Program-made: the position numbers and the translations under genes
In this document: positions 1 to 58,776 of the stretch, one piece after another
Position numbering within the stretch: the stretch's first letter is position 1
How the letters are laid out: the number at the start of each line of letters is the position of its first letter
The notes under the pieces: generated by a model
What the model was told of the DNA's origin: nothing
Database searches by the model: none
Seen by the model: the letters and a program-made list of their open reading frames with translations, nothing else
Assembly (NCBI GenBank): GCA_902521465.1
Contig: CABYRL010000002.1
Coordinates: 1 to 58,776, forward strand
From: an uncultured Alphaproteobacteria bacterium
GTDB lineage: Bacteria > Pseudomonadota > Alphaproteobacteria > HIMB59
DNA length: 58,776 nucleotides
Direction: 5' to 3'

Positions 1-1328
1 CTGTCTATTACGGCGCTATGTATGGAGGTGCCATAAGTTCCGTTATGCTAGGTATACCTGGAGCTTCTACTGCAGTAGCTACAGTTTTTGATGGAAGACC
101 CTTAGCTGTTAAGGGAGAAGCTATGACAGCTTTAACTGCAGCAGCAGTAGGTTCCTTCGTTGGTGGAACTGTATCTGTTATTTTATTTACTTTATTTGCA
201 CCACCTCTGGCTGAGGTAGCACTAAGATTTAATGCGCCTGAAACCTTTGCATTAATGGTAATGGCCTTTGCAACATTTGTAGGCTTAGGTGGAGATGACG
301 TTCCAAAAACTATTTTTTCTATATTAATTGGATTAGCTTTATCAACTATAGGCTTAGATCTAATTACAGGAAAGCCAAGATTAATTTTCTTTAATATCCC
401 TGGATTTCTTCATGGAATTAATTTCCTTGTACTTGCTATCGGAATTTATGGAATTGGAGAGATGCTTTGGACCCTTGAAGAAACAAAAGGTAAAGTTCAA
501 ATGTCAAAATTATCAGTCAACATGAAGGAAGTTGGAAGAGCATTTGGCGCTCTTAAAAAAACTATTATGGCAATGAACATTGGTTCTTTTCTAGGTTTCT
601 TTGTAGGAATACTCCCTGCGGCAGGTGCCACACCGGCATCACTTATGTCATATGGAATTACAAAACAATTATCAAAAAATTCAAAAGAATTTGGTTCAGG
701 TGTTCCTGCTGGAGTTGTTGCTCCGGAATGTGCAAATAATTCTGCTAGTACTGGAAGTATGCTCCCTATGTTAACATTAGGTATTCCAGGATCACCTACG
801 ACTGCTATTTTACTTGGTGGCATGATTTTATGGGGACTTACACCAGGTCCTCTTTTATTCACTCAAGAACCCGAGTTTGTTTGGGGCTTAATTGGTAGTC
901 TTTACATTGCTAACTTCTTTACACTAGTTTTAAATATTGCGTTAATTCCAGCTTTTTTAATGGTATTACGGATACCATTTGCCATCTTGGCTCCAGTTAT
1001 TTTTGTTCTTTGTGTAACAGGCGGTTATGCACCTACACAAAGCCTTCACGACGTATGGTTAATGTTGCTATTCGGTTTTGCCGGATACATTTTGAGAAAA
1101 TTAGATTACCCTGTGGCACCAGCTGTTTTATCTATTGTTCTTGGTCCATTAGCTGAAAAAGCTTTAAGACAGTCTCTAATTTTATCTGATGGTAGTATGG
1201 GGATATTTTTTGATATGGCAGAAAAACCTATTGCTGCAATCATAATGTATATTGCAATTGTGCTTTTAATTATGCCAGCATTTGGCCCTCTTTACAGAAA
1301 ATTTTTTAAAAAAGCACAGACTACGTAA
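1..1328 (+). CDS. tctA: Tripartite tricarboxylate transporter, large permease subunit (TctA family), 5' partial
   Basis: Large membrane subunit of a TTT-type solute transporter for carboxylates, working with a periplasmic binding protein (TctC) and a small membrane subunit (TctB) that would lie upstream of the window. The reading frame stays open through base 3, giving VYYGAMYGGAISSVMLGIPG, the conserved TctA signature, so the ATG at 18 is internal and roughly 60 N-terminal residues are missing. A second, mirrored signature (NNSASTGSMLPMLTLGIPGS) lies about halfway through, as expected for the internal two-fold repeat of the family. Many hydrophobic helices follow. The stop codon directly abuts the next gene's ATG, so the two are co-transcribed. 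Substrate is not readable from sequence; the downstream CoA-transferase cassette suggests a small carboxylate (inference). Confidence 0.9.
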   Translation, partial: VYYGAMYGGAISSVMLGIPGASTAVATVFDGRPLAVKGEAMTALTAAAVGSFVGGTVSVILFTLFAPPLAEVALRFNAPETFALMVMAFATFVGLGGDDVPKTIFSILIGLALSTIGLDLITGKPRLIFFNIPGFLHGINFLVLAIGIYGIGEMLWTLEETKGKVQMSKLSVNMKEVGRAFGALKKTIMAMNIGSFLGFFVGILPAAGATPASLMSYGITKQLSKNSKEFGSGVPAGVVAPECANNSASTGSMLPMLTLGIPGSPTTAILLGGMILWGLTPGPLLFTQEPEFVWGLIGSLYIANFFTLVLNIALIPAFLMVLRIPFAILAPVIFVLCVTGGYAPTQSLHDVWLMLLFGFAGYILRKLDYPVAPAVLSIVLGPLAEKALRQSLILSDGSMGIFFDMAEKPIAAIIMYIAIVLLIMPAFGPLYRKFFKKAQTT

Positions 1329-1988
1329 ATGATCCAAAAAATAGGACCGGTAAACCTAAAAGGTAAGGTATACGATTCACTAAAAAAATATATTTTGTCA
1401 CTTAATATATATTTAAAACAAAGTGATTTTCATCTAGATGAAAGGCAATTATCTGAAAAGCTAGGAGTTAGTAGGACACCTATTCGAGAAGCTGTTGCTA
1501 AATTAGAGCAAGAGGGAATTGTTAAAACAGTTCCAAGAAGAGGCGTATTTGTGCACAGAAAATCAAAAAAAGAATTGATTGATATTGTAACTGTATGGGC
1601 AGGTCTAGAGGGTTATGCAGCTCATTTAATTATTGCTAATTCAACTAAAGATGAGATTGAAAGTTTAAATAAGTATTGTCATTACTCAAAAGAGAATGTT
1701 TTGTCTGAACTTGATAACTACTCAAATGATAATATTAAATTTCATAATCAAATTATGAAATTAACTAAAGTAAAATTAATGGGAGAAATTTTAGAGTCAC
1801 AGTTAATTCATTTACAATACTTGAGGAAAAAATTTGTAATAGAGTCACATAGAGCTGTCAAATCTATTGATGAACACAATGACATTGTTAGATCTCTTGT
1901 CGCAGGCCAGGGATCAAAAGCAGAAAAACTTCTTAAAAATCACGCACTTACTTTAGTTGATAAGATACAAGAAAGCATTAATTCATAA
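1329..1988 (+). CDS. GntR-family transcriptional regulator with FCD ligand domain
   Basis: A 219-residue FadR-subfamily regulator. Residues about 10-75 form the winged helix-turn-helix (DERQLSEKLGVSRTPIREAV is the classic GntR recognition region), and residues 80-215 form the all-helical FCD effector domain, with histidines in FHNQIMKL and DEHNDIV positioned like the usual metal ligands. The ATG begins the base after the TctA stop. An inverted repeat matching the FadR-type operator style lies 30 bases downstream, just before the lyase gene, so this protein most likely controls the downstream cassette and perhaps its own transcript. The effector is unknown; a carboxylate that enters through the TctA transporter is the natural guess. 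Confidence 0.88.
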   Translation: MIQKIGPVNLKGKVYDSLKKYILSLNIYLKQSDFHLDERQLSEKLGVSRTPIREAVAKLEQEGIVKTVPRRGVFVHRKSKKELIDIVTVWAGLEGYAAHLIIANSTKDEIESLNKYCHYSKENVLSELDNYSNDNIKFHNQIMKLTKVKLMGEILESQLIHLQYLRKKFVIESHRAVKSIDEHNDIVRSLVAGQGSKAEKLLKNHALTLVDKIQESINS

Positions 1989-1999
1989 GGCAAAATTCT

Positions 2000-2034
2000 T
2001 TGCAAGACCTCTAAATCTGGTATACATTATACCA
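2000..2034 (+). promoter_or_regulatory. GntR operator overlapping a putative promoter
   Basis: Inverted repeat TGGTATA-CAT-TATACCA at 2018-2034 (7-bp perfect arms, 3-bp centre), flanked by outer partially matching CTCT...AGAG arms. FadR-subfamily GntR proteins typically bind TGGTnnnACCA-like sites. A possible -35 (TTGCAA, 2000-2005) lies 17 bp before TACATT at 2023, inside the repeat, so binding would block transcription of the lyase-transferase-formyltransferase genes. The repeat ends 17 bp before the ATG at 2052. The operator call is strong by symmetry and context; the promoter call is weak. Confidence 0.7.
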
Positions 2035-2051
2035 CCAGAGAGAGGTTAAAA

Positions 2052-3728
2052 ATGTCTACAGGATCGAACGAACAAATGATAACTGGCGGGGAGCTGGTTG
2101 CTAAAGCCCTTAAAGCAGAGGGAGTTGAGGTTATTTACACTTTATGTGGGGGACACATTATTGATATTTACAATGGATGTCTAAACGAAGGAATTAAAAT
2201 TATTGACGTTCGTCATGAAGAAGTTGCCTCTCATGCAGCTGATGGTTATGCAAGAATGACAGGTAAACCTGGGTGTGCAGTTGTAACCGCTGGACCAGGC
2301 ACGACACATGCATTAACAGGAGTAGCAAATGCTTTTAGAGCTGAAATCCCAATGCTTTTAATAGGAGGACAAAGTTCACTCACACAACATAAAATGGGAT
2401 CTTTACAAGATTTACCTCACGTAGACATGATGCAACCAATTACAAAATTTGCAGCAACTGTAATGTCAACCGAGAGATGTGCAGACATGGTATCAATGGC
2501 TTTTAGGGAAACCAGAAATGGATCTTTTGGTCCATCATTTTTAGAAATTCCAAGAGACATACTTGACTCTTCAATTCCAATGAGCAAAGCCGTCTTACCA
2601 GAAGCTGGAAAATATAGTGCTTCATCAAAAACATTAGCAGACCCAGTAGATGTACAAAAAGCTGCTGATATTATTTCTAATGCAGAGAGACCATGCATAC
2701 TTTTAGGTCAACAGGTTTGGACTTGCCAATCTACGAAAGATGCAATCGACTTTGTTAAAAATATGAATATCCCAGCTTATTTAAATGGTGCTGCAAGAGG
2801 TTCAATGCCTCCTGGAGACCCACATCACTTTCACAGAACAAGAAGAAATGCCTTTACCAAGTCAGATTGTATTATAATTGTTGGAACACCTTTTGATTTT
2901 AGAATGGGTTACGGTAAAAGATTAAATCCTAACGCAACTGTTATTCAAATTGATATGGACTATAGAACTGTTGGAAAAAATAGAGATATATCACTTGGTT
3001 TAGTTGGACATATAGGAACAACTCTAAAGGCTATCTCTGAAGCAGGAACAAAAAAAGATCGATCAGATTGGTTTAATGAACTTCGATCTGGAGAAGAGGC
3101 AGCTTTAGAAAAATTGATGCCTACATTTACAACAGATAAATCTCCTATTAGTCCTTATAGAGTAGCTTGGGAACTCAACCAGTTTTTAAATGATGATACT
3201 ATATACATAGGTGATGGAGGAGACGTTGTAACCATAAGTGCTCAAGCAGTTCAACCTAGAATGCCTGGTGCTTGGATGGACCCAGGGCCCCTTGGAACTT
3301 TAGGTGTCGGAGTACCATACGCGCTTGCAGCCAAATTAGCTGCACCTGAAAAAGAAATTCTTTTATATTGTGGTGATGGTGCTTTTTCGATGACCGGAAT
3401 GGACTTCGAGGCTTTTGTCAGACACAAAGCACCTGTTTTAACAGTTATTGGTAATAACTCTGCTCAAAACCAGATCAGATTTGGTCAAATTATGAAGTAT
3501 GGTGAAGATAAAGGAAATGTTGGAAACATCTTGGGTGATGTTAACTTTGATGAGTTTGCAAAAATCTTTGGTGGTCATGGCGAAGCTGTTAGAGAAGCAA
3601 AAGAAATCCAACCTGCCCTTCAAAGAGCTAGAGAAGCCGTAAAGTCAGGTATACCTGCAATCGTAAATATTTGGGTGGATAAAGAAGAATTTGCTCCTGG
3701 TACAAAAAACCAGACTATGTACAAATAA
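2052..3728 (+). CDS. Thiamine diphosphate-dependent lyase/decarboxylase (oxalyl-CoA decarboxylase / 2-hydroxyacyl-CoA lyase / acetolactate synthase superfamily)
   Basis: A 558-residue enzyme with the three-domain ThDP architecture: N-terminal pyrimidine-binding domain with the catalytic glutamate in RHEEVASHAADGYAR (about E56), central Rossmann-like domain, and C-terminal pyrophosphate domain with the GDG...NN metal motif (GDGAFSMTGMDFEAF through VIGNN, about residues 440-470). It carries no large insertions and fits the usual 540-590 residue length. The next gene is a clear formyl-CoA transferase homologue, which favours chemistry that makes or uses formyl-CoA (oxalyl-CoA decarboxylase or 2-hydroxyacyl-CoA lyase) over acetolactate synthesis. 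Active-site sequence is not close to the Oxalobacter decarboxylase as I remember it, so the substrate is left open. Confidence 0.75.
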   Translation: MSTGSNEQMITGGELVAKALKAEGVEVIYTLCGGHIIDIYNGCLNEGIKIIDVRHEEVASHAADGYARMTGKPGCAVVTAGPGTTHALTGVANAFRAEIPMLLIGGQSSLTQHKMGSLQDLPHVDMMQPITKFAATVMSTERCADMVSMAFRETRNGSFGPSFLEIPRDILDSSIPMSKAVLPEAGKYSASSKTLADPVDVQKAADIISNAERPCILLGQQVWTCQSTKDAIDFVKNMNIPAYLNGAARGSMPPGDPHHFHRTRRNAFTKSDCIIIVGTPFDFRMGYGKRLNPNATVIQIDMDYRTVGKNRDISLGLVGHIGTTLKAISEAGTKKDRSDWFNELRSGEEAALEKLMPTFTTDKSPISPYRVAWELNQFLNDDTIYIGDGGDVVTISAQAVQPRMPGAWMDPGPLGTLGVGVPYALAAKLAAPEKEILLYCGDGAFSMTGMDFEAFVRHKAPVLTVIGNNSAQNQIRFGQIMKYGEDKGNVGNILGDVNFDEFAKIFGGHGEAVREAKEIQPALQRAREAVKSGIPAIVNIWVDKEEFAPGTKNQTMYK

Positions 3729-3744
3729 ACTTTAGGAGGAAACT

Positions 3745-4992
3745 ATGGAAGCTTTAAAAGGTGTCAAAATATTAGACATGACACATGTCCAGTCCGGACC
3801 AACTTGCACACAATTACTAGCTTGGTTTGGTGCAGATGTCGTAAAAGTTGAAAGACCAGGAGTGGGTGATGCTACAAGAGGTCAGCTAAGAGACGTTCCT
3901 GATGCAGACAGTTTGTACTTTACAATGCTAAACTCAAATAAAAGAAGCATAACATTAAACCCAAAGAAACCAGAGGGTTCAAAAATATTTACTAAGTTAA
4001 TCCAAGAGTGTGATGTCATGGTAGAAAATTTTGCTCCTGGTGCTTTAGATAGAATGGGCTTTTCATGGGAAAAAATTCAAGAAATAAATCCAAGAATGAT
4101 TTATGCGTCTGTTAAAGGTTTTGGTCCTGGCAAATATGAAGATTGTAAAGTTTATGAGAATGTTGCTCAGTGCGCAGGTGGATCTGCTTCAACTACAGGT
4201 ATGCTTGGAGAAGTTCCTTTAGTCACCGGTGCACAAATAGGAGATAGTGGAACAGGACTACACTTAGCATTGGGTATAGTTACTGCTTTATTCCATAGAG
4301 AAAAGTCAGGAAAGGGACAAAGAGTATCTGCCGCAATGCAAGATGGAGTTTTAAATCTTTGCAGAGTTAAACTTCGTGACCAACAGAGACTTTCAAGAGG
4401 GCCTTTAAAAGAATACTCTCAATTTGGAGAGGACATTCCTTTTGGTGACTCTACGCCTCGCGCAGGTAACGACTCAGGTGGTGGTCAGCCAGGAAGAATT
4501 CTCAAATGTAAAGGTTGGGAAAAGGATCCTAACGCATATACATATTTTATTACCCAGGCGGCTGTTTGGGAAAAAGTATGTGATGTTATTGGTAAACCCG
4601 AATGGAAAGAGGATGAAAATTACTCAACTCCTGCTAAAAGACTACCAAGGTTAAACGAAATATTTGATACAATTGAGTCATGGACAATGACCAAGACTAA
4701 ATTTGAGGTTATGGATATATGTAACCCTTTAGATATACCAGTTGGTCCAATATTATCTCTAAAAGAATTAGCTGAAGATCAAGGCCTGAGAGACACTAAT
4801 ACTATAGTCGAAGTCGATCACCCTGAACGAGGGAAATATTTGACTGTTGGTAATCCAATTAAGTTATCTGACTCCCCAGCAAAAGTTGAAAGATCTCCAC
4901 TTCTCGGAGAGCATACTGATGAGATATTAAAAGAATTTTGTCAGATGAGTGACGATGAAATTAAAGCTGTAAGAGAGGCCGGAGCAGTATAA
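3745..4992 (+). CDS. frc: Family III CoA-transferase, formyl-CoA:oxalate CoA-transferase-like
   Basis: A 415-residue CaiB/BaiF family transferase that moves CoA between acids through an aspartyl-CoA intermediate. The N-terminus ([20 protein letters not shown]), the [14 protein letters not shown] segment, the catalytic aspartate in [10 protein letters not shown] (D167), LRDQQRL, and a glycine loop GGGQPG followed by LKCKGWE all follow Oxalobacter Frc closely, including the full length. An excellent AGGAGG ribosome site sits in the 16-base gap after the lyase gene. Oxalate/formate is the founding substrate pair, but other carboxylates are used by relatives, so 'frc-like' is safer than a fixed substrate. 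Together with the preceding ThDP enzyme it would form a CoA activation-cleavage cycle. Confidence 0.85.
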
Positions 4993-5018
4993 GATATATT
5001 TTAATTTAAGGAGCAATA

Positions 5019-5936
5019 ATGAAAATAATTTTAATGGGGCAACAGGCATTTGGAAAAAGTGCTTTAGAAAAATTTCATACAGAAACAGACCATGAAGTAG
5101 TAGCGGTATATTGTGCACCTGACAAAGAGGGTAAACCAGTCGATCCTGTTAAAGAATACGCTCAAAGTGTTAGTTTGCCTGTTTACCAACCCTCAAATTT
5201 TAAAGACCAAGAGGTACTAGACCAAATTAAGTCTCATGGTGCGGATTTATGTGTCATGGCTTATGTAATAATTTTTGTGCCTGAAGGAGCGAGAGATATT
5301 CCCACTCATGGATCTATTTGTTTTCACCCCTCACTACTCCCACTCCATAGAGGACCAAGTTCAATAAACTGGCCTATAATTGGTGGCTCCACAAAAACAG
5401 GTCTTTCAATTTTTTATCCAAATGATGGGCTAGATGAGGGTGAAATATTACTTCAAAAAGAAGTTGATATTGGTCCTGATGATACTTTAGGAGATGTTTA
5501 CTTTAAAAAGATATTTCCATTAGGTCTTGAAGCTTGTGTTGAAGCTGCAAATTTAATTGAGTCTGGTAATGCACCAAAGACACCCCAAGATGACTCTAAA
5601 GCAACATATGAGTCTTGGTGTAAAAAAAGTGATGCAAGAATTGATTGGAAAAAACCCGGAAACGAAATTTATAATTTAATAAGGGGTTGCAACCCTCAGC
5701 CTGGTGCATGGGCTGAATTCATGGGTGATGAGTATGTCTTTTATGATACTAAGTTTATTGACGAGCAAAGTGCTGAGCATTTTCCAGGTCAAATCATATC
5801 AATTAATGCTGAAAACGTCAGAATCGCAGTTAAAGGTGGATTTATTGAGGTATCAAGATTTAAATCAGACCAAGGTAAATTATTTGTTAAAGACATGAAT
5901 ACAGCAGTATTTACAGAGGGTGATTTATTCTCATAA
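5019..5936 (+). CDS. Free-standing formyltransferase-fold protein like the hydrolase domain of 10-formyl-THF dehydrogenase
   Basis: A 305-residue protein with an N-terminal formyltransferase domain (about 1-190) and a C-terminal OB-like domain (about 200-300), as in methionyl-tRNA formyltransferase. The details follow the N-terminal hydrolase domain of ALDH1L1: MKIILMGQQAFGKSAL start, YCAPDKEGKPVDP, HGSICFHPSLLPLHRGPSSI, DDGL-type loop, QPGAW. The catalytic His (H103) and Asp (D139) are present, but the Asn of the Fmt Asn-His-Asp triad is Cys (C101), a position that is also not Asn in ALDH1L1. The aldehyde dehydrogenase half of ALDH1L is absent. It lies 26 bases after frc with a clear AAGGAG site. 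It probably moves or hydrolyses a formyl group linked to folate; a formyl-CoA link is inference. Confidence 0.75.
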   Translation: MKIILMGQQAFGKSALEKFHTETDHEVVAVYCAPDKEGKPVDPVKEYAQSVSLPVYQPSNFKDQEVLDQIKSHGADLCVMAYVIIFVPEGARDIPTHGSICFHPSLLPLHRGPSSINWPIIGGSTKTGLSIFYPNDGLDEGEILLQKEVDIGPDDTLGDVYFKKIFPLGLEACVEAANLIESGNAPKTPQDDSKATYESWCKKSDARIDWKKPGNEIYNLIRGCNPQPGAWAEFMGDEYVFYDTKFIDEQSAEHFPGQIISINAENVRIAVKGGFIEVSRFKSDQGKLFVKDMNTAVFTEGDLFS

Positions 5937-5945
5937 TAGCTTTTA

Positions 5946-6440
5946 GTGGCTAAACTTAATAAAGATTCACTTAAGATCTTATCATTTATAACTTATTTCA
6001 TAATACTTTTTGTATTCTGGTTTATTTTATCTGGTTACCTTAAATCGCTTTTACTTTTTTTTGGACTAGTCAGTGTTCTTTTTGTTTTTTGGATGTCTTA
6101 TAGAGCTAAAGCTCTCGAGGAAGACTCTCTTCCTTTAAAAATTATTCTTAGATTACCATTTTATTGGATTTGGTTATTTAAAGAAATTTTTAAATCTGGA
6201 ATTACGACAACAGCTTTAATATGGAATGGTAAATACTCTCCACAACTAATAAGTGTTAAAGCATCTCAGAAGAATAGAACAGGTATTGCAAACTATGCAA
6301 ACGCTATAACTCTTACTCCGGGTACAGTAACAATAGAAGTAGATAAAAAAACATTTCTAGTTCACGCATTAAGTAAGAAGCTATCCGAAGACTTGCAAAC
6401 AGATGATATGAACAAAGTAATAACGGATTTAGATAAATGA
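5946..6440 (+). CDS. mnhE: Mrp/Mnh cation antiporter subunit E
   Basis: A 164-residue subunit of the multi-subunit Mrp Na+/H+ (or K+/H+) antiporter in the inner membrane. It has two or three N-terminal hydrophobic helices followed by the subunit E signature region LRLPFYWIWLFKEIFKSG and a C-terminal soluble part with TLTPGTVTIEVD and VHALSK. The start is a GTG nine bases after the formyltransferase stop, so the antiporter operon may be partly read through from the preceding cassette. It overlaps the subunit F gene by four bases. Confidence 0.9.
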   Translation: MAKLNKDSLKILSFITYFIILFVFWFILSGYLKSLLLFFGLVSVLFVFWMSYRAKALEEDSLPLKIILRLPFYWIWLFKEIFKSGITTTALIWNGKYSPQLISVKASQKNRTGIANYANAITLTPGTVTIEVDKKTFLVHALSKKLSEDLQTDDMNKVITDLDK

Positions 6441-6706
6441 TTTTTTTTGCAACATTAATTGTTCTGGGTGTCTCTGTAGCATTATGTTTAGTTCGAGCAA
6501 TCAAAGGACCAACTCCTTTTGATAGAATATTATCTATATCAAGTATTGGAACTATTATAGCCATAGGTATCAGTGTTCATGGTTTTGCATTCGATAGACC
6601 TGATTTTGTCGATATTTCTTTGATGTATATACTTTTGAATTTTTTAGGCACCATTGCAATACTTAGGTATTACAAAATAAAAAGAAAAAAAAGTAATGTC
6701 GTATAA
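6437..6706 (+). CDS. mnhF: Mrp/Mnh antiporter subunit F
   Basis: An 89-residue protein with three transmembrane helices. It contains the subunit F hallmark VRAIKGPTPFDRILSIS (RxxxGPTxxDR) after the first helix and a short basic tail. Its start overlaps the mnhE stop and its end overlaps mnhG by 11 bases, so the subunits are translationally coupled. It is the normal family length. Confidence 0.92.
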   Translation: MIFFATLIVLGVSVALCLVRAIKGPTPFDRILSISSIGTIIAIGISVHGFAFDRPDFVDISLMYILLNFLGTIAILRYYKIKRKKSNVV

Positions 6707-7010
6707 TTATATCGAGTTAATTTCTTTAGTCTTATTAGCTATTGGCTGCTTCTTCATTTTATCTGGAAGTCTAGGCCTTATAAAGTTACCCGATGTATTT
6801 AGTCGAATTCATGCTGCTGGTTTAATTGATACTCTAGGATCAGGTTTTATAGTCTTAGCTTTGATAGTTTATTCAGGTTTTAGTTTATTAAGTCTTAAAC
6901 TTTTATTAATACCGTTATTTTTAATATTTACTAGCCCTGTAACAGGCCATGCAATAGCTTTATTTGCACATGAGTCGGGTTATAAACCAAAGGGAAAAAA
7001 TAAAAAATGA
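6696..7010 (+). CDS. mnhG: Mrp/Mnh antiporter subunit G
   Basis: A 104-residue small subunit with three hydrophobic helices. The motif FFILSGSLGLIKLPDVFSRIHAAG (GxxGxxRxPDxxxRxHA type) and the following TLGSGFIVLAL, then TSPVTGHAIA, identify PhaG/MnhG. It overlaps its neighbours on both sides, as usual in this operon. Confidence 0.92.
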   Translation: MSYNYIELISLVLLAIGCFFILSGSLGLIKLPDVFSRIHAAGLIDTLGSGFIVLALIVYSGFSLLSLKLLLIPLFLIFTSPVTGHAIALFAHESGYKPKGKNKK

Positions 7011-7576
7011 ACTTTTTATTAATTAATTTTTTCTTAATTTCGCTTCTATTGGTAACAACCTTTTTTATTTTTAAAACCACGTCATTAATAAGTGTTGTTG
7101 CACTCACAGGCGCTTTTACTTTGTTATGCTCAGCTATATATGTGAATTTAGATGCGGTTGATGTAGCATTTACTGAAGCTGCAGTTGGTTCTGGTATATC
7201 AACAATTTTAATGGTAATGGCTGCTGCAAAATTACCAGAAGGAAAAAAAAATAAATTAATAAACTTATTTCCGAGCATTATTCTTGCAGTAGCGATATCA
7301 CTTATATTGATTATTATAATTGCAAACCTCCCTTTATTAGGAGATCCTAATGCACCAATACATCTTCATGTCGTTCCAGAGTACTTAAAGGAAAGTAAAG
7401 ATTTTTTTCATATACCTAATGTTGTTACTAATATTTTAGCAAGTTATAGAGGTTTCGATACTTTGGGAGAAACAATAGTAATATTTACCGCAGGCTTAGG
7501 TGTCATTGCTTTATTAACTAGCAACACTCTTAATCGTAAAACTAATTTTAAAAAAAATAAAAAAAATGAGAGATAA
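7007..7576 (+). CDS. Mrp antiporter subunit A C-terminal-like protein (MbhD/DUF4040 plus MbhE-like)
   Basis: A 189-residue membrane protein that corresponds to the C-terminal part of MrpA rather than a whole subunit. The first half has the DUF4040/MbhD motif LDAVDVAFTEAAVGSGISTIL; the second half has a long hydrophobic helix, a periplasmic-type segment and a final helix like MbhE (VTNILASYRGFDTLGETIVIFTAGLG). In many bacteria these domains are fused to the large ND5-like subunit A, whereas here they are a separate gene between G and B, as in group 2 / Mbh-type operons. It overlaps mnhB by 11 bases. Confidence 0.85.
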   Translation: MNFLLINFFLISLLLVTTFFIFKTTSLISVVALTGAFTLLCSAIYVNLDAVDVAFTEAAVGSGISTILMVMAAAKLPEGKKNKLINLFPSIILAVAISLILIIIIANLPLLGDPNAPIHLHVVPEYLKESKDFFHIPNVVTNILASYRGFDTLGETIVIFTAGLGVIALLTSNTLNRKTNFKKNKKNER

Positions 7577-8003
7577 AATTTCATCTAGTCCAGTATTAAG
7601 CGTTGTTAGCAAAATTCTTTTTGCACCGATTATTATATTTGGGCTTTACGTTCAATTTCATGGTGACTACGGACCAGGTGGTGGATTTCAGGCTGGAGTA
7701 ATAGTAGCGGCAGCATTTATATTGTATTCAATGATATTTGGGCTTTCAAAAGGAGAAACTTTAGTTCCAATAATGATCAATCGATATTTAATGTGCATAG
7801 GTGTTTTGTTATATGCAGGTGTCGGAATAGTTTCAATATTTCTTGATGGGATGTATTTAGACTACAATGTTTTGTCATCAGACCCATCAACTGGTCAACA
7901 TATTGGTATTATATTAGTTGAGTTAGGAGTAGGCATTACAGTTGCAACTGTAATGATTGCTTTGTATCACTCTTTTGCTTCCTTTGGGGAAATTAATGAG
8001 TAA
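7566..8003 (+). CDS. mnhB: Mrp/Mnh antiporter subunit B
   Basis: A 145-residue protein with about four helices. The MnhB signature is complete: LFAPIIIFGLYVQFHGDYGPGGGFQAGVI, with the GPGGGFQAG loop, then a second half with VELGVGITVATVMI. Overlaps the previous gene by 11 bases and the next by 8. Family-typical length. Confidence 0.93.
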   Translation: MRDKISSSPVLSVVSKILFAPIIIFGLYVQFHGDYGPGGGFQAGVIVAAAFILYSMIFGLSKGETLVPIMINRYLMCIGVLLYAGVGIVSIFLDGMYLDYNVLSSDPSTGQHIGIILVELGVGITVATVMIALYHSFASFGEINE

Positions 8004-8358
8004 TTTTATTTATTTTTGGAACCATTTTGCCTTTATTTTACTTATGGTTGGCGGATTATTTATAATCATCACAAGTCAAAACTATTTAAAAAAAGTAGTT
8101 GGCTTAGCAATTTTTCAAACTGCAGTTTTTGTATTTTTTGTATCACTCGCAAAAGTTTTAGATGGAACCGCCCCTATATTAACAAAAATGGCAAATGCCT
8201 ATTCAAATCCATTGCCACACGTCTTAATACTGACCGCTATCGTCGTTGGAGTGGCTACTTCAGCGCTTGGATTGGCTTTAGTATTACAAATTTACAAGAA
8301 CTACGAAACAATTGAAGAAAAAGAAATAGAGTCTTTGGAGCTAAAGTCAGATAAATAA
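7996..8358 (+). CDS. mnhC: Mrp/Mnh antiporter subunit C (NuoK-like)
   Basis: About 120 residues when started at the ATG at 7996. An upstream in-frame ATG at 7957 exists, but it would lie deep inside mnhB, and a GGGGA ribosome site at 7986-7990 points to 7996. Three helices, NuoK-like, with the segment ANAYSNPLPHVLILTAIVVGVATSALGLALVLQI that defines subunit C. Its stop is directly followed by the mnhD ATG. Confidence 0.9.
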   Translation: MSNFIYFWNHFAFILLMVGGLFIIITSQNYLKKVVGLAIFQTAVFVFFVSLAKVLDGTAPILTKMANAYSNPLPHVLILTAIVVGVATSALGLALVLQIYKNYETIEEKEIESLELKSDK

Positions 8359-9855
8359 ATGTTTGATATATTTTTAGACGATGCTCCTGCATTGGTAGTT
8401 GTTTTACCTCTACTTATTTCTGCAATTATTGCATTTATGCCTTCAAAAATATGGCCTTGGATAATTTCAATCATCACTTTGTTGTTACATTTATTTTTAT
8501 CTTTACATCTTCTTAAAGAAATTTCTGTTTCTGGTTTAATTATATATGAGTTTGGAAATTGGGAACCACCATGGGGTATTTCTTTTAAAATAGATGGGGT
8601 GAATATTGGACTTCAATTGTTATTTTCAATTTTTGTTTTGGTATCAACATTATACTCAAGAAAAATCTTCTTGAATGAAATTGACTATAGGGACTCTGGA
8701 AAGGCCTATTCTTTGTGGTTATTGGCAGTTGGAAGCCTGAACGGGATTATTTTAACTAATGATATTTTCAATTTATTTGTCTTTTTAGAAATATCTGCAT
8801 TAGCTTCTATTTCTTTAATTGCCTTAGGTGCTGGACAAAATAGAAAAGCATTACTCGCAGCTTTTAATTATCTAATTATCGGGGCGATCGGGGCTACATT
8901 TTATGTAATTGGGGTTGGCTTTGCCTACGCTATGACAGGTACGTTGAACATGAATGATCTTGTAATTCAACTGACCCAATATTCCGATGGTCAGTTAGCT
9001 ATCTTCGCAGGTATGTCATTCATGCTTATAGGTCTTATGGTAAAGGCTGCAATTTTTCCTGTCCATATTTGGTTACCACCTGCATATAGTTATGCTCCAT
9101 CAGCTGTCTCAACACTTTTGGCTGCTTTAGCGACAAAAACAATTCTTTATTTTTTTGTGAGACTTTTGTACGAAGTATTCATAATTTATCCGAGCTATTT
9201 AAGTTTGTTTTTAGATTTTGTTTTATATCCTCTATCTTTACTTGCTATATTCATTGGAACTGTAATAGCCATCTATCAAGATGATATCAAAAAACTTTTG
9301 GCATTTTCCTCAATTGCGCAAATTGGTTACATCACACTGGCTTTTAGCCTCAAAGACCACAGTGGAGTAGCTTCGGGCTTTGTGCATATATTTAATCATG
9401 CTTTGATCAAAGGTGGATTATTTATGGCTGTTGGTTACTTCGCTATTCTTTATAAGGATCGAGTAACCCTAAACAGTTTAAAAGGTTTTGGCTATAAATA
9501 CCCCATAACTTCATTTGCTTTATTAATTTGTGGATTATCTTTAATTGGATTACCTCTAACAAATGGCTTCATTTCAAAATTATATTTATTTCAAGCTCTT
9601 TATACAAACCAGATGTATTTTTCAATTGCTTTAGTTGCGGTAAGCTCCGCATTAGCTGTTGTATATTTTTGGAAAATAGTGGAGCAGATGTGGTTTTCAG
9701 AAATTAAATTTAAATCTGAAAAAGAAGATGCTTATATTTATTTACCAATATGGATAGTTACAATTTCAATCATTGTTTTTGGGATATATTCAACACCAAT
9801 AATTGAATTTTCTAACTTGTCCGCAGACTATTTAATATCAGGTTATCAAAATTGA
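8359..9855 (+). CDS. mnhD: Mrp/Mnh antiporter subunit D (ND2/ND4-like proton-translocating)
   Basis: A 498-residue polytopic subunit with roughly 14 helices. The N-terminal EFGNWEPPWGISFKIDG is characteristic of MnhD. Charged residues in the membrane that are conserved in complex-I-like antiporter subunits are visible: the Glu in FVFLEISALASI, the Lys in GLMVKAAIFPVHIWLPPAYSYAPSAVS, and His in FVHIFNHALIKGGLF. Abuts mnhC and overlaps the next gene by four bases. Confidence 0.92.
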   Translation: MFDIFLDDAPALVVVLPLLISAIIAFMPSKIWPWIISIITLLLHLFLSLHLLKEISVSGLIIYEFGNWEPPWGISFKIDGVNIGLQLLFSIFVLVSTLYSRKIFLNEIDYRDSGKAYSLWLLAVGSLNGIILTNDIFNLFVFLEISALASISLIALGAGQNRKALLAAFNYLIIGAIGATFYVIGVGFAYAMTGTLNMNDLVIQLTQYSDGQLAIFAGMSFMLIGLMVKAAIFPVHIWLPPAYSYAPSAVSTLLAALATKTILYFFVRLLYEVFIIYPSYLSLFLDFVLYPLSLLAIFIGTVIAIYQDDIKKLLAFSSIAQIGYITLAFSLKDHSGVASGFVHIFNHALIKGGLFMAVGYFAILYKDRVTLNSLKGFGYKYPITSFALLICGLSLIGLPLTNGFISKLYLFQALYTNQMYFSIALVAVSSALAVVYFWKIVEQMWFSEIKFKSEKEDAYIYLPIWIVTISIIVFGIYSTPIIEFSNLSADYLISGYQN

Positions 9856-11303
9856 GTAATTCGTTTTTAATTATACTAGGTATTATCACCCCACTTTTTG
9901 CAGCATTATTTTCTTATGTCTGTAGATATAATAATAACTTAAGAGACTCTTTTGGTATAATTGGAGGTCTCATAACCTTTGTAATCAGTTTAAAAATTTT
10001 TCATGGAATACAAAATAATGAGGTATATCAAATAACTTTTTTTACACTTTTTGATGGGGTAGATTTTGCTTTTAAAGTATCAGCTCTTGGATCTATTTTT
10101 AGTTTAGTGGCATCTTCATTATGGATACTGGCATCTATCTACACTATTGGTTATATGAGGGGTGCTGGTGAAAAAAATCAAACAAGATTTGTAATTTTTT
10201 ATTCAATCGCAATCCATGCTGCATTGGCAATAGCTTGGTCTGGAAATCTTCTAGTCTTATTTATTTTTTATGAAATATTAACTTTTTCAACTTTCCCTTT
10301 AGTTGGACATAAGCAAAACACTGAATCGCAATCTGCAGGAAGGCTCTATTTGTCGATTTTAGTGGGTACCTCTTTAATATTTTTCTTACCAGCTATATTT
10401 TGGATTTGGCTTAAAACAGGGACTTTAGATTTTCAAGATGGGGGAATACTTATGAATAAATTCCCAGCAGAGTACCTATCTTTTCTAATAGCTATGCTTG
10501 TGTTTGGTATAGGTAAAGCAGCAATTATGCCTATTCATCGTTGGTTGCCTGCTGCAATGGTGGCGCCAACTCCAGTTTCTGCATTACTCCACGCCGTTGC
10601 TGTAGTAAAAGCTGGTGTATTTAGCTTTCTCGTGGTCGTTGTTTATATTGTTGGCCCAGACTTTTTACTTCAAACAAAAAGCTCTGACTGGTTAGTCTGG
10701 TTAGCATGTTTCACTATAATGGCTTCTAGTATCATAGCGATAACAAAAGATGACTTAAAAGCGAGATTAGCTTATTCTACTATAAGTCAACTTTCCTATA
10801 TTATTTTGGGAGCAGCTTTGGCTTCATCTTTAGCTCTAAAAGGAGCATCTTTTCATATTATTACTCATGCTTTAGGTAAAATAACTCTATTCTTCTGTGC
10901 AGGTGCTATTTATGTAACTGCCCATATTAAAAAGGTAAGTGACCTAAAAGGTATGGGCTACAAATTACCGTTAATATTTTTTGCTTACACTTTAGGGGCT
11001 CTATCTATCATTGGGGTTCCTCCCTTTATTGGTTCTTGGAGTAAATTTTATTTAATCATGGGCTCTATTGAGAGAGAATTTATAATCGTTGCAATAATCT
11101 TAGGTATTTCCTCATTGCTAAATATTTATTATTTATTACAGCCTGTAGTAATAGGCTTCACCCAAAACTCTAAGAAAGAAATAAAATTAATTAAAGCCCC
11201 TTTAACTGTTTGGCCACCATTAATTACAGGTTTAGGCTGTTTAGTTTTCTTTTTTTATGCAAACTATTTTTTGAATAATATTAGTGGAGTAATAGTGAAT
11301 TAA
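9852..11303 (+). CDS. Second MnhD-like antiporter subunit
   Basis: A 483-residue ND4/ND5-like membrane protein. It begins with TTG overlapping the mnhD stop (TTGA arrangement). Conserved elements include FIFYEILTFSTFPLVGH (membrane Glu), GIGKAAIMPIHRWLPAAMVAPTPVSALLHAVAVVKAG (membrane Lys and the HAVAVVKAG element typical of ND5/MrpA-type subunits), and FHIITHALGKITLFFCAG. It is a paralogue of the genes on either side, probably carrying its own proton channel. It may fill the role of the N-terminal half of MrpA, since the MrpA C-terminal domains are encoded separately at 7007. Confidence 0.85.
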   Translation: MSNSFLIILGIITPLFAALFSYVCRYNNNLRDSFGIIGGLITFVISLKIFHGIQNNEVYQITFFTLFDGVDFAFKVSALGSIFSLVASSLWILASIYTIGYMRGAGEKNQTRFVIFYSIAIHAALAIAWSGNLLVLFIFYEILTFSTFPLVGHKQNTESQSAGRLYLSILVGTSLIFFLPAIFWIWLKTGTLDFQDGGILMNKFPAEYLSFLIAMLVFGIGKAAIMPIHRWLPAAMVAPTPVSALLHAVAVVKAGVFSFLVVVVYIVGPDFLLQTKSSDWLVWLACFTIMASSIIAITKDDLKARLAYSTISQLSYIILGAALASSLALKGASFHIITHALGKITLFFCAGAIYVTAHIKKVSDLKGMGYKLPLIFFAYTLGALSIIGVPPFIGSWSKFYLIMGSIEREFIIVAIILGISSLLNIYYLLQPVVIGFTQNSKKEIKLIKAPLTVWPPLITGLGCLVFFFYANYFLNNISGVIVN

Positions 11304-11537
11304 ATGAAAAAAAATGATTTAAAGAGAATGGGTAAAAGCTTTACAAAGTACATACTTATAATCGGAGCACTTTTAATTCTTTTAGACTTTACTTTTCACA
11401 GACATGAATACTTTTCCTTTGCCGAGATATATGGCTTCCCAGCATTTTTCGGTTTTGTAAGTTTTGTTTTTATAGTCATGTTAGGAAAGTGGCTTAGGAA
11501 ATTCTTAATGAGGAAGGAGGATTATTATGATCAGTAA
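11304..11537 (+). CDS. Small two-helix membrane protein in the Mrp operon, function unknown
   Basis: A 77-residue protein I do not recognise as a named Mrp subunit. It has a basic N-terminus (MKKNDLKRMGKSF), one helix at about 15-32, a loop with HRHEYFSFAEIYGFPAFFG, a second helix at about 45-62 and a charged tail. It starts on the base after the previous stop and overlaps the next gene by 11 bases, so it is coupled to the operon. Its place between two large antiporter-like subunits suggests an assembly or accessory role (inference from position only). Confidence 0.75.
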   Translation: MKKNDLKRMGKSFTKYILIIGALLILLDFTFHRHEYFSFAEIYGFPAFFGFVSFVFIVMLGKWLRKFLMRKEDYYDQ

Positions 11538-13209
11538 TTTTATTCCGGGTTTAATTATGATAATTACTTCATTCTTATTGCCAACCATTCCTCAATACTT
11601 TAGACATCCTGCGATGTTATTATCGGTGGGTTTATCAGCTTTATCTTTATTTAATGGTTATGGAACTTTTTTAGAGTGGGACATACTTGGTTTAAATTTA
11701 ATATTATATCAATCAGACAGTTTAACTCTTCCATTTGCTATTATTTTTCATATTGCAGCTATACTTGTAATAATTTTTAGCTGGCACAGTAAAAATTTAA
11801 TGGAGCACATGGCGACACTAGCTTATGCAGGCTCTGCTATTGGTGCTCTCCACGCAGGAGATTTTTTTAGTTTATTTATTTGGTGGGAAGCAACAGCTCT
11901 TACTTCAGTCTTTATAGTTTTTGCTGGAAATACAAATGCAGCAAAAGATGCAGCTATGAGATATTTGATCATTCAAGTTTCTTCAGGTGTATTACTTTTA
12001 ATTGGCGCATGTTTAATGCTATATCAAACAGGAAACTATAATTTAGCTGTTCTAGATTTAAAAACAAATTTCGGAATTTTTATATTTATTGCTTTTGGAA
12101 TTAAGGCTGCATTTCCTCTTTTAAATGGTTGGCTACAAGACTCTTACCCTGAGTCTTCGGTTACTGGCACAGTGGCACTTTCTGCTTTTACAACAAAATT
12201 GGCAATTTATGCTTTAGCTAGAACTTTTCCAGGCACTGACTCACTGATTTGGATAGGTGCAATAATGACAGCTTTTCCTGTATTTTTTGCAGTCATAGAA
12301 AATGATTTAAGAAGAGTTTTGTCATTTAGTCTTAATAACCAATTAGGCTTTATGGTTGTTGGTATTGGTATTGGGACAGAACTTTCTCTTAATGGAACGG
12401 TAGCGCATGCGTTCGTTCATATAATTTATAAAGCCCTTTTGTTTATGAGTATGGGTGCTGTTTTATACAGAGCTGGAACAACAAAAGCTTCTGAATTAGG
12501 TGGCCTTTACAAATATATGCCATTCACAACAATATTTTGCATTATAGGGGCCATGTCTATTTCTGCATTTCCGTTGTTCAGCGGATTTGTCGCTAAATCT
12601 TTGATAATGTCCTCGCTTGGAGGTATGGGAATGGTTTTAATTTACTTTATTTTATTCTTTGCTTCCGCAGGTGTTTTGGAGCACTCAGGGATAAAGATTC
12701 CTTACTTTGCTTTTTTTGCACACGAGAGGAAAAATAAAGTTAAAGAGGCTCCAATTAATATGCTCATAGCAATGGGTATCGCTGCTTTTTTATGTATTGC
12801 TATAGGTGTATTCCCAAAATATTTGTATCAAATACTCCCATACACAGTAGACTATCAGCCTTATACTTTAGACCATGTAATAAGTCAGCTACAACTTTTA
12901 GTTTTTGCAATTATTGCATTTTTATTTTTAGTTAAATTTAAACTTTATCCCTCCGAGATTAGATCAACTGTTTTAAATTCTGATTGGTTTTACAGAAAAA
13001 TGTTACCTGGTATTGGTAAACCCTTATTTAAAAAAATAGGTATATTAACAGAAAGTTTATATAAAAATTTAGGTTTATCTTTTAAACAAGTATTAAGTAA
13101 ATCTTATAAATTTAGTAATTTATCCTACATTAAAGTTACAACACCTAGTTTTGCAGGCACAATTCTAATATCAATTTTATTTATAATGCTAGTTATCGTT
13201 TTGGTGTGA
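11527..13209 (+). CDS. Third MnhD-like antiporter subunit
   Basis: A 560-residue ND4/ND5-like membrane protein closing the operon. Conserved parts: FSLFIWWEATALTSVFIVFAG (membrane Glu), FGIKAAFPLLNGWLQDSYPESSVTGTVALSAFTTKLAIYAL (membrane Lys residues), and HAFVHIIYKALLFMSMGAVLY (His and Lys). A long amphipathic stretch (about 470-530) then leads to one final C-terminal helix, longer than in the other two paralogues. The ATG overlaps the small preceding gene and has AGGAGG upstream (around 11514-11519). The stop meets the convergent chorismate mutase gene with no spacer. Confidence 0.87.
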   Translation: MISNFIPGLIMIITSFLLPTIPQYFRHPAMLLSVGLSALSLFNGYGTFLEWDILGLNLILYQSDSLTLPFAIIFHIAAILVIIFSWHSKNLMEHMATLAYAGSAIGALHAGDFFSLFIWWEATALTSVFIVFAGNTNAAKDAAMRYLIIQVSSGVLLLIGACLMLYQTGNYNLAVLDLKTNFGIFIFIAFGIKAAFPLLNGWLQDSYPESSVTGTVALSAFTTKLAIYALARTFPGTDSLIWIGAIMTAFPVFFAVIENDLRRVLSFSLNNQLGFMVVGIGIGTELSLNGTVAHAFVHIIYKALLFMSMGAVLYRAGTTKASELGGLYKYMPFTTIFCIIGAMSISAFPLFSGFVAKSLIMSSLGGMGMVLIYFILFFASAGVLEHSGIKIPYFAFFAHERKNKVKEAPINMLIAMGIAAFLCIAIGVFPKYLYQILPYTVDYQPYTLDHVISQLQLLVFAIIAFLFLVKFKLYPSEIRSTVLNSDWFYRKMLPGIGKPLFKKIGILTESLYKNLGLSFKQVLSKSYKFSNLSYIKVTTPSFAGTILISILFIMLVIVLV

Positions 13210-13509
13210 TTATTTTTTTATTTTTGCAGACTCTAGTTTAATAGCTTCTTGGATAAAAATTTGCCAAATTCTAACAATTATTTCAGCGTCAATTTTATTT
13301 TTTTTTGCTTTTGATTGAACAGACTTTAAAATATGAGTAATTCTTTCGTGATCAATTATTTCTTCTCTATTTTCCTTTAATTTAGTGACTTTGTGTATTT
13401 CTTTAAATCTATCACCAATCAGCTCAATAATCTTGTTATCAATATTATCAATTTTCTTTCTTACTTTTTTAAGCTCTTCAATGTTATTTTTTTTAGTCAT
13501 TTTTTTCAA
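13210..13509 (-). CDS. Chorismate mutase, AroQ type
   Basis: A 99-residue all-helical protein catalysing chorismate to prephenate in phenylalanine/tyrosine synthesis. The first helix ELKKVRKKIDNIDNKIIELIGDR has the AroQ active-site arginine and the typical LRxxIDxID pattern; VTKLKEN and the second arginine region (DHERITHILKSV) follow, and the third helix ends with FIQEAIKLES. ATGs at 13509 and 13501 are both possible. No dehydratase or dehydrogenase domain is fused, so this is the monofunctional form. Confidence 0.88.
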   Translation of the reverse strand: MKKMTKKNNIEELKKVRKKIDNIDNKIIELIGDRFKEIHKVTKLKENREEIIDHERITHILKSVQSKAKKNKIDAEIIVRIWQIFIQEAIKLESAKIKK

Positions 13510-13531
13510 TATTGCTGTACAGTAAATTTAT

Positions 13532-14083
13532 ATGAAATTAAAAAATTCTAAACATAAAGTTGCTGTATTTTGTGGATCTATGTTTGGATCAAATAAAAAT
13601 TTTAAAGATTTAGCTATAACAGTTACAAAATATCTAGCACAAAATGATTATGACATTGTTTATGGAGGGGGAGAAAATGGATTAATGGGTGTTGTAGCTA
13701 AGACTGCATTAAAATATAACGCTCATGTAACTGGTATTATCCCATCTTTTCTAGATAAGCGTGAGAAAATTCACACAAAAATTAACAAAATTCATGTTAC
13801 GAAAACAATGGAGCAAAGAAAAAAAAAGTTTCTACAACTGTCAGATAGTTTTATCGCTTTACCCGGAGGCGGGGGCACAATAGAAGAAATTAGTTTAGTA
13901 ATCAGCGCTCTTCAATTGGGTGTTATAAAAGGTAAAAAATGTATTTTGTTTAATTATAATAATTATTGGTCTGATATAATTAATCAATATAAGAAAGTAA
14001 TGAACTCCAAATTTGCTTATAAGAACTTTAAAGATTTATTTTCAGTTTGTAATAATCTAAAAGAATTTAAAGAATTATATTAA
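13532..14083 (+). CDS. LOG-family (TIGR00730) nucleotide phosphoribohydrolase
   Basis: A 183-residue Rossmann-like cytosolic protein. It has the family's GGGENGLMGVVAK motif near residue 48 and the catalytic PGGGGTIEEIS motif near residue 110 (PGGxGTxxE). Plant and bacterial LOG proteins remove the ribose phosphate from cytokinin nucleotides or other purine monophosphates; in marine bacteria the true substrate is unclear. Starts 22 bases from the divergent chorismate mutase gene, and its stop overlaps the convergent amidotransferase by four bases. Confidence 0.85.
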   Translation: MKLKNSKHKVAVFCGSMFGSNKNFKDLAITVTKYLAQNDYDIVYGGGENGLMGVVAKTALKYNAHVTGIIPSFLDKREKIHTKINKIHVTKTMEQRKKKFLQLSDSFIALPGGGGTIEEISLVISALQLGVIKGKKCILFNYNNYWSDIINQYKKVMNSKFAYKNFKDLFSVCNNLKEFKELY

Positions 14084-14865
14084 TTTTTTCTTAAATAACT
14101 TAGCCAATTTTTTAATTCTTTGTGTCTTAACGTATCTTTTAACAAAGATTGACTATAGCTCTTTATATTAGGTCTTTTAAAGTCTTTAATTAAGCTTTGT
14201 ATTTGATTTTTACTAAACAGTTTTTCTTTGAGTAAAATATTTTTTCTTGCATTTAAAATTTGTCCTGTGTATTTAAAATTAAATTCAGGATGATATTGGG
14301 TACCCCAAAATTTATTGCTTACAAGAGACTGAATTGAGTAATGATTGTCTGAAAGAACATGAGAGCTATTTGGCTTTTGGGATATATGGTCAATATGAGA
14401 AGCAAAAGCATCAAATATCAAGGGCTTATCTTTATACATTGGATGATGCACACCATATTTATTAATACTTATATTATAGGCTATACCAATTTCTCTACCT
14501 TTAGGATTTTTTTTAACTGTGCCACCATTTGCAACAGTAAAAAGTTGCATACCCCAACAACTACCAAACATATTTACCTTTAACTTTGATAACTTTTTCA
14601 TGAGAGAAATTTGGTTTTTAATTTCTCTTGTATTATCATAAATATTAAGACTTGAACCTGTCCATACAATGCCAGTAAATGATTTGATGAAACTTTCATC
14701 ATAATTTTCATCTAAGTTCATAGAAGGATAAATGAATGTAGTTTTTATTTTTGAATTAATTATTTTTAATTGGTCTCTATAAAACTCACATATTGGTTGT
14801 AATCCATATCTAGCTAGTTTACCCCATCCGTTTTTGTCATATCCATTAACTATTAGTAAATTCAT
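14080..14865 (-). CDS. Class I glutamine amidotransferase-like protein
   Basis: A 261-residue protein with a single GATase1 domain. The nucleophile elbow is FGSCWGMQLF (catalytic Cys near residue 103), and the His-Glu pair is in GTQYHPEFNFK near residue 190. No synthetase partner domain is attached and none is next door, so this belongs to the GMP-synthase-like family of stand-alone amidotransferases, some of which hydrolyse gamma-glutamyl compounds. That activity would fit the gamma-glutamyl amine metabolism elsewhere in the window, but that link is speculation. It overlaps the preceding convergent gene by four bases. Confidence 0.8.
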   Translation of the reverse strand: MNLLIVNGYDKNGWGKLARYGLQPICEFYRDQLKIINSKIKTTFIYPSMNLDENYDESFIKSFTGIVWTGSSLNIYDNTREIKNQISLMKKLSKLKVNMFGSCWGMQLFTVANGGTVKKNPKGREIGIAYNISINKYGVHHPMYKDKPLIFDAFASHIDHISQKPNSSHVLSDNHYSIQSLVSNKFWGTQYHPEFNFKYTGQILNARKNILLKEKLFSKNQIQSLIKDFKRPNIKSYSQSLLKDTLRHKELKNWLSYLRKN

Positions 14866-14893
14866 TCATATTTAATATATTTAGATTAACCAC

Positions 14894-15766
14894 ATGTCAG
14901 CATTTATCTACAAGTCTTTGTCTGTCCTTTTTTTTGTTTTAATGAGTGTATGTATAAAAGCAACAGGCGACAACTTACCATTATTTGAGGTAGTTTTTTT
15001 CAGAAATCTATTTGCTCTTATTCCATTGATAGTTGTCATTTATTATTTAAATCTAAAAATATCCTCTATTAACAATTATAAACTTCATTTTTTTAGAGGT
15101 TTAGTAGGAATTTCAGCAATGAGTCTTTTCTTCATATCTCTTAGATATGTTCCGCTGATCGAAATGCAAACAATCAGTTTTTCATCTGTTTTTTTTATAT
15201 CTATATTATCAATTTTTTTTCTGGGTGAAAAAATTGGATATAGGAGGGTAATTGCAATTATTATTGGTTTTATAGGAGTAGTAATTATTTTGAAACCAGA
15301 CGTGAATTTATTAAACAACTATTCTGTTTTACCACTTTTAGCTAGTATATTTTTGTCAATGGCAGTGATAATTCTAAAAAAAATATTAATAACTAATAAT
15401 AATATTTTAACGGTATGGGTCTTTACTTTATTTGGAACAGTTTCAAGTTTATTTTTCTATAGTGATGATTGGATATGGCCAAATAATTTAGACTTAATTT
15501 TTCTAATTGCTTCGGGTTTTTTAGGGTTTACTGCTCAATTTTGTCTTACAAAATCTTTTCAATTAGCAGAAGCCTCTGTTCTTGCTCCTTTAGACTTCAC
15601 TTCTGTTGTTTGGGCATTTGTCATCGGTTATATTTTTTTTGGTGAGTTTCTCTCGAAAGAGGTGCTACTAGGAGGTCCATTAATTTTACTTTCAGTCGGA
15701 TATATTTTTTATCGTGAAACTGTCCTTCGAAAAAAAATAGTCCTTGGAAGCAATAAGCAATTTTAG
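14894..15766 (+). CDS. EamA/DMT-family transporter
   Basis: A 290-residue membrane protein with ten predicted helices arranged as two EamA repeats (about 5-135 and 145-280). Repeat features include EVVFFRNLFALIPLI in the first half and LGFTAQFCLTKSFQLAEASVLAPLDFTSVVWAFVIGYIFFGE in the second. These are drug/metabolite superfamily exporters of amino acids or related compounds; the substrate cannot be told. It is divergent from the amidotransferase, with a 28-base gap. Confidence 0.85.
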   Translation: MSAFIYKSLSVLFFVLMSVCIKATGDNLPLFEVVFFRNLFALIPLIVVIYYLNLKISSINNYKLHFFRGLVGISAMSLFFISLRYVPLIEMQTISFSSVFFISILSIFFLGEKIGYRRVIAIIIGFIGVVIILKPDVNLLNNYSVLPLLASIFLSMAVIILKKILITNNNILTVWVFTLFGTVSSLFFYSDDWIWPNNLDLIFLIASGFLGFTAQFCLTKSFQLAEASVLAPLDFTSVVWAFVIGYIFFGEFLSKEVLLGGPLILLSVGYIFYRETVLRKKIVLGSNKQF

Positions 15767-15808
15767 AAATTTTTAGACAGATTTAAAATTTTTTGATATT
15801 TAATCTTG

Positions 15809-16249
15809 ATGGAATATTTGCACACAATGGTTCGAGTAAGTGATATTGAGCAATCACTTGACTTTTATTGTAATAAATTAGGACTAATTGAATACTCGAG
15901 AAAAGAGAGTGAAAAGGGTCGATTTACTCTAATTTTTCTTTGTGCTCCTGATGATAAAGACACTGCTGATAGTAAAAAGAAACCTCTTTTAGAATTAACT
16001 TACAATTGGGACAAAGAAGAATACAAAGGTGGCAGAAATTTTGGTCATCTAGCTTTTAGAGTAGATAATATTTATCAAGTTTGTGAAAATTTGATTAAAA
16101 AGGATGTTGTGATAAACAGGCCTCCTAGAGATGGATATATGGCATTCATAAAATCACCAGACGGCATATCAATAGAGTTACTTCAAAAAGGTGAGAGCCT
16201 TGAAATAAAAGAGCCTTGGGCCAGTATGCAAAATAATGGGTCTTGGTAG
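15809..16249 (+). CDS. gloA: Lactoylglutathione lyase (glyoxalase I)
   Basis: About 146 residues, VOC fold, detoxifying methylglyoxal-glutathione hemithioacetal. Two beta-alpha-beta modules supply the metal ligands: His in LHTMVRV, Glu in PLLELTYNW, His in FGHLAFRV and Glu in GISIELLQ, the usual H-E-H-E set of nickel-type GloA. The open frame begins with a TTG at 15806, but the adjacent ATG at 15809 is the better start. The C-terminal tail is slightly longer than typical E. coli GloA. Convergent with the ATPase-inhibitor gene. Confidence 0.88.
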   Translation: MEYLHTMVRVSDIEQSLDFYCNKLGLIEYSRKESEKGRFTLIFLCAPDDKDTADSKKKPLLELTYNWDKEEYKGGRNFGHLAFRVDNIYQVCENLIKKDVVINRPPRDGYMAFIKSPDGISIELLQKGESLEIKEPWASMQNNGSW

Positions 16250-16250
16250 A

Positions 16251-16532
16251 TTATATTTCTGAGAGTTTTTTTACTAGATCTTCTCTAGTCAGACTACCAT
16301 TATTTTGAGCTAATACATCTAAGGCTTTACGTATTATGTCTTCATCTCCTGGTTCCTCGAGATCAGATAATATTATTTCTCTCAGTAATTCTGAATTATC
16401 GGATTGTCCAATATCATCTAAAATGTATTGAGCAAAGATTTTGTTTCTTGAATTTCTTTTTTCAAATTCTGTTTGCTCTTTTTGGCTTTGCTCTGCTTCA
16501 AAGGCTTTTTGTCTGTCTTTAAATTTGTCCAT
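16251..16532 (-). CDS. DUF1476 protein, F1-ATPase inhibitor zeta subunit
   Basis: A 93-residue helical protein of the alphaproteobacterial zeta family, which inhibits ATP hydrolysis by F1. The start DKFKDRQKAFEAEQ, the central RNKIFAQYILDDIG, and the hallmark DLEEPGDEDIIRKAL all match. The N-terminal segment is the part known to block the catalytic F1 site in Paracoccus. It lies six bases downstream of the methylmalonate-semialdehyde dehydrogenase gene on the same strand. This gene is a useful class marker for the organism. Confidence 0.88.
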   Translation of the reverse strand: MDKFKDRQKAFEAEQSQKEQTEFEKRNSRNKIFAQYILDDIGQSDNSELLREIILSDLEEPGDEDIIRKALDVLAQNNGSLTREDLVKKLSEI

Positions 16533-16538
16533 ATTTCA

Positions 16539-18029
16539 TTATTTCATAGTTGGCATGTTGAGTGAAGCCCCTGCGACATCATCTGGCCATCTCGATGTTA
16601 TTGTCTTACGTTTTGTATAAAAATTAATCCCTTCTTCTCCATGCATTCCATGACCACCAAATATTGAACCTTTCCAGCCACCAAAAGTATAAAAAGACAT
16701 TGGAACTGGAATAGGAATATTTATCCCAACCATTCCTATTTGGACATTTTTCGTAAAATTTCTCGCTAATGAACCACTTGATGTATAAATAGAAGTGCCA
16801 TTGCCAAACTGATGTTTATTAATCAGTTTTATAGCCTCTTCAAAATTATTCATATTAAGGACAGATAAAACAGGGCCAAAAATCTCTTCTTTGTATATAG
16901 TCATACCATCAGTAACATTATTAAATATTGTAGGACCAACAAAATTACCATTTTCATAACCTTGAAGACTAATTCCTCTTCCATCTAACTCTAATTTTGC
17001 ACCCTCTTGAACACCTTTTTCAATATATGATAGAACTTTTTGTTTGTGTTCCTTTGTAATGAGAGGTCCCATTTCACTTTGTGGGTCTAAAGACTCCCCA
17101 ACTTTGATTTTACTTGCCTTCTCCTTTAGCAAATCCATAAATGGTTTTTGAATATTTCCAACAGGCATAGCAACTGATGTTGCCATACAACGTTCACCAG
17201 CAGATCCAAAAGCTGCTCCAATTAGTCCATTTACTGCATCCTCTAAATTCGCATCTTCCATTATAAGCATATGGTTTTTAGCACCACCAAGAGCTTGAAC
17301 TCTTTTATTTGTTTTTGAACACTCAGTGTAAATGTACTTAGCAACAGGTGTTGAGCCGACAAAACTTACTGAAGATATATCTTCACACTGAAGTATTAGA
17401 TCTACAATATTTTTATCGCCATTTACGACCGTGAGGACGTTATCAGGTAGACCAGCTTCACTCATTAATTCTGCAAGTTTTAAAGAGCATTGAGGAACTT
17501 TCTCAGAAGGTTTTAGCATAAAGGCATTTCCACATGCTATAGATAATGGAAACATCCACATTGGAACCATAGCTGGGAAATTAAATGGTGTAATACCAGC
17601 ACAAATTCCCAAAGGCTGCTTAATATCAAACAAATCTACGTTTGTTCCAACGTTAATTGAGTGATTTCCTTTCAATAAATGAGGAATACCGCATGCAAAG
17701 TCAACTACTTCAAGACCTCTTTGTAAAGATCCTTTAGCATCAGAAAAAACCTTGCCATGCTCTTCAGATATTATTTTTGCTATTAAATCAAAATTTTTTT
17801 CAATTAAATTTTTAAATTTAAATAAAATTTCACTTCTTTTCGTAATGGGTGTATTAGCCCATAAAGGTTGTGCTAATTTCATTTTATTAATAATTTTTTC
17901 AAACTCATCTCTTGTTGTTTTTGGAACATGCGCATATTCCTCACCCGTACTAGGTTTATATAATTTTATGAAGTCTTCTGAATTACTAGATATTCCTTTA
18001 GAGTCAGAGAAGTTTTCAATTATTTTCAT
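16539..18029 (-). CDS. mmsA: Methylmalonate-semialdehyde dehydrogenase (CoA-acylating)
   Basis: A 496-residue aldehyde dehydrogenase that converts methylmalonate or malonate semialdehyde to propionyl-CoA or acetyl-CoA, in valine, inositol or beta-alanine catabolism. Visible elements: GICAGITPFNFPAMVPMWMF (nucleotide-binding region), SFVGSTPVAKYIY, the catalytic Cys in GSAGERCMATSVA, and GGWKGSIFGGHGMHGEEGINFYTKRKT at the C-terminus. The MmsA subfamily replaces the usual ALDH general-base glutamate; here the corresponding segment is ALGGAKNHM, as expected. It is the first gene of a two-gene minus-strand unit with the zeta inhibitor. Confidence 0.9.
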   Translation of the reverse strand: MKIIENFSDSKGISSNSEDFIKLYKPSTGEEYAHVPKTTRDEFEKIINKMKLAQPLWANTPITKRSEILFKFKNLIEKNFDLIAKIISEEHGKVFSDAKGSLQRGLEVVDFACGIPHLLKGNHSINVGTNVDLFDIKQPLGICAGITPFNFPAMVPMWMFPLSIACGNAFMLKPSEKVPQCSLKLAELMSEAGLPDNVLTVVNGDKNIVDLILQCEDISSVSFVGSTPVAKYIYTECSKTNKRVQALGGAKNHMLIMEDANLEDAVNGLIGAAFGSAGERCMATSVAMPVGNIQKPFMDLLKEKASKIKVGESLDPQSEMGPLITKEHKQKVLSYIEKGVQEGAKLELDGRGISLQGYENGNFVGPTIFNNVTDGMTIYKEEIFGPVLSVLNMNNFEEAIKLINKHQFGNGTSIYTSSGSLARNFTKNVQIGMVGINIPIPVPMSFYTFGGWKGSIFGGHGMHGEEGINFYTKRKTITSRWPDDVAGASLNMPTMK

Positions 18030-18069
18030 GTGATGTTTTTAATATTAAATTTGTTTTTAGTAAAGATAA

Positions 18070-18098
18070 TTGATTTATTTTAGTTAGTTTGATAATAT
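18070..18098 (+). promoter_or_regulatory. Putative sigma-70 promoter for the thiamine salvage operon
   Basis: TTGATT at 18070-18075 and TAATAT at 18093-18098 with a 17-bp spacer. Transcription would start near 18105, exactly at the first stem of the riboswitch. The position supports the call more than the sequence does, because AT-rich DNA gives many chance matches. Confidence 0.5.
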
Positions 18099-18103
18099 TG
18101 ACT

Positions 18104-18189
18104 TTTAAGGGGTGCTGAAAGGCTGAGAAAGGTAATACTTAACCCTCGAACCTGATCCAGGTAATTCTGGCGTAGGAAGTTTCCCTTAA
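18104..18189 (+). promoter_or_regulatory. TPP riboswitch (THI element)
   Basis: The conserved TPP aptamer is clear: GGGGTGCT, then GGCTGAGA, ACCC, GAACCTGATC, GGTAAT and CTGGCGTAGGAA in order. The closing stem P1 is formed by TTAAGGG (about 18105-18111) and CCCTTAA (18183-18189). About 27 bases separate it from the ATG at 18216, without a terminator hairpin, so control of translation initiation is more likely than attenuation. Thiamine pyrophosphate binding would shut off the symporter and thiMED. Confidence 0.95.
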
Positions 18190-18215
18190 ATACTTTTAAA
18201 ACAAGAACAAATTAG

Positions 18216-19601
18216 ATGGAAATTCTTTTTTTAATTTTTTTTGGATTAATTTTTACTGCGTCATTCTTTTTTTTGAAAAAAAATGAATTATCAGATGATA
18301 AGTTCGTTATTAAAAATAAATATAACTTATTTTTTTCAATATCTTCTTTTGTATCTTCTGCATTGGGTTTTTGGATAATATTTTCTCCTGCCGCAGCAGC
18401 TACTTGGGGTGGAATGGGTAATGTGATTGGTTATGCACTTGGAGCTGCGATGCCTTTAGTTTTATTCATCTTTATAGGAAAATATGTAAGAAAGGTTTTT
18501 CCAAACTCAACAGGCTTTCACGATTGTATCGAAAATCGGTTTGGCAAGAACTTATCCCACTTTGTTATAATAGTTTCGTTAGTTTATATGACAGTTTTCT
18601 TAATAGCTGAAATTACAGCTATCTCAAAGTTCTTTAATTTTTTAAATGATACACCTTATTGGATTTCCTCAATGATAATTATATTAATTGCTTTATCGTA
18701 CGTTCTAATTGGAGGATTGTCGGCAACAATATTCACCGATTTAATTCAATTCATATTCATTATAGGAATTTGTTTGTTTTTAGTTTTTAAAATTCCATTC
18801 CAAGACTTTACAAATAACTCTTCATTTATGATCGAAAATGCACATTTATTTGATTTTAATAATCAATTCCTATGGATAACAGGTTTGACTTTTTTAATAG
18901 CAGTTACATTTACCAATCTTTTTCACCATGGTAATTGGCAAAGAATTTATGCTGCTAAAGATAATAAAACACTTAGTATTGGTTTAGTTATATCTGCTTT
19001 AATTATATTTATAATTGTTTATTTCATTGGATACTCTGGACTAGTTTCAATCTCACTTTACACAATGGATGATCCTGATTTAACATTTGTGAAACTTTTC
19101 GGTTTACTCGAGACCTCATTTATAAAATACATTTTTGTAATATTAGCTACTTCCCTTGTATTGAGTAGTATTGACACATTAATAAATGCGATAAATTCTC
19201 AGATTGTCTCCCTGAGCACAAGTTACTCCTTAAAATCCTCTTCAAATTTATACTTTATTATTGTTTTCTTGGTGGCAGTTTTCATATTATCTTCACAAGG
19301 CTACAATGTCTTATACGTGTTCTTAATTGCCGATTTAATTTGTTGTTGTTTAGTTTTACCTTTTTTGTTGGGATTATTTGGTTTTAATATCACTACTAAA
19401 CAAATATACATAATTTCTTTTTTGAGCTTACTAATGGGAGTATTAATATTTCCTGACCCCTCTTATAGTAAAAATATATTGAGCGATTTTTTAAATATTA
19501 ATTTCACATTTATTAATAACTATAAATTATTCTCATCATTTTTAGTGCCAATTCTATTTTCAACAATATTGACACTTTTGATGAAAAAGAAAGGTATATA
19601 A
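18216..19601 (+). CDS. thiV: Sodium:solute symporter (SSS family), ThiV-like thiamine-precursor transporter
   Basis: A 461-residue membrane protein with about 13 helices and SSS-family features (GFWIIFSPAAAATWGGMGNVIGYALGAAMP in the first core helices, LIGGLSATIFTDLIQFIF, and TSLVLSSIDTLINAINSQIVS with the sodium-site serines). It follows the TPP riboswitch directly and overlaps thiM at its stop. In SAR11 a symporter in this setting, ThiV, was proposed to import the pyrimidine precursor HMP. By position this is its counterpart, but uptake of thiamine or the thiazole alcohol cannot be excluded. Confidence 0.8.
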   Translation: MEILFLIFFGLIFTASFFFLKKNELSDDKFVIKNKYNLFFSISSFVSSALGFWIIFSPAAAATWGGMGNVIGYALGAAMPLVLFIFIGKYVRKVFPNSTGFHDCIENRFGKNLSHFVIIVSLVYMTVFLIAEITAISKFFNFLNDTPYWISSMIIILIALSYVLIGGLSATIFTDLIQFIFIIGICLFLVFKIPFQDFTNNSSFMIENAHLFDFNNQFLWITGLTFLIAVTFTNLFHHGNWQRIYAAKDNKTLSIGLVISALIIFIIVYFIGYSGLVSISLYTMDDPDLTFVKLFGLLETSFIKYIFVILATSLVLSSIDTLINAINSQIVSLSTSYSLKSSSNLYFIIVFLVAVFILSSQGYNVLYVFLIADLICCCLVLPFLLGLFGFNITTKQIYIISFLSLLMGVLIFPDPSYSKNILSDFLNINFTFINNYKLFSSFLVPILFSTILTLLMKKKGI

Positions 19602-20398
19602 TGGAGCATATTTATAATGATTTAAAAAATTTAAGAGATAAAGGAGCGCTTGTACATTGTATTACAAATTACGTGGCAATGAACATTAACGCTAATATTC
19701 TTCTCTCTATCGGAGCATCTCCTTTAATGTCTCATGCAACAAATGAACTTAAAGAAATAGCTGCTATATCGTCTTGTCTTGTTAATAATATTGGAACGTT
19801 AGACGATAATTGGAGGCCTAGCTTTTTAGAGGCTTCTAAATATTATGTTGAACAAGAAAAACCAATCATATTAGACCCTGTGGGTTCAGGTGCGAGTAAG
19901 TTAAGAACACAAACTTCTCTTGACATTATTAAAAGCTCTAAAAACTTAATTATTAGAGGAAACGCATCTGAAATTCAATCACTAGTAGATCAAAATAAAA
20001 TATCTTCAAAGGGAGTTGACTCATCAATTGAAAGTCACGCAGCTATTGAGTCTGGAAAAATTTTATCTAACGAGAATAATTGTGTTGTATTTATAAGCGG
20101 TAGTGATGACTTTATTATCTATGAAGATAATGTCACTAAAATTTCAAATGGATCGAATGTAATGACGAAGGTTACAGCTATTGGTTGCTCTTTATCGTGC
20201 ATTGTAGGAGCATTTGCTGCTGTAGGTGAAAGTTTATATCAATCTGCGATAAGCTCAGCGGCTATTTTTTCAATCGCAGGAGAGCTCGCAGCATCAAAAT
20301 CAGAGGGGCCAGGAGATTTTCAAGTAAATTTCTTGAACAAATTAAATAATATTACAGAAAAAGAAATTTTAGATAATTTAAAGATTACTAGTGTTTAA
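19601..20398 (+). CDS. thiM: Hydroxyethylthiazole kinase
   Basis: A 265-residue ribokinase-like enzyme that phosphorylates salvaged thiazole alcohol. Family landmarks are VHCITNYVAMNINANILLSIGASPLM at the N-terminus, ILDPVGSGASKLRT, IIRGNASEI, and the C-terminal catalytic loop MTKVTAIGCSLSCIVGAF; the last is the usual TGTGC-type motif with the key Cys kept. The ATG overlaps the preceding TAA by one base. Presence of ThiM means the cell can use exogenous thiazole. Confidence 0.93.
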   Translation: MEHIYNDLKNLRDKGALVHCITNYVAMNINANILLSIGASPLMSHATNELKEIAAISSCLVNNIGTLDDNWRPSFLEASKYYVEQEKPIILDPVGSGASKLRTQTSLDIIKSSKNLIIRGNASEIQSLVDQNKISSKGVDSSIESHAAIESGKILSNENNCVVFISGSDDFIIYEDNVTKISNGSNVMTKVTAIGCSLSCIVGAFAAVGESLYQSAISSAAIFSIAGELAASKSEGPGDFQVNFLNKLNNITEKEILDNLKITSV

Positions 20399-21014
20399 AT
20401 TTTGTTTTGTTACTGACGATAAACTTACACCATTAAGTAAGTTGGATAATTATTTGAAAATAATATTTGAGAGTAAGGTCGATTGTATTCAATTAAGGTT
20501 TAAAAATTTAAAAACAATTGATTTATACAATTTAGGAAAAGATTTAAAAAAAGATTGTGTTAAATTTAAAAAAACTCTCATTGTTAATGATCGTGTGGAT
20601 ATTGCAAAATCTATAAATGCTCATGGTGCGCATGTTGGTATGGATGATTTACCCTATAATCAAGCTAGAAAAATATTGGGAAGAAAATCTATAATAGGAG
20701 TTTCAGCAAGTAATAAAAATGAATTCATAAAGGTAAAAAAGTTAAAGGGAGTTGACTACATAGGTGTTTCAGCCTTCTCGTCTAATACAAAAAAAGAAAT
20801 GAAAAATTATTTTGGTTTAAGCGGGCTTAAAATTTGTGCTAAAGCTACAAAAATTCCTTTAATAGCAATAGGAGGTATCAATATTAGTGATGTAAATAGT
20901 ATACTTAAACTAAAAATCCATGGTGTTGCTATGATATCCTCTTTATTAAAAGGTAATATTAAAAAGAATTGTATGGATGTAAGTAAAATTATTTCAAGTT
21001 ATGGAAAGATATAA
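20391..21014 (+). CDS. thiE: Thiamine-phosphate synthase
   Basis: A 207-residue TIM-barrel enzyme that joins HMP-diphosphate and thiazole phosphate. Seen: VTDDKL at the start, CIQLRFKN (a variant of the QLREK motif), IVNDRVDIAKSINAHGAHVGMDDLP, IIGVSASN, DYIGVSAFSSNTKK and PLIAIGGINISDVNSI. It starts with GTG inside the last codons of thiM (8-base overlap). QLRFK in place of QLREK is a small deviation but the phosphate-binding parts look intact. Confidence 0.92.
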   Translation: MFKFCFVTDDKLTPLSKLDNYLKIIFESKVDCIQLRFKNLKTIDLYNLGKDLKKDCVKFKKTLIVNDRVDIAKSINAHGAHVGMDDLPYNQARKILGRKSIIGVSASNKNEFIKVKKLKGVDYIGVSAFSSNTKKEMKNYFGLSGLKICAKATKIPLIAIGGINISDVNSILKLKIHGVAMISSLLKGNIKKNCMDVSKIISSYGKI

Positions 21015-21792
21015 AACTGTATTAACAATTGCAGGATCTGACTCATCAGGAGGGGCAGGTATCCAAGCTGATATTAAAACTATAACATACTTTAAATGTT
21101 ATGCGATGTCTGTAGTTACTGCTTTAACTGCACAAAATACTCAAGAGGTAAAAAGTATTTTTAATACAACCCCAAGGTTCATAAGAGAACAACTTAATAC
21201 AACGTGTAGTGATATTAAACCAGACTCAATAAAGATTGGTATGTTAAGTGATAAAAAAATTATTCAAGAAATTTCAAAATTTATTGACAACTATAAAATA
21301 TCTAAAGTTGTTTTAGACCCTGTTATGGTTTCAACATCTGGTTATTTACTCTTAAAGAAAAGTGCTATATCGAGTTTAACTAAAAACCTAATAACAAAAT
21401 CTATGATAATTACTCCTAATTTGGAGGAGGCAGAAATACTCACAAATACAAAGATTAATAGTAAAGATGATATGATTAATGCAATTCAAATTTTAAAAAA
21501 AATTGGCGCTAAGAATATACTGATCAAAGGTTTAATTAAAAATGGAAAAATATTCGATTGTCTATTTATAAAAAAAAATAAAAAAATTCACTTTTTTGAG
21601 TCTAGAATCATTAAAAGTAAAAACACACATGGAACTGGGTGTACTTTATCGTCAGCAATTGCTTCGAATTTAGCTTTAGGTGAAGATATTTTAAATTCTG
21701 TCAAAAAATCAAGAAATTATATAAAAAGAGCTATAATTAAAGGAAGTTTGTATAAAATTGGTAAGGGTAGCGGTCCAGTTTATCATTTTTAA
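21001..21792 (+). CDS. thiD: Hydroxymethylpyrimidine/phosphomethylpyrimidine kinase
   Basis: A 263-residue ribokinase-fold enzyme making HMP-diphosphate for ThiE. Motifs: TIAGSDSSGGAGIQADIKT, VVTALTAQNTQEV, VVLDPVMVSTSG, ITPNLEEAEIL, ILIKGL, and the C-terminal KNTHGTGCTLSSAIASNLALG anion-hole loop with the catalytic Cys. Overlaps thiE by 14 bases. It completes a V-M-E-D unit that needs both the pyrimidine and thiazole moieties from elsewhere. Confidence 0.93.
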   Translation: MERYKTVLTIAGSDSSGGAGIQADIKTITYFKCYAMSVVTALTAQNTQEVKSIFNTTPRFIREQLNTTCSDIKPDSIKIGMLSDKKIIQEISKFIDNYKISKVVLDPVMVSTSGYLLLKKSAISSLTKNLITKSMIITPNLEEAEILTNTKINSKDDMINAIQILKKIGAKNILIKGLIKNGKIFDCLFIKKNKKIHFFESRIIKSKNTHGTGCTLSSAIASNLALGEDILNSVKKSRNYIKRAIIKGSLYKIGKGSGPVYHF

Positions 21793-21846
21793 CTTTAAAT
21801 TTAGAAAAATTGCTATAAAAAGTTTACCAATATTTAGGCTTACTAT

Positions 21847-21876
21847 TTGAATACTAATTAAAAAATCTCATAAAAT
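21847..21876 (+). promoter_or_regulatory. Putative promoter for the cold-shock gene
   Basis: TTGAAT (21847-21852) and TAAAAT (21871-21876), 18-bp spacer, leaving a 5' untranslated leader of about 50 bases before the ATG at 21936. A leader would suit an RNA-chaperone gene that regulates its own translation. No hairpin terminator is visible between thiD and this point. Confidence 0.35.
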
Positions 21877-21935
21877 TTTTAACTATGTTTGGATACGCTA
21901 AATATTTACTACTTAAGATTAAGAAAGGACTATAA

Positions 21936-22139
21936 ATGGCTACAGGAACAGTGAAATGGTTTAACCCAAAAAAAGGATATGGGTTTATTGCCCCTGATGG
22001 AGAAGATAAAGATATCTTTGTCCACATCACAGCTGTTCAACAAGCAGGTTTAGACCGCCTCGATGAAGGCGACAAAGTCGAATTTGAAGTTGTTGAAGAC
22101 AAAGGCAAATCCAAAGCAGATCAGTTAAAAAAAGTTTAA
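21936..22139 (+). CDS. cspA: Cold-shock domain protein (CspA family)
   Basis: A 67-residue single OB-fold RNA/DNA-binding protein. RNP1 (KGYGFIAP) and RNP2 (DIFVHITAV) are both intact, and the start [15 protein letters not shown] is typical. It has a good AAGAAAGGA ribosome site. It ends in a four-base overlap with the convergent djlA-like gene. Confidence 0.95.
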
Positions 22140-22867
22140 TTGATTTTGCGAATACTTTTTATTTTATCGTAGGCTTGATTTATCTCGGATAGTCTGTCTT
22201 CAGATTTAATGATTAATTCTTGAGGAACACCCTGTGCTCTTAATTGGTCAGGGTGTAACTCTTTGCTTAGCTGTATCCATCTCTTTCTAATATCACCATC
22301 AGAAGAACTTTTCTCAACTCCTAAAATTTTGTATGGATCAATTTGTTTATCCAGCCACATAGTTTTTATACTTTCATATTGAGCTTTATTTAGTCCAAAA
22401 TAATCAGAACAATTTTGAATAAATACTATCTCTGAGTCACTGATTTCACCATCAGCCTCTGCGATATAAAAAAGTAAGTTTAAAATCTGCTCCAAAACTT
22501 GAGGCTGTCCACGAAATAGCATTCCTATTTGTTGAGCATATTGATGATAGTCATCAGAGTTTTTTTTAGCTTCATTAAATATTTTACTAACATCGCTTTG
22601 AAAATCAGGTGGTATTTTAAATTTTTCTTTAAAGGCGCTTATTTCATCAGTTGTAACTTGACCATCTGCTTTAGCCAGTTTAGCTGCTAAAATAATTATA
22701 CCTATCGTTATAATTTCTTGTGGTGAATTATAGGCTATATTAGAGTCGGATTTTTGGTTTCGAATACGATCAACACTGTGACCCGCTATTACACCTAACA
22801 TAGCTCCGATTGGCCCCCCAAGAGCAAAACCAAAAGTCCCAGCTAAAAGTTTTCCCCATATACTCAT
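22136..22867 (-). CDS. djlA: DjlA-like co-chaperone (TerB domain plus C-terminal J domain)
   Basis: A 243-residue protein. The N-terminus ([33 protein letters not shown]) is a glycine-rich membrane-associated helix, residues about 50-165 form a TerB-like helical domain ([28 protein letters not shown] repeats), and residues 175-243 form a J domain with the essential HPD tripeptide in [10 protein letters not shown]. The order matches DjlA, which stimulates DnaK at the inner membrane. There is no zinc-finger or Gly/Phe region as in DnaJ. Confidence 0.88.
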
Positions 22868-22897
22868 CTAAAATTTATTTTTTATAAGTCTTATTAA

Positions 22898-23935
22898 TTA
22901 TTTAAGCCATTCGTTAGTTTTGTTAATGTCCTTAAGACTGCTTTCTGTGCCATGAGAAAAATGTTTGCTCATATCAGGGTAATATTTATAAGAAATTGGT
23001 TTTCTACCCATAGCAACTGCCATTTCTCTTACATGATGAGGGTCGGCACCGCAACAAATACCAATAAAATTTACATTGATGTCCATACATTGTTTGGTGA
23101 ATTCAGCCATTTCAAACCTGTTACATGTTAATCCATCAAGAGCAATATGAGAAACATTACCATCTAAACAATTACAATTTGGATCCTCTATATACATGTG
23201 TGTTGGGAATTCTTCAGTTGTTCTATATGGAACAGGTAATGCAGCCACATGGCATGAAACTTTTTCTCTAATGCTTGGCAGCAGTTTCATTGTCATTTCA
23301 GGACCACGATAACAATTAAGGCCAACTACATCAGCACCATGGTCTTCCAAAATTTTACAGGCCTCTGCAGCACTATGGCCTTCTCTTGTTTTGTCACCTT
23401 TAGGTATAGCAAGATTTACGACAGCTATTAAACCTGCATTTTTAATTTCCTTTAATGCTAATTTAGCTTCTTCAGTCCAATTAATTGTTTCAGCAATAAC
23501 AAAATCAACATTAGCTTCTTTTGCCCAAGCTATTTGTTCTTCAAACATTTTTTGACAATCAATGTGAGATTGTTTGTCATCAGGGTCATAAATATTAGTA
23601 TTAGCTACATTACCAGCTATCATTAAATCTAACTGGGGAAATTCAGCTGCAGCATTTTTTGCAATTTCTAATGCATTTTTTTGAAGAGGTTCTAATAATT
23701 CTTCCTTTCCAATCAAACGCAACTTTTCTCTGTGACCGTAATAAGTAAATGCTTGAACAACATCACTACCAGCTCTAATAAACTCTCTATGAAGTTGAGT
23801 TACTACTTCAGGATTATCAAGAACAACCTCAGGAACGTAAGTTCCTGCCTGTAAATATCCTCTTCTCTCCATCGCAAAAAGATAGCCTTCTGCACACAAA
23901 ATAGGTCCTTCATTGAGTCTCTGTATTAGATCCAT
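22898..23935 (-). CDS. bhmT: Betaine-homocysteine S-methyltransferase family protein
   Basis: A 345-residue zinc-dependent methyltransferase that transfers a methyl group from glycine betaine to homocysteine, giving methionine and dimethylglycine. N-terminal ILCAEGYLFAMERRGYLQAGTYVPEVVLDNP resembles animal BHMT. Zinc cysteines are visible in VVGLNCYRGPEM and in the pair IGICCGADPHHVREMA. An AGGAGG ribosome site precedes the ATG. The divergently encoded genes (kinase-like protein and dimethylglycine dehydrogenase) use the dimethylglycine product, which supports betaine as donor. Related homocysteine methyltransferases that use DMSP or methylmethionine remain an alternative. Confidence 0.85.
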   Translation of the reverse strand: MDLIQRLNEGPILCAEGYLFAMERRGYLQAGTYVPEVVLDNPEVVTQLHREFIRAGSDVVQAFTYYGHREKLRLIGKEELLEPLQKNALEIAKNAAAEFPQLDLMIAGNVANTNIYDPDDKQSHIDCQKMFEEQIAWAKEANVDFVIAETINWTEEAKLALKEIKNAGLIAVVNLAIPKGDKTREGHSAAEACKILEDHGADVVGLNCYRGPEMTMKLLPSIREKVSCHVAALPVPYRTTEEFPTHMYIEDPNCNCLDGNVSHIALDGLTCNRFEMAEFTKQCMDINVNFIGICCGADPHHVREMAVAMGRKPISYKYYPDMSKHFSHGTESSLKDINKTNEWLK

Positions 23936-24057
23936 ATTACCTCCTAAATAAATATCTAGATTATTATAGCTTTTAAAAAAAATTCTATAAAAAATTTCAA
24001 AATGTTTTTGGATTTTATCCGTAGAAAATAATTCAAAGATCAGTATGTTTTAATCAA

Positions 24058-24915
24058 ATGGAATTTGAAAATAAAATCAAGAGTCTTCCAATATGGAAAA
24101 ATCTTGAAAATATTGAACCTTTAGAGGGAGGAATTACAAATCTTAATTTCCTAGTATCAGACTCTGGTTCTAAATCAGTTGTTAGATTAGGTTCAGATAT
24201 ACCAGAACATCTAGTTTATCGATCAAATGAAATTATTGTTAGTGAAGCAGCCTATCAAATAGGGGTGTCTCCAAAATTAATTTATAATGAACCTGGAGTA
24301 TTGGTCTTAGAATTCATTGAAAGTAAAACTCTTGAACCAAAAACTGTAAGAGAAAATTTAAATAAAATTGTTCCAATCATAAGAAAAATTCATGATGAAA
24401 TACCAAACAAGTTATCAGGTCAGCCTCAAATTTTCTGGGTTTTTTATGTCATAAAGTACTACTCAAATTACTTATTAAATAATAATAGCTCTCACATTTC
24501 ATTAATTCCAAGTTTGTTAAAAAAAGCAGAAAAGTTAGAAAAACTCTCCTCTCCAAGAGAAATTGTATTTGGTCATAATGATTTATTGGCTGCAAATTTT
24601 CTTGATGATGGTTCTAAAATATGGGTAGTAGATTGGGAATATGGTGGTTTTAATGATCCTTTGTTTGATATAGGGGGTTTATCTTCTAATAATGATTTAG
24701 ATGAAAATCTAGAAAATGAAGTTTTAGAAATGTATTTTAAAGAAAAACCATCAAAAGATTTAATAATTAAATATAACGCAATGAAAACTGCTAGTTTATT
24801 AAGAGAGACAATGTGGAGTATGGTCTCTGAGATCACTTCTAAGATAGAATTTAATTATGCTGAGTATACTTCAGATAATCTCAAAAAATTTGAGGAGTCG
24901 TTTGATAAACTATAA
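24058..24915 (+). CDS. Choline/ethanolamine kinase-like phosphotransferase (APH fold)
   Basis: A 285-residue protein kinase-like small-molecule kinase. The N-lobe has LEGGITNLNFLV (glycine-rich loop region). The Brenner/catalytic motif is FGHNDLLAANFL (His-Asn-Asp) near residue 176, and the metal-binding DWEYGG(F)NDPLFDIGG is typical of choline/ethanolamine/thiamine kinases. Its stop overlaps the start of the dimethylglycine dehydrogenase gene by one base, and it is divergent from bhmT. The pairing suggests a role linked to choline or betaine, but phosphorylation of choline would divert it from betaine synthesis, so the true substrate is open. Confidence 0.72.
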   Translation: MEFENKIKSLPIWKNLENIEPLEGGITNLNFLVSDSGSKSVVRLGSDIPEHLVYRSNEIIVSEAAYQIGVSPKLIYNEPGVLVLEFIESKTLEPKTVRENLNKIVPIIRKIHDEIPNKLSGQPQIFWVFYVIKYYSNYLLNNNSSHISLIPSLLKKAEKLEKLSSPREIVFGHNDLLAANFLDDGSKIWVVDWEYGGFNDPLFDIGGLSSNNDLDENLENEVLEMYFKEKPSKDLIIKYNAMKTASLLRETMWSMVSEITSKIEFNYAEYTSDNLKKFEESFDKL

Positions 24916-27347
24916 TGATAGATAGTTCAAAAATTGTAGTAATTGGGGGCGGTATAGTGGGTTGCTCTACTGCATATCACTTAGCTGATTTAGGACATGA
25001 AGTTGTACTTATTGAAAGTGGTAAATTAACATCTGGTAGTACATGGCATGCTGCTGGACTAGTTGGCCAATTAAGAACAAATGCAAATATTACTCAATTA
25101 TTAGGATATTCTGTTGATCTTTATGACAAGCTTGAAAAAGAAACAGGATTAGGAACAGGATGGAAGATGAATGGTGGATTGAGACTAGCTTGTAATAAAG
25201 AGAGATGGCAGGAGGTTTTAAGACAAACTACTACAGCTCATTCATTTGGTTTGGAGATGGAACTACTTACTCCAAAAGAGGCTCAAGATTTATGGCCAAT
25301 CATGAATATAGATGATGTTTATGGAGCAGCCTTCCTTCCTACAGATGGACAAGCAAATCCGACAGATATTTCACAAGCATTGGCTAAAGGAGCTAGAAAC
25401 AAAGGAGCAAAAATATTTGAGGAAACTAGAGTATCAAAGGTAATTATAAATAATGGCGTAATTGAAGGTATTGAAACATCTAAAGGTAAAGTAAAGTGTG
25501 AAAAAATTGTTTGTTGTTGTGGTCAGTGGACAAGACAGTTTGCACAAGATGTTGGAGTTAATGTCCCTTTAGTATCTTTTCAACATCAATATTTGGTTAC
25601 TGAAAAAATAGAGGGTGTTAAATCAGACCTTCCTACTTTAAGAGATCCTGACAGGTTAATTTATTTTAAAGAGGAAGTTGGAGGCCTTGCAATGGGAGGG
25701 TATGAACCTAACCCTTTATCATGGGCTGAAAAATCAGTCCCAGAAGATTTTCATTTTTCACTTTTAGACTCAAATTACGATCATTTTGAACAAATAATGA
25801 ATAATGCTCTTGGAAGAGTCCCTAGTCTTGAAACTGCTGGGGTCAAAGAATTAATAAATGGACCAGAGAGTTTTACTCCAGATGGAAACTTTATTTTAGG
25901 AGAGAGTCCTGAATTAAAAAACTTTTATGTTGGCGCAGGTTTCAACGCATATGGGATAGCTGCTGGAGGTGGAGCGGGTATGGCACTTGCAGAATGGGTA
26001 GCTAATGGAAGACCACCTTACGATTTATGGCCAGTTGATATAAGAAGATTTGGAAAACCCCATCAAGATTTGGAGTGGGTAAGAAAAAGAACTTATGAGG
26101 CTTATGCTAAACATTACACTATGGCATGGCCTTTTGAGGAAAACTCCTCAGTGAGAGAATTTAAAAAATCTCCAATTTATGAAAAACTTAAAAGCTCAAA
26201 TGCATGCTTTGGTGAAAAAATGGGTTGGGAGAGATCTAATTGGTTTGCACCAAAAGGAAGTGAGCCTAGGGATATTTATTCCTTTGACAGACAAAATTGG
26301 TTTGAATTTGTTGGAAATGAAGTAAAGGCCGCAAGAGAGAGTGCTGTTCTAATTGACCAAACATCTTTCGCTAAGTTTATTGTATCAGGTAAAGACTCAC
26401 TACAAGCTTTAGAGTATTTATGTGCAAATAAAATTGATAGACCAATTGGTTCGACAATCTATACCCAAATGTTGAATGACGATGGTGGAATTGAATGTGA
26501 TTTAACAATAACAGTTATAGATAAAAATACCTTTTATATAATAACTGGAACAGGTTTTATGACCCATGACTATGATTGGATAATTTCAAATATTCCAAAT
26601 AATTTAGAAGTAGAAGTTAAAAATATAACATTTGATAATTCAGTTTTTTCATTAATGGGACCAAATTCTAGAAAGATCCTTCAAGGACTTACAAATACAG
26701 ATTTATCAAATGATAATTTTCCATTTGCTACATGTAAAAAAATCAAAATTGCATCAAAAGATGTTTATGCAATTAGAATAACCTATATGGGTGAGTTAGG
26801 TTGGGAGCTCCATTTCCCAATAGATTTTTCCTCAGAAATTTATTCAAAAATAATGGAATATGGAAATCAATTTGGATTAGTTAATGCTGGATATCGATGT
26901 ATAGAGAGTTGTCGTTTAGAAAAGGGCTACAGAGCTTGGGGTTCAGATATCGGGCCAGACCATACTCCTCTTGAGGCTGGATTAGGATGGGCAACTAAAA
27001 TTAACTCTGACAAAGATTTCATTGGAAAAAAAGCACTATTAAATCAAAAATCAAAAGGTTTGAAAAAGATTTTTGCAGGTTTTACGTGCGATGATCCAAA
27101 TCAAATCCTTTTAGGAAGAGAAACTATATTTAGAGATGGTAAACAAGTAGGTTGGTTATCAAGTGGAGGTTATGGATACACCATAGGCAAATCTATTGGT
27201 TATGGGTACATAAGAAGCAAAGATGTTATTGATCAAAATTTTGTAGAAAATGGTAATTATGAATTAGAGATAGCTACTAAAAAAGTTCCCTGCAATGTGC
27301 ATCTTTATCCTATCTATGATAAAGAGATGATTAAGATTAAATCTTAA
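24915..27347 (+). CDS. dmgdh: Dimethylglycine dehydrogenase-like FAD oxidoreductase with GcvT domain
   Basis: An 810-residue two-part enzyme. Residues 1-400 form the DAO-type FAD domain with VVIGGGIVGCSTAYHLADLG and the STWHAAGL motif whose His (about H45) is the covalent FAD site in mammalian dimethylglycine and sarcosine dehydrogenases. Residues about 400-810 form the folate-binding GcvT and GcvT-C domains (ITYMGELGWELHFP, ESCRLEKGYRAWG, HTPLEAGLGW, FIGKKAL). It oxidatively demethylates dimethylglycine or sarcosine and passes the methyl carbon to tetrahydrofolate, electrons going to ETF, whose genes follow just downstream. Its end overlaps the convergent Nudix gene by 11 bases. Confidence 0.87.
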   Translation: MIDSSKIVVIGGGIVGCSTAYHLADLGHEVVLIESGKLTSGSTWHAAGLVGQLRTNANITQLLGYSVDLYDKLEKETGLGTGWKMNGGLRLACNKERWQEVLRQTTTAHSFGLEMELLTPKEAQDLWPIMNIDDVYGAAFLPTDGQANPTDISQALAKGARNKGAKIFEETRVSKVIINNGVIEGIETSKGKVKCEKIVCCCGQWTRQFAQDVGVNVPLVSFQHQYLVTEKIEGVKSDLPTLRDPDRLIYFKEEVGGLAMGGYEPNPLSWAEKSVPEDFHFSLLDSNYDHFEQIMNNALGRVPSLETAGVKELINGPESFTPDGNFILGESPELKNFYVGAGFNAYGIAAGGGAGMALAEWVANGRPPYDLWPVDIRRFGKPHQDLEWVRKRTYEAYAKHYTMAWPFEENSSVREFKKSPIYEKLKSSNACFGEKMGWERSNWFAPKGSEPRDIYSFDRQNWFEFVGNEVKAARESAVLIDQTSFAKFIVSGKDSLQALEYLCANKIDRPIGSTIYTQMLNDDGGIECDLTITVIDKNTFYIITGTGFMTHDYDWIISNIPNNLEVEVKNITFDNSVFSLMGPNSRKILQGLTNTDLSNDNFPFATCKKIKIASKDVYAIRITYMGELGWELHFPIDFSSEIYSKIMEYGNQFGLVNAGYRCIESCRLEKGYRAWGSDIGPDHTPLEAGLGWATKINSDKDFIGKKALLNQKSKGLKKIFAGFTCDDPNQILLGRETIFRDGKQVGWLSSGGYGYTIGKSIGYGYIRSKDVIDQNFVENGNYELEIATKKVPCNVHLYPIYDKEMIKIKS

Positions 27348-27882
27348 GCTCTTTTATTTTTAAAAAAGAGTATTTTGCTACAATATTTTGTGTTCTATTT
27401 GTTTTTAAAATTTCTAAAATTTGTTTTTTTTTCATCGGGATTATCTTTATATATTCTCCCTCATTAGGATTTATAATTTTAAAGTTTGTAATTCTAGGTA
27501 CGTATGCAAGATAGATATCAGTAATTTCTTCTAAAATATCTGGGGCAATAATGAGTGACTCCAACTTTTTTACCGAAATAGGTTTGACTCCAAGTTCCTC
27601 TTTGATTTCTCTAATAATAGCCTGTCTACTTGATTCTTTCTTGTTAATCCCACCTGCTACTATTTCCAGAGGGTAAGGTGAAAATTTATTAAAAAAATAA
27701 TTTGGTCTCATCTGTCTTATGAAATAAAAAACTTGATCTTGTTTATTAAAACAAATAGCTGAGACACTATTTCCATTATAAATGTAATTTTCTCTTATCT
27801 CTTTAAAATCAAGTTTATTAGTATATTTAATTAATAATTCATAAATATTTTTGTAGATCTTCCTCTTCTTAATATTTGTCAT
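27337..27882 (-). CDS. Nudix hydrolase, ADP-ribose pyrophosphatase-like
   Basis: A 181-residue protein with one Nudix box: GGINKKESSRQAIIREIKEELGV fits GX5EX7REUXEEXGU exactly apart from the first residues of the loop. Preceding strands (SAICFNKQDQVFYFIRQMRPNYF) look like the ADP-ribose pyrophosphatase / NudF group, where QxR contacts the substrate. The N-terminal 30 residues are Lys/Tyr rich. Located between DMGDH and the ETF genes on the opposite strand; no functional link is evident. Confidence 0.82.
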   Translation of the reverse strand: MTNIKKRKIYKNIYELLIKYTNKLDFKEIRENYIYNGNSVSAICFNKQDQVFYFIRQMRPNYFFNKFSPYPLEIVAGGINKKESSRQAIIREIKEELGVKPISVKKLESLIIAPDILEEITDIYLAYVPRITNFKIINPNEGEYIKIIPMKKKQILEILKTNRTQNIVAKYSFLKIKELKI

Positions 27883-27934
27883 AGTTTTTGGATCTTGTAA
27901 GTTGTTTAACTTAGTTTATTTTATTGAAATTCAA

Positions 27935-28684
27935 ATGAAAGTTTTAGTTGCTGTCAAAAGGGTCGTTGATTACAAAGTGCAGATTAGAGTAAAAAGCGAC
28001 AATAGTGGAGTAGAAACTCAAAATGTTAAAATGTCTGTTAATCCACCAGATGAAAATGCCATTGAAGAGGCAGTAAAGCTTAAGGAACAGGGTCTTGCAA
28101 ATGAGATAATATCTGTATCTATTGGAGATGATAAATCCCAAGATGTTTTAAGAACATCTATGGCTATGGGAATTGATAGGTCTATATTGGTTAAAAGTCA
28201 AAACACATTAGAGCCATTAGCAGTAGCTAAAACACTAAAAATAATAATTGATAAAGAAAAACCAGATCTCGTTTTAATGGGTAAACAAGCTATCGATGAT
28301 GACTCAAATCAAACAGGTCAGATTTTATCTGCATTATTAAATTGGCCACAAGGATGTTTTATTTCAAATTTAAAAATTGAAAATAATAAAGTTTTTATAT
28401 CAAGGGAGATAGATGAAGGTATTGAAAACCTAGAGACTTCACTTCCAGCTGTTTTAACATGTGATTTAAGATTAAACACACCAAGGTTTGCCTCTCTTCC
28501 AAATATAATGAAGGCTAAAAAAAAACCTCTTGAGACAATTGATATTGACACTCTTGGAATTGATACATCATCAAAAATTAAAACCTTAAAAGTAATTGAG
28601 CCTCCAAAAAGAAAAGCAGGGATTATGGTTAATGATGTTAAAGAATTGGTTCAAAAACTAAAATACGAGGCAAAAGTAATATAA
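27935..28684 (+). CDS. etfB: Electron transfer flavoprotein beta subunit
   Basis: About 249 residues from the ATG at 27935; the longer frame from 27902 adds a non-conserved stretch without a ribosome site. MKVLVAVKRVVDYKVQIRVK, KMSVNPPDENAIEEAVKLKE, ISVSIGD, and the ETF-beta signature region (VLTCDLRLNTPRFASLPNIMKAKKKPLE) are present. Forms the AMP-binding half of the ETF heterodimer, which collects electrons from acyl-CoA and dimethylglycine dehydrogenases. etfA follows directly. Confidence 0.94.
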   Translation: MKVLVAVKRVVDYKVQIRVKSDNSGVETQNVKMSVNPPDENAIEEAVKLKEQGLANEIISVSIGDDKSQDVLRTSMAMGIDRSILVKSQNTLEPLAVAKTLKIIIDKEKPDLVLMGKQAIDDDSNQTGQILSALLNWPQGCFISNLKIENNKVFISREIDEGIENLETSLPAVLTCDLRLNTPRFASLPNIMKAKKKPLETIDIDTLGIDTSSKIKTLKVIEPPKRKAGIMVNDVKELVQKLKYEAKVI

Positions 28685-29638
28685 ATGTCTGTACTTGTAG
28701 TAGCGGAACATGATAACAAAAATTTAAAATCATCAACTCTTAATACTATTAGTGCTGCCGAAAAATTAAGCGAAGATATTCATCTTTTAATTTTAGGGAA
28801 TAAAATTGAAGATCTTGCTAAAAGTTCAAAATCAATACAGTTAGTTAAAAAAGTAATTATTTGTGATCATGAGAAATTAGAAAATCAAATACCAGAATTA
28901 TCATCTCCAATAATTTCTAATTTAGCTGAAAACTATTCACACATTTTAGCACCTTCTAGTACATTTGGAAAAAACCTGCTACCTAGAGTATCTGCTCAGT
29001 TAGATGTTACGCAAATAAGTGATATTATAGGCATAGAGTCCCAAGATACTTTTATTAGACCTATTTACGCGGGAAACGCTATTTCTTATGTTCAAACTAA
29101 TCAAAAAATTAATTTAATGACTATCAGGCCCACTTCTTTTGAAAAATGTGAAGAAGCAGGGGGCGATGCTGCTGTAGAAAATATTCCTTTCATCGATTCA
29201 GAGGTTAAAACAACATTCGTAAGTAGAGAAGTATCAAAGAGTGACAGACCTGAATTGGGCAATGCTCGAGTGGTTGTGTCTGGAGGTAGAGGACTAGAAA
29301 ACTCTGATAATTTTAAACTTTTATATGATTTAGCTGATAAACTTAATGCAGCTGTTGGAGCGTCGAGAGCTGCTGTTGATTCAGGATATATTGGCAATGA
29401 ATACCAAGTCGGACAAACTGGTAAAATGGTTGCTCCTGAGCTTTATATTGCCGTAGGTATATCCGGTGCAATACAGCATTTAGCGGGTATGAAAGAAAGT
29501 AAAGTCATAGTCGCTATTAATAAGGATTTAGAGGCACCAATATTTAATATAGCTGACTACGGACTTTCTTCGGATTTATTTCAAGCAATACCTGAAATTA
29601 TTAAAGAGTTAGATCTACTTAATCAGATAGAATCGTAA
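28685..29638 (+). CDS. etfA: Electron transfer flavoprotein alpha subunit
   Basis: A 317-residue FAD-carrying ETF subunit. The C-terminal FAD domain is clear: ARVVVSGGRGLEN, LADKLNAAVGASRAAVDSGYI, QVGQTGKMVAPELYIAVGISGAIQHLAGMKESKVIVAINKDLEAPIFNIADYGL. It begins on the base after the etfB stop, so the two chains are made together. Confidence 0.95.
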   Translation: MSVLVVAEHDNKNLKSSTLNTISAAEKLSEDIHLLILGNKIEDLAKSSKSIQLVKKVIICDHEKLENQIPELSSPIISNLAENYSHILAPSSTFGKNLLPRVSAQLDVTQISDIIGIESQDTFIRPIYAGNAISYVQTNQKINLMTIRPTSFEKCEEAGGDAAVENIPFIDSEVKTTFVSREVSKSDRPELGNARVVVSGGRGLENSDNFKLLYDLADKLNAAVGASRAAVDSGYIGNEYQVGQTGKMVAPELYIAVGISGAIQHLAGMKESKVIVAINKDLEAPIFNIADYGLSSDLFQAIPEIIKELDLLNQIES

Positions 29639-29660
29639 TATTTAATATATAATCAACATT

Positions 29661-31298
29661 ATGAGCGAAGTGCAGAGAGAAGAATTAAATTACGATGTAG
29701 TAATAGTTGGAGCTGGTCCAGCTGGTTTATCAACAGCAATTAAACTAAAACAACTCGATACGAATTTGTCTATTTGTGTACTAGAAAAAGCATCTGAAGT
29801 CGGTGCTCATATTTTAAGTGGTAATGTTTTTGAAACTAAGGCTTTAGATGAACTCATTCCAAATTGGAAAGATCTTAATAGTCCAATCAATACATCAGTA
29901 ACATCAGAAGATTTTTTATTTTATACAAAAACTAAAAGTATGAAGGTGCCAAACTTTTTTTTACCAAATGTTTTAAAAAATCATGGTAACTACATTATTA
30001 GCTTATCTAATCTTTGCAAATGGTTAGGTGAATTTGCCGAAAACTTAGGAGTAGAGATTTTTCCAGGATTTGCAGCTAGTAAATTACTTTATGATAACGA
30101 TCAAAATGTTATTGGTGTTCAAACAGGTGATATGGGTTTAGACAAAAATTTTAAACCTAAAGATAATTATGAACCTGGGATTAATATCAAAGGTAAAGTT
30201 ACAGTTTTATCAGAGGGTTGTAGAGGTCACCTGGGAAAAGAGGTCCTTAAAAAATTTAATTTAGACTCGAACAACAAATCTCCTCAACAATACGGTATAG
30301 GCTTTAAAGAAATTTGGGAGATCAATTCTGAAAATCATCAAATCGGTAAAGTTTCACACAGTGTTGGTTGGCCTCTTGAAAGTGATACATATGGAGGTAG
30401 TTTTTGTTATCACGCTGAAAATAATCAAATATACTTAGGTTACGTAATCGGTTTGGATTATAAGAATCCATACCTTTCTCCTTATGATGAATTTCAACAG
30501 TTTAAAACTCACCCTGATATCAAAAAATTATTAGATGGTGGTAAAAGAATTTCTTATGGAGCAAGAGCTCTAATAGAGGGAGGATTGCAGAGTCTTCCAC
30601 AAATGTATATGCCTGGGGCGTTATTGATAGGATGTGATGCAGGCACTCTAAATATGCCAAAAATTAAAGGATCACATACCGCAATGAAAAGTGGAATAAT
30701 TGCTGCAGAAGTCATCAATGATCACATAAATAGTAATAAAGAACTGTCAGAGTATGAGTCAAAATTCAAAAACTCATGGGTATATGAGGAATTATACAAA
30801 GCAAGAAATGTAAAGCCCAGTTTTCAATGGGGCCTAATACCTGCAATGATTTTTACTGGATTAGATCAAAAAATATTTGGAGGTAAACTTCCGTTTACCC
30901 TTCAACATAAGCATGCTGATCATGAATCTTTGATCCCAGCTAAAAAAGCAAAAAAAATTACTTATCCTAAATATGATGGTGTTATTACTTTTGATAAACC
31001 CAGCTCAGTTTATTTATCAGGAACTAACCACGCAGATGATCAACCTAACCATTTGTTACTTAATGATAAAGATCTGTCAACTAATTTTACTATTGAAGAA
31101 TACGACGAACCTGCCCAAAGGTATTGCCCTGCAGGTGTGTATGAAGTTGAATTTGATAATGACCTCCAAAAAAAAATTTTAAAAATTAATTCTCAAAATT
31201 GTATTCATTGTAAGACATGCGATATTAAAGAACCTTCTCAAAATATTGAGTGGGTAACTCCTGAGGGTGGGGGTGGGCCTATTTACTCTGGGACCTAA
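29661..31298 (+). CDS. etfD: Electron transfer flavoprotein-ubiquinone oxidoreductase
   Basis: A 545-residue membrane-bound flavoenzyme that passes ETF electrons to ubiquinone. N-terminal FAD motif YDVVIVGAGPAGLSTAIKLKQL, the ETF-QO segment EKASEVGAHILSGNV, and IIGCDAGTLNMPKIKGSHTAMKSG are visible. The C-terminal 4Fe-4S domain keeps its cysteines in RYCPAGVYEV and NCIHCKTCDIKEPSQNIEW. It sits 22 bases after etfA, completing a full chain from DMGDH or acyl-CoA dehydrogenase to the quinone pool. Its end overlaps the convergent hypothetical gene. Confidence 0.95.
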   Translation: MSEVQREELNYDVVIVGAGPAGLSTAIKLKQLDTNLSICVLEKASEVGAHILSGNVFETKALDELIPNWKDLNSPINTSVTSEDFLFYTKTKSMKVPNFFLPNVLKNHGNYIISLSNLCKWLGEFAENLGVEIFPGFAASKLLYDNDQNVIGVQTGDMGLDKNFKPKDNYEPGINIKGKVTVLSEGCRGHLGKEVLKKFNLDSNNKSPQQYGIGFKEIWEINSENHQIGKVSHSVGWPLESDTYGGSFCYHAENNQIYLGYVIGLDYKNPYLSPYDEFQQFKTHPDIKKLLDGGKRISYGARALIEGGLQSLPQMYMPGALLIGCDAGTLNMPKIKGSHTAMKSGIIAAEVINDHINSNKELSEYESKFKNSWVYEELYKARNVKPSFQWGLIPAMIFTGLDQKIFGGKLPFTLQHKHADHESLIPAKKAKKITYPKYDGVITFDKPSSVYLSGTNHADDQPNHLLLNDKDLSTNFTIEEYDEPAQRYCPAGVYEVEFDNDLQKKILKINSQNCIHCKTCDIKEPSQNIEWVTPEGGGGPIYSGT

Positions 31299-31786
31299 TT
31301 AAAGTCGTATTCAAAGTTTTGCGAAGTTGCATTGATATTTACTAATTTAGCACCATGCTTTATATGAAAATGTGTTGCAATAGGCGTCAAAGGAGAAAGT
31401 GTGATAAAGCGATCTATATTTTTCATCTCATCTTTAACAAGCTTTTTTGTTGTAAAAATAGTTTGTTTACCTGCTCCTCTTTTTCTTGACCAAACAGTAT
31501 AGGCTACAGCAATGTTTGCGTTTTTTTCATGAAAAGCATTTTTGCTCATTAAGTCTAATTCTTTCATTGTTTGTGGTACATCGTTACAGAATGCTAGACA
31601 AATAAACCCTTCAACATCTTCATTAGATTTTAATCCATAAATCTTGCGGCCATACGAGGTGCGAAATTCATTGTCAATGTCTGGTCTGATTGGATCTTCG
31701 CTAGTATCCACTGAGTCTAGCTCAACTAATTCTGCCTTTGAAAGCCAACTAAAAAAATTACTTAATTTATTTTTGAATTTTTCCAA
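31295..31786 (-). CDS. Hypothetical protein, possibly acetyltransferase (GNAT)-like
   Basis: A 163-residue protein I cannot name. It starts with an amphipathic segment (MEKFKNKLSNFFSWLSKAEL), then a hydrophobic core with GFICLAFCNDVPQTMKELD and the block ANIAVAYTVWSRKRGAGKQTIFTTKKLVKDE. The C-terminal ITLSPLTPIATHFHIKHGAKLVNINA resembles the GNAT-fold end of malonyl-CoA decarboxylase (LSPIPGF ... NGA). It lies one base after the acyl-CoA dehydrogenase gene on the same strand, and the pair is probably one transcript. A CoA-related function is suggested but weakly supported. Confidence 0.6.
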   Translation of the reverse strand: MEKFKNKLSNFFSWLSKAELVELDSVDTSEDPIRPDIDNEFRTSYGRKIYGLKSNEDVEGFICLAFCNDVPQTMKELDLMSKNAFHEKNANIAVAYTVWSRKRGAGKQTIFTTKKLVKDEMKNIDRFITLSPLTPIATHFHIKHGAKLVNINATSQNFEYDFN

Positions 31787-31787
31787 A

Positions 31788-33551
31788 TTACAACCATTGA
31801 TGTTTCATAGCTAAAACATCTTCATCGCCATGTAAAATTATGGAAGCTAAACTATCAATTTTAGGCAAAATACTTGATACATAAATACTTGATGTAGCTA
31901 TTTTTGCATCCAGAAATTCATTATCAATTTCGCCTTTATCTTTTAGTTCGAGTGATTTTTTGGCAGTTTTAATCATCATCCAACCCCCAAAAATATAACC
32001 TAACATCATTAAATAATTAACACTCGATACAGCAGGTCTTTTTTTATTGTTAGAAGTAGAAACAATGTGCTCAACAACTTTTTTTGCAGAGTCAATTGAG
32101 CTATCCATTTTTTTACATAACTCTTGTAATCGATCTGAACTCGCAGATCCTTCTGTATCGGTTTTAATTTCATCAATTAATTCTAATATGCTTTTACCAT
32201 TGTCTCGAAGCGTCTTCCTAAAAACTAAATCATTTGCTTGAATTGCAGTGGTGCCCTCATATATAGGGAGAATTCTAGCATCTCTATAATGTTGTGCGAT
32301 TCCTGTTTCTTCAATAAAGCCCATTCCACCATGAATTTGAATAGCGTTTGATGTAATCTCTAGTGATCTTTCAGTCAACCACCCTTTAATAATAGGTATC
32401 ATTAAAGATGATTTTGTTTCCCAATATTCACTCTCTTCTGACTTAGTCATATCCAAAGCAAAAGCTCCATAAATTGCAAGAGCTCTCATAGCTTCGATTT
32501 CTGATTTCATAGTCGAGGATAATCGAAGCACATCTGGGTGATGAATAATAGGATCACCTTTCTGACCATCAATCGGAACTCCTTGAACTCTATCAAAGGC
32601 ATACATTTTAGATTGTTGATAAGCTCTTTCAGAAACAGCAAGTCCCTGAACTCCAACTGAGAACCTTGCATGGTTCATCATTTCGAACATTATATTTAAA
32701 CCCTGATTTTCTTCTCCAACTAAATAACCAATTGCTCCATCCTTTTCACCAAACTGTAAAACTGCAGTAGGAGAACCTTTAACACCAAGTTTTTTTTCAA
32801 TAGACAAACAGGTTACATCATTTTTCTTGCCAATACTGCCGTCATCATTTGGAATAAATTTTGGAACAAGAAAAACAGAAATACCTTTATTACCCTCTGG
32901 CGCTTCAGGTGTTCTGGCTAAAACCAAATGAATAATATTCTCAGATAAATCATGCTCCCCATAGGTAATATAAATTTTTTGTCCATAAATTTTATAATGA
33001 CCATTTTCTTTTATGGCTTTAGTTTTAATCGTAGACAGGTCTGTTCCGGATTGTGGTTCAGTTAAATTCATTGTACCTGTCCAATGACCTGATGCTAATT
33101 TTGGTATATAAAAGCTTTTTTGATCCTCTGATGCTGATTTTTGTAAAGCATATATCAAACCTTGTGTTAATAGGTGGCAAAGTGCCAATGACATATTAGA
33201 ACTATGCCAAATCTCATTAACAGCGGCAGATAAAGTTACTGGTATCTGTTGGCCACCAAATTTTTCTTTGGCCTCTAAGCCAAACCACCCACCATCTCTT
33301 AAACTCTCATAAGCCTCTTTGTAGCCTTTAGGAGTTACGACTTCACCAGTATCGAGTCTTTTTGAGCCCTCATGGTCTCCTGAAAGGTTACAAGGGTCTA
33401 ACACTTCAGAAGCTATTTTTCCTGCCTCTTCAAGAACAGCTTCAACTAAATCATCAGAAAATTCAGAATAATCACTAACTTTATTTAGTTTGCCTAAATC
33501 TATTAGATTTTTAATTACAAAATTTAAATCTTTAATTGGAGCTTCGTACAT
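31788..33551 (-). CDS. Acyl-CoA dehydrogenase, DmdC-like long subfamily
   Basis: A 587-residue flavoenzyme of the longer acyl-CoA dehydrogenase subfamily that includes methylthiopropionyl-CoA dehydrogenase (DmdC). N-terminal start MYEAPIKDLNFVIKNL, AVLEEAGKIASEVLDP and TPKGYKEAYESLRDGGW match that group. Flavin/substrate elements TGTMNLTEPQSGTDL and QIHGGMGFIEETGIAQHYRDARILPIYEGTTAIQAND are present, followed by the C-terminal extension. ETF and ETF-QO genes next door are the natural acceptors. DMSP catabolism is possible in a marine cell, but no DmdA or DmdB lies in the window, so a general fatty acyl substrate is equally likely. Confidence 0.82.
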   Translation of the reverse strand: MYEAPIKDLNFVIKNLIDLGKLNKVSDYSEFSDDLVEAVLEEAGKIASEVLDPCNLSGDHEGSKRLDTGEVVTPKGYKEAYESLRDGGWFGLEAKEKFGGQQIPVTLSAAVNEIWHSSNMSLALCHLLTQGLIYALQKSASEDQKSFYIPKLASGHWTGTMNLTEPQSGTDLSTIKTKAIKENGHYKIYGQKIYITYGEHDLSENIIHLVLARTPEAPEGNKGISVFLVPKFIPNDDGSIGKKNDVTCLSIEKKLGVKGSPTAVLQFGEKDGAIGYLVGEENQGLNIMFEMMNHARFSVGVQGLAVSERAYQQSKMYAFDRVQGVPIDGQKGDPIIHHPDVLRLSSTMKSEIEAMRALAIYGAFALDMTKSEESEYWETKSSLMIPIIKGWLTERSLEITSNAIQIHGGMGFIEETGIAQHYRDARILPIYEGTTAIQANDLVFRKTLRDNGKSILELIDEIKTDTEGSASSDRLQELCKKMDSSIDSAKKVVEHIVSTSNNKKRPAVSSVNYLMMLGYIFGGWMMIKTAKKSLELKDKGEIDNEFLDAKIATSSIYVSSILPKIDSLASIILHGDEDVLAMKHQWL

Positions 33552-33554
33552 GAC

Positions 33555-34643
33555 TTATGTATATACTTTTCTTAAGTTCCTGCCTAAAGAAATTAAAATC
33601 TCGTGTTCATTAGTCCCAGTTTCGTATGCAATTCTCTCATATCGTTGATTACTTCCAATTATTTCGACAGGTTTGCCCAGATACAATTTGTTATTGGGAA
33701 CTTTAGACACATCAATCGTGATCAAGTCCATTGAAACTCTTCCTAAAATTCTACATTGAAATTTATCTATATAAACAGATGCTTTGTTACTTCCGCTTCT
33801 AAGAAATCCATCAGAGTAACCAAAATCTATTGTTGCAACTTTTAAGTCTCTTTTAAGTTTATAAGTTTGGCTGTAGCCAATTGAATTTCCTTTTCTGACA
33901 TTTTGAACTTGTAATATAGGTGAGTAAATACTCATAACCTGTCTTAAGTTAAATCTTTTTTTATAGAAAGGATTAATTCCGTATAGACTTTTTCCAGGTC
34001 TTACATAATTTAAATGATATCGCTTTCCTAAAAAAATTCCAGATGAATTAGCTATGCTTAAAGGTAAATTAAAATTTTTATTTACGTCAATAAGTTTATT
34101 TAATTGTTTACTTGACTCATTTTTTTTTAAATCATCTGCAGAAGATAGGTGAGACATTAAAAAAATAATATTCTTTTTATCGATTAAATTTGAATATTTC
34201 TCAAGTTCGCTTGACTGCAATCCAAGACGATTCATTCCTGTATCAATATGCAAAACGTACTTAAGTTTTTGTGAAGTTTTTAATAAGGATAATTGATCGA
34301 CATTATTAATAATAGGAATTATTTTATATTTTTTTATTTCTTTTAAATCATTATTTGAAATCACACCTGATAACAGGTAGATATTTATATTTTTAAAATT
34401 TTCTCTCAGTTTGATAGCATCATCTAACCTAGCAACATAAAAATCTTTACATTTATTAGTTTTTAATATTTTGCAACATTCCAAAAGGCCGTGCCCATAG
34501 CCATCACCTTTTATTACGCTTATAATTTTTGAATTACCTGAAAACTTATTGATTTGCCTGTAATTATGCGACAGATTTTCTTTACTCACAAAAATCATTT
34601 TTTTGTTGATTTTTTGGTTTTTTTTAAAGACTAGTTGTTTCAT
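33555..34643 (-). CDS. alr: Alanine racemase
   Basis: A 362-residue PLP enzyme making D-alanine for the cell wall. The PLP lysine is in ISVIKGDGYGHG near residue 43, the catalytic tyrosine region is GNSIGYSQTYKLKRD, and ATIDFGYSDGF and LGRVSMDLITIDVS follow the fold-type III pattern. The first 15 residues are lysine-rich and non-conserved; the second Met (34598) is an alternative start. The gene is three bases from the acyl-CoA dehydrogenase, same strand. Confidence 0.9.
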   Translation of the reverse strand: MKQLVFKKNQKINKKMIFVSKENLSHNYRQINKFSGNSKIISVIKGDGYGHGLLECCKILKTNKCKDFYVARLDDAIKLRENFKNINIYLLSGVISNNDLKEIKKYKIIPIINNVDQLSLLKTSQKLKYVLHIDTGMNRLGLQSSELEKYSNLIDKKNIIFLMSHLSSADDLKKNESSKQLNKLIDVNKNFNLPLSIANSSGIFLGKRYHLNYVRPGKSLYGINPFYKKRFNLRQVMSIYSPILQVQNVRKGNSIGYSQTYKLKRDLKVATIDFGYSDGFLRSGSNKASVYIDKFQCRILGRVSMDLITIDVSKVPNNKLYLGKPVEIIGSNQRYERIAYETGTNEHEILISLGRNLRKVYT

Positions 34644-34723
34644 ATTATGGATTTTAAGGCTTCAACCTTGTTGTCTTATGCCCTATATTACTTCTACTAT
34701 TATAATAGATATAGGAGGAGTAA

Positions 34724-35665
34724 ATGAAAAAATTTATTTCATTATTTTACGCTCTAGTCCTGTTTGCTGGTTTTACAACTGTAGCAAAAGCGGCAGACCC
34801 GATTAGAATTCCAGTTTTAAACTGGTCAAGCCAAATCGTTATGGCTAACGTTATGGCACAAGCTTTTGAAGAGCTTGGTTATGATGTTGAATTAGTCCCT
34901 GCTGAGTCAGCAACAAGATATGAAGCTGTCAGAGTAGGTGAGCTTCACGTTGCTCATGAAACATGGCAGTCAACTATGGCTAAACCATTTTATGAAGCTA
35001 TGGATAAAGGTGGTTTAATCGATGCTGGTTCACACTTAGCTCCAACTCTTGAAGATATGGGTGTTCCACAATGGGTTATTGATGAAAATTTATGTCCAGG
35101 TCTTCCAAATTGGGAAGCTTTAAAATCTCCTGAGTGTCAAGCTAACTTTGCTACACCTGACTCTGAAGGTAAAGGTAGATGGCTAGAGGGTCCTTATGAA
35201 TGGCACACTGATGTGATGCCTAACAGACTAAAAGGTCTTGGCTTAGATGATCAGTGGATGGTTAAGTTTGCTGGTAGTGCTGATGCACTATGGGCAGAAC
35301 TAGCAGCTGCAAAAAAAGAAGGTAGAGGAACAGTGATCTTTAACTGGACACCAAACTTTACTGATGCTGAGGGATTTGTATTTATTGAATTCCCACCTTT
35401 CTACCAAGGTTGTAGAATTGAAGACGGCGGTTCTGTTGAGACAACTGGTTGTGGTTCACCAATTGGTTGGTTAAAAAAAGCAGCACACATCAAGTTCCCA
35501 ATCACTCATACATCTGCATATAAGTTCTACACAAAAATGGAATTTACATCAGGTAACATTGGTGAAATGGCTAACTATGTTGATAATGGTGGTATGACTC
35601 ACGCTGAGGCAGCTACTGCATATATTGCTAATAACAGAGATCAAATCGATCTCTTCATGAAGTAA
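34724..35665 (+). CDS. tmoX: Periplasmic quaternary amine-binding protein (TMAO / glycine betaine, OpuAC-TmoX type)
   Basis: A 313-residue ABC substrate-binding protein. Residues 1-23 form a signal peptide ending in VAKA. The mature part has the OpuAC/ProX type II fold with scattered tryptophans (NWSSQ, ETWQST, PQWVID, YEWHTD, NWTPNF, IGWLKKA) that could form the aromatic cage for a trimethylammonium head group. An AGGAGG site precedes the ATG. Because the operon continues into ATPase, permease and TMAO demethylase, TMAO is my first choice, with glycine betaine next. A hairpin right after its stop probably raises the amount of this subunit relative to the membrane parts. Confidence 0.8.
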   Translation: MKKFISLFYALVLFAGFTTVAKAADPIRIPVLNWSSQIVMANVMAQAFEELGYDVELVPAESATRYEAVRVGELHVAHETWQSTMAKPFYEAMDKGGLIDAGSHLAPTLEDMGVPQWVIDENLCPGLPNWEALKSPECQANFATPDSEGKGRWLEGPYEWHTDVMPNRLKGLGLDDQWMVKFAGSADALWAELAAAKKEGRGTVIFNWTPNFTDAEGFVFIEFPPFYQGCRIEDGGSVETTGCGSPIGWLKKAAHIKFPITHTSAYKFYTKMEFTSGNIGEMANYVDNGGMTHAEAATAYIANNRDQIDLFMK

Positions 35666-35677
35666 TATAATATTTTT

Positions 35678-35707
35678 AAAATCCTCCCTTAAATGGGAGG
35701 ATTTTAC
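35678..35707 (+). terminator. Hairpin between binding-protein and ATPase genes
   Basis: Perfect 11-bp inverted repeat AAAATCCTCCC / GGGAGGATTTT at 35678-35688 and 35695-35705 around a 6-base loop, followed by a T-rich run. It is the strongest hairpin seen in the window and lies inside an operon. It probably acts as a partial terminator or a 3' stabiliser, giving more binding protein than ATPase and permease. Confidence 0.8.
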
Positions 35708-35735
35708 TTTTAATTTTTTTTGATAGGTTAATCTT

Positions 35736-36752
35736 ATGTCACCAACTATTAGTTGCGATTCTGTCTACAAGATCTTTGGCGCCAATGCGAACAAGCTATT
35801 AGCAGACTCTAATGGGTCTGTGGATGCTAAACAATTTCAAGATGCAGGATGTATAGTGGGTGTAAATAATGCCTCTTTTGATGTTGAAAAAGGAGAGATG
35901 TTAGTTGTCATGGGCCTATCAGGCTCAGGAAAATCCACCTTATTGAGATGCATTTCAAGATTGACTGACGCAACCGCAGGTAAAATATTAGTTGACGGTG
36001 AGGATATTTGCTTAATGAACAACAAACAATTAGTTGAGCTTAGAAGAGAGAAAATGGGAATGGTTTTTCAAAATTTTGCCCTACTTCCTCATAAAACAGT
36101 CATTGAAAATATTGCATTCCCCTTGCAGGTAAAAGGAGTCAGTACAGAAAATAGTATGTACAAGGCTTTAGAAATGGTCGAATTGGTAGGGCTCAAAGGA
36201 AGAGAAAATTACTTTCCAAGAGAGTTATCTGGTGGACAGCAACAAAGAGTAGGTATAGCTAGATCACTGGCAGTTGAGCCAGACATTTGGTTTTTAGATG
36301 AACCATTCTCTGCATTAGATCCTTTAATTCGAAAAGAAATGCAGGATGAATTTTTAAGACTTCAAGGGGTTCTTAACAAAACAATTATGTTTGTTACTCA
36401 CGATTTTGATGAGGCTCTTAGATTAGCTGATCGTATTGCAATTATGAAAGATGGAATTATTGAACAATTAGATACCCCAGGTAATATTGTTTTAAACCCC
36501 GCAACTGATTATGTTAAAAAATTTACAGAAGATGTTCCTAGAGAAAAAGTATTAAAAATAGAGTCTATAATGGACCCTAAGGACACAAATGCTTCAGACA
36601 ATTTAAAAGTATCTAAAGACGACATTATAGAGAGTGTTGCTGAAAAAATTCTCAATAGTAAAGAGATAATAAAAGTTATAGATCCTAAAGACAGTTCAGA
36701 AGTTGGATCAATCAACCCTTCAAAAGTAATAAAAGTTTTATTTGGTGGATAA
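35736..36752 (+). CDS. tmoW: Quaternary amine ABC transporter ATP-binding subunit (ProV/TmoW type)
   Basis: A 338-residue ATPase. Walker A is GLSGSGKST (60-68), the Q-loop is VFQNFALLPHKT, the signature is LSGGQQQRVGIARSLA, Walker B is DIWFLDEPFSALD and the switch is FVTHDFDEAL. The C-terminal 70 residues replace the CBS domains of classical ProV with a shorter charged segment (VIDPKDSSEVGSINPSK). It follows the hairpin by about 30 bases and overlaps the permease gene by 8-11 bases. Confidence 0.9.
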   Translation: MSPTISCDSVYKIFGANANKLLADSNGSVDAKQFQDAGCIVGVNNASFDVEKGEMLVVMGLSGSGKSTLLRCISRLTDATAGKILVDGEDICLMNNKQLVELRREKMGMVFQNFALLPHKTVIENIAFPLQVKGVSTENSMYKALEMVELVGLKGRENYFPRELSGGQQQRVGIARSLAVEPDIWFLDEPFSALDPLIRKEMQDEFLRLQGVLNKTIMFVTHDFDEALRLADRIAIMKDGIIEQLDTPGNIVLNPATDYVKKFTEDVPREKVLKIESIMDPKDTNASDNLKVSKDDIIESVAEKILNSKEIIKVIDPKDSSEVGSINPSKVIKVLFGG

Positions 36753-38817
36753 GAACTACTTAGAAACTATAAGAAATTCTAAGCCAGCTCAATTTGGCAT
36801 TCTAATATTTATTTTTCTTATTCTTTATTTTCTTATCCCACAAAGTGAAAATAATTATTTATGGAGACTCCCATCAGTCCTTAAAGGAATTCCATTAGCA
36901 ATTAATAATGTAATCTTTAATGCTTTATATGAGTGGTTCCCATTAAAGGTTTGGGATCCAGTCTTTGAAATGTACGAAGAAAAAGCTGCTTTTAGAGAAT
37001 TCACTAAAGCTGTTTCACAAGGCTTGCTCTTTTTAATCACTGTCGTAAGAGAACTCTTATTAGGTGGAGATAAAATAATAGACGTATTTGTAAGCGACTC
37101 ATGGCTAAAAGAAAATGATTGGTTAAGTTGGCCTGCATTGCCTTGGACAGCAACAACTGTGGGTGCATTTCTTCTTGGATACCAGCTAAATGGTATCAGG
37201 CTTGGGCTTTTAGGTGGTATAGGTGCATTATACATTTCGGTATTTGGAAATTACGTTCCGTCAATTCAAACATTGTCATTTGTGTTGATTACTACGCCAA
37301 TTTGTTTCGTTCTTGGTCTTTCTTTTGGAATTTGGGGATACCTTGATAAAAAAGTCGAGACTGCCTTACAACCAGTTTTAAATGTTATGCAGACTATGCC
37401 TCAGTTTGCATATTTAGTTCCAATTATTGCTTTATTTGGACTAGGAGATCACGCTGGTTCAATCGCTACTATTATCATTGCAACTCCACCTATGATAAGA
37501 AACACAATTCTTGGACTGAAAAGAATTTCTCCTGAAGTTGTTGAAGCAGGCTTAATGAGTGGGTGTACAAAACCTCAATTACTTTTTAAAGTTTTAATTC
37601 CAGCAGCTAGAAGAGATATTCTTAATGGCGTAAATACAGTTATCATGCAATGTCTAGCAATGGTTGTCATTGCTTCATTTGTAGGAGCTAAAGGCTTAGG
37701 TTTGAATTTAAAAATTGCACTCAACAGTTTAAAGATTGGAAAAGCAGCAGAGGCAGGTTTGTGTATTGTTATTATCGCGGTTATCCTCGATAGATTTACA
37801 AAAGCTTGGGCTGATAAACAAAAAGACTATTTTGAAAATTTAACATTCTTCCAAAGATATAAATTATTAATTATTTTTGCTATTTCTGTCGTCATTTTTT
37901 CAATCATTGCTTTTATATCTGGTGGTTACTTTGATAAAATAAATTACTTATATGTTATTCCCATAGAAAAAGGTTTAACAATAGCTCATTACATTGATGG
38001 TGCAGTTGACTGGGTTTGGGAGACATTTTTTTACTCATTAAATTCTTTTAATAAGTTTTTACTAACGCAAGTATTAGGACCAATGAAACATGCCTACTTA
38101 GGTATGCCAGTTATTGCAACATTTACTCTTGCGATGGGTGCAGCGTATATTGTAGGTAATGCAAGAACTGCTTTGATCGTTGGTGGTATGTTATTGTTTA
38201 TTGCATTATCTGAATATTGGGACAGAGCTTTAATTACAATGTATATGGGCTCATTTGCCGTAATTATGGCTTCACTTAATGGAATTATTTTAGGTTCAAT
38301 ATTTGGTAGAACTGAAAGAGGTGGAAGAATACTATTATCTTTCTGCGATTTTTTTGAAACATTCCCTTCTTTCGTTTACCTAATTCCAGTTATATTTTTA
38401 TTTAATATCACAGACACTTCAGTGCTAATTGCAGCTATAGTTTATGCTACAGTCCCAGCAACAAGATATACAGTTTGGGGTTTAAAAAGTGTTCCACTAT
38501 CTCTCCACGAGGCTGGAACTATGTCAGGAGTTTCAGCTTTTCAACGATGGACAAATATTGAAATACCCATTGCTTTCCCAACAGTAATGTTGGGAGTCAA
38601 CCAAACAGTCGTATTTTCTCTTCAAATGGTAATTTTAGGTGCACTTATAGGAACTGAAGACCTAGGACAAATTATTTTTGGTGCTTTATCTAGAACAAAA
38701 GACGGCGCAGGTGTCGCTTTAACACTTGGAATATTTGTCTCTTTAATAGCTATATGTGTAGATGTTATTGTTAGAAATTGGGCAGAGGAAAGAAAAAAAG
38801 CTCTTGGGTTAGCATAG
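36742..38817 (+). CDS. tmoV: Quaternary amine ABC transporter permease, two tandem permease domains in one chain (TmoV-like)
   Basis: A 691-residue permease, about twice the size of ProW. Two BPD-type domains are present: residues ~130-350 with the EAA loop VVEAGLMSGCTKPQLLFKVLIPAARRDI, and residues ~440-690 with the EAA loop LHEAGTMSGVSAFQRWTNIEIPIAFPTV. The start is either TTG at 36742 or GTG at 36745, inside the end of the ATPase gene. One chain would therefore supply both halves of the channel. The TMAO demethylase gene begins three bases after the stop. Confidence 0.88.
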   Translation: MVDKNYLETIRNSKPAQFGILIFIFLILYFLIPQSENNYLWRLPSVLKGIPLAINNVIFNALYEWFPLKVWDPVFEMYEEKAAFREFTKAVSQGLLFLITVVRELLLGGDKIIDVFVSDSWLKENDWLSWPALPWTATTVGAFLLGYQLNGIRLGLLGGIGALYISVFGNYVPSIQTLSFVLITTPICFVLGLSFGIWGYLDKKVETALQPVLNVMQTMPQFAYLVPIIALFGLGDHAGSIATIIIATPPMIRNTILGLKRISPEVVEAGLMSGCTKPQLLFKVLIPAARRDILNGVNTVIMQCLAMVVIASFVGAKGLGLNLKIALNSLKIGKAAEAGLCIVIIAVILDRFTKAWADKQKDYFENLTFFQRYKLLIIFAISVVIFSIIAFISGGYFDKINYLYVIPIEKGLTIAHYIDGAVDWVWETFFYSLNSFNKFLLTQVLGPMKHAYLGMPVIATFTLAMGAAYIVGNARTALIVGGMLLFIALSEYWDRALITMYMGSFAVIMASLNGIILGSIFGRTERGGRILLSFCDFFETFPSFVYLIPVIFLFNITDTSVLIAAIVYATVPATRYTVWGLKSVPLSLHEAGTMSGVSAFQRWTNIEIPIAFPTVMLGVNQTVVFSLQMVILGALIGTEDLGQIIFGALSRTKDGAGVALTLGIFVSLIAICVDVIVRNWAEERKKALGLA

Positions 38818-38820
38818 AGA

Positions 38821-41172
38821 ATGATCATCCCAAGAGTTACTCAACCTTATGAACCTGGATTACCAGCTCTTGGTGACGACTTAGAAAATTATTTGGTAAC
38901 TGGCGGAGGCTCTCTCACATTAAAATTAGAACCAGATGATAAATTTAAAATAATTAATTTAGAAGGCCATCAACAGGCTGAGGTTGTATGCTTTAATTCA
39001 AAAGGAGAATGTAATCTATCAGCATTAGGTCTTGATAACGAACACGACGGTCAATTTACAAAAAAAATCCTTACGAGCGAAGAGGAGTCAGCTCAAATAG
39101 CACGCACTAAATTAAAAAAACTTGGATATGAGGTAGAGTCTATTAATCAATCGATTTTAGTATTTTCTAAAAATTCACTTTCAGGTTCAATTGAGGAGTT
39201 TAAAACAAACGACTCCATTGTTTGTATAATTTCTGCACCAGGCGAAAGTGAAATTACACATGAAAATATTCCTGCATCCGAACTACGAGTGATTGTTCAA
39301 AGAAATAAAAAACGTGAAGAGGGGGAATTTTTATTACCAGACCCTTTAATGGACCCTGTTGAAGAAATTTTTGTTAAAAGATATACCGCAATGGCCTATG
39401 AGGTCAAAGAAGGAGATTTTATTCAGATAATTGATGTTTATGGAAGACAATGTTCTGACTTTATGGCTTTCGACTCAGAGAGTCTTCAAAAAGGCCAAGA
39501 GCTCTCAATAGATACAACTAATAGTAGATATCTAATGGGAAGTGCTTTTCCAATGCCAGGTCTCCATTCTAAATATTACGATGAAAATCAAATGCCCATG
39601 GTTGAAGTCTACAGAGACACTGTCGGAAGACATGATACGTTCGGTACTGCATGTACTTCAAAATTTTATGATGATATTGGTTATTTTGGTCATCCAAATT
39701 GCTCTGATAATTTCAATTATGTATTAGATAAGTTTACTGTGAGAAAAAGACTAGGTTGGAATGCTATAAATTTATTTTACAACACAGCCATTGATGCAAA
39801 TAATGCTTTAATTTTTGATGAACCATGGTCTAGACCAGGAGACTATGTGATGTTTAAAGCTCTGAAAAATTTAGTTTGTGTCTCCTCTGCCTGTCCAGAC
39901 GATGTAGATGCAGCTAATGGATGGAATCCTACTGACATTTTTGTTAGAGTCTATAGACCGAATAGACCTTTTAGTAAAGGAATGGCATTTAGAATGAAAG
40001 CAGACTCTGAACCTAAATTAACTAAAGAAACTGGTTTTCACCCAAGAGTTTCAAAACTTACTGAAAATATTGTTGAGTACAAAGGCTTCTGGTTAGCTTC
40101 TAATTATAACAATCACGGGGCGCACCAAGAATATGAAGCTTGCAGAGAGAGGGCTATCATTATGGATCTATCAGCACTAAGAAAGTTTGAGGTAAGAGGC
40201 CCAGATGCTGAAGAACTTTTGCAAATGACTTGCACCAGAAACATCAGAAAACTATCTGTTGGCCAAGTTGTTTACACTGCGATGTGCTACGAGCATGGAG
40301 GTATGCTTGATGACGGTACAGTATTCAAAATGACGGATGATAATTTTAGGTGGATTTGTGGTGATGAGTATTGTGGCGAATGGTTAAGAGAAAAAGCAAA
40401 GGAACATAACTTAAAGGTATGGATTAAATCTTCTACTGATAATTTACATAATGTTTCTGTCCAAGGGCCAAAGAGTAGAGAAATATTAAAAAAGATAATC
40501 TGGACCCCACCTCATCAAACATCATTGACTGATTTAGAGTGGTTTAGGTTTTCTATAGCTAGGTTAAATACTTTAGATGGAATTCCTTTAATGGTTTCTA
40601 GAACTGGATATACAGGTGAACTAGGTTATGAAATATTCTGTCATCCGAGCAAAGCTGCTGAAGTTTGGGATGCTGTAATGAAAGCTGGAGAAGAGTTTGG
40701 AATTGTGCCTATGGGATTGGACGCTTTGGATTTAGTTAGAATTGAAGCTGGTTTAGTTTTTGCAAATTATGAATTTGATGATCAAACTGATCCGTTTGAG
40801 GCAGGAATTGGTTTTACAGTTCCTCTCAAATCAAAAGAAGATAACTTTATTGGTAAAGAAGCTTTACTTGAAAGAAAGGCAAACCCTCAAAGAAAACTAG
40901 TTGGACTCGAGCTTGAGGGTAATGAAACTACTGGGCATGGTGACTGTGTTCATCCTTCAAATAATGGAAGGGAACAAGTTGGCATTATAACAAGTGGTAT
41001 GAAATCCCCTGTTCTAAATAAAAATATTGCTCTTTGTAAAATAAATGTCAAATACAGCGAGCTTAATACTGAAGTTGAAATAGGTAAGTTAGATGGTCAA
41101 CAAAAAAGAATAAAGGCTAAGGTTGTACCTTTCCCATTTTATGATCCAACTAAATCAAGAGTTAAATCCTAA
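38821..41172 (+). CDS. tdm: Trimethylamine N-oxide demethylase
   Basis: A 783-residue two-domain enzyme converting TMAO to dimethylamine and formaldehyde. Residues ~1-380 are DUF1989 domains: GRQCSDFMAFD, HDTFGTACTSKFYDD, FGHPNCSDNF and VSSACPDDVDAANGWNPTD. Cysteines C278, C294 and C358 are spaced 16 and 64 apart, the same as the three-cysteine zinc motif I recall for Methylocella Tdm. Residues ~400-783 are GcvT folate-binding domains (VSVQGPKSREIL, SRTGYTGELGYEIF, DLVRIEAGLVFANYEFDD), which can catch the formaldehyde as methylene-THF. Directly linked to the transporter genes. Confidence 0.9.
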   Translation: MIIPRVTQPYEPGLPALGDDLENYLVTGGGSLTLKLEPDDKFKIINLEGHQQAEVVCFNSKGECNLSALGLDNEHDGQFTKKILTSEEESAQIARTKLKKLGYEVESINQSILVFSKNSLSGSIEEFKTNDSIVCIISAPGESEITHENIPASELRVIVQRNKKREEGEFLLPDPLMDPVEEIFVKRYTAMAYEVKEGDFIQIIDVYGRQCSDFMAFDSESLQKGQELSIDTTNSRYLMGSAFPMPGLHSKYYDENQMPMVEVYRDTVGRHDTFGTACTSKFYDDIGYFGHPNCSDNFNYVLDKFTVRKRLGWNAINLFYNTAIDANNALIFDEPWSRPGDYVMFKALKNLVCVSSACPDDVDAANGWNPTDIFVRVYRPNRPFSKGMAFRMKADSEPKLTKETGFHPRVSKLTENIVEYKGFWLASNYNNHGAHQEYEACRERAIIMDLSALRKFEVRGPDAEELLQMTCTRNIRKLSVGQVVYTAMCYEHGGMLDDGTVFKMTDDNFRWICGDEYCGEWLREKAKEHNLKVWIKSSTDNLHNVSVQGPKSREILKKIIWTPPHQTSLTDLEWFRFSIARLNTLDGIPLMVSRTGYTGELGYEIFCHPSKAAEVWDAVMKAGEEFGIVPMGLDALDLVRIEAGLVFANYEFDDQTDPFEAGIGFTVPLKSKEDNFIGKEALLERKANPQRKLVGLELEGNETTGHGDCVHPSNNGREQVGIITSGMKSPVLNKNIALCKINVKYSELNTEVEIGKLDGQQKRIKAKVVPFPFYDPTKSRVKS

Positions 41173-41188
41173 TTTTTTTATCTTTTAT

Positions 41189-42358
41189 ATGAGTTCAATT
41201 TTTTTAGATAAATCTTCAACTTTACCGATTAGTGATAACAGGTTTGATAAAGGACCTTTTTTTGAGTTTTATCATAAAGAAGATAATTCTTATGGTGTAT
41301 ACGCTGATCGCTATTTTCCAATATCTGTTGGAAATAAAATCAAAGATAGTTACTGGAATTTGAGAAGAAAAGCTGTCATGTATGATGTACCTGAAAAACC
41401 TATTCAAATAGAGGGACCACAGTCAGAGGAATTTCTTGATAAAATATTTTGTCGCAAAATTAAAGATATGAAAGTAGGCAGGGGTAAATATGCAATTGCC
41501 TGTTATGAAAATGGCGGAATATTTATAGATGGTGTACTTTTTAGATTAGAGCAAAATAAATTTTGGTACGTCCAACCTGATGGACCCCTTGAAACTTGGT
41601 TAAAAGCTCATCAAAAAAACTATGAAGTTACTATAACTGACCCTAATTCTCGAGTGATACAAATTCAAGGTCCAATTTCTAAAGATATAATTTCAAAGCT
41701 AACAAATGGAGAAATAAACGATGATTTTAAATACTATCATTCAGGTTATTCAAAAATTGCTGATCAAAATGTATATGTCTCTAGAACAGGATGGACTTCT
41801 GAATTAGGCTTCGAAATTTATACTCTAGGAAACAAGACTAATTATAAAAAAATTTGGGATACTATTTGTGAAATCGGATATCCGATGGGTATGACATTTG
41901 ATGGTCTAGAATCAATGGATATAAGAAGAATTGAAGCAGGCATCCTAGATAACAACACAGATTTTGACTCTTCAATGAATCCTTATGAAATTGGATTAGG
42001 CTCTCTAGTTGATTTAGAGAAAGAAAATTTTATTGGAAAAAAAGCTTTAGAATTTTTATCAACAAAATTTGGAAAGAGATTATTTGGTATAACTACCGAT
42101 AAAGAAATTATTCCAAGAGCAAAAGTTTATTTATCATCAAATGAACAAAAAATTGGATATCTTTCAGCATCAACTTGGTCTCCTACCTTAGAAAAGTATG
42201 TAGGTTATGTACGTTTTGACTATCCTGGTGAGTGGAAAGAATTTCAAATTAAAGTCGAGTCTGTTAATGATAATTTAGCTGACTGCGAAATAATTGATTT
42301 ACCATTTTACGATAAAGAAAAATTAATCCCAAAGGGGATTGACAAAAATATTCCTTAA
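41189..42358 (+). CDS. GcvT-fold aminomethyltransferase-like protein, substrate unknown
   Basis: About 389 residues from the ATG at 41189; a longer frame from 41123 runs into the tdm coding region and is not supported. Full-length GcvT fold with IQIEGPQSEEFL, GGIFIDGVLFRL, IQIQGPISKDI, SRTGWTSELGFEIY and IRRIEAGILDNNTDFDSSMNPYEIGLG. It is not simply the glycine-cleavage T protein (no gcvH or gcvP nearby). It also lacks the RLRRTPF start of DmdA. By position after tdm it may pass a one-carbon unit from dimethylamine, formaldehyde or another methylated compound to tetrahydrofolate. Confidence 0.78.
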   Translation: MSSIFLDKSSTLPISDNRFDKGPFFEFYHKEDNSYGVYADRYFPISVGNKIKDSYWNLRRKAVMYDVPEKPIQIEGPQSEEFLDKIFCRKIKDMKVGRGKYAIACYENGGIFIDGVLFRLEQNKFWYVQPDGPLETWLKAHQKNYEVTITDPNSRVIQIQGPISKDIISKLTNGEINDDFKYYHSGYSKIADQNVYVSRTGWTSELGFEIYTLGNKTNYKKIWDTICEIGYPMGMTFDGLESMDIRRIEAGILDNNTDFDSSMNPYEIGLGSLVDLEKENFIGKKALEFLSTKFGKRLFGITTDKEIIPRAKVYLSSNEQKIGYLSASTWSPTLEKYVGYVRFDYPGEWKEFQIKVESVNDNLADCEIIDLPFYDKEKLIPKGIDKNIP

Positions 42359-42528
42359 TCTTTATTTTTTTCTTTTCTAAAGAATGGTATTAGAAAAACA
42401 AAACAAGCTACAAAGAAAAAAAGACTTCCAAACATAGCCCAGAAACTACCAATACTTGATATTATAAAGCCTACGGCAGAAATAATAAATAAAACCCATC
42501 CAATAAAATTAAGAGTATTATTGGACAT
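42355..42528 (-). CDS. Small membrane protein next to tmm (57 residues)
   Basis: A short open frame of 57 residues too small for most callers. Read on the minus strand it starts MSNNTLNFIGWVLFIISA and ends FRKEKNKD. It has two hydrophobic helices (about 9-26 and 30-50) joined by SSIGSFW, then a basic tail. The frame fills the whole gap between tmm and the convergent GcvT gene, lies seven bases after the tmm stop and overlaps the convergent stop by four bases, a layout typical of real genes here. No strong ribosome site is visible, so translation may depend on tmm. Function unknown. Confidence 0.65.
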   Translation of the reverse strand: MSNNTLNFIGWVLFIISAVGFIISSIGSFWAMFGSLFFFVACFVFLIPFFRKEKNKD

Positions 42529-42535
42529 ATAATAT

Positions 42536-43870
42536 TTATTTTGTATCTAAATATGTAGCCATAGAGTCATCCATAGCATCCAACCATGTAGTATGATGTG
42601 AGGGACCAGTGGTGCCAGTGACAGGCGAGGAAAAGGATTTATCTCTATAAGTCAGGATATTTTCTTCCTTATGGTGTTCCCAATCATAAAAATGTTTGCG
42701 AATTAACTCAAAGTCAATTTTTGGGTAGTCAACAGCAGAACATAAATCCACACAATAATCTGTTTGAAAATCAATCATTTGATAGGCATCCTCTAGGGCC
42801 TCTTCCTTTTTAACCCAGTTATCAATATCCTTTGCTAACTCATCAGCTGAAGGCAGAGTTATTTTGTTCATTATTATGTCTCTAACATACCAAGCTTGGG
42901 CATCAAACATGTTAAAAGTATGAAACTGATCTTGCATACCAAGATAAAACAAATTTTGATTATTTTGCCATACTACTCCTTTGTATAAGTTTGGAGGATA
43001 TAGCCTGTTATGAGTTTTTAATTTTAGATCTTCTGGTAAAAAAGGAAAATGATGCAAGTAACCTGTACATAGTATTAAGGCATCCATTTCTTGAACTGTG
43101 CCATCTTTAAAAACTGCTTTATTTCCATCGATCTTATCCATGTAATGTACTTCTTTCATGCCTTCAGGCCAATTGAAACCCATTGGATTGTTTCTATAAC
43201 CAATAGTAACAGTTTTAGCTCCATATTTATGGCACTGTAACGCTACATCTTCAGCAGAGTAACTACTTCCGAGAACGACAACGTTTTTATCCCTAAACTC
43301 TTCAGCATCTCTGAAATCATGAGAGTGCATTATTCTCCCTGGGAAGCTATTCATTCCCTCATATTCAGGAATGTATGGAACAGAGAAGTGACCAGTCGCA
43401 ACAACTAATTTATCAAAACTTTCAGTCTTAGTTTGATCGTCTTTTTTATTTCGGTATGTAATGTCAAATCCATTACCATTATCAGCAACAGAGGTAACAG
43501 TGGTATTAAACTTTACGTATTTTTTTACATCTGAATTTTCTGCACGACCTAAAATGTAATCTTGTAGGACGGCTCTTGGAGGGAAGGAGGGAATTGGTTT
43601 TTTGAAATGCTCATCAAAAGAATAATCTGCAAATTCAAGACACTCTTTTGGTCCATTCGACCAGAGGTATCTATACATACTATTGTGAATTGGATCTCCG
43701 TATTGATCAGATCCGGTTCTCCAAGTATAATTCCAAAGACCACCCCAACTTTCTTGTTTTTCAAAGGCTACAACCTCAGGAATATTTTCGCCTTTGCTTT
43801 GCGCTTGATGCAGAGATCTTAAAAAAGATAGTCCACAGGGACCTGTACCAATTAGTGCAACTTTTGTCAT
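42536..43870 (-). CDS. tmm: Trimethylamine monooxygenase (flavin-containing)
   Basis: A 444-residue FMO that oxidises trimethylamine to TMAO. FAD motif ALIGTGPCGLSFLRSL, the stretch NSMYRYLWSNGPKECLEFADYSF which is diagnostic for bacterial Tmm, the FMO motif FPGRIMHSHDFRD, NADPH motif VVVLGSSYSAEDVALQ, and ILCTGYLHHFPF. A CTCCTCC complement gives a good ribosome site. It is divergent from mgdA across a 173-base region that carries an IclR-type palindrome. Many FMOs of this group also oxidise dimethylamine or dimethylsulfide. Confidence 0.95.
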   Translation of the reverse strand: MTKVALIGTGPCGLSFLRSLHQAQSKGENIPEVVAFEKQESWGGLWNYTWRTGSDQYGDPIHNSMYRYLWSNGPKECLEFADYSFDEHFKKPIPSFPPRAVLQDYILGRAENSDVKKYVKFNTTVTSVADNGNGFDITYRNKKDDQTKTESFDKLVVATGHFSVPYIPEYEGMNSFPGRIMHSHDFRDAEEFRDKNVVVLGSSYSAEDVALQCHKYGAKTVTIGYRNNPMGFNWPEGMKEVHYMDKIDGNKAVFKDGTVQEMDALILCTGYLHHFPFLPEDLKLKTHNRLYPPNLYKGVVWQNNQNLFYLGMQDQFHTFNMFDAQAWYVRDIIMNKITLPSADELAKDIDNWVKKEEALEDAYQMIDFQTDYCVDLCSAVDYPKIDFELIRKHFYDWEHHKEENILTYRDKSFSSPVTGTTGPSHHTTWLDAMDDSMATYLDTK

Positions 43871-43968
43871 TATTCTCCTCCGATTTGAATTAATATTAAT
43901 AATTAAATTTTAATTTCCAATCCATTTTTTGTCATAATCTGTAATAAATACAGGGATAATAAAAATGT

Positions 43969-43987
43969 TGTTTCATATTATGGAACA
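43969..43987 (+). promoter_or_regulatory. IclR-type operator in the tmm/mgdA divergent region
   Basis: TGTTTCATATTATGGAACA: arms match in eight of nine positions around one central base. The same 19-bp pattern occurs before the iclR gene and before the oxidase-ligase operon. It lies 57 bases before the mgdA ATG and about 100 bases before the tmm start, so it could serve both directions. Confidence 0.72.
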
Positions 43988-44043
43988 GGTTTATTGTAGC
44001 ATTATATTAGGAATATATATTTTCGAAGAGGTTTAATTGAATC

Positions 44044-45300
44044 ATGCAAAAGTACTCAGTTTTTAGTTTAGTAAAAAATGCTTTCACCAACCATGAAAAT
44101 TGGGAGGTAGCTTGGAAAGACCCTGAGCCTAAAAAAGAATACGATGTCATAATTGTAGGCGGCGGTGGTCATGGTCTTGCAACAGCTTATTATCTTGCAA
44201 AAGAACATGGCATCACAAACGTTGCCATACTTGAAAAAGGTTGGATTGGTGGAGGTAATGTTGGAAGAAACACTACCATCTTGAGATCTAACTATATGTT
44301 TGATTCAAACGCTCATTTTTATGAGTTTGGCATGAAGCTTTGGGAAACACTTAGCCAAGAATTAAATTACAACGTTATGTATTCACCGAGAGGAATTATA
44401 AACCTAGCTCACTCTGATGCACAAATGAACGCTTACGCTAGAAGAGGTAACTCTATGAGATTAAATGGTATTGATGCAATTCTTCTTGGAAGGGATGATT
44501 TAAAAAAGATGATCCCATTTGCAGATTTTTCAGAAACATGTCGTTTTCCTATTCATGGTGGTTTAATGCAACCACGTGGAGGAACTGCAAGACATGATGC
44601 AGTTGCTTGGGGATACGCGAGACAGGCAGACTCTATGGGTGTCGATATAATTCAAAATTGTGAAGTGACAGGTTTTGATGTTAACAACGGAAAAATAGAA
44701 GGCGTTCAAACATCAAGAGGAAATATTAAAACTAAAAAAGTTGGATTGTGTGTTGCTGGAAGCACTACACTTTTAGCAGACATGTTAAATATGAGACTTC
44801 CAATTGAAGCACATGTTCTGCAAGCTTGTGTCTCAGAACCAGTTAAACCTTTACTTCATAACGTAGTTACATTCGGAGCAGGTCACTTTTATTGTAGTCA
44901 ATCTGACAAAGGTGAAATGGTTATGGGTGGTGATTTAGATGGTTACAACAGCTATGCTCAAAGAGGAAATATGCCAATGATACAGCATGTTTTAACAGGT
45001 GGATTGGCTGTCTTCCCAAACTTTAGTAGACTCAAAATGCTTCGAACTTGGGGAGGTATTATGGATATGTCCATGGATGGTTCTCCAATAATCGATAAAA
45101 CTCATATTGAGGGTTTATATCTTAATTGCGGTTGGTGTTACGGTGGCTTTAAAGCTACTCCCAGCTCAGGTTTTGTTTTTGCGCATACAATAGCACAAGA
45201 TCAAGTACATGAACTCAACTCAGACTTTAACCTTGAAAGATTCCATACTGGAAAAATTATAGATGAAAAGGGTGTAGGCCCTAAACCTTGGATCGGTTAA
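44044..45300 (+). CDS. mgdA: N-methylglutamate dehydrogenase / heterotetrameric sarcosine oxidase, beta-type subunit
   Basis: A 418-residue flavin subunit of the SoxB family. The segment DVIIVGGGGHGLATAYYLAKEHGI binds FAD, and GGLMQPRGGTARHDAVAWGYARQAD contains the His that covalently carries FMN in sarcosine oxidase. SoxBDAG and MgdABCD complexes are homologous. I prefer N-methylglutamate dehydrogenase because the operon runs straight into mgsABC, but sarcosine (from the betaine route) is also produced in this cell and cannot be excluded. First gene of the operon, downstream of the IclR palindrome. Confidence 0.82.
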   Translation: MQKYSVFSLVKNAFTNHENWEVAWKDPEPKKEYDVIIVGGGGHGLATAYYLAKEHGITNVAILEKGWIGGGNVGRNTTILRSNYMFDSNAHFYEFGMKLWETLSQELNYNVMYSPRGIINLAHSDAQMNAYARRGNSMRLNGIDAILLGRDDLKKMIPFADFSETCRFPIHGGLMQPRGGTARHDAVAWGYARQADSMGVDIIQNCEVTGFDVNNGKIEGVQTSRGNIKTKKVGLCVAGSTTLLADMLNMRLPIEAHVLQACVSEPVKPLLHNVVTFGAGHFYCSQSDKGEMVMGGDLDGYNSYAQRGNMPMIQHVLTGGLAVFPNFSRLKMLRTWGGIMDMSMDGSPIIDKTHIEGLYLNCGWCYGGFKATPSSGFVFAHTIAQDQVHELNSDFNLERFHTGKIIDEKGVGPKPWIG

Positions 45301-45303
45301 TAG

Positions 45304-45576
45304 ATGTTAGAAATAAAATGCCCATACTGTGGCAAGCGCTCACAAAATGAATTTTCTTATGGCGGAGACGCCACTATAAAAAGACCTCAACTAGGAGAAG
45401 AAATTTCAACCGAGGATTGGGATAATTTTGTTTACTACAGAGATAACCCAAGAGGAAAACATTCAGAACTATGGCATCATGTTTCTGGATGTAGACAATG
45501 GTTTAAAGTCTCAAGAGACACCGCTACACATGAAATTTTTGATACTTGTAAAATGAACGAGGACTTTAATGTCTAA
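45304..45576 (+). CDS. mgdB: N-methylglutamate dehydrogenase / sarcosine oxidase, delta-type subunit
   Basis: A 90-residue zinc-binding subunit. The ligands are visible as C6 and C9 in KCPYCGKR and H59 and C63 in WHHVSGCRQW, the Cys3His site of SoxD. RDNPRGKHSELW is also conserved. It sits three bases after the beta-type gene and overlaps the alpha-type gene by eight bases. Structural role in the tetramer. Confidence 0.88.
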   Translation: MLEIKCPYCGKRSQNEFSYGGDATIKRPQLGEEISTEDWDNFVYYRDNPRGKHSELWHHVSGCRQWFKVSRDTATHEIFDTCKMNEDFNV

Positions 45577-48568
45577 CAGTTTTAGAACAACCAACTCAAC
45601 AGGACTTATTAATAAGGATAAAAAAATTAATTTTACTTTTAACGGCACTATTTATCATGGCTATGAAGGAGACACTCTTGCATCTGCTTTAATTGCAAAT
45701 GGTGTTCATTTAGTTGGAAGAAGTTTTAAGTATCATCGACCTCGCGGTTTTTTAGGAGTTGGTGTTGAAGAACCAAATGCAATGGTACAATTGCATGATG
45801 GTAATAAATCTGAACCTAATATCATTGCAACCGAAGTTGAGTTAGTTGAGGGATTAAAAGCTAAAAGTCAAAATTGTTGGCCTTCTGTTCAATTTGATAT
45901 TGGAGAAATCAATAATGTCTTAAATCGTTTTTTTCCTGCAGGTTTCTATTACAAAACATTTATGTGGCCAAAAAGTTTTTGGATGAAAATCTATGAACCA
46001 TTTATAAGAAAAGCTGCTGGTATGGGTAAAGCACCACTGCTACCTGACCCAGATAGGTACGAACATAATTATGAACACTGCGATGTACTAGTTGTTGGCT
46101 CTGGCCCATCAGGTCTCGCAAGTGCTCTGGCTGCTGCTAAAAATGGGGCTAGGGTAATATTAGCAGAAGACAAGCCTAATTTTGGTGGCTCTCTTTTAAC
46201 TGACGAAGTTACGATTGGTAACATGTCAGGAAAAGAGTGGGCTAGTGATACCATTTCCCAATTAAAAAGTATGCCAAATGTAATATTAAAAAAAAGGTCA
46301 CAAGTCTTCGGATACTATGATCACAATATGACCGTAATGATTGAAAGAGTTAGCGATCATATTGAAAATCCCTCAAAATACACACCAAGACAAAGACTAC
46401 ATTATATTAGAGCTGGAGAAGTAATAGTTTCAACTGGTTCTATTGAAAGACCAATATCTTTTGGAAACAATGATAGACCAGGAATTGTATTAGCCTCAGC
46501 AGCAAAAGAGTATATGAAGGTTTATGAAACATTAGTTGGTAAGAAACCAATTATATTTACCAATAATGATACAGCATATTCTACTGCCCTTGAGTTTATT
46601 AAAAATGATATTGAACCAATCATTGTAGACACTCGAGACAGCTCAAATGGTGAATTAGTCAAAGAAGTTCAGCAAAAGGGTATTTCTATAAAATTTAATT
46701 CAGGGATCGCAGACACTAAAGGACATTTGAAGATAAATTCTGCTATCATCGGCAAGCTTGACTCTTCAAAAGAGTCTTTTATTTCAGAAGAAACAGTAGA
46801 GTGTGATTGCATTTGTATGTCAGGAGGCTGGACACCAACGGTTCATTTATCTTCCCAAGCTGGAAATAAATTAAAGTTTAACGACGATATTGATGCGTTC
46901 GTGCCGGATAAAAAAAGACAAAAAGAAACAGCAATTGGAGCAGCTAATGGTTCTTTCACCTTAAATCAATCCCTAGCTGAAGGTTTTCAAGTGGGCTTTG
47001 ATTTATCAAACAAATTCACAGATCAAAATAATCCTACAAATAGTCCCAACTCAAATGAACCTAGCTATGAAAAACATGAAAAGCTCTGGTGTATGCCTTT
47101 ACCATCTGGAAAAAAACCAAAACGCTTTATCGACTTTCAAAATGACGTTGCAGTTTCTGATGTAGAGCTAGCAATTAGAGAAGGCTTCAGATCAATTGAG
47201 CACGTCAAAAGATATACAACTCTTGGGATGGCTGGCGATCAAGGCAAGACAAGTAATTTAAATGGTTTGCAATATGTATCTAAAATAGAAAAAAAGATTG
47301 TTCCAGAAGTTGGTCATACAACATTTAGACCACCATACACCCCTGTAACAATTGGAGCTATCGTGGGTAGAGAAGTTGGTAATCACTATTTACCAACAAG
47401 AAAATCTCCCATTCATACATGGCATGAGGAAAATAATGCTGTTTTTGTAGCAGCAGGTTTATGGCAAAGACCCAGATACTACCCAATGGGTTCTGAGGAT
47501 ATGAACAGTGCTGTTAATAGGGAAGCTGCAAATGTAAGAAAAAATGTTGGAATTTGTGATGTTACGACACTTGGTAAGATTGATATTAAAGGTCCGGATG
47601 CACCAGAATTCTTAAATAGAGTTTATACAAATGCATGGCTGAAATTACCTGTTGGAAAAGCTAGATATGGAGTAATGCTAAGGGAAGATGGCATGGTTTT
47701 TGATGATGGAACAACATCTCGATTATCTGAAAATCATTTTCATATGACTACCACTACTGCCCAAGCTGCAAATGTTTTATCGCACTTAGAGTATTATTTA
47801 CAAGTTGTATGGCCAGATTTAGATGTAAATGTCTTATCAACTACTGAACAGTGGTCTGGTATAGCAGTGGCAGGTCCAAAATCTAGAGATCTTTTATCAA
47901 AATTATTTCCTGATGTAGATATGTCAAATGAGGGTTTACCATTCATGGGTCTTGTTGACTCTTCAATAGACGGTATCAAAGCTAGAATTTATAGAATTTC
48001 TTTTTCTGGTGAACTAGCTTATGAGGTAAATGTCGAGTCAAACTATGGTCTTTATACGTGGAAGAAGATCATGGAAGTAGGACAGTCATTTGATATTCAA
48101 CCATACGGAACAGAGGCTCTATCAACCTTAAGAATAGAAATGGGTCATGTCGCAGGAGCAGAATTAGACGGACGCACTATTCCTTTTGATGTTGGACTGA
48201 ATAGTATGGTGAGTCAGAAAAAAGATTTTATAGGTAAAAGATCTTTATCTAAAGACGCATTCACTGAGTCGGATAGACAAACTATTGTTGGACTTGTTCC
48301 ACTAGACAAAAAAACAAAGATCCCAGAGGGTTCACATATTATAGAAGATAATAGTGCTGTTGCCCCAATACCTAAACTTGGACATGTTTCATCTTCTTGT
48401 TGGAGTGTTGAATATAATAATCCTTTTTCCATAGCCATTATAAAAGATGGTAAAAATAAAATTGGTAAAAATCTATATGCTGTCTCTCCTTTAAAAGATA
48501 TTTCAATTCCTGTTGAGGTAGTATCCTCACACTATGTTGATCCCGAAGGCTCAAGGGTGAGATCATAA
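45569..48568 (+). CDS. mgdC: N-methylglutamate dehydrogenase / sarcosine oxidase, alpha-type subunit
   Basis: A 999-residue subunit with three parts: an N-terminal ferredoxin-like domain without cluster cysteines (FNGTIYHGYEGDTLASALIANGVHLVGRSFKYHRPRGF), an NAD-binding domain with DVLVVGSGPSGLASALAAAKNGARVILAED (from about residue 172), and a C-terminal GcvT folate domain (about 600-990; SFSGELAYEVNV, LRIEMGHVAGAELDGRTIPFDVGL). In the tetramer it accepts the one-carbon unit on tetrahydrofolate. Full length compared with SoxA. Its last base overlaps the next ATG. Confidence 0.88.
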   Translation: MSNSFRTTNSTGLINKDKKINFTFNGTIYHGYEGDTLASALIANGVHLVGRSFKYHRPRGFLGVGVEEPNAMVQLHDGNKSEPNIIATEVELVEGLKAKSQNCWPSVQFDIGEINNVLNRFFPAGFYYKTFMWPKSFWMKIYEPFIRKAAGMGKAPLLPDPDRYEHNYEHCDVLVVGSGPSGLASALAAAKNGARVILAEDKPNFGGSLLTDEVTIGNMSGKEWASDTISQLKSMPNVILKKRSQVFGYYDHNMTVMIERVSDHIENPSKYTPRQRLHYIRAGEVIVSTGSIERPISFGNNDRPGIVLASAAKEYMKVYETLVGKKPIIFTNNDTAYSTALEFIKNDIEPIIVDTRDSSNGELVKEVQQKGISIKFNSGIADTKGHLKINSAIIGKLDSSKESFISEETVECDCICMSGGWTPTVHLSSQAGNKLKFNDDIDAFVPDKKRQKETAIGAANGSFTLNQSLAEGFQVGFDLSNKFTDQNNPTNSPNSNEPSYEKHEKLWCMPLPSGKKPKRFIDFQNDVAVSDVELAIREGFRSIEHVKRYTTLGMAGDQGKTSNLNGLQYVSKIEKKIVPEVGHTTFRPPYTPVTIGAIVGREVGNHYLPTRKSPIHTWHEENNAVFVAAGLWQRPRYYPMGSEDMNSAVNREAANVRKNVGICDVTTLGKIDIKGPDAPEFLNRVYTNAWLKLPVGKARYGVMLREDGMVFDDGTTSRLSENHFHMTTTTAQAANVLSHLEYYLQVVWPDLDVNVLSTTEQWSGIAVAGPKSRDLLSKLFPDVDMSNEGLPFMGLVDSSIDGIKARIYRISFSGELAYEVNVESNYGLYTWKKIMEVGQSFDIQPYGTEALSTLRIEMGHVAGAELDGRTIPFDVGLNSMVSQKKDFIGKRSLSKDAFTESDRQTIVGLVPLDKKTKIPEGSHIIEDNSAVAPIPKLGHVSSSCWSVEYNNPFSIAIIKDGKNKIGKNLYAVSPLKDISIPVEVVSSHYVDPEGSRVRS

Positions 48569-49164
48569 TGGAACAAGCACAAAATCTATCACCACTTCAT
48601 TTTGATCATAAGCTCGGCTTGTTTGGCGACCATGAGAATAAAGAAAACCTATTAAAAATATCGGAAATAAAAGATCTTAGTATTATCCAAATTGCTAAAT
48701 TTAAGAAAAGCTCAATTGAGATTGAAAAAGTTACTATAAATCAACTTAATTTACCGACAGAAAGTTTAAAAGTTTCTCACAATCAAGAGACAAGAGTATT
48801 GTGGACCGGTCCTGATACCTGGTTAATTATCTCAAAAAAAATTGACTTGAAAGACGAAATTTACAAATCGATCAGAGATGAGGATTTTGCCATTACAGAT
48901 ATTTCACAATCAAGAGCTGTATTACAAATATCAGGCGTAAATGCAAAAAATGTTTTAAAAAAAGGTTCTCCAATAAATTTTAATGAAAATATGTTTAAAC
49001 CAAATAATTGCGCGAACACTACATATAACGGAATTAACATACTGATCGACTATTTAGACGACCAACCGTTTTGTTTTAACCTTTATGCATTAAGAAGCTT
49101 TGGTGGTTCTTTTTACCATAGCATTACTGACTCGTCATTAGAGTATGGGTATGAGGGTATTTAA
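48568..49164 (+). CDS. mgdD: N-methylglutamate dehydrogenase / sarcosine oxidase, gamma-type subunit
   Basis: A 198-residue SoxG-like subunit with a degenerate GcvT fold: SPLHFDHKLGLFGDH at the start, VLWTGPDTWLIIS, ITDISQSRAVLQISGVNAKNVLKKGSPINF and a C-terminal LYALRSFGGSFYHSI. It begins by overlapping the alpha-type stop, closing the four-subunit B-D-A-G order. mgsA follows after five bases. Confidence 0.85.
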   Translation: MEQAQNLSPLHFDHKLGLFGDHENKENLLKISEIKDLSIIQIAKFKKSSIEIEKVTINQLNLPTESLKVSHNQETRVLWTGPDTWLIISKKIDLKDEIYKSIRDEDFAITDISQSRAVLQISGVNAKNVLKKGSPINFNENMFKPNNCANTTYNGINILIDYLDDQPFCFNLYALRSFGGSFYHSITDSSLEYGYEGI

Positions 49165-49169
49165 TATTA

Positions 49170-50051
49170 ATGTGCGGTATAGTTGGAATATATTTAAAAA
49201 ATAAAAAATATAATTCACAATTAGGTAAATTTCTTACTGGAATGATGAATAGTATGGCTACGCGTGGTCCTGATAGTGCAGGTTTCGCAATATACTCATC
49301 TGAGAAAAAAAAAAAATATAAATATTCAGTTTGCTCTAATACTTATCAAGTTAAAGAAATTTCAAAAAAACTATCAAAGCAAGTAAAAGATATCAAAGTA
49401 AAATCTATTTCAGATCATTTAATAATTGAAACAGTAATGAAGCCTAAAAAGTTTATAGAAATTTTAAAAAATCATGATGAATTAAGTTTAGTTGGATATG
49501 GTAGTTGCATAGAAATATTTAAACAAGTGGGAAATCCGAAGGATGTTGTTAAAAATTTTTCACTAGAGAAGTTTTCTGGCTCACATGCTATTGGGCATAC
49601 AAGGATGGCAACAGAAAGTGCAATCACGACAGATGGCTCTCATCCATATTCCACAGGTGAGGATGAATGTCTTGTACATAACGGATCCTTGTCAAATCAT
49701 AACAACTTAAGAAGATCGCTTCAGAAAAAAGGGATTGAAATAAAGTCCATGAATGATACGGAAGTCGCTGCAGGTTATATTTCAAACGGATTATCTGACA
49801 AAAAATCACTCAAAGAAACACTTTTGGATGGACTGAAGGACCTCGATGGTTTTTACACATTTATTTCTGGAACCAAAAATGGCATGGCAATTGTTAGAGA
49901 TGAGATTGCTTGTAAGCCCGCAGTTGTTGCAGAAACAAAGGATTATGTTGCTATTGCCTCAGAGTTTCAAGCAATGGCACATTTACCAAATGTAAATTCA
50001 GCAAAAATTTTTGAACCAGAGCCCGGAAAAGTATATAGCTGGGGCAAATAA
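49170..50051 (+). CDS. mgsA: N-methylglutamate synthase subunit A (class II amidotransferase domain), copy 1
   Basis: A 293-residue Ntn-type glutaminase domain resembling the N-terminal part of glutamate synthase (GlxB family). The nucleophile is C2 in MCGIVGIY; RGPDSAGF, GHTRMATESAITTDGSHPY and VHNGSLSNHNNLRR are the glutamine-site motifs. In N-methylglutamate synthase this subunit handles the gamma-glutamyl compound. Overlaps mgsB by one base. The second copy at 55869 keeps the same motifs but has an extra 20 residues. Confidence 0.85.
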   Translation: MCGIVGIYLKNKKYNSQLGKFLTGMMNSMATRGPDSAGFAIYSSEKKKKYKYSVCSNTYQVKEISKKLSKQVKDIKVKSISDHLIIETVMKPKKFIEILKNHDELSLVGYGSCIEIFKQVGNPKDVVKNFSLEKFSGSHAIGHTRMATESAITTDGSHPYSTGEDECLVHNGSLSNHNNLRRSLQKKGIEIKSMNDTEVAAGYISNGLSDKKSLKETLLDGLKDLDGFYTFISGTKNGMAIVRDEIACKPAVVAETKDYVAIASEFQAMAHLPNVNSAKIFEPEPGKVYSWGK

Positions 50052-50734
50052 TGAATTTAAATTTAAAAAAAGAGTCATTGAGGAAAGTTAATGAAACTCT
50101 TCAAAGTATAGATAGAAAATCAAACAAAAAGATTTTTAAAGTTTCAAATCCAGATGGAAATCACGCTATTTGTGCTGGATTAAAAGACGAGATTGAAGTC
50201 ACTATTGATGGTCACACAGGATACTATTGTGCTGGTATGAACATGAATGCAAATATCATTGTAAATGGAAATGTGGGCACAGGTGTTGCAGAAAATATGA
50301 TGTCTGGAACTGTTCATGTTAAGGGCAATGCATCCCAATCAGCCGGTGCTACAGCACATGGTGGAACTTTGATCATTGATGGTGATACTAGTTCACGTTG
50401 TGGGATTTCAATGAAAGGAATAGATATTATAGTTAAAGGATCGGTAGGCCATATGTCTGCATTTATGGCTCAATCTGGAAATTTGGTTATATGTGGAGAT
50501 GCTGGAGACGCTCTGGGAGACAGTATCTATGAAGCAAATATTTTTATTAAGGGTAAGGTGAAATCACTTGGTGCTGACTGCGAAGAGAAAAAAATGAATA
50601 AAAAAGATCAAAATATTTTGAGATCTCTTTTAAAAAAAGCAAGTATAAATGAAAGTGAGATTAAAAACTTCAAAATGTATGGTTCAGCAAGAAAACTCTA
50701 TAATTTTAATATAGATAATGTATCGGAGTACTAA
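50051..50734 (+). CDS. mgsB: N-methylglutamate synthase subunit B (glutamate synthase domain 3-like), copy 1
   Basis: A 227-residue right-handed beta-helix protein like the C-terminal GXGXG domain of glutamate synthase. Repeating turns are visible (VNGNVGTGVAENMMSGTVHVKGNAS, GTLIIDGDTSSRCGISMKGIDIIVKGSVG, GNLVICGDAGDALGDSIYEANIFIKG). About 50 residues shorter than the second copy. Structural subunit, no catalytic residues expected. Overlaps mgsC by one base. Confidence 0.87.
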   Translation: MNLNLKKESLRKVNETLQSIDRKSNKKIFKVSNPDGNHAICAGLKDEIEVTIDGHTGYYCAGMNMNANIIVNGNVGTGVAENMMSGTVHVKGNASQSAGATAHGGTLIIDGDTSSRCGISMKGIDIIVKGSVGHMSAFMAQSGNLVICGDAGDALGDSIYEANIFIKGKVKSLGADCEEKKMNKKDQNILRSLLKKASINESEIKNFKMYGSARKLYNFNIDNVSEY

Positions 50735-52053
50735 TGGCAGAAAAATTTAAAACTACACCAAGAAAATCTTGGACATTTGATGACTATACAAACTCTGAAA
50801 TTCGAAGAGCTGCAGAAACAGGTATTTATGACATTAGAGGCGGTGGTTCAAAAAAAAGATTACCTCATTTTGACGATCTTCTTTTTTTAGGCGCATCAAT
50901 GTCAAGATACCCTTTAGAGGGCTACAGAGAAAAGTGTAGCACTAACGTCACTCTTGGAACAAGATTTGCAAAAAAACCGCTTGAATTAGATATTCCAATA
51001 ACAATTGCTGGAATGAGCTTTGGAGCTCTCTCAGGACCTGCAAAAGAAGCGCTTGGAAGAGGAGCTAGTATTGCCGGGACTTCAACGACAACAGGCGATG
51101 GTGGCATGACCCCTGAGGAGAGAGGACAATCAAAGCATTTGGTTTACCAATTACTTCCCTCAAGGTATGGAATGAACCCAGAGGATTTAAGAAAAGCAGA
51201 TGCTATTGAAGTTGTGATAGGTCAAGGTGCCAAACCTGGCGGTGGAGGTATGTTACTCGGTCAAAAGATAAGTGATCGTGTTGCCGAGATGAGAACATTA
51301 CCAAAAGGAATTGATCAGAGATCAGCATGTAGACATCCAGATTGGACTGGACCAGATGATTTGGAAATAAAAATTTTAGAACTCAGGGAAATAACAGCTT
51401 GGAAAGTTCCCATATTTGTAAAAATTGCAGGATCTAGGCCTTACTACGATACTGCTCTTGCAGTAAAAGCAGGTGCTGATGTGGTGGTGCTTGATGGCAT
51501 GCAAGGAGGTACTGCAGCTACACAAGAGGTATTTATCGAAAATGTAGGTCAGCCAACATTGGCATGTATCAGGCCAGCAGTAGATGCTTTATTAGACTTA
51601 GATATGCACAGGAAGGTTCAGTTAATTATTTCAGGTGGAATTAGAAATGGTGCGGATGTTGCAAAAGCTATGGCATTGGGTGCTGATGCTGTTTCCATAG
51701 GTTCATCAGCATTAATTGCACTGGGTGATAATGATCCAAAGTGGGAGAGCGATTACAAAAAACTTGGAACAACAGCTGGTGCTTTCGATGATTGGCATGA
51801 AGGTAAAGACCCATCTGGTATAAATACACAAGACCCAAAATTAATGAAAAGATTAGACCCAGTAAAAGGCGGAAAAAGATTATCTAATTATCTCAAGGTT
51901 ATGACTCTTGAAGCCCAAACTATAGCGAGGGCATGTGGTAAAAACGATTTACATAATCTTGAACCTGAGGACCTATGTGCATTAACAGTTGAAGCTGCTG
52001 CAATGGCTAGGGTTCCTTTAGCGGGAACCGGTTGGGTGCCTGGTAAGATTTAA
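50734..52053 (+). CDS. mgsC: N-methylglutamate synthase subunit C (FMN glutamate synthase domain), copy 1, Fe-S cysteines missing
   Basis: A 439-residue FMN barrel. SFGALSGPAKEALGRGASIAGTSTTTGDGGM, HPDWTGPDDLEIKI, VVLDGMQGGTAATQEVF and ISGGIRNGADVAKAMALGADAVSIG are standard glutamate synthase elements. In glutamate synthases a cysteine triad (CHTxxCPVG) follows and binds a 3Fe-4S cluster; here the aligned stretch is GAFDDWHEGKDPSGINTQDP, so all three cysteines are gone while the flanking NTQDP is kept. This subunit should therefore lack the cluster, unlike copy 2 at 57634. Ends the mgd-mgs operon. Confidence 0.88.
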   Translation: MAEKFKTTPRKSWTFDDYTNSEIRRAAETGIYDIRGGGSKKRLPHFDDLLFLGASMSRYPLEGYREKCSTNVTLGTRFAKKPLELDIPITIAGMSFGALSGPAKEALGRGASIAGTSTTTGDGGMTPEERGQSKHLVYQLLPSRYGMNPEDLRKADAIEVVIGQGAKPGGGGMLLGQKISDRVAEMRTLPKGIDQRSACRHPDWTGPDDLEIKILELREITAWKVPIFVKIAGSRPYYDTALAVKAGADVVVLDGMQGGTAATQEVFIENVGQPTLACIRPAVDALLDLDMHRKVQLIISGGIRNGADVAKAMALGADAVSIGSSALIALGDNDPKWESDYKKLGTTAGAFDDWHEGKDPSGINTQDPKLMKRLDPVKGGKRLSNYLKVMTLEAQTIARACGKNDLHNLEPEDLCALTVEAAAMARVPLAGTGWVPGKI

Positions 52054-52060
52054 CCATTAT

Positions 52061-52088
52061 TTGCTAATTACTTAAACTATACTATAAT
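52061..52088 (+). promoter_or_regulatory. Putative promoter of the IclR gene
   Basis: TTGCTA at 52061-52066 and TATAAT at 52083-52088, 16-bp spacer. The IclR-type palindrome begins at the last base of the -10 box, so a bound regulator would cover the start site. This arrangement is the standard one for autorepression. Confidence 0.5.
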
Positions 52089-52106
52089 GTTTCATTCTGT
52101 GGAACA
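52088..52106 (+). promoter_or_regulatory. IclR-type operator at the iclR promoter
   Basis: TGTTTCATTCTGTGGAACA. Seven of nine arm positions pair; the motif is the same as the copies at 43969 and 52934. It overlaps the expected transcription start of the IclR gene, suggesting autoregulation. Confidence 0.7.
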
Positions 52107-52123
52107 TTGGTTGGAGGACAGTT

Positions 52124-52894
52124 TTGCAACAAGATTTAAAATATATAAATAAGTCTCTGGAAAAATCTTTCAAAATTCTTGAAATTTTATCAAAATCAAT
52201 TTTCCCGTTGAAGGCATCAAATATTTCTAGAAAAGCAGTTTTATCTAGAACAACTACATTTAGACTATTGTCTGTTTTATCTCAACTTGGTTATATCCAT
52301 AAAAATACTGGATCAAATACATACACTATGGGTCATAAAGCTTTTCAATTTGGAGAAACCTCAGATTATCTTCAGTCAATTTCTGAGACTTCTAAAGAAA
52401 TTCTAAAAGAGGTCTCTAGTAAAACGAATTTAATTACATATTTGGCAATGCTTGAAGGCTCTCAAATAGTTCATTCCGATAAAATCTCTGACAACAATGA
52501 TGATGCAACTATTAGAACTTTTAGAATGAGACTTGACGCTCATTGTTGTGCTTTAGGAAAAGTCATGCTTGCGTACAGACCTGAAAATGAAATTGCAACG
52601 ATTTATAGAAGTTATAATTTTTATCCTCACACAAACAATACAATTACAAATTTAAATGATTTAAAAAGACAACTTGGCAAAATTAGAACTAACGGTTATG
52701 CGCTTAATCATGGAGAAGCTTTTGAAAACTCTTATGGAATAGGAGTCGCTATTTTAGACAAAGATAAAAGATCATTTGCAGGAATCGCTCTATCAGGTAG
52801 TAAAAATATCTTAAACCCAAAAACTATGATGGATTATGTTGATCTCCTTCAATCTGCCTCGATTAAAATTTCTCGATTAATTGTTGCCAATTGA
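52124..52894 (+). CDS. IclR-family transcriptional regulator
   Basis: A 256-residue regulator. Residues about 8-65 form the winged helix (KSFKILEILSK... ASNISRKAVLSRTTTFRLLSVLSQLGYI), and residues 75-250 the IclR effector domain with VHSDKIS, LDAHCCALGKVMLAY (the conserved CxALGKxxLA helix) and NHGEAFENSYGIGVAI. The start is TTG with GGAGGAC just upstream. It stands between the mgd-mgsABC operon and the oxidase-ligase-mgsABC2 operon, and three matching palindromes are nearby, so it is the probable local regulator. The effector may be an amine or gamma-glutamyl compound. Confidence 0.85.
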   Translation: MQQDLKYINKSLEKSFKILEILSKSIFPLKASNISRKAVLSRTTTFRLLSVLSQLGYIHKNTGSNTYTMGHKAFQFGETSDYLQSISETSKEILKEVSSKTNLITYLAMLEGSQIVHSDKISDNNDDATIRTFRMRLDAHCCALGKVMLAYRPENEIATIYRSYNFYPHTNNTITNLNDLKRQLGKIRTNGYALNHGEAFENSYGIGVAILDKDKRSFAGIALSGSKNILNPKTMMDYVDLLQSASIKISRLIVAN

Positions 52895-52930
52895 AGATTA
52901 TTGTTGATAAATAATAGATTTTTGTAAAAA

Positions 52931-52955
52931 TTTTGTTTCATAATATGAAACAAAA
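52931..52955 (+). promoter_or_regulatory. Perfect 25-bp palindrome, IclR-type operator before the oxidase-ligase operon
   Basis: Arms TTTTGTTTCATA (52931-52942) and TATGAAACAAAA (52944-52955) with a single central base; every position pairs. Its 19-bp core is the best example of the motif found at 43969 and 52088. It lies 57 bases before the ATG at 53012, the same distance as the first copy from mgdA. Confidence 0.78.
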
Positions 52956-53011
52956 TGTGTTTTTTTCATACCTCGCAGACAAAATATAGTTGCTTGGAGG
53001 TTACTAAAATA

Positions 53012-54358
53012 ATGAGCTTACCTACTAAATGTGACTATTTAATAATCGGGGCTGGAATTCACGGCCTGAGCACTGCATGGCATCTTTGTAAAAAATTATC
53101 CAATAAGGGCCAACTCAAAGAAAATTCTGTAGTCGTTTTGGAAAAATCCAAAGTTGCAAATGGAGCAAGTGGTGTTGCATGTGGAATTGTAAGGAACAAC
53201 TACTACCAGCCTGCAATGAGAAGGCTAATGGCTCATTCTGTAAATGTTTGGAATGAGAATGCTGAGGCTTTAACTTACAAGCCAGTTGGCTACATGCAGA
53301 TCAACTCCGAGCTAATGCAAGAAGGCATGTCTGAAGTTTATGAGCAGCAAAAAGAAATAGGATTTGACTCCGAGTTTATCGAAGGAGCATCAGATTGTGA
53401 TAAGTATATGAAAGACATGTTGCCAGATTGGCAAGCTCAAGGCATCACTTCAGTTTTACACGAAAAGAAAACAGGATATGGAGCTAATAGAGGAGCCATA
53501 GAGGGCTTTCATAAGTTAGCAGTATCGGCTGGAGCAAAAGTTTTAGAAGGTGTGACTGTTAACAATTTAATTTCTTCTAATGGTAGCGGAGCAGTTTCGG
53601 CTGTAGAAACATCAGAGGGTAAAATTGAATGCACTCAATTAGTTGTTGCGGCTGGTCCATGGGTAAGAAAATTCTGGGAAATTTTAGAATTACCTAACAC
53701 CGTTAAAATAAAAAAACCTGATGGTTCATTTACTGATGATATACCTATGTGGTCATACATGGCACTTGAAGAGGGTGAGTTGGAAGTTGACCCAAGAAGT
53801 TATAAAACAGCAAACGGAACAGAGTACCCAGTTATTCATGTTGATACAGAAGCCACACTTGTCTCAAATAAAACAGGTGATGTTATACATGAAAATGTTA
53901 TGTGGGGTTTTTACTATAAGCCCGATGTCTACAGAGATGGTATACAAGGTGGTTCCTCTCCATATGACATAAATAAACCTGTTAACGATATAAGTCTTGA
54001 TCCTTATGGTCATGACTCAGATGAGTTTCAACCAAGAGCTTCTTTTGAGGATAAATGGACCTCAGCTTTGGCTTTTTGCCAAAAGCAATTTGATGGATGT
54101 CACGCTAAATACAAGAAGCAAAAAGCTGGCGGTATTGGCTGTGTTACTCCAGATCGTTTTCCTGTATTCGACCAATACAGAGAAAACGTATATATTATAG
54201 CTGATGCTAACCATGGATACAAAATGGCTGGGTTAGGAGATCTTGTATCTAATGAGTTACTTGGTGAGAAATCTGAAATTCTAGAACCTTTTAGATTTTC
54301 TCGTTATGAAGAAGGGAAGTTACATCCGGTTTCAAAGAGCCCGTTCCCTTGGAGTTGA
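53012..54358 (+). CDS. FAD-dependent amine oxidase (DAO / sarcosine oxidase beta-like)
   Basis: About 448 residues from the ATG at 53012, which has GGAGG 11 bases upstream. The longer frame from 52955 would start inside the palindrome. The FAD motif is DYLIIGAGIHGLSTAWHL; further DAO features are ANGASGVACGIVRNNYYQPAMRRL and the C-terminal ADANHGYKMAGLG. Residues 210-345 carry an insertion-rich substrate region (ALEEGELEVDPRSYK, VMWGFYYKPDVYRDG). No GcvT domain is attached. It is the first gene of the operon with a gamma-glutamyl ligase and a second mgsABC, so its substrate is probably an N-alkyl amino acid or a gamma-glutamyl amine; which one is not known. Confidence 0.78.
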   Translation: MSLPTKCDYLIIGAGIHGLSTAWHLCKKLSNKGQLKENSVVVLEKSKVANGASGVACGIVRNNYYQPAMRRLMAHSVNVWNENAEALTYKPVGYMQINSELMQEGMSEVYEQQKEIGFDSEFIEGASDCDKYMKDMLPDWQAQGITSVLHEKKTGYGANRGAIEGFHKLAVSAGAKVLEGVTVNNLISSNGSGAVSAVETSEGKIECTQLVVAAGPWVRKFWEILELPNTVKIKKPDGSFTDDIPMWSYMALEEGELEVDPRSYKTANGTEYPVIHVDTEATLVSNKTGDVIHENVMWGFYYKPDVYRDGIQGGSSPYDINKPVNDISLDPYGHDSDEFQPRASFEDKWTSALAFCQKQFDGCHAKYKKQKAGGIGCVTPDRFPVFDQYRENVYIIADANHGYKMAGLGDLVSNELLGEKSEILEPFRFSRYEEGKLHPVSKSPFPWS

Positions 54359-54379
54359 TGTAAAAGGAGGAGGAATAAA

Positions 54380-55849
54380 ATGACAGCGCTAGAAACGTAC
54401 GTTAAGGATAAAAAGAGACAAGACTATATAAAACAAGTTAGAAAAAAAATTGATAAATTAGGAATTGAGTACATTTATTATCAATTTATTTCTGTTACAG
54501 GTAGAATTGTAGGTAAAGGTGTTCCTGCAGATCATTGGGAGAGTGTAGCTAATAAAGGTTTCCAATTAGTTTATGGAGCTACTGCTAATCTATTTACAAA
54601 TAGACATGGTGATTACATAGGTTATGGACCAGAGGCCCACGAATTAGTGGGTATACCTGATCCAGAAACATTTGTTCAAATTCCTTGGGATAAAAGAATT
54701 GCCAGAGTTTTTTGTACTTGTTTTAGAAACAGGGAAGAAGAAAAAGATCCTGGTGGATATCTTACATCTGATTGCAGAGGTAACTTAAAAAGAGCCCACG
54801 AAGAATTTAAAAAGAAACACAAACTAGAATTACGAGCAGGGACAGAACCTGAAATGATGTGGTTAACAAAAAACGAAGATGGTTCACCGACTGGTTCAGG
54901 TTTCTCTAAACCCTACTGCTATCACATTGATCAATTTGAATCATTAAGACCTGTTTACATGAAAGTAATTGAGTATTCACGCGCAATGGGTTTGGACATT
55001 ATCCAAGGTGACCATGAGGACGCGCCTGGACAATTAGAACTAAATTTCAACTACGATGATGTTGTTAGAAACGCTGACAGGTTATCAACTTACAGACAAA
55101 TCTGTGCTCAAGTAGCAAGAGAATTTAATTTGATTGCTTGTTTTCTGAGTAAACCATTTGTTGGCGTGTCTGCTTCTGGTTGTCACACAAATATTTCACT
55201 CTGGAAGGGCGGAAAAGATGAATTAATACCATGTGGTAACAAGACTATCCCAGGTATGGAAAATGTATTTCATCACCGTAGGGGAGGTACAAATGTCTTT
55301 ATGCCAGACGGGAAAGATAGAAGAATTCCTGGAAAAATAGGCCTTCAAGCAATCGGCGGTGTCATGGAACACCTTCCTGCTTTAACAGCCTTGGGTTCCT
55401 CAACTGTGAATTCATATAGAAGACTTTGGGATACAGGTTTTTGGGCTCCAGTTTATGCGGACTGGGGATATCAAAACAGAACCTGTGGTTTAAGGGTATC
55501 TGCCCCTGGTAGATTTGAATATCGATCAGTTGATTCAGCCCACAACCCATACTTAATGGGAAGCGGTCTGTTGAAAGCATTCGACCATGGTATTTCAAAG
55601 AAAATGGATCCAGGTAAACCTGAACAACAAAATATGTATGAACAAATGAAAGCTGGTAAGCAAGTTGAAAAATTACCAATGACTCTTGGTGAGGCATTAG
55701 ATCGATTAGAAACCGACAAGGTAATACAAGATGCTCTACCAGGTGACATGATGAAAGTGTTTATGGAGTATAAAAGAGATGAGTGGGAAGAATTTTTAGC
55801 AACTCCGACTCAATGGGATCTCGATAAATACCTAGATTGCTTACCATAA
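54380..55849 (+). CDS. Glutamine synthetase-family gamma-glutamyl-amine ligase, divergent (GmaS-like)
   Basis: A 489-residue GS-fold enzyme. Active-site elements: GTEPEMMWL, GDHEDAPGQLELNFNYD, GVSASGCHTNISLWKGG, and GRFEYRSVDSAHNPYL (RxExR). It lacks the FxxYTDLFG-type start of the usual gamma-glutamylmethylamide synthetase and is about 50 residues longer than that group. It is not a housekeeping GlnA either (no adenylylation tyrosine region, no DxFxD start). Position between an amine oxidase and mgsABC2 points to ATP-dependent gamma-glutamylation of an amine; methylamine is the default guess. AAGGAGGAGG gives a very strong ribosome site. Confidence 0.72.
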   Translation: MTALETYVKDKKRQDYIKQVRKKIDKLGIEYIYYQFISVTGRIVGKGVPADHWESVANKGFQLVYGATANLFTNRHGDYIGYGPEAHELVGIPDPETFVQIPWDKRIARVFCTCFRNREEEKDPGGYLTSDCRGNLKRAHEEFKKKHKLELRAGTEPEMMWLTKNEDGSPTGSGFSKPYCYHIDQFESLRPVYMKVIEYSRAMGLDIIQGDHEDAPGQLELNFNYDDVVRNADRLSTYRQICAQVAREFNLIACFLSKPFVGVSASGCHTNISLWKGGKDELIPCGNKTIPGMENVFHHRRGGTNVFMPDGKDRRIPGKIGLQAIGGVMEHLPALTALGSSTVNSYRRLWDTGFWAPVYADWGYQNRTCGLRVSAPGRFEYRSVDSAHNPYLMGSGLLKAFDHGISKKMDPGKPEQQNMYEQMKAGKQVEKLPMTLGEALDRLETDKVIQDALPGDMMKVFMEYKRDEWEEFLATPTQWDLDKYLDCLP

Positions 55850-55868
55850 GATAAGATAGGAGAAAAGT

Positions 55869-56810
55869 ATGTGTGGAATAGCTGGAGTTATAAATAAAAA
55901 GAAGACAGTCAACGTTGGTGAACAAATGGGCCTTATGTTACAAGGTCTTAAACATAGGGGACCTGACTCAACAGGATATGCTATGTACGGAACACCTTTA
56001 AAAAAAGGCTTTGTAATGAGATTTAAAATATCTGAAAACGAGGCTGAAAAGGTAAATGCAACTGTCGACTCACCTGCTGATTTAAAAAATAGAAAAAATG
56101 CTGTCGACTCTATTTTAAAAAAACATGGTGCTAAAGTAACAAAAGAAAGCTCCAGCACCCCATACGCTTTCAGATATATATTTGATTTTAAAGGTGACCT
56201 CACAGATTTGGCTACTGAGATAGAAACAGTCGAAAAAACTGAAATTTTATCAATTGGTAAGGGCCTTGAACTCATTAAAGACTTAGGCGATGCAAATACT
56301 GTATCCAATCAATATGGCCTTGATAAATTTATGGGTACCCACGGTATTGGCCATACAAGGATGGCTACCGAGTCTGATGTAGATATTAAATCTGCACACC
56401 CTTATTGGGCTTTCCCTTTTGAGGATGTGTCAGTTGTTCATAATGGTCAATTGACTAATTATTGGGGCAATCGAAGAGTACTTGAAAGAAAAGGTTACAG
56501 GTTTAATTCAAATTGTGACTCAGAAATAATTGCTGTCTATATAGCTGATAAGATGGCTAACGGCATTGAACTAGAAAAAGCTATGCATGATAGCTTGGAT
56601 GAGCTCGATGGAGTTTTTACATATGTTGTAGCAACAAAGGATCAGTTGGGAATGGCAAAAGACCATATGGCCGCTAAGCCAATGGTAATCTACGAAAGTA
56701 AAGACATCGTAGCATGTGCATCAGAGGAAGTTGCAATTAGGAATATATTTCCTCACGAAATTAAAACATATGACCCTTATGAAGCGGAGGTAAAAGTATG
56801 GCAGGCATAA
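55869..56810 (+). CDS. mgsA: N-methylglutamate synthase subunit A-like (class II amidotransferase), copy 2
   Basis: A 313-residue Ntn amidotransferase domain with nucleophile C2 (MCGIAGVINK), RGPDSTGYAMYG, GHTRMATESDVDIKSAHPYWAFPFEDVSVVHNGQLTNYW and SNCDSEIIAVYIADK. An internal segment (about residues 75-115) is longer than in copy 1. It overlaps the following gene by 13 bases. It belongs to the GlxB family; whether it serves the same reaction as copy 1 is unknown. Confidence 0.83.
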   Translation: MCGIAGVINKKKTVNVGEQMGLMLQGLKHRGPDSTGYAMYGTPLKKGFVMRFKISENEAEKVNATVDSPADLKNRKNAVDSILKKHGAKVTKESSSTPYAFRYIFDFKGDLTDLATEIETVEKTEILSIGKGLELIKDLGDANTVSNQYGLDKFMGTHGIGHTRMATESDVDIKSAHPYWAFPFEDVSVVHNGQLTNYWGNRRVLERKGYRFNSNCDSEIIAVYIADKMANGIELEKAMHDSLDELDGVFTYVVATKDQLGMAKDHMAAKPMVIYESKDIVACASEEVAIRNIFPHEIKTYDPYEAEVKVWQA

Positions 56811-57634
56811 CAAAAAGAACTACTGCTTTTGATGATGAAAATTTATCAGGTAGATCGCAAAAATTATATTTTGAAGTAACAGAAGAAGAAAATTATACCT
56901 ACTACGGTAATCACGAAGTTGATTTTAATAAAAGAACCTCCATTGATTGTGAAGGCATTGATGCTCATGAATTGAATCAAAAAATTAGAGATGCAATTCG
57001 AAAGGGATATGGGTCTATAGTTATTAAAAACCCTGGTGCAAAACATTCACTTGGTGTGGGAATTCTAAATAAGTTAAACTTAATCTTTGAGGGTAGTTTA
57101 GGTTATTTTGGTATCGGTTGTATCGATGGACCAACAGTGAGAGTTAACGGAAGAGTTGGTTGGTCATGTGCTGAAAATATGATGTCAGGAAAAGTTGTTG
57201 TTGAAAACAATGCAGGATCTTGTTTTGGAGCTGCTCTTAGAGGCGGTGACCTTATAGTTAAAGGCGATGCTGGTGCAAGAACTGGAATTGATATGAAAGG
57301 TGGCACTATTCTTATTGGCGGAAATGCTGGAGCTTACACTGGATTTATGATGCAAAGAGGAAGAATTATCGTTTGTGGTGATGTAAACGCAAACATGGGT
57401 GACTCAATGTATGATGGAATCATTTTTGTAGGAGGAGAACCTCATTCGCTTGGAACAGACTGCGTACCTGGTGAAATGAATGAGCACGAGGTTAGATGGC
57501 TAGAACAAAAAATTAAAAATGCTGAGATTGATTGCAAGGTCCCAGCCTCAAAATTTAAGAAATACGTTGCAGGAAGAATGCTCTGGAATTATGACAATCT
57601 AGAGCCAGCAGAAAAGAAAGGAATATTAGGCTAA
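56798..57634 (+). CDS. mgsB: N-methylglutamate synthase subunit B-like (glutamate synthase domain 3), copy 2
   Basis: A 278-residue beta-helix protein. The last 180 residues carry the GXGXG repeats (RVNGRVGWSCAENMMSGKVVVENNAGSCFGAAL, GGTILIGGNAGAYTGFMMQRGRIIVCGDVNANMGDSMYDG). The first 70 residues (RSQKLYFEVTEEENYTYYGNHEVDF) are extra relative to copy 1. Overlaps the C gene by one base. Confidence 0.85.
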   Translation: MAGITKRTTAFDDENLSGRSQKLYFEVTEEENYTYYGNHEVDFNKRTSIDCEGIDAHELNQKIRDAIRKGYGSIVIKNPGAKHSLGVGILNKLNLIFEGSLGYFGIGCIDGPTVRVNGRVGWSCAENMMSGKVVVENNAGSCFGAALRGGDLIVKGDAGARTGIDMKGGTILIGGNAGAYTGFMMQRGRIIVCGDVNANMGDSMYDGIIFVGGEPHSLGTDCVPGEMNEHEVRWLEQKIKNAEIDCKVPASKFKKYVAGRMLWNYDNLEPAEKKGILG

Positions 57635-58776
57635 TGGCAAAACGTAATACACAATTATTAGGACAAAACTCAATTTTTACTCCTGAGGTAATGGACGACA
57701 TTCATATCAAATCACAACTTGGTCGTTATCGTATGCGTGGTATGGCGTTAATGAAAAAAATCCCTCATTGGGATGATTTAGTTTTTTTACCAGGCACATT
57801 AACAAGATTTGTTATTGAAGGTTATAGAGAGAAGTGTCTAACAGAAACAATTATAGGTCCCAGAGCAAAAAATCCTATCAAACTTGATATTCCTGTTTAC
57901 ATAACAAGTATGAGTTTTGGTGCTCTTTCTTATGAAGCAAAAACTGCTTTAGCTAGAGGTTCATCAATGGCTGGAAGTGCAACATGCTCTGGAGAAGGGG
58001 GTATGATACCTGATGAGAGAAGGTACTCTCATAAATGGTATTATCAATGTATTCAATCCAGGTATGGCTTCAACCCACACCATGCTCAATTAGCTGACGC
58101 CATTGAGGTTTTTATTGGCCAAGGTCAAAAAGTTGGAATGGGTGGTCACTTAATGGGCCAGAAAGTTACTGACCAAGTAGCCGAGATGAGATCGTTACCC
58201 GCTGGTATTGATCAAAGATCTCCTGCTAGACACCCAGACTGGATGGGACCGGACGATTTAGCTCTTAAGGTTCAAGAATTAAGAGAATTAACTGACAATC
58301 AAGTGCCAATTCAATTGAAGTTAGGTGCATCAAGAGTTTATGACGATGTCAGAATGGCAGCAAAATGTGACCCTGACTCTATATTTTTAGACTCTATGGA
58401 AGGTTCAACAGCAGCTGGTCCACACATTGCAGCAGCTAATACTGGTATTCCTGGTATTGGTGCAATTAGAGAAGCAAGAAGAGCTTTGGACGATGTGGGA
58501 AAAACTGGTGAAATATCTTTAGTATTTGCTGGAGGTATTAGAGATGGAGCTGATATGGCTAAAGCCTTAGCTCTTGGGGCAGATGCTATTGCTATCGGTA
58601 CAGCTGGATTAGTAGCACTGAACTGTAACAAAGATATTCCAGAAGCAGATTATGAAAAAGAAATGGGAGTGGAGGCAGGTTACTGCTATCACTGTCATAC
58701 TGGTAGATGTCCAGTTGGTGTGGCCACACAGGATCCTGTTCTTAGAAGTAGATTAGACCCAACTGAGGCAGCAGAA
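57634..58776 (+). CDS. mgsC: N-methylglutamate synthase subunit C-like (FMN glutamate synthase domain), copy 2, 3' partial
   Basis: 381 residues visible; the frame is open at the window end. SFGALSYEAKTALARGSSMAGSATCSGEGGM, HPDWMGPDDLALKVQELREL, FLDSMEGSTAAGPHIAAANTGIPGIGAI and FAGGIRDGADMAKALALGADAIAIG define the FMN barrel. GYCYHCHTGRCPVGVATQDP keeps the three cysteines of the 3Fe-4S site, in contrast to copy 1. The ATG overlaps the preceding stop. It closes the oxidase-ligase-mgsABC2 operon, or continues beyond the window. Confidence 0.88.
   Translation, partial: MAKRNTQLLGQNSIFTPEVMDDIHIKSQLGRYRMRGMALMKKIPHWDDLVFLPGTLTRFVIEGYREKCLTETIIGPRAKNPIKLDIPVYITSMSFGALSYEAKTALARGSSMAGSATCSGEGGMIPDERRYSHKWYYQCIQSRYGFNPHHAQLADAIEVFIGQGQKVGMGGHLMGQKVTDQVAEMRSLPAGIDQRSPARHPDWMGPDDLALKVQELRELTDNQVPIQLKLGASRVYDDVRMAAKCDPDSIFLDSMEGSTAAGPHIAAANTGIPGIGAIREARRALDDVGKTGEISLVFAGGIRDGADMAKALALGADAIAIGTAGLVALNCNKDIPEADYEKEMGVEAGYCYHCHTGRCPVGVATQDPVLRSRLDPTEAAE

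Follow-up and report, generated by a model that had tools for sequence, protein, structure and literature searches.

A conserved palindrome and a putative IclR regulon for methylated-amine use in a HIMB59 alphaproteobacterium

Which regulator governs the methylated-amine genes of this uncultured alphaproteobacterium, and how far does its control extend? The question is raised by a stretch of 58,776 nt (the window) in which a gene for an IclR-family protein stands between two amine operons (Table 1). The initial annotation had pointed to three copies of one palindrome, and all three are present where it placed them: between tmm and mgdA, on the iclR promoter, and before the oxidase-ligase operon. 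A scan of the window with the full pattern found only those three copies, and none arose in 100 dinucleotide shuffles; three such palindromes are far beyond chance. Two measurements had to be revised: the perfect palindrome before the oxidase-ligase operon, described as 25 bp, is 27 bp long, with an odd centre at about 52943 and mismatches from distance 14, and the two copies said to lie 57 bases before their ATG end, when measured like for like, 56 nt (mgdA) and 59 nt (ATG at 53012) upstream.

Table 1. Genes, putative operators and candidate promoter elements of the window.
Feature	Position	Strand	Basis
Degenerate operator TGTTTCATATTATGGATTT, putative; 69 nt 5' of the TMAO-transporter-like gene	34636..34654	.	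3 mismatches
Candidate -10 hexamer TATATT, TMAO-transporter-like operon; 30 nt past operator end	34684..34689	+	inference
TMAO-transporter-like ABC genes: substrate-binding protein, ATPase, permease	34724..38817	+	PF04069 (first gene); others ORFs; tmo names from context
tdm, trimethylamine N-oxide demethylase	38821..41172	+	NF053776 equivalog, 1162 bits vs cut-off 1100
tmm, trimethylamine monooxygenase	42536..43870	-	NF058570 equivalog, 738 bits vs cut-off 675
Operator TGTTTCATATTATGGAACA between tmm and mgdA, putative	43969..43987	.	pattern scan
Candidate -10 hexamer TATATT, mgd operon; 29 nt past operator end	44016..44021	+	inferred from sequence
mgdA, N-methylglutamate dehydrogenase subunit (soxB subfamily), opens mgd/mgs operon	44044..45300	+	TIGR01373 above cut-off; gene name from context
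Remainder of mgd/mgs operon, putative names	45569..52053	+	ORFs; names from context
Candidate -10 hexamer TATAAT, iclR; overlaps the operator's first base	52083..52088	+	read by eye
Operator TGTTTCATTCTGTGGAACA on iclR promoter, putative; 17 nt 5' of TTG start	52088..52106	.	pattern scan
iclR, IclR-family regulator gene	52124..52894	+	PF01614 + PF09339
Operator before oxidase-ligase operon, putative	52930..52956	.	27-bp perfect palindrome containing 19-mer 52934-52952
Candidate -10 region, oxidase-ligase operon: CAAAAT at +28 or better-scoring TATAGT at +33 past operator	52980..52990	+	inference
FAD-dependent (DAO-fold) oxidoreductase, opens second amine operon	53012..54358	+	PF01266
gmaS-like glutamine-synthetase-family ligase and second mgs-like genes	54380..57634	+	PF00120; GS III below cut-off; gmaS/mgs names from context

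The product of iclR is the single IclR_C match in the whole genome; it scores above cut-off against both PF09339 (37.9 bits) and PF01614 (102.1 bits), and its best PDB match is 1mkm (E 2.8e-27). The gene is of the IclR type, and not of the AraC or GntR type, and among the NCBIfam IclR subfamilies (PcaR/PcaU/PobR, BhcR, KdgR, IclR, AllR) none reached its curated cut-off, the best being PcaR/PcaU with 114 bits vs 285.

The initial annotation knew of no further copy of the palindrome, which holds for full copies in the window and fails beyond them: the genome has one additional exact copy at C3:29817, 5' of an N,N-dimethylformamidase-like operon, and a near copy at C3:23619, 5' of a flotillin-associated rhodopsin (FArhodopsin), and the window itself has a half-degenerate copy 5' of the TMAO-transporter-like gene. 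Ten places in the genome lie within two mismatches of TGTTTCATNNNATGRAACA. Five are intergenic, namely the three window sites and the dimethylformamidase-like and FArhodopsin promoters; the five places outside the regulon are all within ORFs. The shuffle P for the transporter-gene site is only 0.037 in the window, and three-mismatch matches mean little by themselves, because 26 were seen there at up to three mismatches against 9.8 expected by chance; fuller palindromes are found at the orthologous TMAO-transporter-like promoter in the sister family. All six sites resemble the operator consensus of the IclR group-1 subgroup given in PMC8222616 (GTTYCRYW3RYGRAAC), agreeing at 15-17 of 17 positions, and we consider it very probable that the IclR protein reads the palindrome, whichever way it then acts. 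The proposal that one regulator may govern trimethylamine oxidation, the mgd/mgs genes and the second amine operon is supported, neither the genome scan nor the relatives speaking against it, and its extent was drawn too small: the predicted regulon would take in the dimethylformamidase-like and FArhodopsin/flotillin operons and, with weaker support, the TMAO-transporter-like operon.

Given that an IclR search of 385 genomes sampled evenly across the class (E 1e-45) gave three matches, all from the window's genus, relatives were compared within the order. Upstream comparisons show the palindrome to be kept at the same promoters; in representative lineages its arms share 80-96% identity with the reference and the flanks 48-63%. 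An mgdA operator with at most one mismatch lies 55-59 nt from the ATG in 20/20 distinct mgdA upstreams listed, the oxidase-ligase operator recurs in 24 distinct genus upstreams and in the sister family, and the iclR-promoter site (up to three mismatches, 2-21 nt from the start) is found in 33 of 36 distinct genus iclR upstreams, being missing or shifted in L099, L100 and L108. A motif copy was found in all 52 genus genomes and no IclR in 11 of them, counts that are not independent because many of these genomes are near-identical. The 11 were weighed as a counter-example and rejected as such: eight are also without tmm (G021, G026, G035, G037, G041, G046, G047, G050), G016 has the first 35 residues of iclR at the extreme end of a contig, and a contig end truncates tmm itself in G017 and G032; missing assembly therefore putatively explains the IclR-less genomes.

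The IclR of the sister family is only 43-47% identical, yet the palindrome recurs there: each of the 12 loci fetched has it between iclR and the oxidase (L113 and L114 as variants). Of 110 sister-family genomes, 20 have both tmm and iclR, three and three have one of the two alone, and 84 have neither (Fisher P 6e-16). Strict copies of the palindrome occupy 16 places in this family. Five are intergenic, each of them in the iclR-oxidase interval; the remaining 11, like the five in-ORF near-matches of the window's own genome, lie in mechanically called ORFs and were put down to chance. The transporter-gene site is also weak at loci other than the window (P 0.020 in L137, 0.043 in L138, 0.29 in L186); L114 is without a tmm/transporter site (P 0.87, 0.29), L214 has the FArhodopsin site only in degraded form (P 0.30), and L212 has a dmfA1 site at P 0.063 and no listed site 5' of its FArhodopsin.

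The placement of the palindromes suggests how the protein might act. The mean -10-like score across five promoters is highest 28-30 nt beyond the palindrome, where it reaches 4.06 of 6 compared with 2.88 on average (rotation P 0.004). Promoter by promoter, the best single offset is 29 nt at mgdA and dmfA1, 30 nt for the transporter gene, 32 nt for FArhodopsin and 33 nt for the oxidase. This spacing is a trend and not a rule: the sister-family oxidase has an offset of about 24, and no constant offset is seen at tmm or for the sister-family transporter gene. A distance of about 28-33 nt at five target promoters would be an activator-like position, and we propose that the IclR protein, binding TGTTYCAnnnnnTGRAACA, is the dedicated regulator of methylated-amine use. 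The palindrome would stand just 5' of the promoter, some 40-60 bp before the inferred start, at the mgdA, oxidase-ligase, dimethylformamidase-like, FArhodopsin and probably TMAO-transporter-like operons, where the bound IclR dimer, altered by a methylated amine or its catabolite, would most likely aid RNA polymerase in starting transcription; tmm is probably controlled too, via the palindrome common to it and its divergent neighbour. At iclR the palindrome appears to start at the -10 hexamer and to cover the inferred start, so here IclR would block its own synthesis. The autorepression proposed earlier survives in part: the position of the site in the genus speaks for it, but the sister-family iclR promoters in the loci fetched have no palindrome. 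That a single IclR activates methylated-amine transport and catabolism while limiting its own synthesis is the account we regard as probable, our confidence in activation being limited because the spacing is only a trend. The same regulator and operator could also work by plain repression everywhere, ligand-free IclR blocking the promoters until an amine or catabolite releases it; the overlap of the iclR palindrome with the inferred start and the looseness of the spacing at the other promoters would suit such a scheme, but the five other palindromes tend to end about 28-33 nt 5' of a -10-like hexamer, i.e., upstream of the -35 region. An operator so placed would be atypical of simple repression, and we judge uniform repression unlikely.

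Could the palindromes instead be read by a different regulator, the IclR gene merely adjoining them? Binding of IclR to the palindrome is here read from sequence, and Ruegeria pomeroyi, according to the accessible text of PMC13390433, runs the same pathway with an AraC (TmaR) and a GntR (TmoR) regulator; a GntR-like gene, recognized by eye, does lie in the window (1329-1988), though 41 kb away from tmm. The motif, however, fits the IclR group-1 consensus and sits on the iclR promoter, the intergenic strict copies of the sister family all adjoin iclR, and in the relative G161, which has tmm, tdm, oxidase and ligase, iclR, any IclR_C protein and the palindrome are jointly absent; we consider another reader very improbable. 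A reading as RNA hairpins (terminators or attenuators) has hardly any probability. The palindromes do fold as A+T-rich hairpins (-1.5 to -10.2 kcal/mol), and a T-rich stretch follows the copy 3' of iclR, a copy that might double as a terminator of the iclR transcript. We nevertheless reject hairpins as the principal explanation: the FArhodopsin copy forms scarcely any hairpin (-1.5), although its palindrome is conserved as DNA, and -10-like hexamers tend to lie downstream at the targets, so that the palindrome would not be transcribed from there; moreover, the sequence itself is kept, not pairing alone.

With IclR as the probable reader of the palindrome, the surprising part of the regulon is its link to FArhodopsin. 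The large subunit encoded by the dimethylformamidase-like operon matches PF20254 (307 bits) and PDB 6lvb (E 2.5e-193), and it also matches the same-family acylase 8huy (E 2e-134), so that N,N-dimethylformamide is a candidate substrate; a 142-aa candidate small subunit fits by position and size, with no match in Pfam, NCBIfam or PDB. The C3 gene set is the same as that of the HIMB59 FAR cluster (DNI-type rhodopsin, flotillin, sodium symporter, N,N-dimethylformamidase). The available part of PMC10308929 describes the HIMB59 DNI-type rhodopsin beside flotillin, with the sodium symporter and N,N-dimethylformamidase in the cluster, and places the amidase in glyoxylate and dicarboxylate metabolism; the terms "methylamine" and "IclR" have no occurrence in its main text, as far as available. 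Compared with the FAR cluster as described there for HIMB59, SAR11 and Pseudothioglobus, the difference is that two cluster promoters here bear the methylamine operator. We give even chances to the cluster being a module for the uptake and cleavage of methylated amines, probably dimethylamides, with IclR switching on both promoters together with trimethylamine catabolism and the amidase feeding dimethylamine into the main pathway. Finding the operator at both the FArhodopsin and the dimethylformamidase-like promoter offers a specific, testable proposal for the function of the FArhodopsin cluster.

Taken against known systems, the predicted regulon is new, and its regulator belongs to a family already known. 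The system resembles those of IclR group-1 regulators in the HTH_IclR and IclR_C domains, in an operator that fits the consensus, and in sites at the regulator's own gene and adjacent operons, an arrangement called general for the IclR family in PMC8222616; it differs in regulon content, here methylated amines, and neither "methylamine" nor "sarcosine" occurs in the main text of that paper. The excerpted text of PMC6514802 names an IclR together with trimethylamine monooxygenase, and its IclR gene adjoins carnitine genes. No paper joining dimethylformamidase to a regulator and operator was found in the open-access literature. The AEGEAN-169/HIMB59 group makes up as much as 6% of the South Pacific Gyre community (PMC11366302, in the portion available), and PMC10308909 describes SAR11-type genomes as having few regulators. 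The closest parallel is the methylamine regulation of R. pomeroyi DSS-3, where the accessible text of the 2026 paper (PMC13390433) has methylamines inducing the genes and a master regulator coordinating the tmm, tdm and gmaS/mgs/mgd operons; a term search for "IclR" in that paper gave no occurrence. One regulator over tmm, tdm and the gmaS/mgs/mgd operons would be the likeness between the two systems, whereas TmaR and TmoR belong to other protein families, and the regulator here is of IclR type, with a single palindromic operator that would extend its control to the dimethylformamidase-like and FArhodopsin operons. If this is true, a dedicated, conserved trimethylamine switch, unlike Ruegeria's AraC/GntR pair, would add a new regulator to a pathway relevant to marine nitrogen.

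The three palindromes from which an IclR regulon of methylamine genes had been proposed were found at the coordinates claimed for them (table), with no further copy of TGTTTCATNNNNTGRAACA in the window and none in 100 shuffles; the third site forms a perfect palindrome over 27 bp, not 25 bp. The gene at 52124 encodes an IclR-family protein matched by both Pfam domains, and a whole-genome search (assembly 91.76% complete) found no second IclR_C protein. Six sites match 15-17 of the 17 positions of the IclR group-1 consensus, GTTYCRYW3RYGRAAC, as given in PMC8222616. The palindrome arms share 80-96% identity with the reference; in the same register the flanks share 48-63%.

Coordinates of predicted operators and associated features in the window and on contig C3 of the same genome
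Feature	Coordinates	Remarks
Operator, tmm/mgdA divergent region	43969	
Operator, iclR promoter	52088	
Operator, before oxidase-ligase operon	52934	
iclR	52124-52894	
Weak site before TMAO-transporter-like gene	34636-34654	
CTATTATAATAG	34697-34708	next to, and 5' of, the ribosome site for the TMAO-transporter-like gene; shared by most of the genus upstreams compared
First mgs-like gene set	49170-52053	behind mgd
Second, separate mgs-like gene set	55869-57634	behind gmaS-like ligase; same operator type before both sets
GntR-like regulator (by eye)	1329-1988	far from the amine cluster; adjoins transporter, oxalyl-CoA decarboxylase-like and CoA-transferase-like genes
FArhodopsin/flotillin operon and dimethylformamidase-like operon	C3:23619-32658 (L005:3619-12658)	operator before each

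Elsewhere in the genome, one more exact copy lies at C3:29817, 40 nt 5' of the gene for a 142-aa protein (dmfA1), which is followed by the gene for a 784-aa protein matching the N,N-dimethylformamidase large subunit (PF20254; PDB 6lvb, E 2.5e-193). The small protein has no match in Pfam, NCBIfam or PDB, and a related acylase belongs to the same family as the large one, so that N,N-dimethylformamide is only a candidate substrate. Allowing up to 2 mismatches to TGTTTCATNNNATGRAACA, the whole genome has 10 matching places, five of them within ORFs. The five intergenic ones are the three sites of the window, the promoter of the dimethylformamidase-like operon and, 57 nt 5' of the rhodopsin gene on C3, TATTTCAAAATATGAAACA. 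A 7-5-7 scan of 142,781 of the 1,341,546 bases of this genome, partly picked for containing matches, gave one extra intergenic match, TATTCCAAATATTGGAAAA at L008:8791, with 2 mismatches.

The gene content of the C3 locus is that of the flotillin-associated rhodopsin (FAR) cluster reported for HIMB59, described in PMC10308929 as a DNI-type rhodopsin adjoining flotillin; a sodium symporter also belongs to that cluster, as does an N,N-dimethylformamidase, which the authors put under glyoxylate and dicarboxylate metabolism. The DNI-type FAR cluster is one of the grounds for placing the genus in HIMB59. The main text of that paper has 0 occurrences of “methylamine” and “IclR.” The methylamine operator at both C3 operons gives a tangible clue to what the FAR cluster does, and this link is the part that a specialist would find surprising.

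Fourteen of 15 upstreams keep the FArhodopsin site with no more than 2 mismatches, among them L215, one of two sister-family loci; at L214, also of the sister family, it is degraded and fails the shuffle test (300 shuffles per site, here and for the weak sites below). A sixteenth FAR locus, L212 (G007 C1:235501-246500), has no site within 3 mismatches 5' of FArhodopsin, a degenerate dmfA1 operator (shuffle P 0.063), and permease and symporter genes that match merely piecewise; these irregularities may reflect either sequencing errors or decay. Orthologs of dmfA1 (79-100% identity) carry the palindrome at exactly 40 nt with 1-4 mismatches in 19/19 distinct upstreams, and it is absent upstream of 5 more distant homologs. 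One relative, G010, encodes a dimethylformamidase small-subunit-like protein, distant at 35% identity, at C1:89868-90272 in locus L201; its gene lies between transporter and tmm genes on the same contig and has no upstream palindrome.

Conservation within the genus was counted over distinct upstreams, excluding duplicates and loci without a gene start; many of the 52 genomes are near-identical and hence not independent. The palindrome precedes mgdA with at most 1 mismatch in 20/20 upstreams, 55-59 nt from the ATG, and the oxidase gene with at most 2 mismatches in 24/24, at 53-62 nt in 22 of them; the oxidase upstreams of L096 and L105 have two copies each, the best at 100 nt. For the TMAO-transporter-like gene, 23 distinct upstreams retain the left half-site, TGTTYCA, at 68-70 nt; the right half-site is degenerate in most of them, and three divergent members, L188-L190, have no half-site at that distance. 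This transporter-gene site is weak by shuffling (P 0.037 in the window, 0.020 at L137 and 0.043 at L138) and fails at L186 and at the sister-family locus L114. Of the 52 genus genomes, 11 have a motif copy but no IclR hit; contig ends or missing regions explain the checkable cases.

The sister family (110 genomes) has an IclR 43-47% identical to that of the window, within a cluster still recognisable by its tmoX, tmm, tdm, iclR, oxidase, gmaS-like and mgs-like genes, and R42, T44, F46 and R47 (window numbering) in the recognition-helix region are invariant across 20 aligned IclR proteins. Between iclR and oxidase, 12/12 loci carry a palindrome of the TGTTTCAnnnnnTGAAACA type, 7 of these loci being taken for shuffling; the palindromes of L113 and L114 are variants (P 0.003 and 0/300 shuffles, respectively). 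The divergent partner of tmm is mgdA in the genus and a transporter gene in the sister family, where 10 of the 11 loci reaching this region have a site within 3 mismatches; thus tmm keeps its upstream palindrome despite the changed partner. The exception is L114, with no site within 3 mismatches there and a tmm site that fails the shuffle test. The strict pattern TGTTYCATNNNWTGRAACA occurs at 16 places in 14/110 genomes, 5 between iclR and oxidase outside ORFs and 11 inside ORFs; the control pattern, read backwards, had no match in any of the order's 162 genomes.

Autorepression, part of the initial annotation, is supported by site position within the genus: in 33/36 distinct genus upstreams a palindrome differing at no more than 3 bases lies 2-21 nt before the iclR start, kept even amid quite different surrounding sequence (none at L099, L100 and L108, whose start codons are uncertain), whereas sister-family iclR promoters have no palindrome, so that autoregulation is not general. 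At the window iclR a TATAAT hexamer (52083-52088, by eye) abuts the palindrome, and for this reason IclR bound there would block its own transcription start. At the other promoters the geometry differs: the mean -10-like score, averaged over five promoters with 6-10 lineages each, peaks 28-30 nt past the palindrome end (4.06/6 against an all-window mean of 2.88; rotation P 0.004), the best single offsets being 29 for mgdA and dmfA1, 30 for the transporter gene, 32 for FArhodopsin and 33 for the oxidase. These offsets place the palindrome about 40-60 bp before the inferred start, an activator-like position, from which IclR would act as an activator of its targets. At dmfA1 the palindrome is followed by a -10-like hexamer after about 29 nt and by the ATG after 41 nt, a spacing fixed in 19 distinct genus upstreams (L005:9817-9876 and orthologs) and suggesting that the transcript may have little or no leader. 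In the sister family the oxidase hexamer is mostly at +24 and the tmm spacing is inconstant. Binding by IclR, its effector and the direction of control we infer from sequence.

Joint presence and absence bear on the assignment of IclR to these sites. Among the sister-family genomes, 20 have tmm and iclR, 3 tmm only, 3 iclR only and 84 neither (Fisher P 6e-16; a hand count, with different E cut-offs for the two genes). The tmm-only genomes are G122, whose contig ends within tdm before the expected iclR position; G158, whose tmm is truncated by the contig end; and G161 (93% complete), in which tmm, tdm, oxidase and ligase are all present, with no iclR between oxidase and tdm, no IclR_C protein anywhere in the genome and no palindrome at the amine promoters (best matches 5 mismatches). 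Loss of both iclR and the palindromes is the simplest reading. The methylamine cluster of G161, on contig C6 (L217), has neither and must be controlled in another way.

The predicted regulon is new, its regulator family known. Searches of an open-access library turned up no IclR protein regulating this pathway, on which its novelty as a regulon rests, and the main texts of two HIMB59 papers mention neither methylamine nor TMAO nor IclR. Ruegeria pomeroyi, according to PMC13390433 (0 occurrences of “IclR” by term search), uses TmaR and TmoR, regulators of the AraC and GntR families; here, in contrast, the candidate regulator belongs to the IclR family.
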